Origin: Pochonia chlamydosporia 170
Taxonomy: Eukaryota > Ascomycota > Sordariomycetes > Hypocreales > Clavicipitaceae
DNA length: 64,000 nucleotides
Direction: 5' to 3'
NCBI RefSeq assembly: GCF_001653235.2
Contig: NW_019154048.1
Span: forward strand, 124,001 to 188,000
Below are positions 1 to 64,000 of this stretch, piece by piece. Position 1 is the first letter of the stretch. Each line of letters opens with the position of its first letter. Made by a program: the position numbers and the translations under genes. Under the pieces are notes generated by a model that was not told the origin of the DNA, made no database searches, and worked only from the letters and a program-made list of their open reading frames with translations.

Positions 1-3000
1 AGGAAAAATAAAAAGGAAGCAGCGAACTGGCCACCTGCCCACTGACCTGGCGGTGCCAGCTGAGTGTTGTCTGGCGTCAACATTTGAACTGGTCTACATC
101 AAATACCTGCATGTGTGCTAAGCGCTCCGTACTCTGTATGGTCAACGTAGCAATCTAGTAGAAAAGCTCAGGGTCCTCGAGTCAATTCAACCAGTGAGCG
201 TTGTAGTTGGAAGTCGATTGGCTGGGTCAAAGCCAATTGACGCGACTCCACTGTCGACAGACTCAAAGACTTGACTTGTCTGGTTGATCAGTGAAATTGA
301 CAGTTCGGAGCTGACCTCATCCTCAAAAGCGACAAGCCCCAACGGAGGAGCACTTGAGACCCTGCCCATGGCCGCTGAGGCACCACAGGCACCAGACCCG
401 AATCATTTTGTTGCCGACAGCACCGGTGGCGGACGGCGATACTGATGAATATTCCGATGGTGCCTGCCTGGCTGGCCTGGCGAAGCTGCTAGACATTTTG
501 CATTTTGTCGGGTCTCAACTCGTCAAGCTGGTCCGGTTTCGCCAACTTCAGGCGATTAGTGGCTCCCGCGGGAAGCGCGGACCACAAGATTGAAGCACAA
601 GGGAACAACCCTCCTCGAAAATAGGAATCATCATAATAATGACAATGACAATTAAAGAATAAATAAATCACCACAAAAATCTCGAACAGCCAGACAGTTT
701 TTGTATGCACAGAGCGTTGACAGCGCAGAAGACTGCCAGGTGCGAATAAGGAAAAAGACTCAACTGGCAATATCAGCTCGAGTCAACTACCTAGGTAGCT
801 TTGTCAGGGGCTGGCTTCTGCTGTGAACTTGAAGTCATTAGTACCCAAGTCCACTTGACGGATACAGATACCTACGTACCTAGGTAGGTACAAAAACCTA
901 GGTACGGAGCACGCCGTGGCTGCGTGGGTATCCAGTCGACTTGACGCAGATTGGATTCAATGTTCACTCAGCGGACCAGGATGTATGTCGACAAGACCCT
1001 TGCAAGGAAAAATTAAAGGGGGCCGAGCTATACCCCGTTCAAGTAGGACTGTGCGTATCATGGAGTACCCAGAATGCCAGATTGACTGCACCACCCGAGC
1101 ACTCAGGGAAATCAGGCCACGAGCCAAGGTGCATACTCACATTGAACATAGCAGAAATCCCCAGATAATCAGGTGGCCAGACGTGACTAAACCAAACTGA
1201 GAATCTGGTGCCCAACGGGGACAAGACAAGACCGTTGACGGAAAAGTGTCTGGAACGAGCTTCAAACTCCAAGCCACATGCAATGAAGGACTTGCAAACA
1301 TGGAGCAGTAAACTCAAGAAAACAAGAAGGCCACTTCACTTCCATGTGGATGCACGTGCCAACATTGAACCAGCATGTCAAGTCCACACATTACTCGAAT
1401 GCTGTATGTGCTCAGGAACGGAGTAGTAGGTACTCTTCGCCTGGCCACATCATTCTCTGGGGAATGGTGACCAGTGGGTGGTCAGTCACATCGCGATCCG
1501 GCGATGAAGCAAACGATTCTCCTCATCCAGGCCCGAATAAGTAGAGAATGCACTCATCACGTCCACTATTCACCGTTAGTGTACCTAGGCGTCCTGACAT
1601 CAGAAAATACTCGGGTCTGGGGAGGTATTTTCTCCATACGTTCGGAGTAGTGTGGGGGAAGTACACAAAGTTCAGTGTTGCCAGAATTAGCCCACAACAT
1701 GGAATGTTGTATGAGTAGCTCGCAAAGCAAAGAAAAAGAAAAGAAAAGGAAAAAAAGGGACACATGGAGACACATGCGATGGTTGTCCTGTCTCATCTGA
1801 TTCAGTGACCGACTCTTGTTCTACCTACTTAAGTACCTAGGTACCTAGGTAGGCAAGGGGAAGGAAAGAGAGCAAATCAAAAGAAAAACTATCCTTCAAC
1901 ATGCCGTCCGTCACTTGTGTGGCTGTTCCCAGTCCATACATACCTAGGTATCTAGGTACTTGACATGTTTGATATATTCATGCTATCAACGTCAATTACC
2001 ATAGCCCTTGCTGCCCAGTAGCCTTTCTCACTCGCCCCCCCAAAGTCACAGGACGACAAGGAGTTGGGCAAAAAAGGAGACCAAAATATAAGGGAATTTG
2101 CACCGTGAATGACGGCCAGACTATTTGGCATAGCTGTGACAATCCACTACAACGGACCACACACACCATCATGCAGCAAAACGAGGCCCAAGCAAGTTCT
2201 CAGGGGCTCGGCCAGGATATCCAAAATTGGCGGTGGCTGATCCTCAACGGCCGTTCTTGTTCTTCGTGGCTCGTTGGCCCCTTTGGTCAGGTACATCGGT
2301 ACCTCTTGGATCCTGCAGAGGGTGGTGGGCGGTTTGAGCTGGGTGGTTGGCTGAAATCATTAAAGCTGGTTGGTTCATTTCCAAAGTTTTTGCTCGCTCA
2401 CCACATTGGTACCTACAGGTACTTGGGTACTGAAGTTGGTGGCTTCCACGAAACCCATGCGTCTGGTCCTTTCCCCAGCCACAGACCTTCAACCTTGAAC
2501 CCGTGTCCCTTGTCTGCATTGTCAGCTCAAGACTGTCTGCAGGCGAAAGCATTGTAGCACTGGAAGTGATGTCTTGGGCATGTCACAATTGTGAATTCGG
2601 CTTGCTAGTATTCTTGTAGCCGCCAGTGAACCGGAAGCCATGGAGATATCCAGTGTAGCCAGTCTTGCTCCAGCAAGGATGGGGCATTGTGCATTTGCCT
2701 AGGCGCCTAGGTACTTGACTTGACTACCTAAAAGTACTGGGAAAACACGAGTGTGGTCCGTGGAAAGACACCACGGAAGTCGCGGTTGTCACTGCACCTA
2801 AATGTCACCCCACAAGTCTGCCACAAGTTTGGATGAAAGAGATGTTAGCATCCCTGGACTGGACGAAGCCGGGAGTGCATGGCAAATCGTATCACAATGG
2901 TCTCGGACTAGGCTTTCCACGCCTTAAGCTATATTGTGACTTTCTTTTGAAGCGCTGATGACCAAATCGCTTAAATGTCCTAACACGTCTAGCAACAACT

Positions 3001-4088
3001 AGTAGCTTTTGTAGATTTTATAAAGTTGATGTAAACGCCGGGGAGGGCAGGAATATTACTGTTCACATCTGACCACCTCACAAACCGACTTCGAAATGAA
3101 GTCTCATGTTGGAATGAGCTTTGTTGCAAAGCAGGGACGATATGTGCACTCTCGCGAAAGGCTCCGCCCGTAGTAGCAAGCAAGGACAATTTGTTCTGGG
3201 CTCACCTTGCCCGCTTAAAGCAATTTCTTAGTAGCTATTACATAGATGTTTCTTGACTTTAATCTACTGGCCATAATCCTCGAGCTATGAGCGCCTCTTC
3301 AGTTGCAAATTCCCCGCGGCGTTAGAAGTATAGGGTAGTCAACATTCGACGCGCCGCCAAGCAAACAACATAGGCTGCGTATTGCTGCAATACACGTTCT
3401 ACCAATCTTGTTTGATACATCAAGATCCTGCTCCAATATCCTGATAGTGATGGGTAGCCGCCTGATGGAACGAATCACGATGTGCCGTGAATACTTTCCT
3501 TTGGCGCGTCAAGTCTTTGACTTCTTGCAATGCTCCACATCACAACCGTGCACCAAAGTCCAGAGTCTGGCAATTCATGCAGTCAAAGAATGACTTACAT
3601 CATAGCAAGTTAGACCACTTGACGGCTCAGAGAATGCCTCATTGGCTATCGTGCCGCGTACCGACTTTAATGCCCAGTCCTGAGAACTGATGTTGGAATG
3701 CGGACCACCCCAGGAATGCTGCCCCGAAGGCTGGGCATATGACGTGCAGAGACATACCCTATCACAATTGTGCGAGTAAGAGAAGGTGGAAACTTTTTCT
3801 TCATGCCCTGTCTTAACCGAAGTCGATTGCAGGCGGGTGATCGACTTTCTGTACGATAAGATCCATCGCCTCTGTGTGTGTACTGAAACAGGTAGCTTGT
3901 AGAGCTCTCTGCTATCACAGTAGAGACGGACGCTTAGAAAGGCCAAGGGAGGACTACGGAATGAATGAAGACTTGCTGTTATAATAGGCCACTCAAGATT
4001 ATCGATGAAAACCCCAATGCCACCCTTGTCTCTTGACGCTGTCTCTCTCGTTCATTTTGGCCTGCATCCATAAACGGTTCTATACGCC
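1..4088. other. Gene-free stretch at the left edge
   Basis: No reading frame here looks like a real protein: the open frames are short, of odd composition, mostly lack ATG starts, and do not join across plausible introns. The stretch contains repeated copies of a TACCTAGGTA-like palindrome, annotated separately. The last 100 bases before 4089 are pyrimidine-rich and would be the promoter and leader of the transporter gene. Confidence 0.6.
787..2714. repeat. Dispersed TACCTAGGTA palindrome copies
   Basis: The palindrome CTACCTAGGTAG or TACCTAGGTA, or close variants, occurs at 787-798, 877-886 (extended with GGTAC), 896-906, 1581-1590, 1834-1853 (two overlapping copies), 1941-1959 (two overlapping copies) and 2698-2714. 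A further exact copy lies far away at 53757-53768. All of these are intergenic. They could be a protein-binding palindrome or a short dispersed repeat; the sequence alone does not decide. Confidence 0.6.
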
Positions 4089-5548
4089 ATGGAGCACCTG
4101 AAGGCTTATGATGACGAAAAGCAAACACAGATTGTCCACGATATATTCGTCGTTAGCAATAGCACCTCGTCTTCATCCTCATCCGCATGCTCAACTACAT
4201 CATCTCGCACCGCGTGTGACCCTGACAACCGTCTTGCGATCGAATTATACACCTCTTCCAAAGAGCCGGCTTTCACCTTTGATCCCCCCGATGGCGGATG
4301 GCGAGCATGGTCTCAGGTTCTTGCCGCCAATCTAGCCAATGCTGTATCATGGGGTTATGCCGCTACATTTGGAGTATACCAGTTGTACTACGTTGATGCT
4401 CTCGGGCTAGCATCCTCTAAAGTATCTTGGATCGGCTCCGTTCAAGTCTTTCTCGCCTTTGTTGTCTGTGCTCCATCTGGACGCATTGCAGATGCAGGCT
4501 ACGCCCACGAAATTATTATTATCGGTTGCTTTTTTGTCGTCCTGGGCTCTTATATGACTAGCTTCTGCTACGAGTATTGGCAAATTATGCTTGCTCAGGG
4601 GGTTTGCACTGGAATCGGGCTTGGGGTCATCTCTACGCCAGCAGTCGCCATAACCAGCTCCTATTTTGACAAACACAGGTCACTGGCGCTGTCCATGTCA
4701 GCGATGGGAACGTCGGCGGGAGGTGTTATCTTCCCAGCAATAGTGCAGTACCTGATTCCTGAGATAGGCTTTCGTTGGGCTACCAGAGTTGCAGCTCTCG
4801 TAGCCCTTGTGATTTGTATAGGCGCTTGTGTGCTCCTAAAGCCTTACATCCCCGGCCGTAAGACTGGTCCACTAGTTGAATGGTCGGCTTTCAAAGAAGT
4901 CTCTTATTCACTGTTCGCTGTGGGCTCTTTTTTAAATTTCTACGGCATGTATTTTGGACTATTTTATGTGAGTACAGTTGTCTTCTTTTGTTTATGTTTG
5001 TTTGCGGAAGCTGTATGCTAACATATTTGCCAAAATAGATCAACAGTTTTGCGCGCAATATTATTGGATTCTCATCTGTCGAATCCGTCAGCCTGTTACT
5101 TATCACGAATGCAATTGGCATACCGGTCAGGCCAATCATAGGCTACCTGGCAAATACACATTTTGGACCCATCAACATCTTTATCCTCGCAACTACCTTT
5201 GTAGGCGTCATGCTCTTTGTTTGGACGACAATTACTAGTCGAACGAGCATGTACGTCTTTAGCGTCTTTTATGGCCTAGCAGTTAGTGCCAACCAAGGTA
5301 CCTACGTTCCATCGTTGGCAAGTTTAACACAAGATCCTCAGAAGATGGGGATTCGATTTGGCATGATCGAGACACTTTGTGCATTCTCAACACTGGCTGG
5401 TCCTCCCACGGCTGGAGCAATCATTGATCGAACCGGGCTCTATGCTCCGGCTCAGATTTGGGGTGGGTCGGTAATGGTAGCTGCCGCTTTGGCCTTTGCA
5501 GCGGCACGCATATCCGTTACAGGGTGGAAGATTAAAGTAGCGATATGA
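4089..5548 (+). CDS. MFS transporter, monocarboxylate-transporter-like
   Basis: Two exons, 4089-4967 and 5039-5548, separated by a 71-base intron (donor GTGAGT, acceptor AATAG), give a 462-residue protein. The ATG at 4089 is the first in frame. A Ser-rich cytosolic N-terminus (about residues 17-40) precedes the motif DPPDGGWRAW, typical of fungal MCT/MCH-type carriers, followed by about 12 hydrophobic segments split by a loop near the exon junction. Family members carry monocarboxylates or related small acids across membranes; the substrate here is not shown by sequence. It lies at the edge of a gene set encoding acid activation and branched-chain acyl-CoA breakdown, so import of the pathway's acid is the simplest inferred role. 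It converges on the regulator gene. Confidence 0.85.
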
Positions 5549-5973
5549 CGTTTTGAGTCGATTGGGGGCCTTGAAGGAGCATGATGTGCGCAACCAGCTT
5601 CAGGATCACCCCCAGTGAGCCGACCATGGCGAAGGGGGCCAGATCCAGGGCTATTGCAAAGGAGGAACATTCAGTACAGATGCTACATATATTCGGAAAC
5701 ACGGCACGCTATGAACTTAATTTAGAATATAGAACTCGTTCAGTGAGGACTACCTTTTTGCTGTTCGAGATACTGCGAAGTAATGTTGGATGGTTTCACG
5801 CCTTCTGTCAAGATGGTACGGAGTATTTTATGTCCGTAAACACCACAAAATTTCTGCGACGCCGGGCCGACCAGATTGTTCTCCCATTCCTCCAGCTTTC
5901 CATCTACACAATAGCACATGACATTTAACTTTTCCATGGCATTTTCAGATTTCACAGCACGAGACAAAGTTCA

Positions 5974-6041
5974 CGGATCAGTGGGGACGGCGACACGGCC
6001 GGAGATGGGGCGGGGACAGACACGGACACGGACACGGACGG
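5974..6041. promoter_or_regulatory. CGG-triplet array between transporter and regulator genes
   Basis: CGG triplets start at 5974, 5988, 5996, 6000, 6011, 6023, 6029, 6035 and 6039; those at 6023, 6029 and 6035 are spaced exactly 6 bases. The rest of the 5549-6282 gap shows nothing recognisable. CGG is the half-site bound by Zn2Cys6 regulators, and comparable arrays sit in three other gaps of this cluster. This copy lies between two convergent gene ends, so it would not act as an ordinary proximal promoter. Binding is inferred. Confidence 0.4.
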
Positions 6042-6282
6042 GTAAATGTGGGGCCACCCAAGACTGGTGTTGGAGACTGGGCGCTGTCTTAGTAGGGAGT
6101 CTGGCTTCACGATTCCGTCTGGTCCTGTCTGGTTGGTTATCGGAACATGACTGTTAAATTTGTTGGTTTCGACCACAATTCCATACAAAGCTACCACGGG
6201 GAAACTGACACGGCATGCGTGTGGTGTATGTGCAGTCATGTGCTTTACACATATTGATAATTATAAATTTACAATTGCCAGA

Positions 6283-8558
6283 CTAGGTCTCGGTATTCCT
6301 CGTCAAATCTGCCTGCGTCATGTAGAACGACGGCACCTCATTCTCGCCCATGTGACTATCTAAAAACGTTGTCCAGTCAGGAATTTGCGCACTCAACCCT
6401 GAAGCAAATGGCGATAACGCCGCTTGGCTATGGCGTGTTCGGTCAGTCAGCCACCCATAGTCTATGATGTCCCAGAGCTGCTCAATTTGTGCCGAGTCGA
6501 TTTCTGATTCTACGGCAGTCGGTGAGGGGTCCATGAGAAGATGTGCCGACTTGGCATCTATACTGAATGACTTTAATGATGCTGCCATCAAGCCATGGTT
6601 CGGCCATCGCACTGGCAAATGTTCAAGGAAGCCGAGGCACATGTCTGAGCAGAGTTTGGCTTGCGTCGCAATCTGCGGATTGGGCGAGAGGGCGAATATA
6701 AGGTGGACGGATACGGCGCATGTTCCGACATAACCCAGAAAGCTACCGCGGGCACAACAACCGACAGCCCGCAGCGTTTCTAGAATATTCGTCAGCTGAA
6801 TCGCATGCTCTCGACAGCGATCCAGTAACTCTCGGGCAAATGTAGTCGGGAAGTAGGGGCAGTGAGCCTTTCGATATCTGCGAAGGTTGACAGGATGGTA
6901 TAGCAAACACCCACACAGGTGGTACACTGCCCTCGCCCAGATAAAGTGGCCGACTCGTTGTCGATCGAAGCCTTCGTAGGTGCCGAATCGATTCGAAACA
7001 TATGCACCTAAATCATCAGATCCCGCAAGGTGAATGCTTTCGAATGTCATCATCATGCTACTAATCTGGGAAAAATTGCTTCGGTGGTCCCATGGCGGTA
7101 TGGTGGACAGGCTTTTCTGGAACGTGTCTCTAACGGTGAGACTCAAGGTAGAGCACATGAGGACCAGAATGGCAAAGTCATCGAGCTGCATCAGAGCGGG
7201 TATGTTGCTAGGCAGATCCTCGAAGAGCGCCATGGTAGGCATCTTTGTCGGCGTCTCCATGCGGAAAGCCTCTTCGCTACAAGGCAGGCCAAGGGTGCAA
7301 TCGGCGTCTAAAATGGCAGGTGGATGGGATCTCCCACAGGAAACAAACTTGTCCAGCAGGTAAACAGACCAAAAGACCCGTCGATGTTCTTCTTGCTGCC
7401 ACGGCGGGAGTGACGCATCTGGCTCTTTGTTGAGGTTGAGGCTTTGAACGAGGCGTATGGCAAGGCCGATTTTGACCCAGCCTAAGCGGTGTCGGCCAGC
7501 TATAGAACACGACAGATTAGCCGTACAGTCTATATTACTTTGTACCTCGTCCCTTTTCTCTTAGCATGGGGCGAGAAATTGCCGTATCAGGCGTCTCAAT
7601 GGGCAATGGCCAACCTACCAGTAAAGTCGATTATGGCGAGCATACTAGTTGCTTGCGCTGCGGCCACGGACTCTGGGCTATGCTCCGTGGCGAATACTTG
7701 GTCAAGTATGATAATCCATGCCGCCCGAGCGAGGCTCTCAACAGCTTCTAGTTGGGATCCGCGGAAGTAGTCGTGGGAGCTATAACGTGCTGCTGTGGCG
7801 GCGAATGCGAGGAGGAGATATTGTGGCAAATCACCAGCGATGAGGCTCCGACGAAAATTGTTTTCATGAAAGAAGCAGTAGGGCTGATTATGGCAGTTGG
7901 AGAAGTACACATCAGCCAGAGACTTGAGTACCGGAACTGGAGGTAGTTGAGAGAACTTGTTGCTGTTGTTGTTATTGGTGCTACATTTGGCTGGGTTTTC
8001 AATCACCACGCTGGGTGAATTTGACCAAACAGGAGCTGGCTGCCCCGGAGGAGACAGTGATGATGGTGAGGTATGCTTCTCCAGATCACTTCCGATTGCC
8101 TGAGCGTCGTTGTTGCGGCCAATTTGTCCTTGTTGTGCGGCGCGAAGGTCCGACTCGAGTTTGGCCACGCGCATAAGAAGCTCGTCCTACATGTACATGA
8201 GACTCAAATACAGAGAAGATTGCTTTGAACAGGCGACTGTAACCATAGTGTTGGCCACTAAACAAAACTTACATTGACGGCCGCAGATGAGAAACGCCGA
8301 GGTGCCGCTGATGGCACTGATGAATGTGACGGATATTCACAGGTCTGGCCCAACCGGACACAGAGTGCGCAAGCTGGGCGCTCCCCTTGACAGCGAGTCT
8401 TTTTTCGCCTAATCATGCATGTTAATATTTCTGAGCTGATGGGCCAGTCAATGGTGTTCGCCGTTGACTGCTCCAGCCGGTGTCGGGACTCGGACGAACC
8501 TGCAATTCAGGCATGCTTGGCGAGGTCGCCTCATCTCACGCTCAGCAGAGTAGGACAT
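6283..8558 (-). CDS. Zn2Cys6 transcription factor of the acyl-CoA cluster
   Basis: Four exons on the minus strand, 8558-8500, 8408-8273, 8186-7619 and 7499-6283, give 659 residues. The binuclear zinc cluster is split by intron 1 (donor GTTCGT) and reads CX2CX6CX6CX2CX6C with Cys at 16, 19, 26, 33, 36 and 43. A short heptad-like segment starting DELLMRVAKLESDL follows, consistent with dimerisation. The middle carries the fungal-specific regulatory domain, including the LGWVKIGLAIRLVQSL and FWSVYLLDKF segments. The ATG at 8558 is chosen because an in-frame stop lies five codons upstream and it precedes the zinc cluster. It lies inside the catabolic cluster, where CGG-rich arrays are repeated, so it is the likely local regulator. 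Intron 1 itself holds CGG at 8478, 8484 and 8491, which might allow self-regulation. Confidence 0.9.
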
Positions 8559-9077
8559 TGAGGCAAAAGATCACATTGAACAAAGGCCCGCTGGCCGTTG
8601 GCAGAAAAGAAACCAATGCCGATGGCTAAGCTACGTGGGAGGGAGTCTGAGCGCTGGAAACGACAGCCGTTGTCATCACCGTCCAAGTTTGTTGTAGTGG
8701 GGAGCCGAGCATCCTTGCCAACGGCATAAAGCTTGTGAGAACGAGATGAAATTGCGGGGAAATACGGAGCTCCATGTCCACATGCAGTCAGATCCAAATG
8801 TGAATAGGCACCAGACAAGACCCCAGAATCTGCTCCATACTCCATAACTCAGCGTTGGTCCCAGAAGGTTTGTGGCGTTTGGATACCCATACAAGCCATA
8901 CCACGGTAGCACAGTCCACAGCAACCTGCTGGGCCAGAGGTGAATACTGGTTATGGAACGGTGCTTGAGTATGTTATGTTGTTCAAAGTTGACTGTCGAA
9001 GAGTAAATCCCACAACTACCTACTTGCAATCATCTAGATCGAATCAAACCCCCAACTCTAATAGCAATTCCTCAACA
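8559..9077. other. Promoter region of the regulator gene
   Basis: This gap lies between the 3' end of the acyl-CoA dehydrogenase gene and the start of the regulator gene, both on the minus strand. It must hold the regulator's promoter. I see no gene and no CGG array comparable to those elsewhere in the cluster. Confidence 0.5.
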
Positions 9078-10694
9078 TCACAGCTTGGCCATCGCACGTT
9101 GTTCCTGTGCCACGGACAGCTCCGTGAGGATCTCTTCGCTTCCACCTCCAATGACCATAACCCTCACATCACGACTGATTTGTTCTACTCGGGCGCCTCG
9201 GCCACCACGCGAGTATCCCAGTCCGCCCATGACTTGTTGCATCTCCCGACTGACAAACTCCAAAGTCTGCCCACACAAAACTTTGAGATTGGCAAAGAGC
9301 CCGCCCAAGTAAATCTCTCTGCCGCCACCTTGTTGAGCCCTGTTGCCACTTTTGATGTGCTCCATGTACACCAATTGTTCCATCAGGGCAGTCGCAGAGT
9401 CAAGTTTGCGTCCGCTGGCGCTGAACTTGGCGCGAATGACTTGGTTCGCAAGCAGTGGCTTGCCAAAGGTCTCCCGAACTTGTGCATATTTGTACGCATC
9501 CTCAACGCAGCAGCGCGCGAGTCGGAGGCTAGTACATGCTAGCCAAAGGCGCTCGTGGTTAAAGTCTGTAGGAGAAGTGTTTCTGCATTAGCTTATGCAG
9601 TTTGATGGGAGTACCGGTTGAAAAGGGAGGAAAACGAACTGGACATGATGATCTCGAATCCCTGATTCTCGCGTCCGAGGAGATACGAAGCCGGCACTTC
9701 AACATTATCAAACTCTATGTATGTTGAACCTGAATATGTGCAAAGCACCTCGAGTCAGCAAATCGACCAAAAATGAGAGATATACATTCCCAGCAGCTCA
9801 CTTACCACTGGCTGTTACACCGGAATTCTCTAGCTTTCTGCATCGCACGCCTGGGGCTTTCAATGGAATGATGAGAGCAGAGACACCATCTTTCCCAGGT
9901 CCTCCAGTACGCACAGCAGCAGTGCAATAGTCAGCGAAAACGCCATTCGTGATCCATTTTTTCGCTCCGTTGACGACAAACTTGTCTCCTTTTCGTTCGG
10001 CCGTCGTCGTAATACCGGCAACATCCGATCCAGCTGTGACTCGAAAAAGACAAATCAGTATCTCGGCATCTTGTTGCTAGTGCCAGCACGAGTTGGGACG
10101 AGTCAAGACGTACCATCAGGCTCCGTGACGGCAAGGCAAAACCGCGTTGTGCCATTAAGGATAGATGGCAAGAACTGCCGCTTTTGATCTTCATTGCCAA
10201 AGTTGATGAGTGGCGGTGCACCGATGGAATTACCACAAGTCAATGCCCAGATGACGCCCAGATATCCACAACGAGCCACTTCATCAATAACAATCAGGTC
10301 ATGAAAGCCGTCCCATTCTTCAGGCTTGATGCCACCAGGGAGTTGCTGGCCGTCTAGGTAGTCCTTGGCAAGCGGAAATACCGATGTAGCCATGTAGCCT
10401 TGTCGAGAATGTTCGGCAATTACCTGCAAAATACACATATGACAGTCAGGCATATTTTGCAACAACAGCAAAGAAAGCCCAAAACCAGAGCCTTAAGGAC
10501 AAAATGGAAGAAATACTTACCTCGGGCGGCACAAAACCTTGTTTCTCCCATTCGTCGCTGAAGGGTAGTATATGTGTGTCGACGTATTGCCGTGCAACTT
10601 TTTGCAGCCGTCGGTGAGTCTCATTGTAATATGGAGAGATGCCACGAGAGAGCCAGAGAGGCTCTACGAATGGGGGATATTTTGTCGAACCCAT
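9078..10694 (-). CDS. Acyl-CoA dehydrogenase, peroxisomal type (PTS1 AKL)
   Basis: Five exons, 10694-10521, 10423-10114, 10033-9806, 9729-9640 and 9565-9078, give 429 residues. The protein has the acyl-CoA dehydrogenase layout: helical N-terminal domain, the AVTEPDAGSDVAG and KKWITNG flavin/substrate segments, then the C-terminal helical domain. The reaction is FAD-dependent alpha,beta-dehydrogenation of an acyl-CoA. The usual catalytic Glu position near the C-terminus is Gly (VIGGGSEEI), while a Glu occurs in NFNHER at the start of the C-terminal domain; in isovaleryl-CoA-dehydrogenase-type enzymes the base lies in that region, so that Glu is the likely base (inference). The C-terminus is AMAKL, and AKL fits a PTS1. 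No mitochondrial presequence is visible. The ATG at 10694 fits family length. It is divergent from the carboxylase alpha gene, suggesting shared control. In this pathway it would supply the unsaturated substrate for the carboxylase. Confidence 0.88.
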
Positions 10695-11185
10695 GGCGAA
10701 ATGGGATGCGCGTGAAGTTGACTGATACAATTCGCGGGATGGTCAAAGAAAGCCGTGAACAGTAGATAAGCACCACAGACAAGAAAGCTGCAAAAGTTTG
10801 CCTTACAGCAACACAGAGAAATGAATAAAACATAAATGGTATTCAACATCTGAACTATCCACAAGACCATTATCAAGTCCGTCTCGACCTCCACCACATG
10901 GCTGGTGTTGTTGGTGACCTTCCCAACTCCATGCCGCCCGTGTGGATTCGAGTCCGCTCCGCCTCCGTCTCCGGCTCCGGGTTCCAACACTCCGATTTAC
11001 ACCGACCGGTTCAAAAACATGTGCTCAGATTGCTTCATATGCGACAACCTCATATCAAGCTCTTCAAAGTCAAATTAATTACCTAGCTACCTGCCCACCA
11101 CACGCTGTATGTCACTTCCGCTGCGGCCGCGCGCGTCTACAAGAAACTACAATCGTTGATTGAGCCCCTGCCAGACGAACCGAAA
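10695..11185. promoter_or_regulatory. Divergent promoter with CGG array (dehydrogenase / carboxylase alpha)
   Basis: This 491-base gap separates two genes transcribed away from each other. On the plus strand CCG triplets start at 10954, 10959, 10965, 10971 and 10977, so the minus strand shows CGG with a spacing of 5, 6, 6 and 6 bases and contains CGGAGACGGAG. The same 11-base string occurs in the other divergent promoter of the cluster, near 16007. Another CCGACCGG lies at 11003-11010. I infer a binding array for the local Zn2Cys6 factor. Confidence 0.5.
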
Positions 11186-13581
11186 ATGCGGTCCCCTGGT
11201 GGTAAATTCGTTGCGCCTATACCATTGAACTCTCAAGGGCATGCAACTATACGTCGAATCCTCATTGCTAATAGAGGCGAGATTGCTTGTCGGGTAATCG
11301 ACACATGTCGCAAGCTTAATATCACATCTGTTGCTGTCTATGTCGATGAGTATGTCGCTCCCAAGCCCCCCCGTGAGGTGAGACCTGATGCAAAGTCCGC
11401 TAACAAGCCTTGAACTTAAGGGATGACACTTCACAACACATCGCATTGGCCGACGAATCCATCGGGCTGGGCTCCATGGATCAACCAGGTGGAAATCCTT
11501 ACTTAAACATTGACCTGCTTGTCCGTGTTGCAGTGGAGAACAGAATTGATGCTATTCACCCTGGTTACGGTTATCTGAGCGAGAATGCCGACTTTGCAAC
11601 GGTGGTGCGCAACGCTGGTATTACATTTGTAGGACCCAGTCCAAGCGCCATGGCAACACTTGGTGACAAGCGGTCGGCAAAGGCATACCTTCGCGAGCAT
11701 GAACCATCTGTGCCTCTAATCCCAGGCTTCGCTGGAACAAGTCAAGATTCTACAGAGCTCGAGAGAATGGCAGATGAGATTGGATATCCAGTCATGCTCA
11801 AGGCCTCAGCAGGCGGCGGAGGCAAAGGCATGCGCATCGTCCAAGAGCGTTCACAGTTATGCGCCGAATTGGAAACCGCACGATCCGAAGCGGCCAGATT
11901 TTTTGGCTCAAGCGACTGCATCTTGGAAAAGTATATAGAACAAGGCAAACACATTGAGGTTCAAATTATAGGAGATAGCCATGGGAACGTCATTTCACTT
12001 GGAGAACGAGACTGCTCCGTGCAAAGGCGACACCAAAAGGTCATTGAGGAGGCACCATCCCCATGGTTGGATGATGAGAAACGCAAGGAAATGAGCGATG
12101 TAGCAATCCGAATTGGAGAGCTCCTCAGTTACGAAAACGCAGGCACCGTCGAGTTTGTCTTTGATGTCGCCACTGGCAAGTTTTACTTTTTAGAAGTAAA
12201 CACGCGGTTGCAAGTCGAACATCCTATTACGGAAGAGGTCACAAGGCTCGATATTGTCTCGTTGCAGCTGTTTGTCGCCGGTGGCGGTGATCTAACAACT
12301 CTGGAACCTCTTCAACAAATCAAGCCCATCGGACATGCAATCGAATGTCGACTGTGCGCTGAGAATCCACAAAGAGACTTCTATCCTGGACATGGTGTAG
12401 TACGACTCTGGCGGCCAGCAGACAGCTATAGCCATCTTTCCAATGACAACACTGTCCGATTCGAAACTGGTATCACAACAGGGTCTCGAATTTCCATCCA
12501 CTTTGACTCCATGATTGCCAAAATCGTTGTCTGGGAACCAACCCGAGCGCTTGCACGGGCCAAAATGATCAAGGTTCTCGCAGGTACTGCGTGTGTTGGA
12601 GTCGGCACAAATCAGCTGTTCCTACAAAGCTGTTTGCTCCATGAACAGTTCTCAAACCCAGCTTATACCACTTCATTTATCCCCGACAACTTGGCTTCCC
12701 TCTTACAGTCCCCATATGCCGCGGCCGCCTCTGAAGTGGTATCCGGATTGCCACTCTTGGTCTCCTACGTGATCAACAGCGCAATAAAACGAGAGATCTC
12801 GGGTAAAACACGCCCGTTTTCAAATATCCGGCCAGGGTTTCGCAATCAATCATTCGACACGGTGAATCACGCTGGTCGCAGAATCGTCGTTATTGATGAC
12901 GATGCGTCAGTGAAGGAATCGTTTGTTTGCTCGTGGACCGAAGCTGGAAACAAAAATGCCCGCACTACCAGCGGTACAATCGCTGCACTTCCAGAAGTTG
13001 ATGGTACAAATGTAACCTCGAGATACAACCAGTTGAGCAATGCTCTGCGCCAGGGCACACTACCAAGCCAGCGGAACTTCAGTGTTGGTATCAAGTCCTG
13101 CGATCTGAAAGTTGTGAAGCCTTTAGTGCGATCTTCTTCGCCTTGGTACGAAGCAACGGTACATGCCACACTGAATGGGAAACAATGTCTCTTACAAGTT
13201 GCCACCGAAAGCAATAATATCGGCCAAAGGGGTATCAGTCAAGTGGCACAAGGGGTTCGGGCTATGTGTCATGTACCACAGCTAGGAACTTGGGTCGACT
13301 TGACCAGCTTCAGCGTGCTCTCCTTTTTCGAAAACATTCGGGAGAAGCAAGTGGAATTTTCGGGTGAAAAGCTGAGACACATCAATGCCCCAATGCCTTG
13401 CAAGGTACTCTCCGTGTTGACAACGGACGGTGAAACTGTCAAGAGTGGTGATAAGGTCATGGTGGTGGAGAGCATGAAGATGGAAATCAACATTTTTGCT
13501 TCTGTAGAAGGTGTGTTTAAACCAAAGGTCAACGAAGGGGATGCTGTTGACGAAGGTAGAGCTCTCTGTATGATTGAATAA
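11186..13581 (+). CDS. Biotin-dependent acyl-CoA carboxylase alpha subunit (3-methylcrotonyl-CoA-carboxylase type)
   Basis: Two exons, 11186-11349 and 11421-13581, give 774 residues. The ATG at 11186 is the first in this frame; the frame extends upstream only without ATG. Domains in order: biotin carboxylase ([11 protein letters not shown] near the start), ATP-grasp with the glycine-rich [12 protein letters not shown] loop and [16 protein letters not shown], a middle BT-like region, and a C-terminal biotinyl domain with ESMKMEI, whose central Lys carries biotin. It carboxylates its own biotin using ATP and bicarbonate; the beta subunit at 13798-15850 would transfer the carboxyl group. The two genes converge, with 216 bases between their stops. 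The protein ends ALCMIE, so it has no PTS1 and no clear mitochondrial presequence. It may enter peroxisomes bound to the beta subunit (inference). Geranyl-CoA carboxylase specificity cannot be excluded. Confidence 0.92.
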
Positions 13582-13797
13582 ATACTGTTGCGACTTCAAC
13601 ATGGAGGTGACATATCCCAGTAACCCATCACGCATGTGCGGCCATGTGCATGATGAAACTGTTTGAAGGTGAAAGGGAGGAGTGTCATCTGTGTGATGGT
13701 GGATTGTGCCTTACTGACAAGCTGACTTTTGAAGGCGGACAACATTGAGAAAAACAAGCGTTACAATCTTGTAGATGTTATTGATCTTAGCACTATA

Positions 13798-15850
13798 TTA
13801 CATTCTAGCCAGCACGCGATGCGCAGCTGCACCCTGGACACCTGGGATCTTGACAACCTCCAGGCATATACCCAGAACATCTCTCGTGTCACGAGGGTCA
13901 ATAACTCCATCGTCGAGAAGAGCTGCACTGGTCCGGTAGCTCTCGCTGTCTCGCTGTACGCTGTCTTTGAGCGACTGGACTCGCGCTTCGACTGCTGCAT
14001 CATCCACTTCCTTGCCCTTGGATTTGGCGCTGTTCGCCTCGATAGTTTGCATTACACCAGCAAGCTGATCCGGGCCCATTACACTACAGCGACCAATCGG
14101 CCAGGTAAAAAGGAATCGTGGCTTATAGGGTCGGCCGCACATAGCATAATTACCAGCGCCATAAGATGCCCCGAGTATGATGGAAATATGAGGCACCGTG
14201 GAGCAACTGACGGCTGATACAAGTTGAGCGCCTTTCTTGATAATGGCGGCATGCTCTGCTTTAGTGCCGACCATGAAGCCAGTAACATTGTGCAGAAATA
14301 TAATCGGCAAGTTGCTGATTCGACCAAAGGTTACCATCTTGCTCGGGTATGGGTTACGTTGTCTGGGTATAGCACTTACGACTGGTTGCAGAGTCGGATG
14401 AATTGGGCTCCTTTGGATGCTTCGTCCGTGTTGATCACTGGAACTTGGTTGGCAATGATACCCACACCGTGACCTAGGAGTCATGTCAGCTTCGTTGGTC
14501 CAAGATGAAGGAAGAATCACATACCCAGTATGCTGGCGAAGCAAGTTAACATGTTCGCACCATAGCTTGGCTTAAAATCGGATAGACGGGAGTCATCTAC
14601 AATGCGAAGGAGGATCTCCTTCATGTCGAATGGCTTTCGAATATCGGGGTCAACCAGGGACAAGATGTCGTCCGGGGAGTATCGAGGAGGTAGAGGGGAA
14701 TCGACAACTGAAACGGTTTGTTCTATTGGCTGTCCAAGGGCAGCAACCCATTCTCGACCTTTGCGGATTGCGTCAAATCTAGAGTTTCTACTGTTAGAAA
14801 GCATCTCTTTCTGGCGCCCTGGGTTACGAAGTTACAGCATACTCATCGTCGGCAATTTGGTCTGCCAGACCCGTAATCTTGGCATGAGTTGCTGCACCGC
14901 CGAGTGTTTCAGCATCTACTGTCTCCCCAGTAGCCATCTTCACCAAGGGCGGGCCTCCCAAGAATACTTGCGCTTGGTCTTTGACGAAAATGCTGTAGTC
15001 TGAAAGGGCGGGATGATAGGCGCCCCCAGCGGTCGACGACCCAAAGACGATTGCGCATGATTGATGTCCCAGCTGGCTTCTCTTGGCAAGATCTCGGAAA
15101 ATTTGGCCTCCTGCGTGGAAAACTTTGAATTGCTGGGGGAGAAACACGCCGGCCTATTCTTGATTAGGTTGTGTCATGAAATCCGTGCGCATCTGATTAC
15201 TAGGACTTACTGATTGAACCAGTGCAACGATGGGCAGACCATTCTCAGTAGCAATTTCCGTGACTCGATTCTGCTTCGGCACTGTTCACTGGCAGTGAGT
15301 AACTTGACTTGTTTCCCCTGACAGGCAATGATGAAAGTGTACTCCGTACTCACCGGTGAATTCATTCCAGGCACCTCCGCTCTGTGTTGGAATGTGTGAT
15401 AACACCAGACATGGTCTCGCGCTGCATCGTGAAACTTGAATCAGCTCGGCTTCCATTCCACATGTCGTTTCAGCAACTCACCAAATGCTCCCTATGCCTG
15501 CAATGAGATTGGCGCAAGGAGGTGCGCCCTCTTGTTGGAATCCAGCATATGCACAAAGCTCAAGGAAAGGCGAGTCTTCGTCCAACAAAAGCGAAATTCT
15601 ATCTCGAGCTACAGAGTGGTCTTAATCTCTGCTCATTCTTAGGCTTGGGGTTGTAAATTGGCTCACCTAATAATTGTCCCCTCGACTGGTGCTTTGTCTG
15701 TGAGCTCGGCGTAGCTTCAGTTGTAGCATATTTAGAGGCAGCCTCAAATTTTTCTAGTATCAGTTGCCACGATTCCCAGTTCGCTTTGAATTGAGGACCG
15801 CGAAGATCGAGGAGCGACTCAACCGCAGGTAGCGCACTGGAGCCCGACAT
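13798..15850 (-). CDS. Acyl-CoA carboxylase beta subunit (carboxyltransferase), PTS1-like ARM end
   Basis: Eight exons fit one frame: 15850-15667, 15608-15482, 15421-15354, 15281-15211, 15153-14843, 14778-14525, 14473-14380 and 14314-13798, giving 541 residues. The acceptor of intron 5 is the least certain; CTCTAG at 14779 is preferred because a CTAAC branch site lies just upstream, and AACAG a few bases earlier is the alternative. The protein follows methylcrotonyl-CoA carboxylase beta throughout: [10 protein letters not shown], the [17 protein letters not shown] oxyanion segment, [38 protein letters not shown] and [14 protein letters not shown]. It transfers carboxybiotin's CO2 to a 3-methyl-2-enoyl-CoA. 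The C-terminus is VLARM, and ARM fits the PTS1 pattern. There is no N-terminal presequence; the start at 15850 gives the common family N-terminus. Confidence 0.9.
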
Positions 15851-16288
15851 GATGGTTCTCGCTGAATGGAATAATTTTGGGTGTGCAAGTTCTGTAACGA
15901 TGCGATGCTATTCTCTCAATTTCTTGCTCCCAGCCCCTGCGACTCTTTAGGTCATTCTAAATTTGATGGCTTGCCAAATTTGCCTACCTTGGTGCATGAC
16001 ATATGACGGAGACGGAGACGGCCACGGGCAGACGGCCGGCCCACCACTTTGGCGATGCCGATGCTCCAACGCGGCGCAGATCAAGTCGCCTGGGTGTAAA
16101 ATGGCTTTACTGATTTCCTAATATGGCATTTGTGCTTGGATTAAGGATTTTACTACGGATTAATGTACTAGACGGTGTCAGCACAAAGTCCCGTTGACAT
16201 TATTTGACATAAACATTTTTTGTACTTCAAAATCGTCTGCATGCAACGCTACCCTTGTCCCTGACATCTGCACAGCATCAAAAGTACA
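15851..16288. promoter_or_regulatory. Divergent promoter with 6-base-periodic CGG array (carboxylase beta / acyl-CoA synthetase)
   Basis: This 438-base gap separates divergent genes. CGG triplets start at 16007, 16013, 16019 and 16025 with an exact 6-base period, then at 16033 and 16037; the core CGGAGACGGAG is shared, on the opposite strand, with the 10695-11185 promoter. The arrangement would place half-sites on nearly alternate faces of the helix. The rest of the gap shows nothing recognisable. Confidence 0.5.
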
Positions 16289-18262
16289 ATGTCTACTCAG
16301 CAAACAAAACTCTCCATTGTCAGCGGTGCGACCGATGAGCCGCTATGGACTTCCACTTTAGGCGCACTGATCGAAACCCAGGCGAGGCATTATGGCGAAC
16401 GTACCGCTGCAGTATTTCCATGGCAAAATGTGTCGATGACTTATCGAGACCTGCTTTTCCGAAGCAAGCTTATTGCCAAAGCCCTGCTTGCCTCTGGAGT
16501 CCAGCATGGGGATGCGGTGGCTATTACAGCCGGGAATTGCTTTCAATACATCGAAGTGTTTTTTGGGGCAGCTCGAATTGGCTGCCCCGTGGTAGTTTTG
16601 AACTCTACCTACACGCCGTCTGAGCTATTACGAGCAGCAGCATTTTCTAGTATGTAATAAGATCTCTCTTGAGTGTAACTCCCTAATCACATGCGTCATA
16701 GAATGCAAAATTGTTTTCGCAGCACGGTTCTCTGGTCCTCGGGGAGATCTGTCCGAGCATCTCCATCACCTTGCTAGAAATTGCAGAGATGATGTTCAAC
16801 TCATTCTCTTTGACGACTTGTTCAAGGCATCGGATGCGCGAGTAAAGTCGACCACATACGACGACTTTGTTGCGCGGCAAGAAGTATCACGCCTTAGCGA
16901 TTTGCTGTTGATGAAAAAGGAGTCACTTGTCAAGGCGGATGATGTGCTCAACATACAATTTACCTCTGGTTAGTGCAAACATTTGCAATTTCCAGGTATG
17001 AAACACTGACACTGACATGGACGAAACTTAGGCACAACTGGCTCACCAAAAGCCTCTATGCTCACACATATGTTAGTCAATTCTAGATGTCGCTTGCAAT
17101 CTTCAACGCTAACGATATGCGATTCAGAAATTTAATAAACAACGGCAAGCTTGTTGGAGATCAACTTCGGCTTACTCAAACAGATGTCATCTGTTGTCCA
17201 CCACCATTGTTCCACTGCTTCGGTCTCGTCATGGGTCTTCTTGGTGCCGTTACGCACGGGAGCTCGATCGTCTTTCCTTCGTCGCAGTTTAACGCAGACC
17301 TGATTCTGGACAGCATTGAATCTGAACGGTGCACTGTTCTATACGGTGTTCCAACTATGTTTGTCGTCGAACTGGAAGCCAACAAAAAGCGGAAGAGAAA
17401 CACGTCATCACTTAAAAAGGCACTTGCTGCTGGCTCACTGGTCCCACAAGCCGTGATGGATAGAATCAAGCGAGAAATCAACCTGGATACTGTGCTGATT
17501 GCATATGGCATGACCGAGACCAGCCCAGTAACCTTCGGTACAGGCTTTGATGACCCTGCGGAATACCGACTTACCTCTGTAGGGACCGTCTTCCCCCACA
17601 CCAGCGCCAAAATTATCGATTCCAAAGGCAATATTGTGCCTCGCGGAGTTCGTGGTGAAATTTGCACCAGTGGATATGCTCTTCAAAAGGGGTATTTGAA
17701 CAACCCTCAAAAAACGGCAGAGGCGATGAGAACAGACCGTGATGGCGTGCTGTGGATGCACACGGGGGATGAGGGCGTCATTGATCAGAACGGATATTGC
17801 CGAGTAACTGGTCGAATTAAAGACACGATAATTAGAGGTAGGGCAATGGCTATTTCAAGCGCGCGAGCAATTTGTCGCTAATTTTGAAACACACATACAG
17901 GTGGCGAAAACATCATGCCAACCGAGATTGAAGAACGGCTTCTGGCTCACGAGAGCATCGCGGAGGCAAGCGTCGTCGGTCTACCGGATGAAAAGTATGG
18001 TGAAGTTGTGGCATGCTTTCTGCGCCAAAACGAAGCGTGTATCAGACCTGATAACGCCGGCATTGCTATCTGGGTGCAGAAGACTCTTGGCCGCCACAAA
18101 GCCCCCAAGTATGTATACTGGATTGGGGATGCCGGGGTTGGGCAAGACTTTCCCAAGACGGGAAGTGGGAAGCACCAGAAACATATTCTTCGGGATATTG
18201 GAACGAGATTGTTGCAGAGCGCTGCTGTGGCACAGGTTGATACACTCAGGGCACGATTGTGA
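16289..18262 (+). CDS. AMP-forming acyl-CoA synthetase (ACSF2-like), PTS1 ARL
   Basis: Five exons, 16289-16649, 16702-16968, 17032-17071, 17128-17837 and 17901-18262, give 579 residues. The AMP-binding signature TSGTTGSPKASMLTH is assembled across introns 2 and 3. Further adenylate-enzyme motifs follow: PPPLFHCFGLVMG, AYGMTETSPV, MHTGDEG, RVTGRIKDTIIRGGENIMP, and the C-terminal catalytic Lys in GSGKHQKHILR. It joins a carboxylic acid to CoA through an acyl-adenylate. Resemblance is to the ACSF2-like short/medium-chain group; the actual acid is unknown. The C-terminus is TLRARL, and ARL fits PTS1. The gene is divergent from the carboxylase beta gene. A CoA ligase in a branched-chain acyl-CoA cluster suggests that a free acid, rather than an amino-acid-derived CoA ester, is the starting point (inference). 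Confidence 0.9.
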
Positions 18263-18857
18263 AGACTTGGGCAAGCTAGAATCTTAAATGTTACGTCTTG
18301 AGCGAAAATTCCCCTTAGAAGTCGTACTGCTTGCACAAGTTCATACCATGTACCTAAGTATGTAATCATTGTGACTAAATCCGTGCATTTCTTCAAACAC
18401 GGAAAATGCGTGTGAAGAGCTCAATGTACACCCATCAGGTTGACAGAGAGGGTGTGCGATAGGATCTATTCAGTAAGACCTCAGCAGACTTGCATGACAT
18501 CTACAGAGGTTCAACCACCCAAACCTCGTCCACGGTTAGCTACCAGGATCACTTATTCCACTGGTGTAAGCATTTCAGATCATGAGCATGCACACGGCCA
18601 GACGGCGAGGTGTGGAGACGGCCGCCGGAAGACGGACGGAGGACACGGACATCCGGTGCGTGTCCGGTTTCGGATGCATCAACCATGATTGTGCCGAGGT
18701 CGATTCGGATGTGTTGCTCGTCTGAAATGGCCATCGTATCCAGTTTCAAGCCAGAGACATGGCGCGAAAATAATATGTGACTGCGGTTTTCTTTGGGCTG
18801 CTCAAATCACCTCAACCATCATCTTCATGCGTGGAGCGACTATCCCATTGCAACACC
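18263..18857. promoter_or_regulatory. Promoter with CGG-rich array upstream of the lyase-hydratase fusion
   Basis: CGG triplets start at 18595, 18603, 18619, 18626, 18633, 18637, 18646, 18654 and 18665, about 190-260 bases before the ATG at 18858. The segment contains GGAGACGG, shared with the array near 16007, and ACACGGAC, shared with the array near 6023. Spacing is less regular than in the divergent promoters. No gene is visible in the gap. Confidence 0.45.
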
Positions 18858-20729
18858 ATGGCATTGCCAACTTCAGCCTCTTCAGTCCGAATTGTCGAAG
18901 TCGGGCCGCGTGACGGACTTCAAAATGTGAAGAAACGGATTCCGACCGCCACGAAAATCGAGCTCATTACAAAGCTACTTGCAGCTGGTCTTCAAACTGT
19001 TGAAGTCACGTCCGTCGTCAGCCCAAGAGCTGTTCCACAACTGGCAGATTGCGAGTCGGTGTTGGTGGATACACAGGTCCAACGATTGCTTCAGGACCCT
19101 CAAAGAAGAGCCCCTGTTCTGATTCCGAACTTAAAGGGTCTGGATATTGCGCTGAAACACGGCGTCAAAGAAGTCGCCGTCTTTGTTAGCGCGTCAGAGG
19201 GCTTCAGTCAAGCCAACATCAAGTGCAGCGTGCAACAGGGGCTCGATAACAGCCGCCATGTTGCTGAAAGGGCTCGGTCTCAGGGCATAGCTGTGCGCGG
19301 GTAAGCCAATCCCGACCCCTCATGTCTTGCGAAAGAAGCTTATACGTCTCAAAGTTATGTGTCCTGCGTCATTTCATGTCCCTTCGACGGACCAACGCCA
19401 CACCAGGCTGTTCTAGGATGCGTCAGACAATTATTAGACATGGGCTGCTATGAAATTAGCCTAGGGGATACTATTGGCGTTGGGACACCTAAACAAGTGC
19501 GAAACCTCATCTTTTTCTTAGTTGAAGCGGGGATTCCCCTGGCAAACCTCGCTGGACACTTCCATGACACTTATGGCCAGGCCATGGCAAATGTGTGGGC
19601 TGCATACGACTGCGGTTTGCGAGTGTTTGACAGCAGTGTAGCCGGTCTTGGAGGTTGTCCGTATGCCCCTGGTGCAAAAGGCAATCTGGCCACAGAAGAC
19701 CTGGTATACTCGCTAGAGATGTCGGGAATACATACTGGTGTAGACCTGGAGCAACTCGTCAACATTGGCAACTGGATATCGCAACAGCTCTCAGCTCCGA
19801 ACTCAAGCCGTGCTGGTGTTGCCTTGCGAGCAGCGAGTAGCAGAACCAAGTCTCGCGAGATTCCACCGAGCACGAACTTGAGATGGACTCAGCAAGATGC
19901 CGGTGAAGGCATTCAGGTCTTCCGAAGCGGAACAAATCTCAAGCTTGTTCTGAACCGTCCTCGAAACGGCAACGCTCTTACAGCCAGCATGATATCACAA
20001 CTGACCGACATCTTTGAAACAGCGCGACTAGATCAAACTATTACAAGAATTGCTCTCGCTGCTCAGGGCAAATACTTTTGCACGGGGATGGACCTCGGAC
20101 GAGGCAGTTCGCCCGTCGCCAAAGGTGGTTCCACTTCGGATGCGCAGTTTACTCGTTTGACACGACTCTTTGAAGCCATTGACAATGCACCACAAGTCAC
20201 TATTGCCCTCGTTCAGGGTCCGGCGTTTGGGGGTGGTGTTGGGCTTGCTTTTGCGTGTGATATTCGTCTTATGACCAGCACGGCTAGCATTAGACTAACC
20301 GAAGTGCGACTTGGACTTGCGCCAGCGACGATATCGAAGTATGTGACTCGAGAGCTTGGTGTTTCATTTACTCGCGAAGCCATGCTATCTGCGCGCACTA
20401 TATCCTCGCAGGAACTTTTGAGATTAGGCAAAGTTGCCGCCGTTATTGAGCCAGGCGAAGAGGCACAACAGGCCCTTGACACTTACATGATTCGCCTGAA
20501 GCAATGTGCGCCCCGTTCGTCAACATTGACGAAGAAGTTGGTTCGGCTAAGTTGGGAAGATGGCGAGGGCGGCAACAAACAGGCTGACGGTATTCGCCAA
20601 GTATTTGACGAGATGATGATGCCAGACAGTGAGGCAGCCCACGGCCTCGAGCAGTTCCAGTCCGGTGTAAAGGAAATAGATTGGGATAGCTATACTCTGA
20701 CAAAGGCACAGAAGAAATCTCGATTGTAG
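18858..20729 (+). CDS. HMG-CoA lyase fused to methylglutaconyl-CoA-hydratase-type domain, PTS1 SRL
   Basis: Two exons, 18858-19300 and 19355-20729 (54-base intron), give 605 residues. Residues about 1-315 are HMG-CoA lyase: VEVGPRDGLQN, RGYVSCVISCPFDG (completed across the intron), SLGDTIGVGTP, HFHDTYGQAMANV and the catalytic-loop signature VAGLGGCPYAPGAKGN. After a linker, residues about 350-590 form an enoyl-CoA hydratase/isomerase domain: GNALTASM, GKYFCTGMDLGRG, GPAFGGGVGLAFACDIRL and LTEVRLGLAPATIS, closest in pattern to LiuC-type methylglutaconyl-CoA hydratases. There is no stop or splice signal between the domains. One polypeptide would hydrate the 3-methylglutaconyl-type CoA and cleave the resulting HMG-type CoA to acetyl-CoA plus a 3-keto acid. 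The ATG at 18858 leaves no mitochondrial presequence. The C-terminus is KKSRL, a strong PTS1. Confidence 0.92.
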
Positions 20730-20890
20730 ATTCTGCTATACTAGTTGTGTGTGTATATACATAGTAGGTAAAAAGCCAATGCTGCCATTTGGGTCGGAGT
20801 CTCAAAGTCATCACTGATCAACACAATTCGACTTATATTACAACGAAAAGTCACATTTGCCAGTAACGCCATAAATATTGGCTGCCCATG

Positions 20891-22783
20891 CTAAAATCCG
20901 CCCAATCCTTCCATCTTTTGTACCATACCAACAACCCCTTTGAACAACCCCTCAACTTTGCCAGGGTCACCCATGTATCCCGCACCAGGATTCCCATCTT
21001 TATCTCGCCAGATACCATCCTTGGCTACCCGTCCAAACAAGCTTGTATTTTGGTTTCTGTCGATTCCCTTCATCCAATCGGCACATATTTCCTTGCTGTC
21101 CACCATGACATTGACTTCCTGGCTGTGGAACCACGACTGCGTATCCTGGTTGCCACTGCCTTGAATCCCAACGCTGCCATCCACAATGAGAAGCTTGATG
21201 TGGCATGAGCGAGCTTTGAAGCTGTGGTGGATGGGATGGTCTTGATCCTTTCCCACATAATTGTAAATCCTCAGCAAAGATCTCTCCGGTCCGTCAGGCG
21301 GCAAAGAGTCGACTAGTGATTTGGACACTTGGTCATTGGTCCCGCCTTGACCTGGAATCATTTCCCCCATGTCATTATAGCCAAAGCACACATAATATGT
21401 AACTTGAACTCCACGCTTCAAAGCTTCCACTAATGCTGGCAAAAGAGGCTCTGCATTCAGGTCTGGTGTTTGTATAAATATCTTTTCCCTCGCATTCCGT
21501 ATAAGCGACAGCCATGCTTCATTTTGCGGAACATAGCCGTTACTAGAGCCAAAGCAACCGTACGGAGGACGCGATACCATGGCCATGGGAACAGAAGTAG
21601 GTGTTGTAGTAGAGATGTATGGAGTCATTTCTTCACCGTCAACAATTTCGGGACCAGTTGGCTCAATGGGGTTCTTGACGGGTATGTTTAGCTGTCGATT
21701 AGCAGCCTGAAGACGACTCTCGTTGGGTTTCACAGAATAGGTGTGTTGGATTCGCATAATTTCCCCAGTCAAGTCCTTGTCATAAAGGGGGTCGTCTGTG
21801 GTATGTGGCAAAAGCTGAGTTTGCGACTCCCCAGCAAGCGCAATGTTACTCGTTGTTTGGCCGGGTGAGCGGTCCAGATACAGTCTCTCGTGGTCGTTTG
21901 TGGGCAATCCGCCAGCAGAGGCTGGGACTTGATTTTGCGAAGGCACCGATGTCCTCAGGTTTCGGTACCATGTTATCAGGGCGGTATCGTGAATGCTGTC
22001 AACAATCGGTCCTTCCAGATGCACCATCATCTCCAGATTGTCGTTATCCTGCATGTTGTTACTCATGACGGCTGCAATCTTGCGATCCACCACGCAGAAT
22101 TTGGCATGCAGCGTGCCCAACGGTATAGTGTGCAAGCTTGTAACTTCCAAGTCGACGTTGGGAATTTCGTCGGGACCGGGAAGTCCAACTGATTTTGACG
22201 TATAGTTCTCCGGTTTCACTCTGTGGTGTGAGTCTGGTATGTTTGATGGTCCCGCACTGTCATACATCAAGTTGACCGTTACGCGTTGTCCTCGAGCAAC
22301 TGATCTTCTGGACAACTCAATCAGTGAGTTCCGTAAAAGACGCTGGGCAACAGACGGGGACCAAGCGCATGTTATGAAGAATACTTCTCTCTCAGCTCGT
22401 GCAATGAGATTGGAGCAGTGTCGGATAACGTCTGCCACGGGAGCAATAACAGTAAGTGGCATTGTACCATGGGATCCCATCAACGGAGGCGACACGACTC
22501 CAGACAGGGGATCTGGTCCCAAACAGTTCAAAGCATCGGCAAAGGCCTGCAAGAAGAGAGAACTTGGTTTGGTTGATCCCCAGTTGCCGCACCGTAAGGC
22601 CGCCTCTTGCGCCTCTTGGGAAGGGGGCTGTCTGTGTTCGCTGCCATCGCAATTGCGATCTCGCTTGAACTCCCCATAAAGCTGCTTGATTATGTCGCTC
22701 GGCGCCCGTGAAGGATCTTTCGCCCAAACGGAGCTGACAGTCTCAGACTCGTGGACGAGTTTGAGCACTTGGTCAGAGACCAT
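20891..22783 (-). CDS. Phospholipase-D-superfamily protein with two HKD motifs
   Basis: Single exon, 630 residues, ATG at 22783. Two HxK(x4)D motifs are seen: HAKFCVVD (His226, Lys228, Asp233) and HIKLLIVD (His528, Lys530, Asp535), each followed by an Asn/Ser-Asn-containing segment as in PLD-type phosphodiesterases. The two half-sites would form one active centre acting on phosphodiesters through a phosphohistidine intermediate. No PX/PH or C2 domain precedes the motifs, so it is not a classical eukaryotic PLD but resembles the bacterial-like transphosphatidylase group found in fungi. No signal peptide is clear. It converges on the lyase-hydratase gene with 161 bases between and is probably outside the catabolic cluster. 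Its substrate is unknown. Confidence 0.85.
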   Translation of the reverse strand: MVSDQVLKLVHESETVSSVWAKDPSRAPSDIIKQLYGEFKRDRNCDGSEHRQPPSQEAQEAALRCGNWGSTKPSSLFLQAFADALNCLGPDPLSGVVSPPLMGSHGTMPLTVIAPVADVIRHCSNLIARAEREVFFITCAWSPSVAQRLLRNSLIELSRRSVARGQRVTVNLMYDSAGPSNIPDSHHRVKPENYTSKSVGLPGPDEIPNVDLEVTSLHTIPLGTLHAKFCVVDRKIAAVMSNNMQDNDNLEMMVHLEGPIVDSIHDTALITWYRNLRTSVPSQNQVPASAGGLPTNDHERLYLDRSPGQTTSNIALAGESQTQLLPHTTDDPLYDKDLTGEIMRIQHTYSVKPNESRLQAANRQLNIPVKNPIEPTGPEIVDGEEMTPYISTTTPTSVPMAMVSRPPYGCFGSSNGYVPQNEAWLSLIRNAREKIFIQTPDLNAEPLLPALVEALKRGVQVTYYVCFGYNDMGEMIPGQGGTNDQVSKSLVDSLPPDGPERSLLRIYNYVGKDQDHPIHHSFKARSCHIKLLIVDGSVGIQGSGNQDTQSWFHSQEVNVMVDSKEICADWMKGIDRNQNTSLFGRVAKDGIWRDKDGNPGAGYMGDPGKVEGLFKGVVGMVQKMEGLGGF

Positions 22784-23335
22784 GATGATGAAGGAAAGCG
22801 GAGTATGCTTGTGAACAATGTATAATGGTACAGGCTTGTGTTTAACACAATATTAGCGCATCGCCTTTTAGCTGCTTTTGATATCAATCCCATGGCATTT
22901 ATGTTTTGTTGTCAATTCAAGATCCTGAAGCCAACATGAGTTACAAAACCCACTTACACCCCGGAAAAGCGGCAACTGCATAACGTCATCGGATGTGAGA
23001 TTCAAGGAACAATGGCTGATGTGGCAACGGAACAAGCCACATTCAGCATCTCGGCAGAATAGTTGCCTAGCCCATTCTATCTATGTGTATCCAAACGGGA
23101 GAGGCATGAAAGATATTAATATAATCGGGAAAACGGCAATGGAACATCGTGCGTCTAGTGCATGTATGGCGCCACGGCGTCGGCTGCGACCCAAAATTTT
23201 GCAGACACAAGAGGTACAAAGCCAGCACCACTAGATGACAACTTTTTGCGGCTGAATAGTTGAGTACCGCTGAATATTTTCAATTGTGAATACCTAGGAT
23301 TCAATCATGGCAGTTCTACCGCTCTGTTCCCATCA
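22784..23335. other. Intergenic stretch
   Basis: This gap lies between the FAD monooxygenase 3' end and the PLD-like gene start, both on the minus strand. It contains the PLD-like promoter. I see no gene, RNA or repeat in it. Confidence 0.5.
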
Positions 23336-25030
23336 TCATGCTTGGGAAGCTTCACTCGCTAGCGAACTATACATGTTGCCATGACCAGAAAGATAGCCTG
23401 TGATTTCATCATTGCGTTCTTCTTCCCCATACTCCTGCCATCCAGATGGTTTCACTGTTGCTTCAATTGCCCATGCAACTCGTTCTGCTCCCAGTTTTGC
23501 ACCACCGATATTTGGAGCGGCCGGCCCCAATCTCAGTGCAGATAGCCTTCCCAGTGTAAACAATGGCACATTGTCTTTCCACATTAAATCGTCATTGACA
23601 CAGGGGAATCCACCATAGCTGTTGATCGGATATTTCCGTTGCATAGTTTGCAGATAAGATAGTCTTGAAACGTCTGTCTGGATTCCTGTCGCGAAATAGA
23701 TGTAGTCGAAGCGTGGCATATTTGCGACTGGCGGTTCAGTTTTCACCATCCACATACCACATCCGTCATCAGGTTCCAAAAACGTGGCATCTACCAAGCT
23801 CGTTTTCTCAAAGAGTTCTAGTCGTCCTGAAGCGACGTGTTGTCTCAACCTTTTATGGAATAGAGGTGTGAAACTGCCGCCACCTCTCGCTTCCTTGATA
23901 ATGTTCAATCTCTCCTCGTCCGAATCAGCAAGCCAAAACCTTGCTTGCTCGGTGTTTTTATACTTTCCCATCCACTCGAGATCAACATCAAAATGTTTGA
24001 CGCGGCAGGGTCCTCGCATTATATGCCAAACCTTGGTCACGCCTCTGCGAATCGCAAGGTCCGACAGTTGAGCAGATGTCAATCCGCCTCCTACAACCAG
24101 AACATTGGTCTGCCGCCCAGACGCCATTCTCGCCTGGACAATTGCATCAGGAAATTCTTCGATTTGCATACTGTGGCGAGCTTGACGCAGATGCTGCAAC
24201 TGGGTGGGCATAGACGGCAACCTAGGAATCTCAGGTTTGTTTGCAGCACCCACTGCGAGAACCACGGTCTTGGAGTAAAGTCGTCCAACAGAAGTTGTAA
24301 CTGTAAATATGCTCTCTTCATCAATTGAAACACCTCTCACAATTCCATAGTCAAGATCCAATAGCATTCCTTTTTTAATCATGCTACTATCGAGGCAGTA
24401 TCTTGTGGCGACATGTTCGCAGTGGTCACAAAACAGAGATTGTGAAGGCGTGTAGTAATCGTTCCTCTCACGTAAATTGATGGCGACTCTCGCTTCTTGC
24501 CTGACAACTGGTTAGCTGAATGACGCAATCCGTGTAAGTAGTTGGAGATAGATTCACTTTTTGCCACAATGTCGGTTTCCCGCGCTCTTCTTCTTTGCAT
24601 GCTTGCTGATCTCTTTTCCGACGCAGTTGCGAATCTCGACCAACTCGTTCTCTCGATTCTCAGAATAAGCATGAGCCAACAAAGAGTCCCGATCGAGAGG
24701 ATCAACATGCCACAGCATTGGGCTCCTCAGATGTGAAATGTCATACAAGCCAAATAGCTTGTTCCATCGACCAAGCCACTTGTCGTCGGTGCCGTCGAGG
24801 ACCATCATTTTGTATTCCGGTCGTGCATTGCGGCGTGGAACGGACATTTTGTTGCTTCGCACATGCTTCAGGCTCACCTTGTTGCCATATTTCCGTATCC
24901 AGTGAAATCTGCGATGCTCTTCATCTGTGAAGAGCGCAGCTGGAGTATGCTCGCGTAGGCGGGCTGCCGTTGCGAGGCCACATGGACCGGCACCAACAAC
25001 GATAACATCGTAAACTTCGGTGTCCGTCAT
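23336..25030 (-). CDS. FAD-dependent monooxygenase (flavin-containing / N-hydroxylase-like)
   Basis: Two exons, 25030-24558 and 24500-23336, with a 57-base intron (donor GTGAAT, branch GCTAAC, acceptor TCAG), give 545 residues. The ATG at 25030 directly precedes the FAD-binding segment VIVVGAGPCGLATA; a second dinucleotide-binding segment VLVVGGGLTSAQLSDLA lies in the middle, and an FATG-like segment (YFATGIQTD) near the C-terminal third. This is the two-Rossmann plan of flavin monooxygenases that use NADPH and O2. It could oxygenate N, S or a ketone; the substrate cannot be read from sequence. It lies next to a trt5/AusD-like methyltransferase on the same strand, so the two might modify the same small molecule. 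No synthase gene is within the window. Confidence 0.8.
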
Positions 25031-25627
25031 AGTCAATTCTCAAAGCAACCAAAAGCTTCTTGTTGGATGAAATTTTGCTGTTAGATTGGCTGGTTATGCT
25101 TGAATTTAAAGGAAAGTACGTAGAGAAGACGCTAGGGCAGCACTTTGAAGTCAACGAAAAGGCTGTCCTGCCATAACAAAGGATATCATATTGAGCGGCC
25201 TGTTAGATAATTTTATCTTTAAGAACCTCTACGGCTTGCTTTACAACATTATTCTGATGTCTTTGTTTCTGTTAGGCTCTATCATCGTTGACGCTGCATC
25301 CGGCGCACCTTGATGGCCCTTCATGTAGCCATCAGGGTCTCAAGCACTACACTTATTAACAGATGTTGTCAAATCTCTCGCCAGAGCAAGAGAAAATGGG
25401 CGTTAAAGTTTAATTAGAACAAAGACAGAATCATACTCTCACATTGTGCGCGATTGTCCGGGTAATGGGGTGAGAGGTTAGACGCCTCAGCAAGTTCGTG
25501 ATCCCCTCGTCCGCAACTCTGGGTGTTGGTACGGAATGGCTGTAAAAGGAGACGCAAAGAAGAACTATTGGATTACTATAGCAAGTTTCCTCTCAGAAGT
25601 AGCTTTCAATGTAAATTCCAAGTGTCC
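25031..25627. other. Intergenic stretch
   Basis: This stretch between the methyltransferase end and the monooxygenase start contains the monooxygenase promoter. It is AT-rich. I see no gene. Confidence 0.5.
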
Positions 25628-26537
25628 TCATAGCATTTGAACCTCGAACGTCAGCACCCCCATGTTCTGGTCCTCCCTGACCTGCCCTTCGGCAGGCTTA
25701 GTAGGCTCAAATCTTTGTAAACGACTTTTTACCCCCCATTTAGTCCCTGTAATGTTGCCAACTTCTCTCCACAGACGTGCAAATGACTCTTCACTTTGTC
25801 GATAGTTGGTACCTGTGCCTTCAAGATTCGGACCCTCTCCACCAACCGTACTCCCAATTCCACTCCCGACGAACAGAGATCCCGGCTTCGGCTTCAGGAA
25901 TCCCACAAGACGTCGCGCTGCCTTCACTTGATCGTCCCAGTTCCATATGTGCAAGAAGCTAGTTATGTGGATGACGTCGAATCTCCTCCAGAGCGGCTCC
26001 CAGTCGGCACCATCATCGAAGATATCCCGAGCGTAAAAGTCAATATGAAGTGTGTCAGCGTCGCGAAAAAGTCTCTTCCCCAGCTCGTTAAATTCCGGTT
26101 TGAGATCTAGACCAGCAAGTTGCGAGGGGTTCACGCCATCAACAACCAGTTTTCTCAGGTCTTGCCCAAAACAACAACCGACATCTAGAAGTGCTGCTGA
26201 AGAATCGGCCTTGAGAGTCGCAAGTATCGCTGGATAGGCAGCGTAGGATGGTAACGAGGGCCGCAAGAATCTCAACCGTCCAATGCACGGCCAAGGGTAC
26301 AAAGCGAAGGCTTCTTTGCGCTGTTGATGATGGTCAATTTGTGGTCAGTAGTATTGTGTGCGGCATTGAACGGAGCCCAAATCATACAAGCTTGAGTACG
26401 TGAGGAATGACATCTTTGGCTGGGATATGGGCGTATGTCTCCAATAACTCCAATGCTGTGGCAGGCAATTCCATTACATCTTCATCTCTAATGAACCAGG
26501 CTGAGGAATCGACGTTCGGGCTGGATTTCGAAGTCAT
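25628..26537 (-). CDS. SAM-dependent methyltransferase of the trt5/AusD type
   Basis: Two exons, 26537-26388 and 26320-25628 (67-base intron), give 280 residues, starting with the ATG at 26537. The N-terminal segment (WFIRDEDVMELP, LLETYAHIPAKDVIPHVLKL) and YPWPCIGRLRFL, followed by the SAM-binding motif LLDVGCCFGQDLRKLVVDG and FDVIHITSFLHIWNWDDQV, match the plan of fungal meroterpenoid-pathway methyltransferases such as AusD and Trt5. Those methylate carboxylates or other oxygens of secondary metabolites. Related proteins also occur outside such clusters, so the substrate is open. The flavin monooxygenase lies 597 bases downstream on the same strand. No polyketide synthase, prenyltransferase or cyclase is visible nearby, so the biosynthetic context is missing or beyond reach. 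Confidence 0.85.
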
Positions 26538-27085
26538 AATAGAAACAATTCCTTTGCACCCGTGCTAGAACTTTTCAACACAAACACGACAGCAACAAAT
26601 CATGGATCACGGTCAAAATGTTGGGTGTTGATGCGATGAAGACTCAGGCGAGAGGAAGGGCCAGTGGAAGCGGGCAGAAGATCGGCGACGGCGCTGCTGC
26701 CTAGTGCATCCTCGATTAGCCATCACCAGACACTAGAAATGAATCTCGTACTCTCTGGGACTCGAAAATCACTGAAGGATATTTCGAATTAAAGGGTTTT
26801 GGTTCCCTTCAATCACCAATTTAGAGCATCGACGAGATGAATGTTGTGCAAGTACACGTCAATATGTTACTTCAAATTTTCAACTCGGATGCAGTTCACT
26901 CCGCCTTTGTTCCCAAGTATAGACTCCGGCTATTTAAATGCATTAAGATCACTATTCAAGAATGAGCTGTCGATTCAGTGGGCACTGCTATCCCCAATAA
27001 CTACAAACGGCTGGAATCTTGCAACTTCCATTGCAGCACATCGTACGCAGGAGCTCCGATAGGTCGTCATAAGTACACCAAAGAG
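26538..27085. other. Intergenic stretch
   Basis: Promoter side of the methyltransferase gene and 3' flank of the carbamoylase gene. A CGGCGACGG pair lies near 26682, weaker than the arrays of the catabolic cluster. I see no gene. Confidence 0.45.
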
Positions 27086-28669
27086 TTAATCGTTCTTCCC
27101 GGACAGCATGTTATCATAATTAACAACTGCTTGCAACAGCGCCTGAGCTCCAATAGCACTAGTCGTATGTTAGAATCCTACTTCCGCATTTATGAGGAGT
27201 GGCCAAACTTACCAATCTTCAGGACTACAGTACTCTTCGGGATGATGGCTTACACCATCCTTACAAGGCACAAATATCATAGTGGTCGGTACCTTTTTAC
27301 TCGTGTATACGCTGTCATGGCCAGCTCCGCTCGTCAACGGACTCCATCCATCGGGCCCAACAATGTCATTTGCTGCCATCTCAACGGCCTTGATGCAGTC
27401 CTTGTCAAACTTTGTCGCAGCCGAATCAGTGTCGAGCGTCCAATTGAACTTGACGCCCTTTCCATCCTCCTTGCTAATTGCTTCAAACGACTCGAGGCAC
27501 TCGCTGAGCACTTGGGCCACTACGTGATCCTCTGGATGGCGGATATCCAACGAGAAAGACGTCGTCGAAGCAATGGTATTTGTGGATGAGTTCGGTGGTA
27601 TCTTTACGACTCCTGTGGATGCCAAAGCGCCATGCCTCTTTGCAATGGCATTCGACGAGGCAATCATTTTGGCCGTTGCTAGTAACGGATCACTCCGCAT
27701 GTCTAATGGCGTCGTGCCGGTGTGAGCATCACGACCCGTGACAGACACAGTTATCCATTTGTACGCCTGAGCTCCTTGCACGACGCCAATCTTTCTGCCT
27801 GTCCGTTCCAGAATAGGACCTTGTTCAATGTGCAGTTCAAAATGCGCTGTGAGCGGAAACCCCGTCGCTGCATCGCTTGAACATTCGACATCCCCAACAT
27901 AACCGTGGCGCACAAGCTCCGAGTGCATGGTTGCAGAAGGATCAAAGATATCTGCTAGGCTCCACGCTTTCTGTAGAGGTATCTTGCCAGCCCACACGCC
28001 AGATGATACCATTGAGTTTGGAAATCGGGCACCCTCCTCACTGTCATCTGATAGTTAGTAACGCAACCGCGGGATGTCTCTGTCAAGGGGCAGGTAAAAC
28101 TGACTTGGTCCAATTGATGGCGCCAACATCATAATTGGTAGTGTATCCTGCATCCTTCAAAGTTCTCAGAACTTCAACGGCTGCAAGAACACCCAGAATT
28201 CCATCATAGCGCCCTCCACGCGGTTGTGTGTCCAGATGGCTTCCCATTGCAATCATGGGAGCACCCGAGTTGGATGATCCGTTCTTCCTCGCAAACTGAT
28301 TTCCCATCTTGTCCACGGTTAATTGGCAGTCCAGTTTGGCTGTCTCTTCAGCGAACCACTGCCTCACCCGGGCGTCGTCGTCGGATAGTGCAAGCCGCGA
28401 CATACCAGTATCGTTTGGACCGCTGCAATCGTCAGTCTTCCAGAATTTCCCTCTGCATCATATCAAGTTTCAAACAGGAGCCAAACATACTCCCCATATC
28501 TATTAGCGGCGCCCCATTGGCAAGTATAGTGAAGGGTTTCATTGAGTCTGTCTGCATTTATCTTTAGACTTGATGACCTGGCTGGTAGTGAGGTGGAGAG
28601 CATGCGCATAGATCGCATCAACAACGCGGACTGAGACGCCAAACAGAGACGTCGTGAAGTATTCATCAT
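27086..28669 (-). CDS. M20-family N-carbamoyl-amino-acid hydrolase / allantoate-amidohydrolase-like
   Basis: Four exons, 28669-28491, 28422-28105, 28040-27213 and 27158-27086, give 465 residues. The N-terminus (MMNTSRRLCLASQ..., rich in Arg, Ser and Leu, few acids) looks like a mitochondrial presequence; a longer start at 28783 is possible but adds unlikely sequence. Metal-ligand segments of the family are present: MGSHLDTQPRGGRYDGILG, NEEGARFP (assembled over intron 2), HIEQGP, DIRHPED and TSGAGHDS. The last exon completes EDCAIGAQALLQAVVNYD, typical of the family C-terminus. The enzyme would hydrolyse N-carbamoyl compounds such as ureidoglycolate, allantoate or beta-ureido acids, so it belongs to nitrogen salvage. 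Exact substrate assignment needs comparison with characterised members. Confidence 0.88.
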
Positions 28670-29416
28670 TATTGGTAAGTGAAGAGTTTTAAATTGGCAT
28701 GACGGCAGAATGGATAGAGGCGGAAAGTGTTTGGATGGAAAGGTGAGAATGCAATTGATAGATATTAAATATGCCCCGCTCATGTCAAGTCAAGTCTGTT
28801 GCCTCTCCACCATCATCAACACTACAGAAGGAGCACGCCCTCTGTAACATCAAAGAGCCGTTCGCCCTCTCGGCGTCGTGAGATGGGTATTTGAACTACG
28901 CGCACCAATTCACTCGTTGCTTACGCAAGAGCGGCAATTATTACAGTCGCATGTCTAGGTTGGCGGGATGGGTTGTTGGGGCACGAATGTGTTGCCCTGT
29001 CCAGGACGTGATGATCCTGTAACAACTTGCGCAGACATACGTCCCTAGATTTGTTTACATCGTTCGAGCCACCCAAAGCACACTGCCAATTTCAGATGGG
29101 CGGCAATATCACAACTCGGCGTTGACACTGGTAGACTTGAGGCTCCGTAATGTTTTTCTCAACTCCGCCAACATAAAGAACTATCAGTACATAGGCGCAA
29201 AGCCATGATCAGATGCCGCATTGCGACGCTCTATAGTTATAGTAATCGCATAGGTATACCCTCCCCTGACTGCTGGTATTATGAATGCATCCGAGGGTTC
29301 GGAAAGTATTTCGTTATCCTGTCGCCCCCGTTGGTTGTTTCCCGTCGCCAAATTTCGCCAAACCAGATCGCTCATGATCAATCAAAATGTCGTGCTTTTG
29401 TGTATTCTGCATCGTT
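28670..29416. other. Intergenic stretch
   Basis: This gap lies between the Sec61 gamma 3' end and the carbamoylase start, both on the minus strand. It includes the carbamoylase promoter and the Sec61 gamma 3' UTR. I see no further gene. Confidence 0.5.
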
Positions 29417-29796
29417 TTATGCGCCACCCACGAGGATCTGGTTGATGGGGATGTGGACTAGAATCGCGGCATGTTAGTTTGACGGGTGCGAGGGAGAAGG
29501 GGTATCGCTTTCGAGAGGAATGCGTACTCAGCTTGACGAGGTATCCGACAACTCCCATGATGACGAAGCCGGTACCGACAGCCTGGCAAATCTTGGCAAA
29601 CTCCTTCTTGTCGGCTGTACAAAGCAGAAGCGTTAGTATTGTTACTGTTTTTGGAAGCTTGGTCGTGTGCGACGTGGGAGAGGTGGAAAGGGATCGGCCA
29701 GGGAGACTCACGCTTCTGGCACTTGTTCATGAATTGAACGCCATCCTTCAAGAACTGGCTGGGGGTATCGACGAGCTCCTGGATCTGATCGGACAT
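29417..29796 (-). CDS. SSS1: Sec61 gamma subunit (Sss1) of the ER translocon
   Basis: Three exons, 29796-29712, 29614-29528 and 29457-29417, give 70 residues, the usual length. The protein starts MSDQIQELVDTPSQFLKD, continues VQFMNKCQKPDKKEFAK over intron 1, has the single tail-anchor membrane segment GFVIMGVVGYLVKLIHIPI over intron 2, and ends NQILVGGA. These are near-invariant features of Sec61 gamma/SecE. It clamps the Sec61 channel in the ER membrane for secretory protein import. The tiny size and three exons explain why no long frame shows it. The ATG at 29796 is fixed by the conserved N-terminus. Confidence 0.97.
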
Positions 29797-30631
29797 ATTG
29801 ACAGTGAAGGTTGCGCGACACAATGGGGGTGGTTGAGGGAGAAGTGTGCAGGAGGTTGTTGTTGGTGATAGCTGGATGAGGTGAGGGATGCGCACACAAT
29901 TTGAACTCGACTCCAGACGACTCGACACAATCTGGCATCGCACGCAGTGTCAAGCTGTCCTCAATTTCACAGGTGCGGGTCGGATAAACCAGCTCCGGGT
30001 CTGGAGCTAACCAGAGTGAGTGGCTCAGGGTCAGGGAAGTCGAACTGGGGAAAGAGGGTCCAGGTCGAGGTCTGGGTCCAGTCCAGCCAAGGCCAGTCCA
30101 GTCTGGTCTGATCTGGCCACACATTCGTGACGAACGGACGAGAGACAACCAGGCTTTGACTACGCCCATGCCCGTGCCAACCATTGACACTCAAGCTGGT
30201 TACCACACCAGAAAATGAACCATACCAGACTTGTGCCGGTTTGTGACAGCCTGCGAGCGACTGTGTACAGCATTGTGCAACGCCACCACACGGCCATGCC
30301 AGCTGCTGCCCTTGTGCCCTCGACAGTAACTGCTCGAGCCACCTATGCAGATCCACACATTGAAGCATTGAATCTATGGCAATACGATTTACAACTTCAC
30401 AAATCCATCACTTGCATTCAATTTACAATCCCGTAAACCTTTCCAGCTTTTCTCATGTAACATACAAACACTAGGTGACGTCAGATTTGCTTACGCTTTA
30501 AACAAAATCCTCCGAAAACTCCCCGCCGCTAGTTCATGGTTTAAAAGCTGCAATGTTCCCAAGGTGCCAGCCAGTTCACGGCGCAACAAGCACTACATAC
30601 ATACGGGAGATATCTGCTCTCAGCAATCACG
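29797..30631. other. Divergent promoter region
   Basis: This gap lies between the divergent Sec61 gamma and epoxide-hydrolase genes. It contains a low-complexity run around 30048-30118 rich in GGTC and CCAG units (CCAGTCCAG is repeated). A similar CCAGTCCAG run lies at 35353-35381. I see no gene. Confidence 0.5.
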
Positions 30632-31621
30632 ATGGCTCCTCAACTAGTCTCTCGTAAATCGTTCGAGGCATCAAATGGCCACACATATTCTTACATCCAC
30701 ACAGCCGCCACAACGACTTCAAAGCCGACTCTCCTCTTCCTCCACGGCTTCCCATCGCATATTGCGGATTGGAAATACCAAATCGATCACTTCACTTCGC
30801 TTGGTTACGGTACTTTAGCCTGTGATCTCCTCGGTTTTGGCCAAAGCAGCAAGCCCAAGGATCCCTCGAGCTACCGCCCGAAATCAATGGCTGATGAAAT
30901 AACCCGCTTGCTAGACGCACTGGGCTTGGACAAAGTCATTGGTATTGGGCATGATATCGGTTCCACGCTTTTGTCTCGCTTTGCGGCTTACCACCAAGAT
31001 AGATTCCTAGCAGTCATCTTTCTCGCAGTCGGGCCACCAAAACTAGGCACTCCCTTCAACCTCGACTTCATCAACAACATGACCAAGCAGGCCATGGGAT
31101 TCGAACTCTTGGGATACATAAACTGGCTGAGCACATATGACGAAAAGGTCCAAGGCATATTAGAGAAGAACACTTCGAGCGCCATGAGCCTATTATTCGC
31201 CCGTGATCGTCAAGCATGGAAGGAATGGTTCCATCCGCTGAACATGATGGAGCAATTCGTTACCCAAGACAAACGCGTTCCCATTGGGGAATGGTACACC
31301 GAGGACTTGCAAAGGCAGCATCTAGAAGACTTCCACAAAGAGGGTGGATATACTGGCTCTACAAGATGGTATCGCATGTGGCGCGATAATTTGTTTGCGC
31401 CCGATGAGAAGGGCTTCGAGCAGGTTACTCTGACACAGCCGAGTCTCTTCGTCGCACCTCAAGGGGCAGAGCTACAAGAGCAAATGCTGAGGGAGTGGGC
31501 GCCGCAATTGACGGTTGAGTATGTCGATTCGGGACATTGGGTTCATCTAGAAAGAGCATCAGAGACAAATGCAGCGATAGAAAGGTTTTTGAGCACATGT
31601 AACTTGGGTTGTGCAACATAG
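30632..31621 (+). CDS. Alpha/beta-hydrolase, epoxide-hydrolase type
   Basis: Single exon, 329 residues, ATG at 30632. The oxyanion-hole motif HGFP starts at residue 38; the nucleophile elbow GIGHDIGS carries Asp108, the residue used by epoxide hydrolases and haloalkane dehalogenases rather than the Ser of lipases. The cap contains YTGSTRWYR, whose Tyr could activate the epoxide, and the catalytic His is in SGHWVHLE near the C-terminus. The expected reaction is epoxide opening to a diol through an Asp ester. There is no signal peptide and no PTS1 (it ends CAT), so it is probably cytosolic. The natural substrate is unknown, and fluoroacetate-dehalogenase-like activity cannot be excluded from the motif alone. 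Confidence 0.87.
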   Translation: MAPQLVSRKSFEASNGHTYSYIHTAATTTSKPTLLFLHGFPSHIADWKYQIDHFTSLGYGTLACDLLGFGQSSKPKDPSSYRPKSMADEITRLLDALGLDKVIGIGHDIGSTLLSRFAAYHQDRFLAVIFLAVGPPKLGTPFNLDFINNMTKQAMGFELLGYINWLSTYDEKVQGILEKNTSSAMSLLFARDRQAWKEWFHPLNMMEQFVTQDKRVPIGEWYTEDLQRQHLEDFHKEGGYTGSTRWYRMWRDNLFAPDEKGFEQVTLTQPSLFVAPQGAELQEQMLREWAPQLTVEYVDSGHWVHLERASETNAAIERFLSTCNLGCAT

Positions 31622-31876
31622 AAGGCAAAATTGTGGCCAGTTGAAGTTCACACAACCTCCAGGGTAGGGCTTTGGAACAAGAGCAATAGAAACACTCAAC
31701 TCAGCTTAATACGCCTCAAAATACTCTCAGATCACACAGTTAATTATTCTATATTTATGATCATGTTCCTTTTCTAACTCTGTTTTTTTTTTCTTCGGTT
31801 TTTGTTTTCCTCTTTTTTTTTGGCTTTTAAACATCAACTTGGTCGGGGCATCAAAAACACCAGCCATCTGCCCCAA

Positions 31877-32354
31877 CTATGCCGGCAGGTGACAAACAGC
31901 CTCAATGTTATTTCCAATGGGGTCCAGCACAAACGCCGCATAGTAATTAGGATGATAATTTGCCCTCAGCCCAGGGGCCCCATTGTCCTTAGCACCAACT
32001 TCAAGAGCACCCGCATGAAAAGCATCAATTGACGCTCGATCTACACGCTAGTTAGCACCCTATCAAACACTGGTGTAGGCTCCACGCTCAAATGCTCGGA
32101 ATCATGACAGACTGACCTTGTGTTCTAAACGCAACGTGTAAGCCACCAGCAGTAGCTCCCTTGGTACCAATGATCCAAAAATCAGAAGGTTTGTAATCCT
32201 TGACAATGTCTTTGGTTGAACCTAGCCCCACGACATGGGGACCAAACTGGTGCACGATTTCGTATCCTAAAGGCTTCAGGGCCGCGAGGTACACCTTGAG
32301 ACATTCCTGGAACTTGTCCTCTGGAACTTGGAGGCTTGTGTGGTCAATGGCCAT
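31877..32354 (-). CDS. VOC/glyoxalase-bleomycin-resistance-fold protein
   Basis: Two exons, 32354-32117 and 32040-31877, give 133 residues. The protein starts MAIDHTSLQVPEDKFQ, an early beta strand with a metal-type His, and ends with DPIGNNIEAVCH, carrying the late Glu; both are typical of one VOC-fold domain. A start at an upstream in-frame ATG would add a Leu/His-rich tail not seen in the family, so 32354 is preferred. VOC proteins bind a divalent metal in a dimer and include glyoxalases, dioxygenases and drug-binding proteins; the function here is not determined. The gene converges on the epoxide-hydrolase gene. The 3' flank (31770-31830) is very T-rich on the plus strand. Confidence 0.85.
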
Positions 32355-33250
32355 TTTGACGAGGGGATTAACTTGTTTTGTGTGAAGTAAGAGAAGAGGG
32401 AGTAATTGTTGTGAATGATGAGAGTCAATCATGAAGAGTTGTGTAATTTTCACAACAATATATACTTGGTCAAGATATTACATCGCGGCCCTCGGTATCT
32501 CCAAGACCCCGAGTCGAGTCAGACCGTTCATTCAAAATCCGGAGATAAAGTGTGAAACTGACATGATCTAACCTGACGTGCCGCTTGTTGGTGATGATCA
32601 AGGCACAAGATGACCCCACAATTGAATGGCTGCCGTGATGTCTTGTGAGGCCGACAAAATAATTCAGACACAGCGCAGCATTATTCACGGTGGAGACGCT
32701 GCTCTTTTCGCCAATGCTGACACTCGCTCACTCCAACTTGGACCCTGGACATGCTGCCCGTGAAGTGCAAGATCGGACTTACGGCATTGCCATTCCCAAG
32801 TGCAGTATTAAAGCTTAATTCCATGAATAGTGTTGCCGTGTTGACTTGCTTGTTCTTGGGCTGAACGGATCAAGCTTTTTATACCTTGTGCTCCATACCT
32901 ACGGTACACATGGACTAGTAGACAGAGCAATTGGTTTGAGCCGTTGTTCATCTACCGACCAAAAAAGGACAATAGCTGCACCACTCGCAGGCAACTCCGT
33001 CACATGGGGTGCTGAATGCTACATGTCTGTGGTATCTGTACTGCCACAACTTCTTTCCTTCTGACCTCGCTACGGTGGTGCGCACACATGGACCTTCGTG
33101 CACCTACGCTGCAGGTATTAAGTAATTATATTACTGTATTCTAACACAAATAAGTGAACATCTCTGCTTGAGGGGTATGCTTCTAAATGCTGAAATTCGC
33201 TTCAATGAATGTGTTCCACCCAGTGCTCTATCCGTCTTGCTTCGGCAACA
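32355..33250. other. Intergenic stretch
   Basis: Promoter of the VOC-protein gene and 3' flank of the membrane-protein gene. The open frames here are short and have no family character. I see no gene or repeat. Confidence 0.5.
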
Positions 33251-34816
33251 TTACGGTTTAGTTTCCTGGCCCTTGTCCTCTGGTTTAGCCTCCTTTGTTG
33301 TTACTTGTTCGGTTTGTTGGTCCACCTCATCTTCGATGCGAGGAGCTCGTCCGACTTCAGTTTCATTTTGGCTGACTTGCACCTCTGGATTCGACGTCTG
33401 TTGTACCTCCTTGCCCTTGCCCTTGCCCAGGCCAGAAGATGACACCAACTCTTCTGGTACAGAGGCAAGATGTGAATGCGTCTCTGAGGGCACAGATCTA
33501 GTACTGCGCCCCGACAATCGGACTCTTGGGGGAAGTTGCGGAGCCTGAGACTGGGACGGGGACTGGGACTGGGCTAATGCCGGTGCCATTGACACTTGTC
33601 GCGCCTCATGTTGGTACATGTACGTGGCGGGAACTTGAGGGTTGTCACCATTTTCGCCATACCAGTCGTCGACCAATTTCTCATCTTCGGCAGGATTCCC
33701 ATATGCATACTTTGGATGAACTCCAAGCAGCTCCATGGGATATCGATAGCGCAAGCCCCAGTGTGCCCACAGGGAGAAGCGCTGCCCAAAAGATTTCTCC
33801 ATCCACTGAGCCCGAAGCCGTTCTTGGTCCTCGAGGCTACGAGCAGGGATTCGCCGCGTCAAAAAGATGGTGGGAAGGCACAGCAAGATCCATGATACTG
33901 TGCCTACTCGAAGTGCGCCTTTGCCTGACATGAGGCACGTGAACCAAAAATAGGATTCGAGAAAGCCAAGGAGAAACACCGCGGGGAGAATTGTGACAAT
34001 GAATACTCCCCAATATGGGGTGTTGCTGCAATTACTCCAAGCGCAGGTGCTCGTCCCATTGAGAAATCCATCAATATCGCTGTCGTCACCGTCGGAGCCG
34101 GATCTGCCACCGCTGGTGGGTCTTGGAGAATATGTGCGGGTTGGGTTTGGGTTTGGATTTATACAACTTGTCAAATACTCGCGATAGTAGTAGTTGAGAG
34201 TTGCCGCGGCGCCTGAGGGGTGAGATGTGCTTGCTAGGTAGGCTGAGACGAAAGTGTAGGTGTATCCGTCGCTACCACCATACTCATTCGAGCTGACGGA
34301 AGTTGTGGCTGTTCTAATGGAGACTTGATCGACCACTTGCGAGGGTACTGAAATCCGAGAGGTCGTTGTGACTGTGAATGGGGTTGGGCAGCTGGTCGGA
34401 GCAGTGTATTCTATTGTCTGAAAGAAATAGGTGCTTGTATAGTCCCTTTGGTTGTACCGATAGGTCGACGAGGTCAGGTCTGATGTGGCAATTGCGCCGG
34501 AAGGGTAATACCGCTTAATATACACAACATCGTCAGAGCCATCGCCGGGTACCTCTTGACCGTTGTAATAGTAATAGTAACTGCTCGTCGAAGTGGTGGC
34601 GGTAATTGGTGTAGCAGTAATGGTGACAGAGGGCTTGAGAGTAACACCAGTGTTTCTGGTGTATTTGGAGGTAACGGTTGTCGTACTGTCGGGGAATCTA
34701 TCTGTGTATGTGTACTCAGTGACGGTCTGGACGAACACGCTGGTGATGGTCCATTTTGCGGCATGGACTGTTCCGGCGAGCAGTAGCGATGGCCAGAGAG
34801 CCTTGAGGAAAACCAT
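33251..34816 (-). CDS. Hypothetical membrane protein with Ser/Thr/Tyr-rich ectodomain and cytosolic tail
   Basis: Single exon, 521 residues, ATG at 34816. I do not recognise the family. Residues 1-19 are a signal peptide ending HAA. Residues about 20-270 are extracellular, rich in Ser, Thr and Tyr (including a five-Tyr run), with few Cys and an acidic GDDSD patch. Two hydrophobic segments follow: YWGVFIVTILPAVFLLGFL (about 285-310) and VSWILLCLPTIFL (about 325-340). The C-terminal about 180 residues are hydrophilic, with a RFSLWAHWGLRYRYPMELLG segment, then Pro/Gln/Ser repeats (SQSPSQSQ) and a Glu/Lys-rich end. The plan suggests a cell-surface protein whose tail faces the cytosol, perhaps a wall or stress sensor or an adhesin-like anchor (inference only). 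Confidence 0.75.
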   Translation of the reverse strand: MVFLKALWPSLLLAGTVHAAKWTITSVFVQTVTEYTYTDRFPDSTTTVTSKYTRNTGVTLKPSVTITATPITATTSTSSYYYYYNGQEVPGDGSDDVVYIKRYYPSGAIATSDLTSSTYRYNQRDYTSTYFFQTIEYTAPTSCPTPFTVTTTSRISVPSQVVDQVSIRTATTSVSSNEYGGSDGYTYTFVSAYLASTSHPSGAAATLNYYYREYLTSCINPNPNPTRTYSPRPTSGGRSGSDGDDSDIDGFLNGTSTCAWSNCSNTPYWGVFIVTILPAVFLLGFLESYFWFTCLMSGKGALRVGTVSWILLCLPTIFLTRRIPARSLEDQERLRAQWMEKSFGQRFSLWAHWGLRYRYPMELLGVHPKYAYGNPAEDEKLVDDWYGENGDNPQVPATYMYQHEARQVSMAPALAQSQSPSQSQAPQLPPRVRLSGRSTRSVPSETHSHLASVPEELVSSSGLGKGKGKEVQQTSNPEVQVSQNETEVGRAPRIEDEVDQQTEQVTTKEAKPEDKGQETKP

Positions 34817-36100
34817 GGCGGCGAGTCGGCGAGTTCGGCGACAGCAAGACTGTGACCAGAGTTCTAACTTCTAACCGCCAATCTCGGCCAGGCGATGAGA
34901 AACCACAAAGGATCGGAGACTGAGTTGAGAAGCAAGAGGCGATGTGGGAAATTGCCGGCGATGTGTTTTTCTTATCAGCCTGGCCAGATGAGCCTCACAG
35001 GCATTTTAGCCCCCCCTTGCCCTCATCGTGAGGGTGGCGCCTTGGAAGCAAAGAAATCTTTTTCAGCCTTCCAAGCTAAACCAGCCGATGTTAGTTCGGC
35101 CACTGCCCAATTGAGGTACGGCCAGTCATCCATCGTTGGAGGTGCAATCATAATTTCTGTGGCGATCCGGGGCCTGCCAGGAACGGTTGGGGTGGCGAGC
35201 CAATGGAAGCGATGTTGACGGGCGCGAGCAGGGCTGTTCCTCGTTGATGTCAGAACTGTTGGACGGCGTCTGGGCCATGATGGATCATGTCGGGGGTTAA
35301 ACGGGCCTAGTTGCCTATTTTTGCTGCATGCCAAGAAGCGTGAGGATGGGCTAGGCCAGTCCAGCCAGTCCAGCCAGGACCAGAAGCGGAGTCTCAGATA
35401 TTAGTCTCACGGTCCTGGGGCTGTTAATTTCGGCTGTTGCCCATGTGGTGCAGCAAGTGTGTCGTGCTGGGGGTGATTGTCGCGTAAAAAACAGAGTCAA
35501 GTTGGACCACGGACTGATTGAAGAGTCATGTCGGTGTTGGTGGAATGGAGGAACAATTGGCACCAGACAAAGGCAGGCAAGGGAGGAGAAGACAAGTGGA
35601 CAAGTGACAAGTGGCAGGTGGCAGGTGGATTTGACGTGCACTTGAGCCGCATCGCGACTTCCCTTTTTGTGAACTGCAGAACGTTGTGTCTTGCCTGTGC
35701 CTTTGTCAACATTAACCATGCGTCCTCAGGCAAATGCCTGGTGGTCTGGTTGGAAGAGAGCCTGGTTGGTTCACGTTTGACGCCAGATTCCGCATTTTGA
35801 CTTCATTTTTTGATATTTTGATGCTCGATTCAGTTCACTAGGCGGGATTGAAATGGCGCAACTCATCAAAGCGAAGATGTTGTGAGTATTAGTATTAACA
35901 CTGCTTGTCAAAATATACATGCGCTCCTCTTTTGCTCTAACTTTGAAGCCATCGAGTAGCAACGACCAGACCTGACAAAATGACCAAACTCGGCCGCACA
36001 AGTTTGACCCTTCACGAGTCCACCCCTACCTTAGGCCAACCCAATCTTGGTCCAAAAACTCCCGCAGGCGCCCAGAGCCTATCCCGTCCCCTGGTTAAAG
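34817..36100. other. Intergenic stretch with CCAGTCCAG run
   Basis: This 1.3 kb stretch contains the promoter of the membrane-protein gene and the 3' flank of the O-methyltransferase gene. A short tandem run of CCAGTCCAG-like units lies at 35353-35381. The open frames seen are small and do not look coding. Confidence 0.5.
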
Positions 36101-36954
36101 TTAGGCTGGCAAATACACCGCCAAAAGCAACCCTCCCGAGTAGGGCATCGTTGTTGTTTTGAAGCCATTTGCTGGGTTGTTGACATAGTCAAGAAACTCC
36201 TTGTACAAGGGCTTGGCCATGACGGTGTTGTCAGCAAGCACCATTGCCCCCTTGCGCAATCTTGGGCGGATAATCTCCAACGTTGGCAGCGCCATGGGTG
36301 TCCAAACTACAAAGTACAAGACCCTTGGATTAGCATTGATCTTTCTTTCATCCTTGTAATTGCAACGTCCATCAACTTAAACAATGAAACACAGCAATGA
36401 CACTTACTATCAAGAAGCAGCAGATCAATTTGGTCAGGCATGCCCTCTTCAACCTTGAGAGTCTCGAGCAAGTTGCCTTCTCGCAGCTCAATCCATGGCT
36501 CAATCTCGTCGCCTGCTTCTTTCCAATGGTTCCTTGCCCTGGCAGCCTTTGTAGGCTCCTTTTCGGTGGCAATGACTTTTCCAGTTACGGCTTTGCCAGT
36601 TGCAGCCCGCGCATCAGCTACATTCTGTCCAACAGCCAGAGCCAAGTAGATAGTTGACACTCCGAAGCTCGTGCCCGCTTCTACAATATTTCTTGCACCA
36701 CTGGATCGAGCCAGCAAGTACAAAAGTTGGCACTTGTCCTGCTCCAGACTTACAAACTTGTCCCTCATGTGATCATCTGCCGCAGCAGACCATTCTGATC
36801 GGTAGAGATAAAAGGCAAAGAGCCGCTTGAGATAAAAGAAGATTTGAGAAACCGACTTCTCCTGCGCCTCGGACAGACTATGTAGCTTTTGGAGCAGATC
36901 GTGAACCCGAGGGCTTGCGACAACGGCTTGTTGAGCAATCGCGGCTGCTGACAT
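36101..36954 (-). CDS. SAM-dependent O-methyltransferase, CCoAOMT-like (family 3)
   Basis: Two exons, 36954-36408 and 36306-36101, give 250 residues; the ATG at 36954 is the first ATG in frame. The SAM-binding loop is IVEAGTSFGVSTIYLA; IATEKEPTKAARARNHW follows as the adenosine-binding strand; QIDLLLLD is the post-motif strand at which the intron lies; then RPRLRKGAMVLADNTV and the terminal FKTTTMPYSGGLLLAVY. This is the layout of metal-dependent caffeoyl-CoA/catechol-type O-methyltransferases, although fungal members act on varied phenols or on unknown compounds. There is no targeting signal. The neighbouring secreted oxidase gene lies downstream of its promoter side, but nothing ties the two functionally. 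Confidence 0.85.
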
Positions 36955-37889
36955 TTTCAACGTGTTGGTAGATCTAGTAACTGAATGGACTGGCCTGTGA
37001 GTTTGCTCGGTTTGATGGATTCTCTGAGTCGTGACGACAAAAGTTGGTTTTGTGGCAACACTTTGGATTTGTGGTCAATTTAAATATTTCGCATTCGGAG
37101 CGGTCGACGGCTGAATATATGCATGCTCTACTCTCGGATGGCCGACACCGCCGAGCCCATCTGCACGGCATTTTCAAAACCCAAGTCTTATCAGATCCTC
37201 TGCATCATGACACCGATGGACCCATTGTCGTCCACGATGGAGAGTTGCCGCAAAAAGTCACACATAAGGGTGCACAAGTTGTAAGTAACATGCCCCTTCA
37301 AATTACCATATCATACACATTTTCTCTTTCCAAGACATTTAGAACAAGCACATTGATGAAACTCCATCTCATTCAACCTCACGTCGGTCTCTTCAGAATT
37401 CATCTTCGGTGTTTTCGCACACATGTCTCGCACGCCCTTGCAAGAGCTGAAGGCGGGGCAATCGTTCACTCCGTCGCGGCAGCTCAATTGTTCCTACACG
37501 TTATTGGTGACTCACGAGTCACGATAGAATTGGGGTTGTTGTTCAAAACCAGGATTGAGAGACGTTATGTCTGTCTGGTTTCGGATGATTCAGTTCCTCC
37601 GTTTATCAGTGCATCGCCACAATCGGAGAATATTGTTGCAGGAGAGTGACATCATCTGAAATTTACACATATAGTAATGTACTTGACGCTATTACTTCTA
37701 CAATCTGTGATAAAAAGTATTTGCCAACATCCAGGTACACACTAACACATCACAGTACGTACTAGCAAACGCTGCAATATGCGATACCTTTTGCGAGTTT
37801 GAACACTTTTGACCCAGGTAATGAATACACCAGACGTCAACATGAGGCCCCTTCACTCAACCTGATCAAACCAAACTTGGCTTCACTTT
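36955..37889. other. Intergenic stretch with an unconvincing open frame
   Basis: A 201-codon open frame on the plus strand (37044-37649) has no ATG at its beginning, no recognised motif and no splice partners. It is treated as chance. The stretch otherwise holds the promoter of the O-methyltransferase gene and the 3' flank of the FAD-oxidase gene. Confidence 0.45.
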
Positions 37890-39917
37890 TCACTTCTTCA
37901 TGCACAGCCTACCATCCTCACCCTCTTGCCAGCGCTCGTTGCCAACACAGGGGTGGCACCAAAACACATCAGTCGGGTCGACCTTGCGCTTAATTTTGAG
38001 CAAGCGGTCGTAGTTGGAACCCCAAAACGTCTTTTGGAAGTCCTTTTCGAACGGAAGCGCCTGCAACGAATGTCAGTCGTGGACAGGTGGCGCCACTACA
38101 ACGAACTGCCATATTTTACTCACCTCATTGACATACGTCCCCGAGTTTGGGGCCAAGTCGCGCATTGGCTGGAACATCTTTTGCAACTTATCGATCGTGT
38201 TGAGCCGTGCAGTGTTGTTGGATTGAGGGAATTCTAGTACAGCCGCTGTACTATGTGGTGAGCGGACCAACTGCCAAAACCACCTGTGAGCGGGCAATCC
38301 AACTTGACTTACAGGCAAAAATATGGGCATTTCGAAATGCTGAATTGACGGCATTGCCGCCGCCTCTCGGTTTTGCGTTGATAACACCCTTGCCTGCAAT
38401 GAAGAAGATAACATATTCCCCATTATACAGAATCGGACTCATGAGCGCATTGGTAAGCTCCGAGGAGGGCGTAGTCAACGTCTTCGCATCCAACAACCAC
38501 GAGCCAATATAACAGCTTTTGCCGGCTGGTTCTGAATCGAAATTGACATTGAACCAGTCCAAGAATGAGTCGTAAGGTTTCACCGCAGTGTATAGCCCGG
38601 CCTCCCCTGGCCATTTGTGCTTCAGTGTCTCATTTATTGGCTTGAAAATATCGGCAACGTCTTGCTCCCCTCTGGCGTCCTGCAGAATAACTCTACCGAA
38701 CCAACCGGACGTCCTGTCGGGCATACCGGGAATGGGGCCGGGCTTGGACGTGTTTTGAGTAATTTGCGTGTAGCCCGAAAGGCCGGCATCCATCAAGTAT
38801 GGGGCTTGGGATATCAGGTAGGTGAGAATATCGCTGTAGTATGTCGAATTGGGCATGATGAATGCCGAGAAAGTAATGTCGAGGATCTTTGGAGTGGGAT
38901 ACGTCTTGACCGTGACAGATGTAACGACACCAAATGTCGAACCACCGCCCTGTTCTCAATCATCAGTTTTAAAGGTAACAAAGTAGAGGACAGTCATTCG
39001 GATAACCTACCCCACGTAAAGCCCAAAAGAGATCAGCGTTGCGATCTTCGTTCACGGTCAAGATTTCTCCCCTGGGGGTCACGACTTGCATTTCGAGAAC
39101 TTGGTCTGCGCCAAGTCCATACCGAGGAGAAAGGATGGAGTGACCACCTCCGGAGATGTAGCCACTGATACCAACTCCTTTGGCGGCTCCTCCTACGACG
39201 GTACGATTGCGTTTGTGGGCTGCCGAGTATATGTCGTACATTTGGGTGCCTCCTCCAACGGTAACGGCGTCCCCAGGAATCAGCTTCCCTGATCCACTGA
39301 GTTCAAAATGGGCACTGTGATACTCGATACTATTCATGGAATGTGTCCAGATGGACAAAGCACCTGGAGCAATTGACCGGCCCATGAAATCATGACCAGT
39401 AGTCTTGACGACGAGTCTAACCTTGTATTTTCGTGCTGTGGGACCATTAGCTTGACATTGCTATATCCAGTTCTAGATGATTCGTTACGCGGTATGACAT
39501 ACCAAAGTCAACACCAAGCTTCACATGCTCTGGAGTACTGGCGTTCACCACATAGGCAGGGTACCCCTTGGAACTACACGGCATCTTGGGGTCCGGCAGG
39601 CAGGTATCATTGGTATAATGATCCCAAAACACCGAAACGGGATCTTTGGTGTGCCAGTCCTGCGTTTTCCAGGCTTTCTGTATAATAGCACATTGCGTTT
39701 CGTTAAAGGCCGCCTGCCCCGAATGACAAGCCGCAGCGGGAGGAGTAGGTGTAATGAGCCGACCTCCCAGTTCTTTGTTCAGCGTCGACCACTCTTGAGC
39801 TGACGGCCAGCTTTGAGTGTCTGGATGTGCTTTACATCCGTTTGGTGGAGAGCTGGTCGCCAACGCGAAGCCAGAAAGGCAGGAAAGCCATAGAAGAAGT
39901 TGGTTGGTAGCATACAT
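37890..39917 (-). CDS. Secreted FAD-linked oxidase (berberine-bridge-enzyme-like)
   Basis: Five exons, 39917-39503, 39435-39011, 38949-38313, 38245-38124 and 38060-37890, give 589 residues. The N-terminus [20 protein letters not shown] is a signal peptide. The FAD-binding PCMH domain contains [12 protein letters not shown], whose His is the usual covalent flavin attachment point, and [13 protein letters not shown]. The position of the second covalent link (Cys in bicovalent enzymes) appears to be Lys, so a single link is likely. The C-terminal BBE segment ends ...[18 protein letters not shown]. Several N-glycosylation sequons are present. It would oxidise an alcohol, sugar or alkaloid-like substrate using O2 outside the cell or in the secretory route. 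The exon 3/4 junction was chosen by phase (t + cg) and is the least certain. Confidence 0.87.
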
Positions 39918-40787
39918 GATTACTATTGCCTTATGACACAGTCTGATTGCAATTGCATTGACACAGCAATGGTATTATTGTATGCCTGAACCAACATATA
40001 TATAGATTGTAGAACTCAAAACCAGGCGCCATCAAAACAGTACATGTATTGCCCAACCCGTGGCAACTCGGGCTGGCCTAACCTCATAGGGAAGTCATGA
40101 TGCTTTTTAACAGCATCAACACGGTACAACTGTTGGTTTGTTTCTTCCCCGCCCCCTCCGTTCCGTATTTCCGTCCGTCCGATTTCTACTCAATGGCTTT
40201 CTTGTTGTTCCACTGTAGCATACAGTAACAATGCGAAAAGCTTTGACAAAAAGCCCACCTCATAGCCAACCCAGGACAATGTCAGATATTCTATGCCTAT
40301 GAAAGAGGCCTGTACTTCTGCACGTTTGAGATAATACTCACCGTCCGACGATCTCTCAGACGGGATACAAGTGGCTGGGTGCTGTTTTTCTCCGATTGGG
40401 AACATGAGGGCGTGTCCGTATTCCTCGGGATCAGACCAACATGCGGGTCGTCCGGGCTTCGCGTCCGTCACTCATCGAATTTTACGGAGAAAATGCAAAA
40501 CGCATATGGCTTGGGTGCTTGAAGGTTGCAGAACTTGAGGCTTCTACCCAATGGCGGTGTCAATTTTTGTTAGGAGAAATGAAGGTTTGCTGGGAAGCCG
40601 AAAAGGCTGCGAAGGAGACACCATCTTTTGACGAGGCATCGACAAAACCAAGCTGATCTGCTATATGGCTCATCACTAACATTGCGGAAGTAAATTGCTC
40701 ACAATCCCAATAAATTGAAGTTGATCACAGGCGCAACAGTTTGTATTCATAACAGTCTCACCCGAATCCCCCAGAAAACTACTCGAC
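39918..40787. other. Intergenic stretch
   Basis: This gap lies between the GH43 gene end and the FAD-oxidase start, both on the minus strand. It carries the oxidase promoter. Open frames on both strands around 40190-40656 have no family character, and the minus-strand one lacks an ATG. I see no gene. Confidence 0.5.
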
Positions 40788-42297
40788 TCAGTTCTCAGGT
40801 ATAGAAACAAGGTCAACATCTGGACCATAGGCACCGTCAAGTCCCTCAATGACAATAGCATTACCAGAGCCTGCAACCAACTCACAGTTGAGAGAGCTAT
40901 CACCGGCGCTCTGGCCACCTCCAGTAGGCAAGAATACGAGCTTTTGAGCTTTGCCATTGACAACAACGTTGGCGTAGCGTTCAGTCTCGTCACCATTGGC
41001 GTAAGCAATTCGAACAGTTGCCTGCTGATTTCCATTGCTCTGTATCCCTGAGAATGTAAGCCTCCCCCCGGACGGCCCTCCAACCCATCCAACAGCTTGG
41101 CCGCCGCTACACCCGGAACATGAGACAGTTTTTGCACCGCCGCTGAGAGTTGCGTTGTCTGCTTCAATTTGGGTGGAAGCAGGTGAGTCGGACCACTTCT
41201 TCTCCTTCACATTTGGCACCCAGCTGCTGCGGTTTTTAAGGGTGACTTTGCTTCCGGATATGTCAAGTGGCAGCCAAATGTAGGTGCTACGCATCAAGTT
41301 GCTTGGCTGCCAGCGATCACCCATGTAAATGGCGGATTCTCCGAACGGTAAGATGTAATTCGTCTGGGACCAATATGTGTTGGAACCTACGTCAGCAAAG
41401 GTAGTCCAAGAGCTCCATGGACCAGAAAGAGACTTGGCATAACTGTAGACCTAATACCCAAGGACGTCAGTGGTGTCTACGATCTGATGTGTGAAATGTC
41501 CTCGCAGCTCACATTGTCATTTGGATTCCAACCGGAGAGATGGGAGCCAAACATGAAGTAATAACCGTCCTTCTTCAAGACAGCTGGAGATTCAAAATGG
41601 TCACTCCACAGGTATGTATTGGCGGTGGTGTTAAGAAAGTCGGCACTTAGCTTCACGATGCGAAGGCCGTTCGGCCGCTAAGTCACTGTGAGCAAAATAA
41701 GTCAACACACTCAAAAGGAACCGGGACATACATCTTCTGTCAAAAGGTAGCCCGAACCATCATCATCCTTGAACAGCCCGATATCTCGAGACTGTTGACC
41801 AAGAGGATTGAAGCTACCGCGATATTGATAATCGCCACAAACCGAGCTTGATGTAGCTACGCCAACCTTTGCCTCGCCGTAGCCACTGTCGTCAATATGA
41901 AGATACATGACGTAGGTCGAAGTCTTGTCATTGTAAATGACCTTGGGGCGTTCAACCACGCGGTCTGGCCCTAAATCTCCAGATGCGGTTCGGGACAAGA
42001 GGGCATTCTCAAACTTCCATTCGACGAGGTTGGTAGAAGAGTAGCAATTTATGTTCTGGAATGCCGAGCCGTTTGTTTTATCTTCACCAATCATGTAGTA
42101 AGTTCCAGAGACTTCTATAAATCCTGCCCCATGTGCTTGAACATGATGACCAGTATTTGGCTGGAGAATCGTCATCAACAGTTTGTCCCTGAAGTCTGAA
42201 TAAGTGTACATACCGATGTCCATGTCGCTCCAGGAATAATCTGCAAGCTGGCACAGGCCAGACGAGCACAGACAAGTATACAAAGGCAGTTCCTCAT
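40788..42297 (-). CDS. Secreted GH43 family glycosidase with C-terminal carbohydrate-binding domain
   Basis: Four exons, 42297-42214, 42160-41732, 41677-41513 and 41450-40788, all in phase 0, give 446 residues. Exon 1 encodes a 28-residue start with a signal peptide (MRNCLCILVCARLACAS), then PGATWTS. Exon 2 begins PNTGHHVQAHGAGFIEVSG and continues YYMIGEDK, the five-bladed-propeller start of the exo-beta-1,3-galactanase-like branch (GH43 subfamily 24). Later blades carry ERPKVIYN, SRDIGLFKDDDG and ESPAVLKKDGYYFMFGSHLSGW. Residues about 310-446 form a beta-sandwich binding domain of the CBM35/CBM6 kind (TQIEADNATLSGGAK ... GPDVDLVSIPEN). It likely trims galactan side structures of plant arabinogalactan protein. 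The long frame starting upstream in exon 2 lacks an ATG; the spliced signal exon resolves the start. Confidence 0.88.
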
Positions 42298-43443
42298 TGT
42301 GGCTGTAGTATGTAAAGCTATTCAAGTGTCGTTGTTAATTTGATTGTGACGATTTAAGACAGTAGATATTCGGCAGCATAGCCTGCTTTTATGATGTGCC
42401 AAATTTCTTTGCATCAGGGAACTTGGGACATTTTCACATTCTGGATTGCTTCTAGAAGCGGCTTTCAATGGGCAAGTATGACTGGTGCGCATACCTAAAC
42501 CCCAACCCAATATTTAACCATCTGACGATCTACATATGCACTGTCACACCCCACAGAGCTCGCCCAGTCCCCAGATGGGGAAACTGAGTGCCGTAATGCG
42601 GGGAAGCCAAGTCTACAATGAGGTAGGTTGACAATGATTTGGTGTTTGGCGCCAGGTAGCTACTAAACAACTACGCTTCTTGGTTAAGACTCAATGAATC
42701 CGGTAGACTCTCGCCTAGCGGCCGTGCCAATGACGTGAAACCGCCTTACAAGACCAAGTCTCGGCCCAATCAGCAAGGTAACGAGTAAAACCGACTATAC
42801 CACAAACTGATACAAGAGTACAGGACGTGTTCATTTACGGGGATATAGCTTCCGAGTGACTTGAATTGTTCTTGACACAGATTTAATGGTCGGGGATCAC
42901 GGGCCGAGCACTATACTTGTTACGATGGTTTACAATACTTCCCGCAAGGGTCCAAGGTGATAGATGAAGCTGGTTTAAGTCATAATGTGGCTTCTATTCA
43001 CCGCATCGTCGAGAGTTATTCTTACATCATTACATTTGTATATGAATCCTATCTTTCCGAGATCTTGGCATCCACTATTTCTATCAGGCTGCCCGAAGAC
43101 CGATTTCTGGGGTGCGGTACAAGTGTAGCCGTGGGCAAAGTCGGGCATGTAAAAGATTCGTACATGGCATCCTGCCTCTTCTGACTACTTAGGATTGTTG
43201 CTCCCTGCTTATCATGGTGCTCAATATGAGCAATGCTACACCTGTTTCTCTCGATGTCAATGCCATATGGTCCATTGAACGGCTGGCAATTCGCCAAACC
43301 CATGGACATTGTGTAATTCCTCCGACTGTCCGACGTCTTTGCAAAGACCAGCCTCGACGCAAGAACATCAATGCTAACACGAAGATTTAGCCAAAAACTC
43401 TCCGAAGCCATCACACATCATACAGGGGCGAATGCGAGACGTA
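42298..43443. other. Intergenic stretch
   Basis: Promoter of the GH43 gene and 3' flank of the membrane-protein gene. I see no gene, RNA or repeat in this 1.1 kb. Confidence 0.5.
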
Positions 43444-44252
43444 CTACATCATGACGGGAAACATTATCTCCAGCGTGGCCGCAAATCGATCCAACTGATT
43501 CATCGGGGATGCCGCGCTTTGAGCCGTATCTTGAAAGTTGTATGTAATTGTGCGCAAAACTCCAACAAAGGCCAACAGGGTCAAGCGCAATTCCGTGCTG
43601 CGCATGAGATACCCGAAAATATTCTTGCCCTGCAACTCAGCCGCCTTGGACGTCTTCCTCGCAGAACCAAGCTGATTCAGTAAGAAGAAAGCACTGACGC
43701 ACTCGACGGTGGCAATGCCAATAAAGTAACCTGTATGAAGACGGGCTATTATTCGCGGTAGACTCTCTGATTGCATGTCTCCCAGGATATATCGTACTCG
43801 ACAAGCAAGAATCGAGAGCTTACTCGCCGCGACAATGACAATCATTGTCCAGAAAATCGCCATGAAGATGGTTCGACGGTACCCTTGCAGGACTCGTGTA
43901 AGGATAATGTAGCTGTAGAAAGACAGACCAGCCTCTTGTATCTGGTAATCGGTTCTCCTCTTAGCACGGAGCAGCGTTCTTTTGAGGTCAGCACAATGCT
44001 TACCAGCCATGCCATATCAGCAAAGGCAGATGCAACGACTCTGCTCGTAGTCGAATAGTCGCCATAAAACGCAACATAGCACAAACCGCTTGCCAAAGCT
44101 CCACAGCCAGACACAATAATAGGTACCAAGCACACAGGCGCGAAACCAATAATCCCCAGAACCATCAGGCCATAGAAGAAGTTGACGAGACCAATGGTGC
44201 TCAGAATCGCCCAGCCCAGCTCAAAGTACACCGGCGGGTCAACAGGTTCCAT
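43444..44252 (-). CDS. Polytopic integral membrane protein of unknown function
   Basis: Two exons, 44252-44004 and 43941-43444 (62-base intron, donor GTAAGC), give 248 residues, starting MEPVDPPVYFELGWAILSTIGLVNFFYG. About six or seven hydrophobic segments are visible: the first in that N-terminal stretch, then VCLVPIIVSGCGALASGLCYVAF, SFYSYIILTRVL, MAIFWTMIVIVAASKLSILACRV, TGYFIGIATVECVSAFFLL and LRLTLLAFVGVL. The intron joins ADMAWL to IQEAGLSFYSY without breaking a segment. Fungal genomes hold many such small seven-helix-like proteins of unknown role. I cannot place it in a named family; receptor or scaffold functions would be guesses. Confidence 0.72.
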
Positions 44253-45906
44253 TTCGGTTTGATTCGCGAGTCACCAACACTGAGACGGTCTTCTCACACA
44301 AACTGCGCCAAGTTTCGAAAATATGGTTGTTGATACCGTCGTCTTCTCACATGTCGCTCGTCGACGCTAGTGCAACAGCACCAACTCACCTTCCATTCGA
44401 TACGTGTAAGAAGGGGAAATATGGAAGATGAATTGAAGCAGATTTCCTCTCAGCTAGGTTCGCAAAGCTGCGAAGAAACCAGTTACTTGTACTCCTCATT
44501 GCAATCGGGACAACTGCCAAAACAAGTTGGTCCAAAGGCGTCTGACATGCAGTCCTGTCAAGTAGAGGCCCAATTTGGACCCCCATCACCCTTGTGCCAC
44601 CTACGGCAAATGTCGAAAAGCCATTTGATGTCGGTTATGAGCCGCCCCAATCATGCTTCGTGAGTGCCAGCCAAAACTGGAGCTGAAGCACATGGTTTCC
44701 CGCCACCAGTGTGATGGCTGGCTAGTTCATGTCAAAGGGAGACAATGCTTCTGTCGACAGCAGTCACAAACTGCCGCTTGTGCAAATCCGGGGTTGGCGT
44801 TCTTGTTCCCAGCAATATCCCTCCACTCAAATGTATCCAAATGTGCCATGTTGGCGACGGAGCTGAGCGAGCTTGAGCCACATCACTCCCGTTTGTCCGC
44901 TGGATGCTTTGGCAGGGAGCTTAGTGTCCAAGCTATCGTAGACTTGTTTTGGCGGGAAACACTCAGTTACCCTTCACTAGTTTAATTCACTCCCGTATCT
45001 AGAAACTTGATAGCTCCAACTAGTCCGTGTCAGTCCCACCACCAGAGGAAGATGGAGCACATATATGGTCGGGTGAGTGGGGTGAAAGCGAATGACTTCA
45101 GACCGTTGGGAATAGATGATGAGGTTCACCTAGTTTCCCTTGTCCCAGGCGGTGCTCTGTTTTGTTTGCCTCCACATGGAGTAAAAATGCGTGCGTCGCC
45201 AAACACCAGAATCTAGGGTCTCAAGCATACAAGGCTAGGACGCGCTGACTATCTAGGTATTGGTCTATTGCCAAATATTGCGCACATGTTCTCAGGCGCG
45301 GTTGTGTAGACAAGCCTCCCAAACGTAGATGCTCCTCACAACCTCCAAACACACTATCCGGCTCTCGCTCTCATCCATCGGCGTTGCCGCAGCCTCCTGT
45401 TTCGCCAGCCATTAGGCGTCAAGCAGGGAGACGGTATGCTCTGGTGGCTCCCGTTCTAGTTGCCCATCTGCCGTGTTCGTTGTTTGGCGTTTGATGGTAG
45501 TGGTTCATTCCAGCCATCCGCCACAAACAATAAATGCCACCTTTAAGTTGTCTCAGAATATTGGAAAGTAATTGGAAGGCAGAAATTCCACGTATGAGGT
45601 CGATAGATGATTGTGCCGCTGGTTCGAGAACCATCTTTGAACTGGTGACACAGAAGTAGGTACCTGAGTTGGCTGTTGCTCCGTCCATAGACACCACTTA
45701 TGCTAGGATGGGCAACTATCCCACTGTTGCCCTTCTGGTGCCAAAAACGGGAATATACTGAGCGACTCAACATCGCTGCAAGCATCACGGCCATATAAGT
45801 TGCAGTTGTAGAGAGGTGGAAAGGCCGAAACTGTAGTTCAGGCACCTTAGTCACGACGTCAACGATACGATGATCCTCTGTAACAATCCTCATCTTTCCT
45901 AATCTA
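44253..45906. other. Intergenic stretch
   Basis: This 1.65 kb has several medium open frames, none with recognisable protein character. One ATG-started minus-strand frame of 116 codons (45543-45893) was considered and not accepted. No RNA gene is seen. Confidence 0.45.
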
Positions 45907-47210
45907 TTAATCTTGTATAAACAAAGACTGCAACAATAACCCCTCCTCCTTCATAATCTCAGCCCAGTTCCCATCGCCAATAAACTCCTCCATATCCGCA
46001 CCAGCATGCTCAACATACCACACTCCCCTGTCCAACATATCTTGAAAATACTCACTTTTTCCGTACACATCATGCGCCTGGTTTATTATCTCCCTGCCCG
46101 CCATAATGAACGCCGAGCGAAGCAATTGCAGATTTCCGTCATCCGCAGCCCTTTTAACGTGTAACTTGGCTGCCTCGCGGTAACCCACACAGAAACTTGT
46201 AGTAAAGTGTAGTAATAAAGCATGAAGAACAGAATCGGCCTTTGCACTAATAATTTCACAACAAATGCTCGCTAAAAACTGAGCAATGTCGCCATTTACT
46301 CCGTGTCCATTGACCTGTGCGAACTCCCAGTCGACAATGATGGGAGTCAAATCGCTGCTTCCAGAACTTGGGTCCTTCAGTAGGACTGTGCCCGGTGTAA
46401 AGTCACCGAGTGAGAAGCAAGTTCTCGTCTCATATTTTGGCGATTTCCACTCCTGAACAATTCGATCATAAAGTGATTGTCCGTTTTGACGACCTGCCAA
46501 GCGCTCCTGGACTGGTTCAATGGCCGCTTTCCACACAACAGACTCGGCCATGGAATGCGTCAAAACTTGAGCTGTTTCGGTATTTTCCAAGATGCGTTTG
46601 GTCGTCTCTTCGCTATGTGTAAGCGCAAATGCTTGGCCGACGGTTGACCCAATGTGTGCAATTTGTTCGTCATTCGCAATACTTGGGGTTTTTGCGACGG
46701 CGCGAAGAAATTGCACAATGTTGACAAGTTTTCCGAGGTCAAGTAGCGTAATAACAGAGGCTTCTAGGTCCGAGTCGTTTAATTTAAGCGCAGACTCTTT
46801 GCCGCGATCATGTCGAATAAGTTGTGGTATGTGCCAAGGCGGAGTTGACGTGCGAGACTCATACAGCAGACCGGACTCTGACCACAACTCGAGAACGATG
46901 GCTTCGATTGTCTAATGCACGTATTAGAATGGATTCAGCGGATGAATACACAACGTCGTTTTATCAAGTGAAATGCCAAGCAAGGTAGCCGTCTTACCTG
47001 GCGATCTGTGGAAAATGCCCATTCTGGACCCGCGCACTCAATATACGGGCGAGCGTGCTTGATGATGACACTGTCGTATTTGCAGGTCCCCGAGGTCTTT
47101 GTCGCTCGTGAAGTTGAATTGACCAATCCACCTGTGAGACGCTGTATTTCCCAGGTGGTATTGGGAAATAGCGATTCAAGATATGCCTGGTAATTTGCTG
47201 GTTGTGCCAT
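45907..47210 (-). CDS. APH-family phosphotransferase-like protein
   Basis: Two exons, 47210-46998 and 46911-45907 (86-base intron), give 405 residues, ATG at 47210. The protein has a protein-kinase-like fold of the aminoglycoside/choline-kinase group: an N-terminal lobe starting YLESLFPNTTWEIQRLTGGLVN, a catalytic-loop equivalent SLGDFTPGTVLL, and a metal-binding DFG equivalent PIIVDWEFAQVN. In the catalytic loop the usual HGD...N reads LGD...T: the Asp is kept while the His and the Asn are replaced, a substitution I believe occurs in the fungal branch of this family. Activity on a small-molecule hydroxyl is likely but the substrate is unknown; resistance function should not be assumed. No targeting signal is evident. 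Confidence 0.8.
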
Positions 47211-47921
47211 GATAATGTGTTGTCACAGCTTGATGTGAATAACGGATTGAGACTGCTGGGATAAGATGGCAAGTGAGTCGCCAAGTTATAAGAAACAATT
47301 GATTTAAGCCCAACTTGATCTACTCCGTAGAAACACAGCCAGTTTATAAGTCGGGGAGAAGGCCCTTGTATCTGTGGTTCGTGTAAACGTAAAGTTGCCA
47401 AATCTGGATGGAAAATGCCGCCAAGGCTAAATCGCGAAGAACCACGTCTTTCATGTGGGCTTGCTTCATTCTTTGTCGCGACGATTGGTCCCTTGGTGTG
47501 CATTATGCAATTAGTCAGTTCGACTCATTCTCGCTAAGAGAAGAGGCTGAGCTGCACTAATGCGAGGTTATTCCTTTGCTGTCTGTAGGCATAACGCTTT
47601 GCCAAAGCAACTTTGCACATGCAAAACAACAAACGAGTCTGCTGACAACTTGGTTCTCGAAAGAACTAGATGCTCTGACTCAACTTATCCATCGCATGAA
47701 CCACAGAACATTCAATACTTACATGAGAAACCTTGTCCAGAAACGAAAACCTAAACCACATATGCACTCTACTTCCCAAGGCCCCTACAGAATGCACTCG
47801 TGAATTGGATCCCAGCCTACCAAAAGTATTACACGCTACCATCCTTCAAATCATTTTCCCAATTCCTTTGTGACAAATTAATCACCAGCAAAAAAGTTCA
47901 ACGTGGCAAAAAAAGAAACGC
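47211..47921. other. Intergenic stretch
   Basis: Promoter of the APH-family gene and the region downstream of the tRNA gene. Open frames around 47560-47800 are short and unconvincing. I see nothing else. Confidence 0.5.
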
Positions 47922-48003
47922 TGCGTGATCTGGGAATCGAACCCAGGGCTCCCCGACGTTGCTCGGATGGCAACGGAGAATTTTACCACTAAACCAATCA
48001 CGC
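47922..48003 (-). tRNA. tRNA-Gly(GCC): tRNA-Gly (anticodon GCC) with an 11-base intron
   Basis: Read on the minus strand, the acceptor stem GCGTGAT pairs with ATCACGC; the D arm is GTTTAGTGGTAAAAT; the anticodon stem CTCCG pairs with CGGGG; and the T arm is CTGGG-TTCGAAT-CCCAG. The anticodon loop holds TTGCCA followed by 11 extra bases before the stem closes, which is the canonical intron site one base 3' of the anticodon. T33 followed by GCC makes it glycine. The length, 71 plus 11 bases including the discriminator A, is as expected. Confidence 0.93.
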
Positions 48004-48551
48004 TCTTTGTTGGAAAATGCTGGCTTACTTTAAATTATGAACATAGTGCAACCAATCCCAAGTAAATAGTGCATCACCTTGCCTTCCAATGTAGCAAGAG
48101 TAGCATCAACTAATTGCTGCCACAATTCATTTCTATACAATCAGCCTTTCTTAACACAACCCAGTTGGCTCACTGAAGCTCATATAATTCGTGTCAAACG
48201 AAAGAGCTGTAAAAGAAGGATTTCAACAGACAAAATCTTGTATATTTACCATCCAAAGGGTATACATCCATCTCGCAGTATCTATCCCCAACTCTGGTCG
48301 TTAAATCATGTTCCATTCCCATTCGCCTCGCTGATATATGTATACAGGCCCGAAACCCTCCCCCAGTTGTATGTCCCTCGCCTAAACTTGAACTCCCATC
48401 ATGATGACCCCTACTGAAAACAAATACACCAAACACGTCGCTCGCTTCCGGCCGTTATGTAGCCTCTAAAAAGCTAGGTACGGTGGGATCAGCGCCTCAC
48501 TCCGATTGAAAAGAGGTCAATCGATCCCCAAAGTACTCCCTAGTCATGTGG
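48004..48551. other. Intergenic stretch
   Basis: Upstream side of the tRNA gene and 3' UTR side of the regulator gene that ends at 48552. I see no gene. The open frame 48079-48417 has no family character. Confidence 0.5.
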
Positions 48552-51141
48552 CTAACAGACCCCGGACAGAATGGATGCCGAATCCGACACCGGTTGCCTT
48601 TGCCAGTCCAGCTTGCCATCAGGTAAGACGGTAAACTCGGCTGCCTCCTCAACTAGTTCCCATACCCCAGTGCTGGGGTTCTTCTGTGCCGATCGGTATA
48701 TAATATTTGTACCAAAGTCCTCAAACACCAACTCCCGTCTCCTCAGTCGCAGCCACTGCTCGTTCTCTGTTCCTTCCATCATGACTTGTTCCTCGACTTC
48801 TTGATTCCGTATCGCAATTGCCCGGAATACTCGGCTGTCGCGAAGCGCATTTCGAATGGGGTACTGGCCAAGAATGCGGATCGCGTCGTCTCGAACAGCT
48901 CGGTCTCGGCAGCTGAACGACGCTACAAACAGCGGCCATGTCCAGCCAGAGTCCATTGCAAATCCACAGTTCGGCCGTGCCATGAGCAGCGTCTCTGCGA
49001 GGCGGTTGATTTCCCGGTACTGTGGCGTGAGGCCCTTGGCTGTGACCAGTCCAGAGAACCGCGGAACCGTCGTGTATATGTACAAGATGAGATATTCGAT
49101 TCGCAAGTTGATGGCATGAAGGTACGTTTGCGGGTCATTGACCGAGTTGCGGCAAATTGTCTGGTACACCGGCTCAAGAGCTTCGGCCCATCTCGAGATC
49201 CAGTATCGCGTTTCAGCGATGAACTTGGTAATCTGCGGGTTTTGTTTCACGCTGGAGAGCTTCATGTCGAGCTCAGCCTCGCTGACAGCTCTCGTTAAAC
49301 CAAGCCGTGATGTCACCATTGTCAGCATCGGCACATGCGCCACCATCGCTTTCTGGACCAAACTCCAATAGCCTTGAGCTTCTTCAAGGTCCTTGAAAAC
49401 TCGTGGCAAATCATCCAGCGTCGTTATATTCGATTGTCTCGGTCGAAAGTACGGCGAGTGCTTTGTGAATGGTGCAATGCTGGCGAACCGACGAGCACCT
49501 TGAGGGGGTAATTGACCAGGACCCGGCGGCGTTCCCGGACTGCTGCTCTGACTCTGAGGGCTAGGTAGACCTGTCTGAGCTGCCGCTGCTGTCGTCGGTG
49601 GTGGACTTTGCCATGGTGTCCCCGGGTGACTCGGTGGACTTTGAGTCGACCGCATTGAGACATCAGAGCTGGATGCCGGGCTGGCCTGGGGGGCAACGTG
49701 TTGTACATTTGTTGGCTCGACCGTGGTCAGATTTCCTTGTGCATTTTTGGCCGGTGTTGGTGGGAAGAAGAACTTCTTATAGGACCCCATGAACGACCTT
49801 GATTGCAATTCGAGTGGCTTATAACAGTCGAGGATCTCTTGCACGAGCGACGGCGGTGCTTGTGCAATGCTAACCAGACCAGGAGCGAGGTCCGTACAAG
49901 CGGCAAGCTCGTTCAACATGCTAAATCCGTGAGTTACATGCTTGAGAGCGGCTGGCATGTTTCCGCGCTGCGCCTCGAAGCAAATAAACAAAAGCGACGA
50001 TAGCAGTGCTGTTCGTAATCCCTCCCTGGTTGGCTTGGCTTTGGATTGCAGCCGCAGTGCCTCGCAGTAATAAATCACCGCGTTGAGATAATGCTTGTTG
50101 CCGTTCGTCAGTACGGTTGTCGGACTCTCAACCTCATACGCCTTCCGCAGCGCACCAACGGCCATCGCGGCATATCGCAACGTCGTCTCCTCCAGGGATA
50201 CTTGTGGCATGGTCGCTGTCCAAAGTCGCGTTTGATTCAAACCACCACTGAGAAACGTCACCGATAATTTCGACCACTCGTCAAAATACGCTCGCTGTTC
50301 GCTGTTGGCGAAGCGTATGATGTTAACAACAGGCTCCTCGAGTATGAGTGGCGCTTTCTTGGTGTGTATGAGCCTGGCATCCTTGGTTGCCGTTGGCATA
50401 CCTTCGGACGGTTGACTCTCGACACCGTCGCCATAGGCATCACAGTAACCGCGCCATTTGATACAATTGAGACATGCTGGTCTGGTTTCGTCACATTTTA
50501 CATGCCGCTTCCTAAAGCCGAGTAAATTGGCGTGTTAGTTATCCTACCTCAGTGCTTCGAATGGCAAGGGATGGGTACCAAATGGCGACAAAGACGAAAG
50601 ATTTTTGAACTTACTTGCCTAGAATATCACAAAGATTAGTCACCAGGTCTTTCTTTCGCAAACGCATCGACCAAAGATACTTAGGAACAGGCATGGGTTT
50701 ACTCACATGTGGCGCAGCCCGTTCGGGCACGGGTTGAGCTTCTCCTGGTGTGCCGTGTTCTCGATTCCAGCGCAAACCTATGTGTGCTCCCCCGACCTGC
50801 GGGAATGGATGATTTCGAAGATGAGGAAGATGCGGATAACCTATGGGGGTTAGGTTGTCAATCCACGCAACTCTCCCCAGCCATGAACCCTCTCCTCGTT
50901 GGTTTGGGCTGTTGATAACTCGGGACGCATGACAAGGCGGGAAGTACTCACTCAGCAGTCTTGCTCTTGTTGGTGGTATTGATAGGAATAGAAAATTGTA
51001 TCTCCATGACGCCTTGCGGGCTCGGAAGCCAGCTCCCCAGGAGGATTCTTGGTCGTTACCGATGAGGAGTCTGGTCTTGAGGACAGGATCGCACAAGGCC
51101 CGGCTATTACCCTGTAAGCGAACACTTTGGCCCGACACCAT
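48552..51141 (-). CDS. Zn2Cys6 transcription factor with inferred 4-base micro-exon
   Basis: The main exon 50511-48552 encodes most of the protein, including the second part of the zinc cluster (KRHVKCDETRPACLNCIKW). The first two Cys are supplied by 50796-50707, and a 4-base exon at 50618-50615 (GCAA, flanked by TTCTAG and GTAAGT) completes Cys41 and begins Lys42. The result is CX2CX6CX6CX2CX6C with Cys 38, 41, 48, 55, 58 and 65, all phases agreeing. A first exon 51141-51111 starting with ATG fits phase but needs a 314-base intron and is less sure. The total is 694 residues. A long acidic/helical regulatory region follows, interrupted by a Pro/Ser/Gln-rich linker (about residues 280-350). 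The protein resembles fungal C6 factors that lack a clear PF04082 core. The target pathway is unknown. Confidence 0.8.
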
Positions 51142-54100
51142 GGGAGTTGGACCAGTCTCGCTCTGTGAGTCTGTGTACTCCGAAACTTCGGGCTCAAAGA
51201 AAATTGAAAAATCGTCCCAAAGTCTGTCCCTCGTAGCAATTCAGGATTTCAGCTGTATGAAATACACAATTTTCCTCCTACGGTCGGTTTTAAACAATGA
51301 AGAAAGTAAAAATGAACTACCAACAGCCACACCGGACGGTAAACTATGGCTCAATTCAAGGCACCACGCAACTCCATCCATGTACCATGTATGACGGGCA
51401 TTGAGACATGCCGACCCGGCAAGCAAAGCATTGCTTGGGCAGCGGGTTCAAGGCCAATCATGGGGAAGGGGGCGGGGAGCGCTCAACTGGAGCCCGAACT
51501 AAGTCGGCGGGGGGTTTATTCGACTTTTTTGGGTGTTGATTAGGCCATGTTGAAGCGGTCATGGGGATCGTGGTTGGGTGGTGCAACAAAGCGACGGAGT
51601 CTTCGGGGGAGCTAAAAGCATCAATCCTGGGAACTACTTGACGTTAATCTCAACTCGTTTTGGCGGCGCTCCTGAACAAAGTTGCGTACCAAATTGAGAT
51701 CCAGAGCCGCAAAGGGAGACTGGTCAAAGAGTGAGAACCGAGTAGCCATTATGACGCCCCGACAATTGACCAGACTTCGGTGCAAATTGTCAAGACTCAA
51801 TACGACCTAAGGGGTCGTTGACTGTTCACGTTGGCACCACCACAGGTCAAGTTTCCCCATCTGTGCGATCCTACATTGGTACACTCCATACTGGGGCCTT
51901 CTCCAGCCGGCGAAATTCACAAAAGTAGCAAGGTGATCGTCCTTTCGGTCAGGCAAACGGCCCAGTGTTGATAATGGCACCCTGCGGCTCTGCGGCTCCG
52001 TCTCGGCCGTCACCTCCGACATGCCCTTCTCCGCAACAGCCTGAATCTGTGAATAGTATGGTCAGATATTACAATACAAATCTGCCTACCAAGGTGGATA
52101 AAGTGGACGGTTCAGCCGAGTCCATGCTCCTTGTACAGAGTCTGTGTGTGCAAAATCCAGTGCTGAACTGTTCGTGCGTGATATTGATGAAATTCCAGGT
52201 GTGACCTCATAGGGCTGTGACATCGGCATCTAGGCTGCGCCGGATAGAGGACCCCCCTAGTAACAGGACGTAGAGTAACAGAAGCAGGTTGACAAGAAGC
52301 CTCGCCCCCGGTAGCCCCATGCCAAGAATAGCCCCGCGGACCGCACAAAGGATTTGGGGGCCTACCACCTGGCGTGTTGCAATATTGGTCATACAAAAAT
52401 AGTGGGCAGTTTGCAGTGGAGGCGGCTCGGTGGCTGGCCGTTGTCACCCGCTGGGAACGACTCCTTTCGCGGTTGACGTCAAAACCAGGCTGGGGTTGCC
52501 AAGCCAAGTGGTAACGCCGATTGACGAAGTTGGGGTTTTGTTTTGATGGCGGTGAAAAAATGAATCGATCCTTGAACTTGATCGAGATACGGCCAGCTTT
52601 GATAAGTCATGTAAACCAAATAGCAACTGCCGTTGCTTGGAGGCAACATATTAACTGGTAAAATGCAACAGACATGTCCAACAATTGGGATTGATGTCGG
52701 ATGCAAGTTAGTTTCTCCAAGCACTCGGCCAAACCGCGTTCCACCCGGACGAATGTATCGTTGTGCCTCGTGGTACCTGTCCGATTCCAATGCAAAGCAC
52801 TTCCAAACTAGGCCATGCAAAGGCTGTCTGGTGCCTATTGCCGGCGAACGGAGTTATTCTTCTTCGGCAGCAATGGGGAATTGCGGTCTTTTGTTGGCGG
52901 ATACAGTGAGTGCCGAGAGGTTCAGGCGCTTTGAGGCATACAGATCAGCACCAAGTACGCCCAAACTATCGATTCTTGCTGATGGTGGGCCAGACCAGGA
53001 GGACCAGGAGGAACGTGGCAAGCCATCTTTCCGTCAACCATTCTTCCACAACACCATCAGCCGTCTCCCACTAGATGTATCTTGGAATTGTTGCCTGAGA
53101 GCTTCACGTCGTAGCTGATCTAATAAATCAAAAGACATGAATGAAGACATGAAATTTGACATCAAGTGCCACGGCAGTCTCAAACATGGGTTGTGATCTG
53201 GCCCCTGAAGTTGAAGCTCCGTCGACTCGTTGAACGGTGTCTAGGTGGTGAGAATCCAAACATTTGGCACCAGGGAAACATTGCGTGTGTCTCTGAGATG
53301 GCGCCTGCGTTTGACCACTGGAGCAAGGGCAGGAGGATCTGCAGCATTCCCGAAGTTGTCAATATTCTTTTCAAGGTACTGTATGAAGTCCGCACAAGTT
53401 CGTGAATGTCTATCCCGATGAGGCCCAACACAGCGCACATCAAATACCACACATCATGCCATTCCCGCTCCCCCTAGTAGCCATGGATCACCAGGGCATC
53501 ACATATCACCAAGGAGCTCCCCCATTAAAGTCCGGCGTGGCAACGTTGGCACATGGTGGTGGAATGGGAGACCGGGGAACAGGCGCATCGGTGGGCCGAG
53601 AAGGATGATCTTGCACTGGTGATGTCAACTTGGTCTGACAAGACGGCTGCCGTCAACCACAGGTGGAACAAGCCCTTGTCACAGTATTAGTCTCATCTCC
53701 TTGTACTCTATACTCCATACTCCCCTGTAATAACCAGGAACACCAACCCAAGTTGCCTACCTAGGTAGTTTGTTGGTATTGATCTTCCCTCACGGTTTTG
53801 AGCGTCCGCATGCCATCCATTTGAACCGCTGTTTCTTGTTGTCTGCTTATTGATCCATTTTGTCCCCAGATCGAATATCTGATCGATCCATCTCTAGGAT
53901 TCTGGTCGGGAAGATCTTCCGTAACTTTGGTTGCAATTTGCTTCTCGCGCCGATGTTGCTTGTTTGTAGTCATACCAGGTATTATGCATCCAGTCATGTT
54001 CCGGTTCTGTCCCGACGCAAATGTGGGTTGGAAATCTGCCAACACTAATTTCCTCCATCATATTGTGGTGTTTCTTTTACATGCATGTCCAGCATCTAGA

Positions 54101-56462
54101 CCACTGGTGTTTCTTTTTGCCCTCAAACAAGGCTTGTACCTCGCAAACAACACGACACATATGCACCAGGTTGCCCTTATGTTGGTAGCGCTGGTTGTTA
54201 TCCTTGGTGCAGTCGTCCAGACAGGTAGAATGCAGTCCAACTGTTAGCCATTTTGCCTGCTGCTCACACTCTGCACCGAATTTTGCAATGGCTGGTCTCA
54301 CAGCAGAGTGCAAGGAGGCGGCTTTGAGCAGATTATTGTGCAATACGAGACCGTCCCTTTGTGGCGTTCCCCTGACGCAACCCACCAAAAGCCAGATCCG
54401 AGGCAGACCTAAAAATGTAACATCTGACTTCACCTTGACTGTCACCAACGGATCCAGTCCCTTGCGCATCGCTGAGATTCCTTGCAAGCATTCACTGTCG
54501 GCAGTTGTGACATAGGATTCACTGCGCTTTTTCAAAGTTGGATTTCGCCATCGGAGGTAAGGTTTTCAAGGCATTGACAGGCTCCATGAGAATCATGCCT
54601 TGGATTCATTCCCAGGAACAAAGCCATTCAGTGCGATTCAATCGCCAAAGGGATAGCGCATGATGGGCTCGAGGACCAAGATTGGTCAAGGGCGACAAAG
54701 TGGACAGCGGAGCTCGTGTTTGGACGTCATCCCCCAAAGTCTATCTGGTTTGATGATGGCGCGGTGTCCTGAATTGCCAAATATTTGGTCTACTTTCCAT
54801 ATTCCAGAATACTGTAGCCGTCACCATGGTGGTGTCGGTCGTTGTCCTGCAGAACAGCGGCTATGCCAGTGTCCAGGCATCCGCGAAGTGCTTTGTGACT
54901 GACTGCTCGGTACCTAGTTTTCTTCATGAAATCATTAGCAACCAGCATGCTGTCTGTTTGAGTGGTATGAACCCAGCGATATTGAAGGGTCCTTTGACCA
55001 GGTTCATTGCTCTCCACCTCGTACACCCAAACGTTACTTCTCAAACAAGCGCATCCACTTTGGATGCCAGAGGTTACCAGGGGGGACCAAACGGTGGTCT
55101 GAACTTCATCAGCTCCACCAGTTTATTCCTTGCGGCATTCACTGATCAAACGGCCGGGCCAAGGCGTCGTTGGCCTTTGCAGATGGGGTTTCTTGGACAC
55201 GAGAGCGAATTTCAACAAAGAACATGGTGCAGATTGCCGATTGAGGTCTTCCAAAGTATGGGGGGCAAGAAGAGACAGCAGAGAGCCGCCATCCCATCAT
55301 CGTCAGCCAGCATCGAGAGGGCATGGAACCGTCTGCACAGCCCGGTACGTCTTGAACAGGGAAGGCATGGTAATAAAATTTAAATTGAAGAATGGACGGT
55401 GTGCTGTGGACGTAGTGCATGCTGCATACGAGGCGACTCGGGATGGTGCGTCTGGACGGGCCGACGTCTCACTCAGCTGTCATTGCGTGTTCAATGTTCA
55501 ATGGTGTCTCCGCCCATCTCACTCTCTCACCAGACAAATGGTCACGAAGACGAAGGCACTGGGGTCACCAAAGGTCACCACCGCCACTGGCTCCAGGTTG
55601 GTCCTGGACTGGGTCTCAGCCTCACTCGCCTTCCTATTTTCGCTTGCATGCCTCCATGCCCATGTCCCTCGCTCCTGCCTTGACCATACCCCAGACAAAC
55701 AGACGCAGACAAGAGACACACAGACATTGACCAGACTCGTCACACCATCATCCATCGCTCAGCCCGGGTCAACTCAATTCTCAACTCATCTCAACTCCGC
55801 ACTCTCCAGAACTCTACCAAGCACCCGCGATTCTGCGGTTTTGGGCGATTCGCGTCTGGTCGCTCTTGTGGTTATTGCTCTGCAGATATAAGTCTGGTGG
55901 TCTTGTACTGGCAATCGCTGCGCTAGGACTAGCGGGCACCGTCATTGGTACAGAGTTCTAGCGGCCGCTTCATCACCACGGCGACCGTCACCAGTCTGGT
56001 GCCAGTAGAGTGACTAGACCATAACCACAACTCGCTCCCCCTTGGCTGACGACACCAACTTATTGGTAGTCGTGACTCGACAAAGACTACGCTTCCGGTG
56101 ACCAACGAGACCTTCTGGTGCGATTTCAAGAAGAGATAATTATCGGCTGTTAGACAGCCGTTAGGCGCACTGCCAGCCACTTGAATCGCCAACACCAAGC
56201 GCGCGATTGACCGGACGACCGACGTCAGTCCAGAGGAAAAGGGACTCCAGGCCGCCAAGCACTTGTTCTCTTTGCAGCACTTCTATGTGGAATTAGGTCG
56301 GCACTTGTCCGCATTGTGTATCAAGCTACACTCGAGTTTCTCTGCCTTGCTCTCTGCTATTTCGATCACCTTAATTATCCCGGCTTTCTCACGCACAGCC
56401 TCACGGGCATTCGCATTCCCTTCGCGACACGGCAATCACCGTAATCGCCTCCTCCGCCCAAC
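51142..56462. other. 5.3 kb gene-free stretch
   Basis: This is the longest gap in the window. Open frames are many but short, lack ATG starts or motifs, and overlap on both strands. One TACCTAGGTA palindrome lies at 53757-53768. The 800 bases before 56463 are C/T-rich with CAC and CTC runs and an in-frame-stop-containing leader, consistent with a long 5' UTR of the GH17 gene. A non-coding transcript or decayed mobile DNA is possible, but I see no terminal repeats or transposase remnant. Confidence 0.5.
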
Positions 56463-58694
56463 ATGCAGCGATACGGGAGGGGCGACCCTCAGGAGAGAGA
56501 ACCTCTGGATGCCTCACACGCCTACGACACACCTACCAGAGGTGCCGGCGCGAACGCTTACAATTACAACTATGCCAGGGAGGAATCACCATATTACGAC
56601 GACGCCTCACCACGACGACCACAAGACGCATATGCCTCGAGCAGGATGCAACAGCATCAACAGCCCCAACAACCCTACCAGGCGTATCAACCTTATGTAG
56701 AGCAGGACGATGCTTCATCTGGCAGTCATAGCTACGGCCACGAGGAAGCCGTGCCCCCACCACCACGACACAATGATTTCAGCACATACAATCGAAGTCC
56801 TACGCGGAATCCCCAGGGCCAACCTTACGCACAACACGTAGCTCAGAGTAATATTACGCCAGGGGCAGACAATTTCAGTGAGCATGCTGCTGGAGGCATG
56901 GCCGGAATCGCCTACTCCGTCGCTGATCACAACGCACGCGAGAGTGGAATGGAGGCTTCCAGAGAAACTGGACATCTCCCACCTCCTCCTTCACGGACTC
57001 AATATCCTAGTCCCCCTGGTGCTGGATACAACAGCTCGCAACCCGGTGGCTATGCGCCAGAAACTGTATACAACCGTGGACCGGGGCAACACCAGCTTCC
57101 AGAGCAAGGTTCCGGCTCAACCCTTAACCCGTTTGGCACGCCATCAGCTACACATTCTCCGGCAAGAAGTATGCGAAGCTTTGGGGGCGAGTCGTTTGGG
57201 GATGAGCACTACCAAGGAATGCCGGCCAACGGACACAGATACCATGACGCCAGCTTAGGGGTAGTTAACCCTAACGATATTGTCGACGACGGTGATGACG
57301 GTCTGCACTATAGTAGACACAGCCAGCGAAACTCCATGCTCAGCTTGCCTCCGTCTGATCGAGGGCGACCAGGAATTGGTCCTGCGGCGGCTGCGGCTGC
57401 CGGTGCTGGAGCGGCAACGGCTGGAGGCGTGTTGGGCCGAAGTGGTAAGTTATCAGTCTATGCCCGCCGGATTTCGCATATGGTAGCTAACAACCAAATT
57501 TCCCCAGGCCTTGGACCAAGTGATTCTGAACTTGCGCGAGAGAAACCAGCTAATTGGGTAGCCAAAGACAAGGGTCGGAGCAAGAAGTGGAAGTGGCTCG
57601 TGATCATTCTTGTCTTCCTTGTAGTTGCTGGGGCCATCGTAGGTGGAGTTGTTGGAAGTATGATTGCTGGCAACAAAAAGTCGGGTGGCAATGGCGGTGG
57701 TGGCGGCTCGGCGGCCGACGATACAAACAAGAATGGTGACCTTGATATTAACAGCAAGGAGATTAAGGCACTGCTCAACAACAAGGACCTCCACAAGGTG
57801 TTTCCCGGGATGGACTACACGCCTCTCAACACCCAATATCCTGACTGCATACACAACCCGCCTTCGCAAAACAACATCACCCGCGATGTCGCCGTGCTTA
57901 GCCAGCTGACCAACAAGATCCGGCTATATGGTACCGATTGCAATCAAACCCAGATGGTCATTCACGCAGTCAACCAGCTCAAGATGCAGAACGATATCAA
58001 AATTTGGCTCGGTGTATGGCAGGACGGCAATACGACGACCAACACACGACAGCTGGCGCAGATGTGGGATATTCTGGACCAGTATGGTGAAAAGCCATTC
58101 GAAGGCATTATTGTTGCCAACGAAATCCTGTTCCGCAAAGAGATGACTATCACTCAGCTCGGCACCATTCTGGATGGCGTTCGTACAAATTTGACCAGCA
58201 AAAACATCAAGTTGCCTGTGGCATCGTCAGACCTTGGTGACAACTGGACCGAAGGACTAGCCGATAAGAGCGACTACGTCATGGCCAACATACATCCGTT
58301 CTTTGCCGGGGTACAGGCAGCCGACGCCGCCGCTTGGACGTACAACTTTTGGAGTACTAAGGATAAGCAATATTGGAAGTCCGACAAGTCAAAGAACGTC
58401 ATTTCTGAGACGGGATGGCCGAGTGATGGCGGCACAGACTGCGGAGGTGCCACCACATGCACAACCGGCGCGGTAGCGAGCATCGACAATATGAATCAGT
58501 TCATGAACGACTGGGTCTGTCAAGCGCTCACAAATGGCACCAACTACTTTTGGTTCGAGGCATTCGACGAGCCCTGGAAGGTTCGCTTCAATGAGAAAGG
58601 CAAGGAGTGGGAAGACAAATGGGGTCTCATGGACGTCAACCGCAAGCTCAAAGACGGTGTAAAGATACCTGACTGTGGCGGCAAGACTGTATAA
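56463..58694 (+). CDS. Membrane-anchored GH17 glucan endo-1,3-beta-glucosidase (BtgC-like)
   Basis: An open frame runs through, but 57445-57507 (GTAAGT ... CCCCAG, with an AGCTAACA branch site) is a 63-base in-frame intron. Removing it gives 722 residues from exons 56463-57444 and 57508-58694. Residues 1-350 are a low-complexity cytosolic region rich in Pro, Gln, Ser, Gly and Tyr. A type II membrane anchor (KWKWLVIILVFLVVAGAIVGG, about 352-380) and a Gly/Lys linker follow. The outer part is a GH17 barrel with VANEILFR (acid/base Glu), PFFAG, and SETGWPSDGG (nucleophile Glu), ending WGLMDVNRKLKDGVKIPDCGG. It acts on beta-1,3-glucan of the cell wall from the membrane's outer side, in wall remodelling. 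The long cytosolic tail is typical of this branch and could be phosphorylated or used for sorting (inference). Confidence 0.92.
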   Translation: MQRYGRGDPQEREPLDASHAYDTPTRGAGANAYNYNYAREESPYYDDASPRRPQDAYASSRMQQHQQPQQPYQAYQPYVEQDDASSGSHSYGHEEAVPPPPRHNDFSTYNRSPTRNPQGQPYAQHVAQSNITPGADNFSEHAAGGMAGIAYSVADHNARESGMEASRETGHLPPPPSRTQYPSPPGAGYNSSQPGGYAPETVYNRGPGQHQLPEQGSGSTLNPFGTPSATHSPARSMRSFGGESFGDEHYQGMPANGHRYHDASLGVVNPNDIVDDGDDGLHYSRHSQRNSMLSLPPSDRGRPGIGPAAAAAAGAGAATAGGVLGRSGKLSVYARRISHMVANNQISPGLGPSDSELAREKPANWVAKDKGRSKKWKWLVIILVFLVVAGAIVGGVVGSMIAGNKKSGGNGGGGGSAADDTNKNGDLDINSKEIKALLNNKDLHKVFPGMDYTPLNTQYPDCIHNPPSQNNITRDVAVLSQLTNKIRLYGTDCNQTQMVIHAVNQLKMQNDIKIWLGVWQDGNTTTNTRQLAQMWDILDQYGEKPFEGIIVANEILFRKEMTITQLGTILDGVRTNLTSKNIKLPVASSDLGDNWTEGLADKSDYVMANIHPFFAGVQAADAAAWTYNFWSTKDKQYWKSDKSKNVISETGWPSDGGTDCGGATTCTTGAVASIDNMNQFMNDWVCQALTNGTNYFWFEAFDEPWKVRFNEKGKEWEDKWGLMDVNRKLKDGVKIPDCGGKTV

Positions 58695-59292
58695 TTCAGC
58701 CAAACAAGCAAGCAGCATGGATTCTTTGGACTTTGCCCTTCCCCGACCACATGCGTTGGACTGTAATAAGTCACGACCAAATACGCCCACCAACCCACCC
58801 ACCGCACAGGATACCATCAACAACATTTTACGGGGTTTTTGTTTTCAGCATGGAATTATTATTCATGCAGCTGGTCTTTTCGAACCGGGTGTTCGTAGGA
58901 CTTTGGCGTTATGGAGCTTAAAGAAATAAGGGTTTGACATTTGATACTTGTGCATATGCGAGGTTTTTGTTTTATGAGAGAAGGGAGGCAAGGGTGTTAA
59001 TTTGTTTAGTGTGTGCTGTTATAGTTTTCTCGGCGAGCGGCATTGACAGCTTGGCAACTGTATGAGCGGACGATGCATGAGTAGTAGATACGGATAAATA
59101 CGAGATTTAATTTTATTGTTCAATTACCCTCTATGCTGTGTTGATGGTTTTACTTGTAATCAGGCATGTTGTAATGACGCCCATGTCAGAGTGTGCAATG
59201 CTCAACGCTTATTATCTGTTCACTTCAATGTCAACAATTAAGTCGACTTTCGCCCGGTATTCATCTCTTTATTGTTCGTGGCTGTCCAACTC
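58695..59292. other. Intergenic stretch between convergent gene ends
   Basis: 3' flanks of the GH17 gene (plus strand) and the SRR1-like gene (minus strand). I see no gene. Confidence 0.5.
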
Positions 59293-60217
59293 TTATGAAA
59301 TTACAACCGCCTCCAGCTTCCCAGTGAGTTCCAGTTCAGGCTTGGCATCCGCATGTTTATCCTCATCGTCCTCCTCTCCAGCCCCTTCACCAATTTTCGC
59401 CCCCCTCGGCCGCCAATAAATAGCAGTACTCGAAAAAGTAAGCCCATCGTCCGGAAACTGAAACTTCTCATACCTCTCGTGCATTGACTTGACTCCCCGC
59501 ATCAACGCCGGTTCCTGAAGCATAAGCCTAGACTCATCAGCACACATGTAGGCTACGTTCACATATACACAACTTACTCATCCCACGTATCCCAGTCTGT
59601 GCCCACGAAAATGGCAGGCAAGTTCGTATCCAGAGCCTCCTGGTACAATTCTCGGTATAAATGGACCCCATAGAGGAGCGAGTCGTCTGTTATGGATTGG
59701 CATGCAACGGGATGGTCTACCACGCGGTGTCCTTTTGTTGTGAGGAACTGCTTTTCCGGTTCTGTGAAGAGTGGTTCTTGGAAGATGCATTCTATTTTGT
59801 TGGTGGTGAATTTTTCTAGGCCATGTTAGTTGTGTCTTTTGCGGGAGATGATGACGTTCAAGTACCTAATTCTTCAACCATGGCTACAAAAGCAATGTAC
59901 TGGCGATATGTTCTCCGCTTGGTCTCCCAAGAGTCATCGTGGGGATCAAAAGTGCCTAGGCCTAGGCAAATTGCCTTGTTCACCGGTGAAAGATTCCGTC
60001 CATTGGAGGCGATGAGTTTACGGAGGGATATGCAGCATGGAGATGTCGACCAGTCTTGTTTGATTTGGAGGTATTCAGTTTCAATTTCTTGGGGGGATTT
60101 TAATGGCCCCGTCCGCTGTGGCAGTTTAGGAGGGAGAGGGCGTTTGCGAGTTTTCTTGGGTTTAGGGAACGTCCAATCTTGGTCGGAAGGAGGGGGGAGT
60201 TGGTCGGGGCCAGACAT
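59293..60217 (-). CDS. SRR1-like domain protein
   Basis: Three exons, 60217-59866, 59815-59578 and 59527-59293, give 274 residues. The ATG at 60217 begins MSGPDQLPPPSDQDWTFPKPKKTRKRPL, a basic Pro-rich start. The SRR1 domain follows, with AICLGLGTFDPHDDSWETKRRTYRQYIAFVAMVEEL across intron 1, IECIFQEPLFTEPEKQFL, DDSLLYGVHLYRELYQEAL, and NLPAIFVGTDWDTWDE completed across intron 2. The C-terminus is acidic and ends LEAVVIS. SRR1-like proteins were named from a plant light-signalling protein; the fungal members' biochemical role is not settled. The intron 2 acceptor at 59528 was chosen by phase and domain continuity. No targeting signal is visible. Confidence 0.83.
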
Positions 60218-61670
60218 TGTGGATGTGGTTTGAAGTGATAGCGACGGATGTTGCAGTACTCACTTCTGATGTTGATGGTGGAGATGATTGGGACGAAATT
60301 TTCTCCAGGGTAGGTGGTTCTAGGGGTGAGCATTTTCCGTGTTGTTCCTCGGCTAACAGTGGTCAACATGATTCCATTTTATTGCATCATCTGTTTGATT
60401 GTTTATAATTACGTACATGATTGAGTGTTAAAATCTCACCTTAGACTGGAAACGCTACGACGAGTTTTGTGAAATGCTGTAGTTGTGTTGTTGGTTTGAG
60501 GTCAACTCTCCCCACAGTCACTCATATCCACCAGACAATGTGGCAGGCATTTCATCACCAACATCAACATCCAATATCGGTCGCCTGCAGCTCGGCTGTC
60601 ACCCGGATTGGGGGCTAAAAATGGCAGTTCAGCAAAACGAGTGGATTAATTCAACCATCGCATGTACAGTATTATTCCCATCTGAACAGACTGGAAGCAA
60701 TCTCTCACCATGCTCGTTTGACATGCAACAAGAAACCTGCGTGGTTGAGCATGATGGAGGAGGAGTGATCAACCACATCAAATGCTGATTGGCTGCCTCC
60801 TCCCGCCCCCCGCTCCACCACATCACCAACGGGCGCTTAAACACTCCCACCTCATCCAACCAGAAGTCAAGCATGGCAATTCTCGTCGCATCGTCACAAA
60901 TGCCTGGTGTCGTCGCATCTCGCAACCGCCGACCCTTTGACCTCTCCATCCAATGACTTTCCCTCCAACACTCAGGGGTGGTCAGTTTAGACCCTTGCTC
61001 GTGCTTGCTTCCCGTATGCCGGCTGCCAAATCAGAATCATCATCACCGCCAGCCTGCAATTCCCCTCCTCTCTCTCATGTTTCCTCTTCGTTGGCGAAGT
61101 CAATATCAACGCAACAAAAGCTTGGACATGCTCCCCTGCTGTAGTATTTCTCTACTTCCATGCCCCCCAGATGAAATAGTTCCGTAGAAATTCTTCTAGA
61201 CAGCCCGATTCGTCACCCGCATGCATGGGGAACTGCATATTGGGCGTCTGGATAACCCGGCATGATTCCAGTCCTGTGCTCTCTTCCCATTTGAGCACAA
61301 CTCACTTTTTGCCGCTCAAAGCTCCCACAGGAATCAGTGTGGTCTCACAAACGGGCCCTTTTTAACATACCTCTACCCCCCCATTTGAGCCTTTTCCATT
61401 CAGCCCCTTCTTGATCTTTATTCCCTGTGCGCAGCATCTTGCCGGATACCTTTTTTTCGTTGCTGTTAGAATCGTGCTTGCAGGTCTGTAGCTGGGCTGG
61501 CTCTAGCTACGAGTATCGCGAATACCCTCATACCGAAAATACGAAACGTTTAGAAGTTGCTCTTGTGCTGAGCAAACTCTGTCAAACGGGCCGTGTGCCG
61601 CGACAAAAAAAGAAGAAAGAATCAGTTGCGACGTATACTTGGATATCAGCCCCATCTTCATACCACCAAC
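60218..61670. other. Divergent promoter region
   Basis: This 1.45 kb lies between the divergent SRR1-like and Bim1-like genes and must contain both promoters. The segment 61350-61670 is C/T-rich and likely 5' UTR of the Bim1-like gene. No further gene is seen. Confidence 0.5.
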
Positions 61671-62505
61671 ATGTTCTTCACCTTCATCATACTGGCCTTT
61701 GCGGCCATCACTTCAGCCCACAGCGTCATTTCATATCCCGGCTGGAGAGGGAACTCTCTTATCACGAACGACACATTTCCCTACGGAATGCAGTGGATGT
61801 ATCCATGTACGTATCAAACACTCACACCATTCTACACTCGATATCCCCATCACAAAACACCACCCATCACAACCGCCAACAAGCATGAACTAACAAACAC
61901 AGGCGGCGGAATAGGAACCACCAAAAACCGCACATACTGGCCCACCACCGGCGGCGCCCTCGCCTTCCAACCCGGCTGGTTCAGAGGCCACTCCCTCGCC
62001 GTCATCTACGTCAACCTCGGCTTTGGCACCGACGGCCCGGACAACGGACCACAAAACATGTCCAACCCCATGGTTCACCCCTTCACCATCCAGGGTCCCA
62101 CAAACAATCCATACCCAGGCACAATCTGCCTCCCGCAAATACCGCTCCCCGCGAACGCGAGCGTCAAGGCCGGCGACCTGGCAACCATTCAGCTCGTCGA
62201 GCTGGCTCAGCACGGAGCCGCCTTGTACTCTGTAAGTTTTCCTTCCCCAGCACAAGATGAACTGTATCTAATAATACCAGTGCGTCGACATCATCTTCGC
62301 TGAGCCAGGGGACCCCAAGATTGGCGAGGTCAATGAAACGAACTGCTTCAACTCGACGGCCATCGGATTCGCAGACATGTACACTATTGCGAGCAAGAAT
62401 TCCGGAAGCGACAGCTACATCACATCGGGGGCTAGTTCCCTACGAGCACTGAGCTGGATGGGATATGTGCCCCTCGCCATTGCCGGCTTGCTAGCTGTGT
62501 TGTAA
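61671..62505 (+). CDS. GPI-anchored Bim1/X325 copper-binding LPMO-like protein
   Basis: Three exons, 61671-61806, 61903-62231 and 62281-62505, give 229 residues. The signal peptide MFFTFIILAFAAITSA ends just before His17, which would become the N-terminal His of a copper-binding histidine brace (HSVISYPGWRGNSL). Pairs of Cys, several Asn-X-Thr sequons, FNLGFG-like and HPFTIQGP segments follow, as in the X325/Bim1 family. The last about 25 residues are a hydrophobic GPI-attachment signal (ALSWMGYVPLAIAGLLAVL) after a Ser/Gly-rich omega region. Family members bind copper at the cell surface; Cryptococcus Bim1 aids copper uptake, and X325 proteins lack oxidative polysaccharide cleavage. A role in copper acquisition is inferred from family. 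Confidence 0.93.
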
Positions 62506-62938
62506 GCGAAACGTTTGCTCGGCGAAGGTACTTGAAGGAAGAGGCTGGGAAAGATGTCGTGTAAATAATGGGATCAAGGGAAGAAACTCTCCTGCAGATG
62601 AGATGTTTTATGCTTTCTTTACATGGTTGTTGGATTTGGGTAAACACATGTGGCATTCGCAATGGAGTTTTTGGGCGCCGGGATGGCAAAGTAATGGCAT
62701 TTACAATGCAATGATTTCAAGCTTTATGACATTTCATATTTTCTCAAGTTCTTTTTCAAGATGCAAATAACTGCGTATTTGATTAGCCAACCCTCTGTTG
62801 ACAGCCTGAATTGATGCACGAGACATGGCACATGCGGGACAGTTCCTCAAATGTATATCACAAACGACATCGGTGTGATTGTCATGCGCTGTGCAAGTCT
62901 ATCTCATATGAATCATTTCTCTATGTAGTAATTTCCCT
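62506..62938. other. Intergenic stretch between convergent gene ends
   Basis: 3' flanks of the Bim1-like and DOA1-like genes. I see no gene or RNA. Confidence 0.5.
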
Positions 62939-64000
62939 TCATGATACCAAAGCTAGGCATTCATTTGCAACAGATTTGACTCTATCCTCTGAACCTCGAT
63001 CCTTTGCGCCGCGAACCCACCCAATGATGTCCAGCCCGCTCGCCTCCTGCTTAGACGTCGCCAACACCGTGCCCAGCGCAACCAGTCCTCGGTACAACAC
63101 CTCAGAGTCGGACTGGCCTTCGAGTACTGCGCCAAGCACAATAACGAGACGTCTTCGCTGCTCCGGACTCAGCAATTTCTCCTTGTTGACAAGGACAGCC
63201 AGGTTGATGGCTGAAGTTGTAACAGCAATCAACACATTGCGGTTAAATTTTCCGATGGCTTGTCCACCTTTGACTCCTGTGAGACGTTCGAGATAGGTAA
63301 TACTCTTGTCGGCTTGCGAGCTTATCAGACTTCGCCCATCCGCGGTACTAAACAAATTGGCAATTGTGCGAGCGCCCATCATGACAGCATTTTCGTTAGG
63401 CTGGGCATCAGCCTCAATGGAGCATGTCGTGGCCAGGTCCAACACCGATCCATACTGCCCATCCGATAATTGCGCAACTGAGGGGAATCTGGCGATGCAA
63501 CGGAGCAAATCGAGGCCCGCGAGGCGATCTGAATATGGCCATTGTGTCACAATTCTGACCACAAGCTCTAGCGATTTAACAGGAATCGGCCGACGTGCCT
63601 CTAAAGCCTCGCGAAGTGACAACAATACAGACTCTTCTCCAGGATTCAAGGCCGCGTCCTTTCGGCCTGACGAGACGAGATTTTTGTTGACGGTTAAAAT
63701 CTTTGTGAACATGCCTGCCAACTCTGTTAGAGCCATGGGTGAACAATCAATGAGCGAGATGGTATTCACTTACCCTCGTACTTCGCAGCCGAGATGCTGA
63801 GATATTCCTCTTGAGGTATTACTTTGGGCTGTGATGTAGCCTCTCCTGGCCGATATCGCTGTTCTGTTCCATAAGGATCCGGTCCAGAACTTTCGGTCTG
63901 GCCGAGTGTTGCGCCTTTGGTGTTTTCGATGATAAAATTGGCCACATTATCAAGGTAGGTGTTTGGTAGCTCGTTGTCACTGAGAAATTTAGTCGCTCGC
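62939..64000 (-). CDS. DOA1: DOA1/PLAA ubiquitin-binding protein, 3' part only
   Basis: The gene enters from the right edge. The visible exons are 64000-63774 and 63723-62939, with a 50-base intron (donor GTAAGT, acceptor AACAG). The first visible part is the end of the PFU region and linker: FLSDNELPNTYLDNVANFI, DPYGTEQRYRPGE and PQEEYLSISAAKYE. The second is the armadillo-like PUL domain (LAGMFTKILTVNKNL ... GLDLLRCIARFPSVAQL ... NVLIAVTTSAINLAVL ... VANECLALVS). The WD-repeat N-terminus is outside the window. This protein binds ubiquitin through PFU and Cdc48/p97 through PUL, acting in ubiquitin recycling and degradation. The ATG reported within 63769 is inside the intron/exon junction and is not the real start. 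Confidence 0.9.

Follow-up and report, generated by a model that had tools for sequence, protein, structure and literature searches.

In Aspergillus nidulans the genes mccB, ivdA and mccA (AN4687, AN4688 and AN4690) form a leucine cluster, as described in the available portion of PMC4117967. Mycobacteria carry an orphan carboxylase, AccD2-AccA2, and M. smegmatis lacking accD2-accA2 grows on isovalerate as the wild type does (PMC4347857, accessible sections). At the level of the carboxylase pocket, Phe191 of MCC corresponds to Gly162 in GCC; swapping the residue changes which substrate is preferred, and 3-methylcrotonyl-CoA is a very poor substrate for wild-type GCC (Jurado 2015, PMC4673880, available part).

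Seven predicted genes at 4089-20729

Within the window (the whole 64,000-nucleotide stretch of Pochonia chlamydosporia 170 that was analyzed), positions 4089 to 20729 hold seven genes, predicted on the basis of reading frame, splice sites and conservation. Domain support comes from Pfam for six of the proteins and, for the carboxyltransferase beta, from matches to solved carboxyltransferases. The features are:

4089-5548, + strand: MFS carrier, MCT-like, 462 aa; exons 4089-4967 and 5039-5548; Pfam MFS_1, 110 bits
6283-8558, - strand: Zn2Cys6 transcription factor, 659 aa, 4 exons; Pfam Zn_clus and Fungal_trans; stop codon checked
9078-10694, - strand: acyl-CoA dehydrogenase (ACAD), not of the IVD type, 429 aa, 5 exons, C-terminal AKL; Pfam
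10695-11185, no strand: intergenic stretch separating the ACAD and alpha gene models, which are divergent; candidate shared promoter
11186-13581, + strand: biotin carboxylase/BCCP alpha, 774 aa, 2 exons; Pfam Biotin_carb_N, CPSase_L_D2, Biotin_carb_C and Biotin_lipoyl
13798-15850, - strand: carboxyltransferase beta, 546 aa, 8 exons, C-terminal ARM; GCC-like pocket signature
15851-16288, no strand: intergenic stretch separating the beta and ligase gene models, which are divergent; candidate shared promoter
16289-18262, + strand: AMP-forming acyl-CoA ligase, 579 aa, 5 exons, C-terminal ARL; Pfam AMP-binding, 285 bits
18858-20729, + strand: HMG-CoA-lyase/enoyl-CoA-hydratase fusion, 605 aa, 2 exons, C-terminal SRL; Pfam HMGL-like and ECH_1

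The intergenic gaps, in cluster order, are 734, 519, 491, 216, 438 and 595 bp, so that there is no room for a further sizeable gene between the seven; the initial annotation, which described a contiguous seven-gene block without an unrelated gene, was right on this point. The core genes are also tied together by locus tags in other ascomycetes, among the best 120 of thousands of homologues; the homologue lists for beta, the fusion and ACAD are each limited in this way. The carrier has a DGGW motif, which we take to be an MCT-like sign, with MFS_1 as its only Pfam family call; alpha has the biotin motif VESMKM, and the ligase scores 509 bits against the NCBIfam fatty acid CoA ligase family, under the cut-off of 832. 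Neither an alcohol or aldehyde dehydrogenase (AtuB/G) nor AtuA is found among the seven cluster proteins. An AtuA gene is present on contig C9, outside the cluster, and its product carries a PTS1 tail.

The solved structures nearest to the cluster ACAD are 3oib and 3r7k, at 184-185 bits, with IVD at 122; the genome's own IVD, on contig C3, scores 405-460 bits to IVD. By these scores the cluster ACAD is not an IVD. In the fusion protein, the lyase domain (residues 10-288) matches the solved bacterial HMG-CoA lyase 2ftp at 307 bits and the NCBIfam HMG-CoA lyase model PRK05692 at 382, above its cut-off of 246, and the lyase motifs are retained in 96 to 120 of the best 120 fusion homologues. The hydratase domain (residues 345-573) has its best solved match in isohexenylglutaconyl-CoA hydratase (4zu2, 110 bits), a small lead over the unnamed hydratases 4k3w (96 bits) and 4kpk (92 bits), with AUH, the human methylglutaconyl-CoA hydratase, at 73. 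Against NF004227, the gamma-carboxygeranoyl-CoA hydratase model, it reaches 103 bits for a cut-off of 426; a generic crotonase model scores higher, at 148, and is likewise below cut-off.

Peroxisomal-type tails and a separate leucine set

Four of the five enzymes have PTS1-like C-termini (ACAD AKL, beta ARM, ligase ARL, fusion SRL); from residue composition, at least four in five would be expected by chance at about 1e-9. Such ends recur in 116 of 120 homologues of beta, 116 of 120 of the fusion and 99 of 120 of ACAD, in each case among the best 120 of thousands. Alpha ends in MIE, which is not a PTS1, and no PTS2 match was found in it. The tail of beta, LAR[ILM], has homologous counterparts in the GVFRM and GVARL ends of bacterial proteins, so that its PTS1 is the weakest of the four; the ARM ending by itself was set aside as proof of peroxisomal import. 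The peroxisome-type pathway of the initial annotation has real tails, conserved in homologues, and the cluster enzymes are predicted to be largely peroxisomal.

That annotation also took the cluster for a dedicated pathway apart from the leucine route and called for a search for a second IVD/MCCA/MCCB/HMGL set with presequences. Such a set exists on other contigs, with IVD and MCCB on C3, MCCA on C4 and HMGL on C1, all four having N-termini that look presequence-like by eye; this supports the separate pathway, and the reading of the cluster as the housekeeping leucine route was rejected on this ground. Among other biotin-carboxylase matches, C2:5976522 and C5:150044 were set aside as looking, by eye, like urea amidolyases, as was C1:1039707, which adjoins an HMGL-like match at C1:1036825 and was taken as pyruvate carboxylase.

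The carboxyltransferase beta and its bacterial relatives

In overall similarity, the best four solved chains for beta score 404-415 bits, human MCC among them at 404, with P. aeruginosa MCC at 393 and GCC at 390. The pocket signature is that of GCC in having Gly at the MCC Phe191 site and no three-residue insertion, traits that set GCC apart from MCC (PMC4673880); MCC has both the Phe and the insertion, and window beta has neither. With the pocket segment alone, GCC ranks sixth. All 50 MCC-clade rows have Phe191 without a gap, while all 20 fungal rows of the tree have the three-residue deletion, the site being Gly in 17, Ala in 2 and Thr in 1. Among the best 120 of thousands of beta homologues, for which databases often give the name methylcrotonoyl-CoA carboxylase or hypothetical protein, the deletion is found in 119 and the site is Gly in 106, Ala in 9, Thr in 4, a gap in 1 and Phe in none. 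The deletion and Gly may be an ancestral state, the signature names no substrate, and other side chains could fill the pocket.

Phylogeny was approached with a quick tree of 102 rows and, for AU tests, a tree of 40 hand-chosen rows. The fungal beta proteins join an AccD2-like clade with support of 100/100, and the MCC rows form a clade of their own (100/99). Grouping the fungal proteins with the known MCCs (human, P. aeruginosa and this genome's C3 MCCB) is rejected at AU p 0.016, and grouping them with GCC (the AtuC clade), represented by five rows labelled through operon order and an AtuA neighbour rather than by assay, at AU p 0.0014. The AccD2 label comes from L079 of Mycolicibacter, which lies inside the clade with fungal beta and is called AccD2 by resemblance, in a tree built without M. 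tuberculosis AccD2 itself. By phylogeny beta belongs to the AccD2-like clade and is neither MCC nor GCC. MCC identity is rejected by the tree and by the missing Phe191 and insertion, and GCC identity by the tree although the pocket signature is that of GCC; the tree check proposed at the outset, when run on beta, thus did not bear out the MCC placement.

AtuA adjoins the bacterial short-loop relatives in 11 of 32 loci, as against 1 of 48 other loci, the 80 being the best of at least 593 matches and the 48 consisting of 47 MCC-clade rows plus L100, a fragment outside the tree that was counted by default. The AtuA and BKACE counts are post hoc, with query proteins taken from the AccD2-like loci L052 and L053, and some loci end at contig ends. 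In some of the bacterial relatives BKACE takes the place of AtuA, which suggests varied substrates within the clade.

Proposed pathway, alternatives and known systems

What was observed, from the gene content and the PTS1-like tails to the pocket signature, the phylogeny, the conservation and the separate leucine set, inclines us to the view that the cluster encodes a putatively inducible, largely peroxisomal pathway that uses gamma-carboxylation to degrade beta-methyl acids bigger than isovalerate, probably isoprenoid ones. In the reaction order proposed, the carrier would import a free beta-methyl-branched acid, the ligase would form its CoA ester and ACAD would desaturate it between carbons 2 and 3; the biotin enzyme made of alpha and beta, with alpha presumably imported together with beta, would then carboxylate the gamma carbon, the one in the beta-methyl group. 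In the fusion, the hydratase half would add water and the lyase half would split off a two-carbon unit, so that the branch that blocks beta-oxidation would be gone. The open-pocket signature, the non-IVD ACAD and a hydratase narrowly nearest to the solved isohexenylglutaconyl-CoA hydratase favor substrates bigger than isovalerate, most likely acyclic isoprenoid acids of citronellate or geranate size or longer. The completeness of the enzyme set in one block, the locus-tag linkage in other fungi, the AtuA neighbors of the bacterial short-loop relatives and the growth of the M. smegmatis mutant on isovalerate also speak for this reading. Isovalerate and 3-methylcrotonate, both among the initial candidates, are disfavored because beta lacks the MCC pocket and ACAD is not IVD-like. 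Against a large substrate, the MCT-type carrier suggests a small acid; against the terpene reading, the cluster has no AtuB/AtuG-type dehydrogenase and no AtuA. In HMG-CoA lyase chemistry, a large substrate would give a free 3-oxo acid needing re-activation, while HMG-CoA gives acetoacetate. The overall similarity of beta, as high to MCC as to GCC, its place outside the GCC clade and the small lead of the hydratase match also weigh against the terpene reading.

A different reading, rather unlikely in our judgment, is that the cluster is a second, peroxisomal isovalerate/3-methylcrotonate route using leucine-type chemistry to scavenge a free C5 acid to acetoacetate and acetyl-CoA. Its enzyme set is complete and ends in a lyase domain with the scores and retained motifs given above, beta is overall as similar to MCC as to GCC, the carrier is MCT-like and a terpene-alcohol enzyme is absent from the cluster; yet the pocket residue and loop differ from all 50 MCC-clade rows, Phe is absent from the best 120 homologues, MCC-clade membership is rejected and ACAD is not IVD, while GCC, with the same signature, hardly uses 3-methylcrotonyl-CoA (PMC4673880, available part). 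A pathway for a different 3-substituted 2-enoyl-CoA, such as a ring-derived one of the cyclohexenylacetyl-CoA type, whose ring the lyase would open or whose chain it would split, seems improbable: the accessible portion of PMC12016498 lists AtuA-like lyases for an anaerobic naphthalene gene cluster, and the BKACE genes of some bacterial relatives suggest varied substrates, but a ring-oxidizing enzyme is absent from the block. Still more improbable is a biosynthetic module that would supply, in peroxisomes, the methyl-branched acyl group of a secondary metabolite; it is favored by the names AFT10-1 and apdG on some ACAD homologues and "secondary metabolism biosynthetic enzyme" on some fusion homologues, and is opposed by the absence of a synthase, P450 or transferase from the block, by the degradative nature of the lyase step and by the spread of homologues over many unrelated fungi.

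If the favored gamma-carboxylation reading is true, a conserved peroxisomal module gives a gene-level handle on fungal branched and isoprenoid acid breakdown, the annotation of beta is corrected in many genomes, and orphan AccD2 carboxylases are tied to a pathway with partners. A broader and distinctly speculative idea is that AccD2-like carboxyltransferases are a third gamma-carboxylase branch next to those of MCC and GCC, acting on beta-methyl acids of isoprenoid origin, in whose ascomycete member the whole pathway would be peroxisomal and cleavage would proceed via the lyase-hydratase fusion rather than, as in bacterial loci, AtuA or perhaps BKACE. Fungi would then have a complete route mineralizing acyclic isoprenoid acids, and a substrate class would be named for the orphan mycobacterial AccD2-AccA2. 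Limonene use by Grosmannia was reportedly the subject of a 2014 study. A description of this cluster was not found among the open-access papers listed, nor in the available portions of PMC5595782, PMC7842363 and PMC4368105.

The initial annotation held that the enzyme order is that of liu and atu operons, which does not stand: the cluster runs ACAD-alpha-beta-ligase-lyase/hydratase, with its genes on both strands, whereas the five atu-type GCC loci run beta-ACAD-hydratase-alpha, and the liu gene order differs as well. As far as the accessible text of PMC4117967 goes, A. nidulans mccB-ivdA-mccA resembles the cluster in having ACAD and biotin carboxylase alpha/beta clustered in a filamentous ascomycete; its IVD is mitochondrial, while the cluster has PTS1-like tails, a non-IVD ACAD and a non-MCC beta, and adds the ligase, lyase-hydratase, carrier and regulator. 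The present genome retains an IVD/MCCB pair of its own on C3. Pseudomonas atuABCDEFGH (PMC4097962 and PMC4847356, available parts) shares with the cluster a ligase, an ACAD, and a gamma-carboxylase with Gly and the short loop, and the cluster hydratase scores best, by a small lead, with the solved isohexenylglutaconyl-CoA enzyme; the cluster differs in its beta clade, in lacking AtuA, AtuB and AtuG in the block, in having HMGL fused to the hydratase, in gene order and in its PTS1-like tails. Pseudomonas liuRABCDE, in the portion of PMC4097962 available, is alike in cleavage of the HMG-CoA lyase type, and the cluster differs from it in having no IVD, no MCC-type beta and a fusion protein. Mycobacterial AccD2-AccA2 (PMC4347857, accessible sections) is closest to the cluster beta by clade, via L079, and shares the short loop without the MCC Phe; an HMG-CoA-lyase-type gene was found in none of 24 bacterial loci of the AccD2-like clade, whereas the fungal cluster has its lyase-hydratase fusion.

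Gene content and surroundings

A real, conserved pathway cluster of the liu/atu kind (leucine/isovalerate and acyclic terpene routes, respectively) is found in the window, which covers C13 (contig NW_019154048.1) 124001-188000 of the 44.2-Mb, 49-contig genome. All seven genes proposed in the initial annotation were recovered as spliced models with domain or structure matches, from Pfam for six of the proteins and from solved carboxyltransferases for the carboxyltransferase (beta) subunit. The features are as follows:

4089-20729, seven genes in order: MFS carrier (+), Zn2Cys6 regulator (-), acyl-CoA dehydrogenase (ACAD, -), biotin carboxylase (alpha, +), beta (-), ligase (+), lyase-hydratase fusion (+)
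20894-26344 (-), immediately 3' of the cluster: PLD-like, FAD-oxidoreductase-like (Pfam below cut-off) and methyltransferase ORFs; no tie to the cluster evident
C13:102505-106472 (locus L018), about 20 kb upstream of the cluster: a second MFS-like ORF adjoining a Zn2Cys6-type regulator (by eye)

Gaps of 216-734 bp separate neighbouring cluster genes, and the divergent layout of two pairs, ACAD/alpha and beta/ligase, suggests that each may share a promoter. Downstream lies the minus-strand PLD-like gene, and no pathway link is evident for five more ORFs inspected there; upstream, about 4 kb without long ORFs precedes a long ORF judged by eye to be a kinesin. Nothing stands out in the base composition. 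The closest named protein to the beta among the matches listed is from Metarhizium anisopliae (88% identity), which together with the introns and the Zn2Cys6 gene places the source among hypocrealean fungi close to Metarhizium. Aspergillus terreus ATERTT37_006710 (P0213) is a 945-aa gene model combining AMP-ligase, lyase and hydratase, either a genuine triple fusion or a merged model. No description of the cluster was found in the open-access literature searched, which was part of the matching papers.

PTS1-like tails and the separate leucine set

Four of the five enzymes end in PTS1-like tripeptides (ACAD AKL, beta ARM, ligase ARL, fusion SRL); the chance of at least four such tails in five, computed from composition, is about 1e-9. 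The alpha subunit ends in MIE, with no PTS2 pattern match found, and might be carried in as a complex with beta, given that peroxisomes can take up folded assemblies. Using the pattern [SAPC][KRHQ][LMIF], such tails were seen in 116 of the best 120 homologues of beta, 116/120 for the fusion and 99/120 for ACAD, whose list reaches down to 52% identity. The beta tail is to be taken with caution, as partly inherited, because GVFRM or GVARL stands at the C-terminus of bacterial relatives.

The cluster had been proposed to be distinct from the housekeeping leucine route, and this is borne out: refutation by a missing second set fails because such a set exists on other contigs. Another beta is encoded at C3:2805229-2806719 (48% identical to the window beta over residues 145-471), beside an isovaleryl-CoA dehydrogenase (IVD) on the opposite strand; contig C4 carries an alpha and contig C1 an HMG-CoA lyase. 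The N-termini of these proteins, judged by eye, are basic and presequence-like. With five solved IVD sequences the C3 dehydrogenase reaches 405-460 bits; the best IVD score of the window ACAD is 122 bits. The window ACAD's closest paralogues in its own genome are three other ACADs (43-47% identity), the IVD standing at 31%.

Carboxylase pocket and phylogeny

In the portions of PMC4673880 consulted, Jurado and colleagues describe 3-methylcrotonyl-CoA carboxylase (MCC) beta as having Phe191 preceded by a three-residue insertion and geranyl-CoA carboxylase (GCC) as having Gly162 without it; activity changes when these residues are exchanged, and 3-methylcrotonyl-CoA is a very poor substrate for wild-type GCC. 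Across 102 aligned betas, all 50 MCC-clade rows, among them human, P. aeruginosa and the C3 protein, have Phe and no gap. The gap is present in 20/20 fungal cluster betas (Gly 17, Ala 2, Thr 1) and 24/24 AccD2-like bacterial betas, so named for resemblance to the mycobacterial protein (Gly 19, Tyr 4, Ala 1), while GCC-type (n=5) and Chloroflexota (n=3) rows all have gap and Gly. Among the best 120 homologues, the three-residue gap is shared by 119, and the remaining one has a longer gap. None carries Phe at the site: 106 have Gly, 9 Ala and 4 Thr (one of the 4 from a gene model that aligns badly), and in 1 the position is absent. An MCC identity was rejected for the window beta, given its three-residue gap and Gly. 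Many short-loop fungal betas among these homologues carry the database name methylcrotonoyl-CoA carboxylase, some "mitochondrial", which pocket signature and tree contradict.

Both a 102-row quick tree and a careful tree of 40 hand-chosen rows place the fungal betas as one clade inside the AccD2-like group of Bacteroidota, Myxococcota, Actinomycetota and Acidobacteriota (support 100/100 in the careful tree), with Bacteroidota nearest in the quick tree (SH-aLRT 97). All short-loop enzymes split from MCC at 100/99.9. Grouping the fungal rows with GCC (AU p 0.0014) or with MCC (AU p 0.016) was rejected. Being unrooted, the trees fix neither transfer direction nor loop gain versus loss.

Substrate and bacterial relatives

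Uptake by the carrier followed by the ligase, ACAD, gamma-carboxylase, hydratase and lyase steps would make up a single chemical path, removing the beta-methyl branch. We lean toward a largely peroxisomal route for beta-methyl acids above isovalerate size, likeliest isoprenoid. The size rests on the pocket signature and the ACAD and, more weakly, on the hydratase; isoprenoid acids are favoured because some bacterial relatives with the same pocket accompany AtuA. Against them count the lack of alcohol and aldehyde dehydrogenases in the cluster, the carrier type, and lyase chemistry that fits HMG-CoA. The lyase domain scores 307 bits against the solved bacterial HMG-CoA lyase 2ftp, and four lyase motifs are present in 114, 110, 120 and 96 of the best 120 fusion homologues. 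A review lists LiuE, in the part available, as acting in the terpene route too (PMC4097962); an excerpt of PMC4847356 gives that step to AtuA.

The hydratase's best solved match is 4zu2 (110 bits), named putative isohexenylglutaconyl-CoA hydratase and presumably AtuE of P. aeruginosa, followed by two unnamed hydratases (96 and 92) and AUH (73). In NCBIfam a generic crotonase model (148 bits) outscores the gamma-carboxygeranoyl-CoA hydratase model (103), both below cut-off. Overall, the window beta scores 404 bits with human MCC, 393 with P. aeruginosa MCC and 390 with GCC, and GCC ranks only sixth for the pocket segment alone, which speaks against a GCC label. These scores, the rank and the NCBIfam result slightly lower our confidence in the favoured reading and in the third-branch idea given below, and slightly raise that in a second peroxisomal route for a small acid (isovalerate or 3-methylcrotonate), which we still consider rather improbable.

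Genes near beta in 80 bacterial loci, the best of at least 593 matches; some loci are cut by contig ends, and "other" comprises 47 MCC-clade rows and fragment L100
Group AtuA BKACE HMG-CoA lyase
AccD2-like 4/24 4/24 0/24
GCC-type 5/5 0/5 0/5
Chloroflexota 2/3 1/3 0/3
Other 1/48 0/48 2/48

AtuA or BKACE accompanies 16/32 short-loop loci versus 1/48 others (Fisher p 2.9e-7, descriptive only, since the queries were picked after loci L052 and L053 were seen), and half of the short-loop loci have neither. AtuA occurs in 11/32 and BKACE in 5/32, never both in one fetched locus, which suggests that each may fill the cleavage step. An AtuA-family gene of the fungus (C9:40109-41987, L135/L136; PF07287, 383 bits) is unlinked to the cluster; its last exon ends in HENAAHL and a stop, a PTS1-like tail, and for larger substrates its product could be the source of the acetate-lyase activity.

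In the parts of PMC4347857 seen, AccD2 of mycobacteria is described as a protein without known function that departs from MCC at the MCC motif; deleting it in M. smegmatis left growth on isovalerate unchanged. Quite tentatively, the AccD2-like betas may form a third gamma-carboxylase branch beside MCC and GCC, for isoprenoid-derived acids and peroxisomal in ascomycetes.
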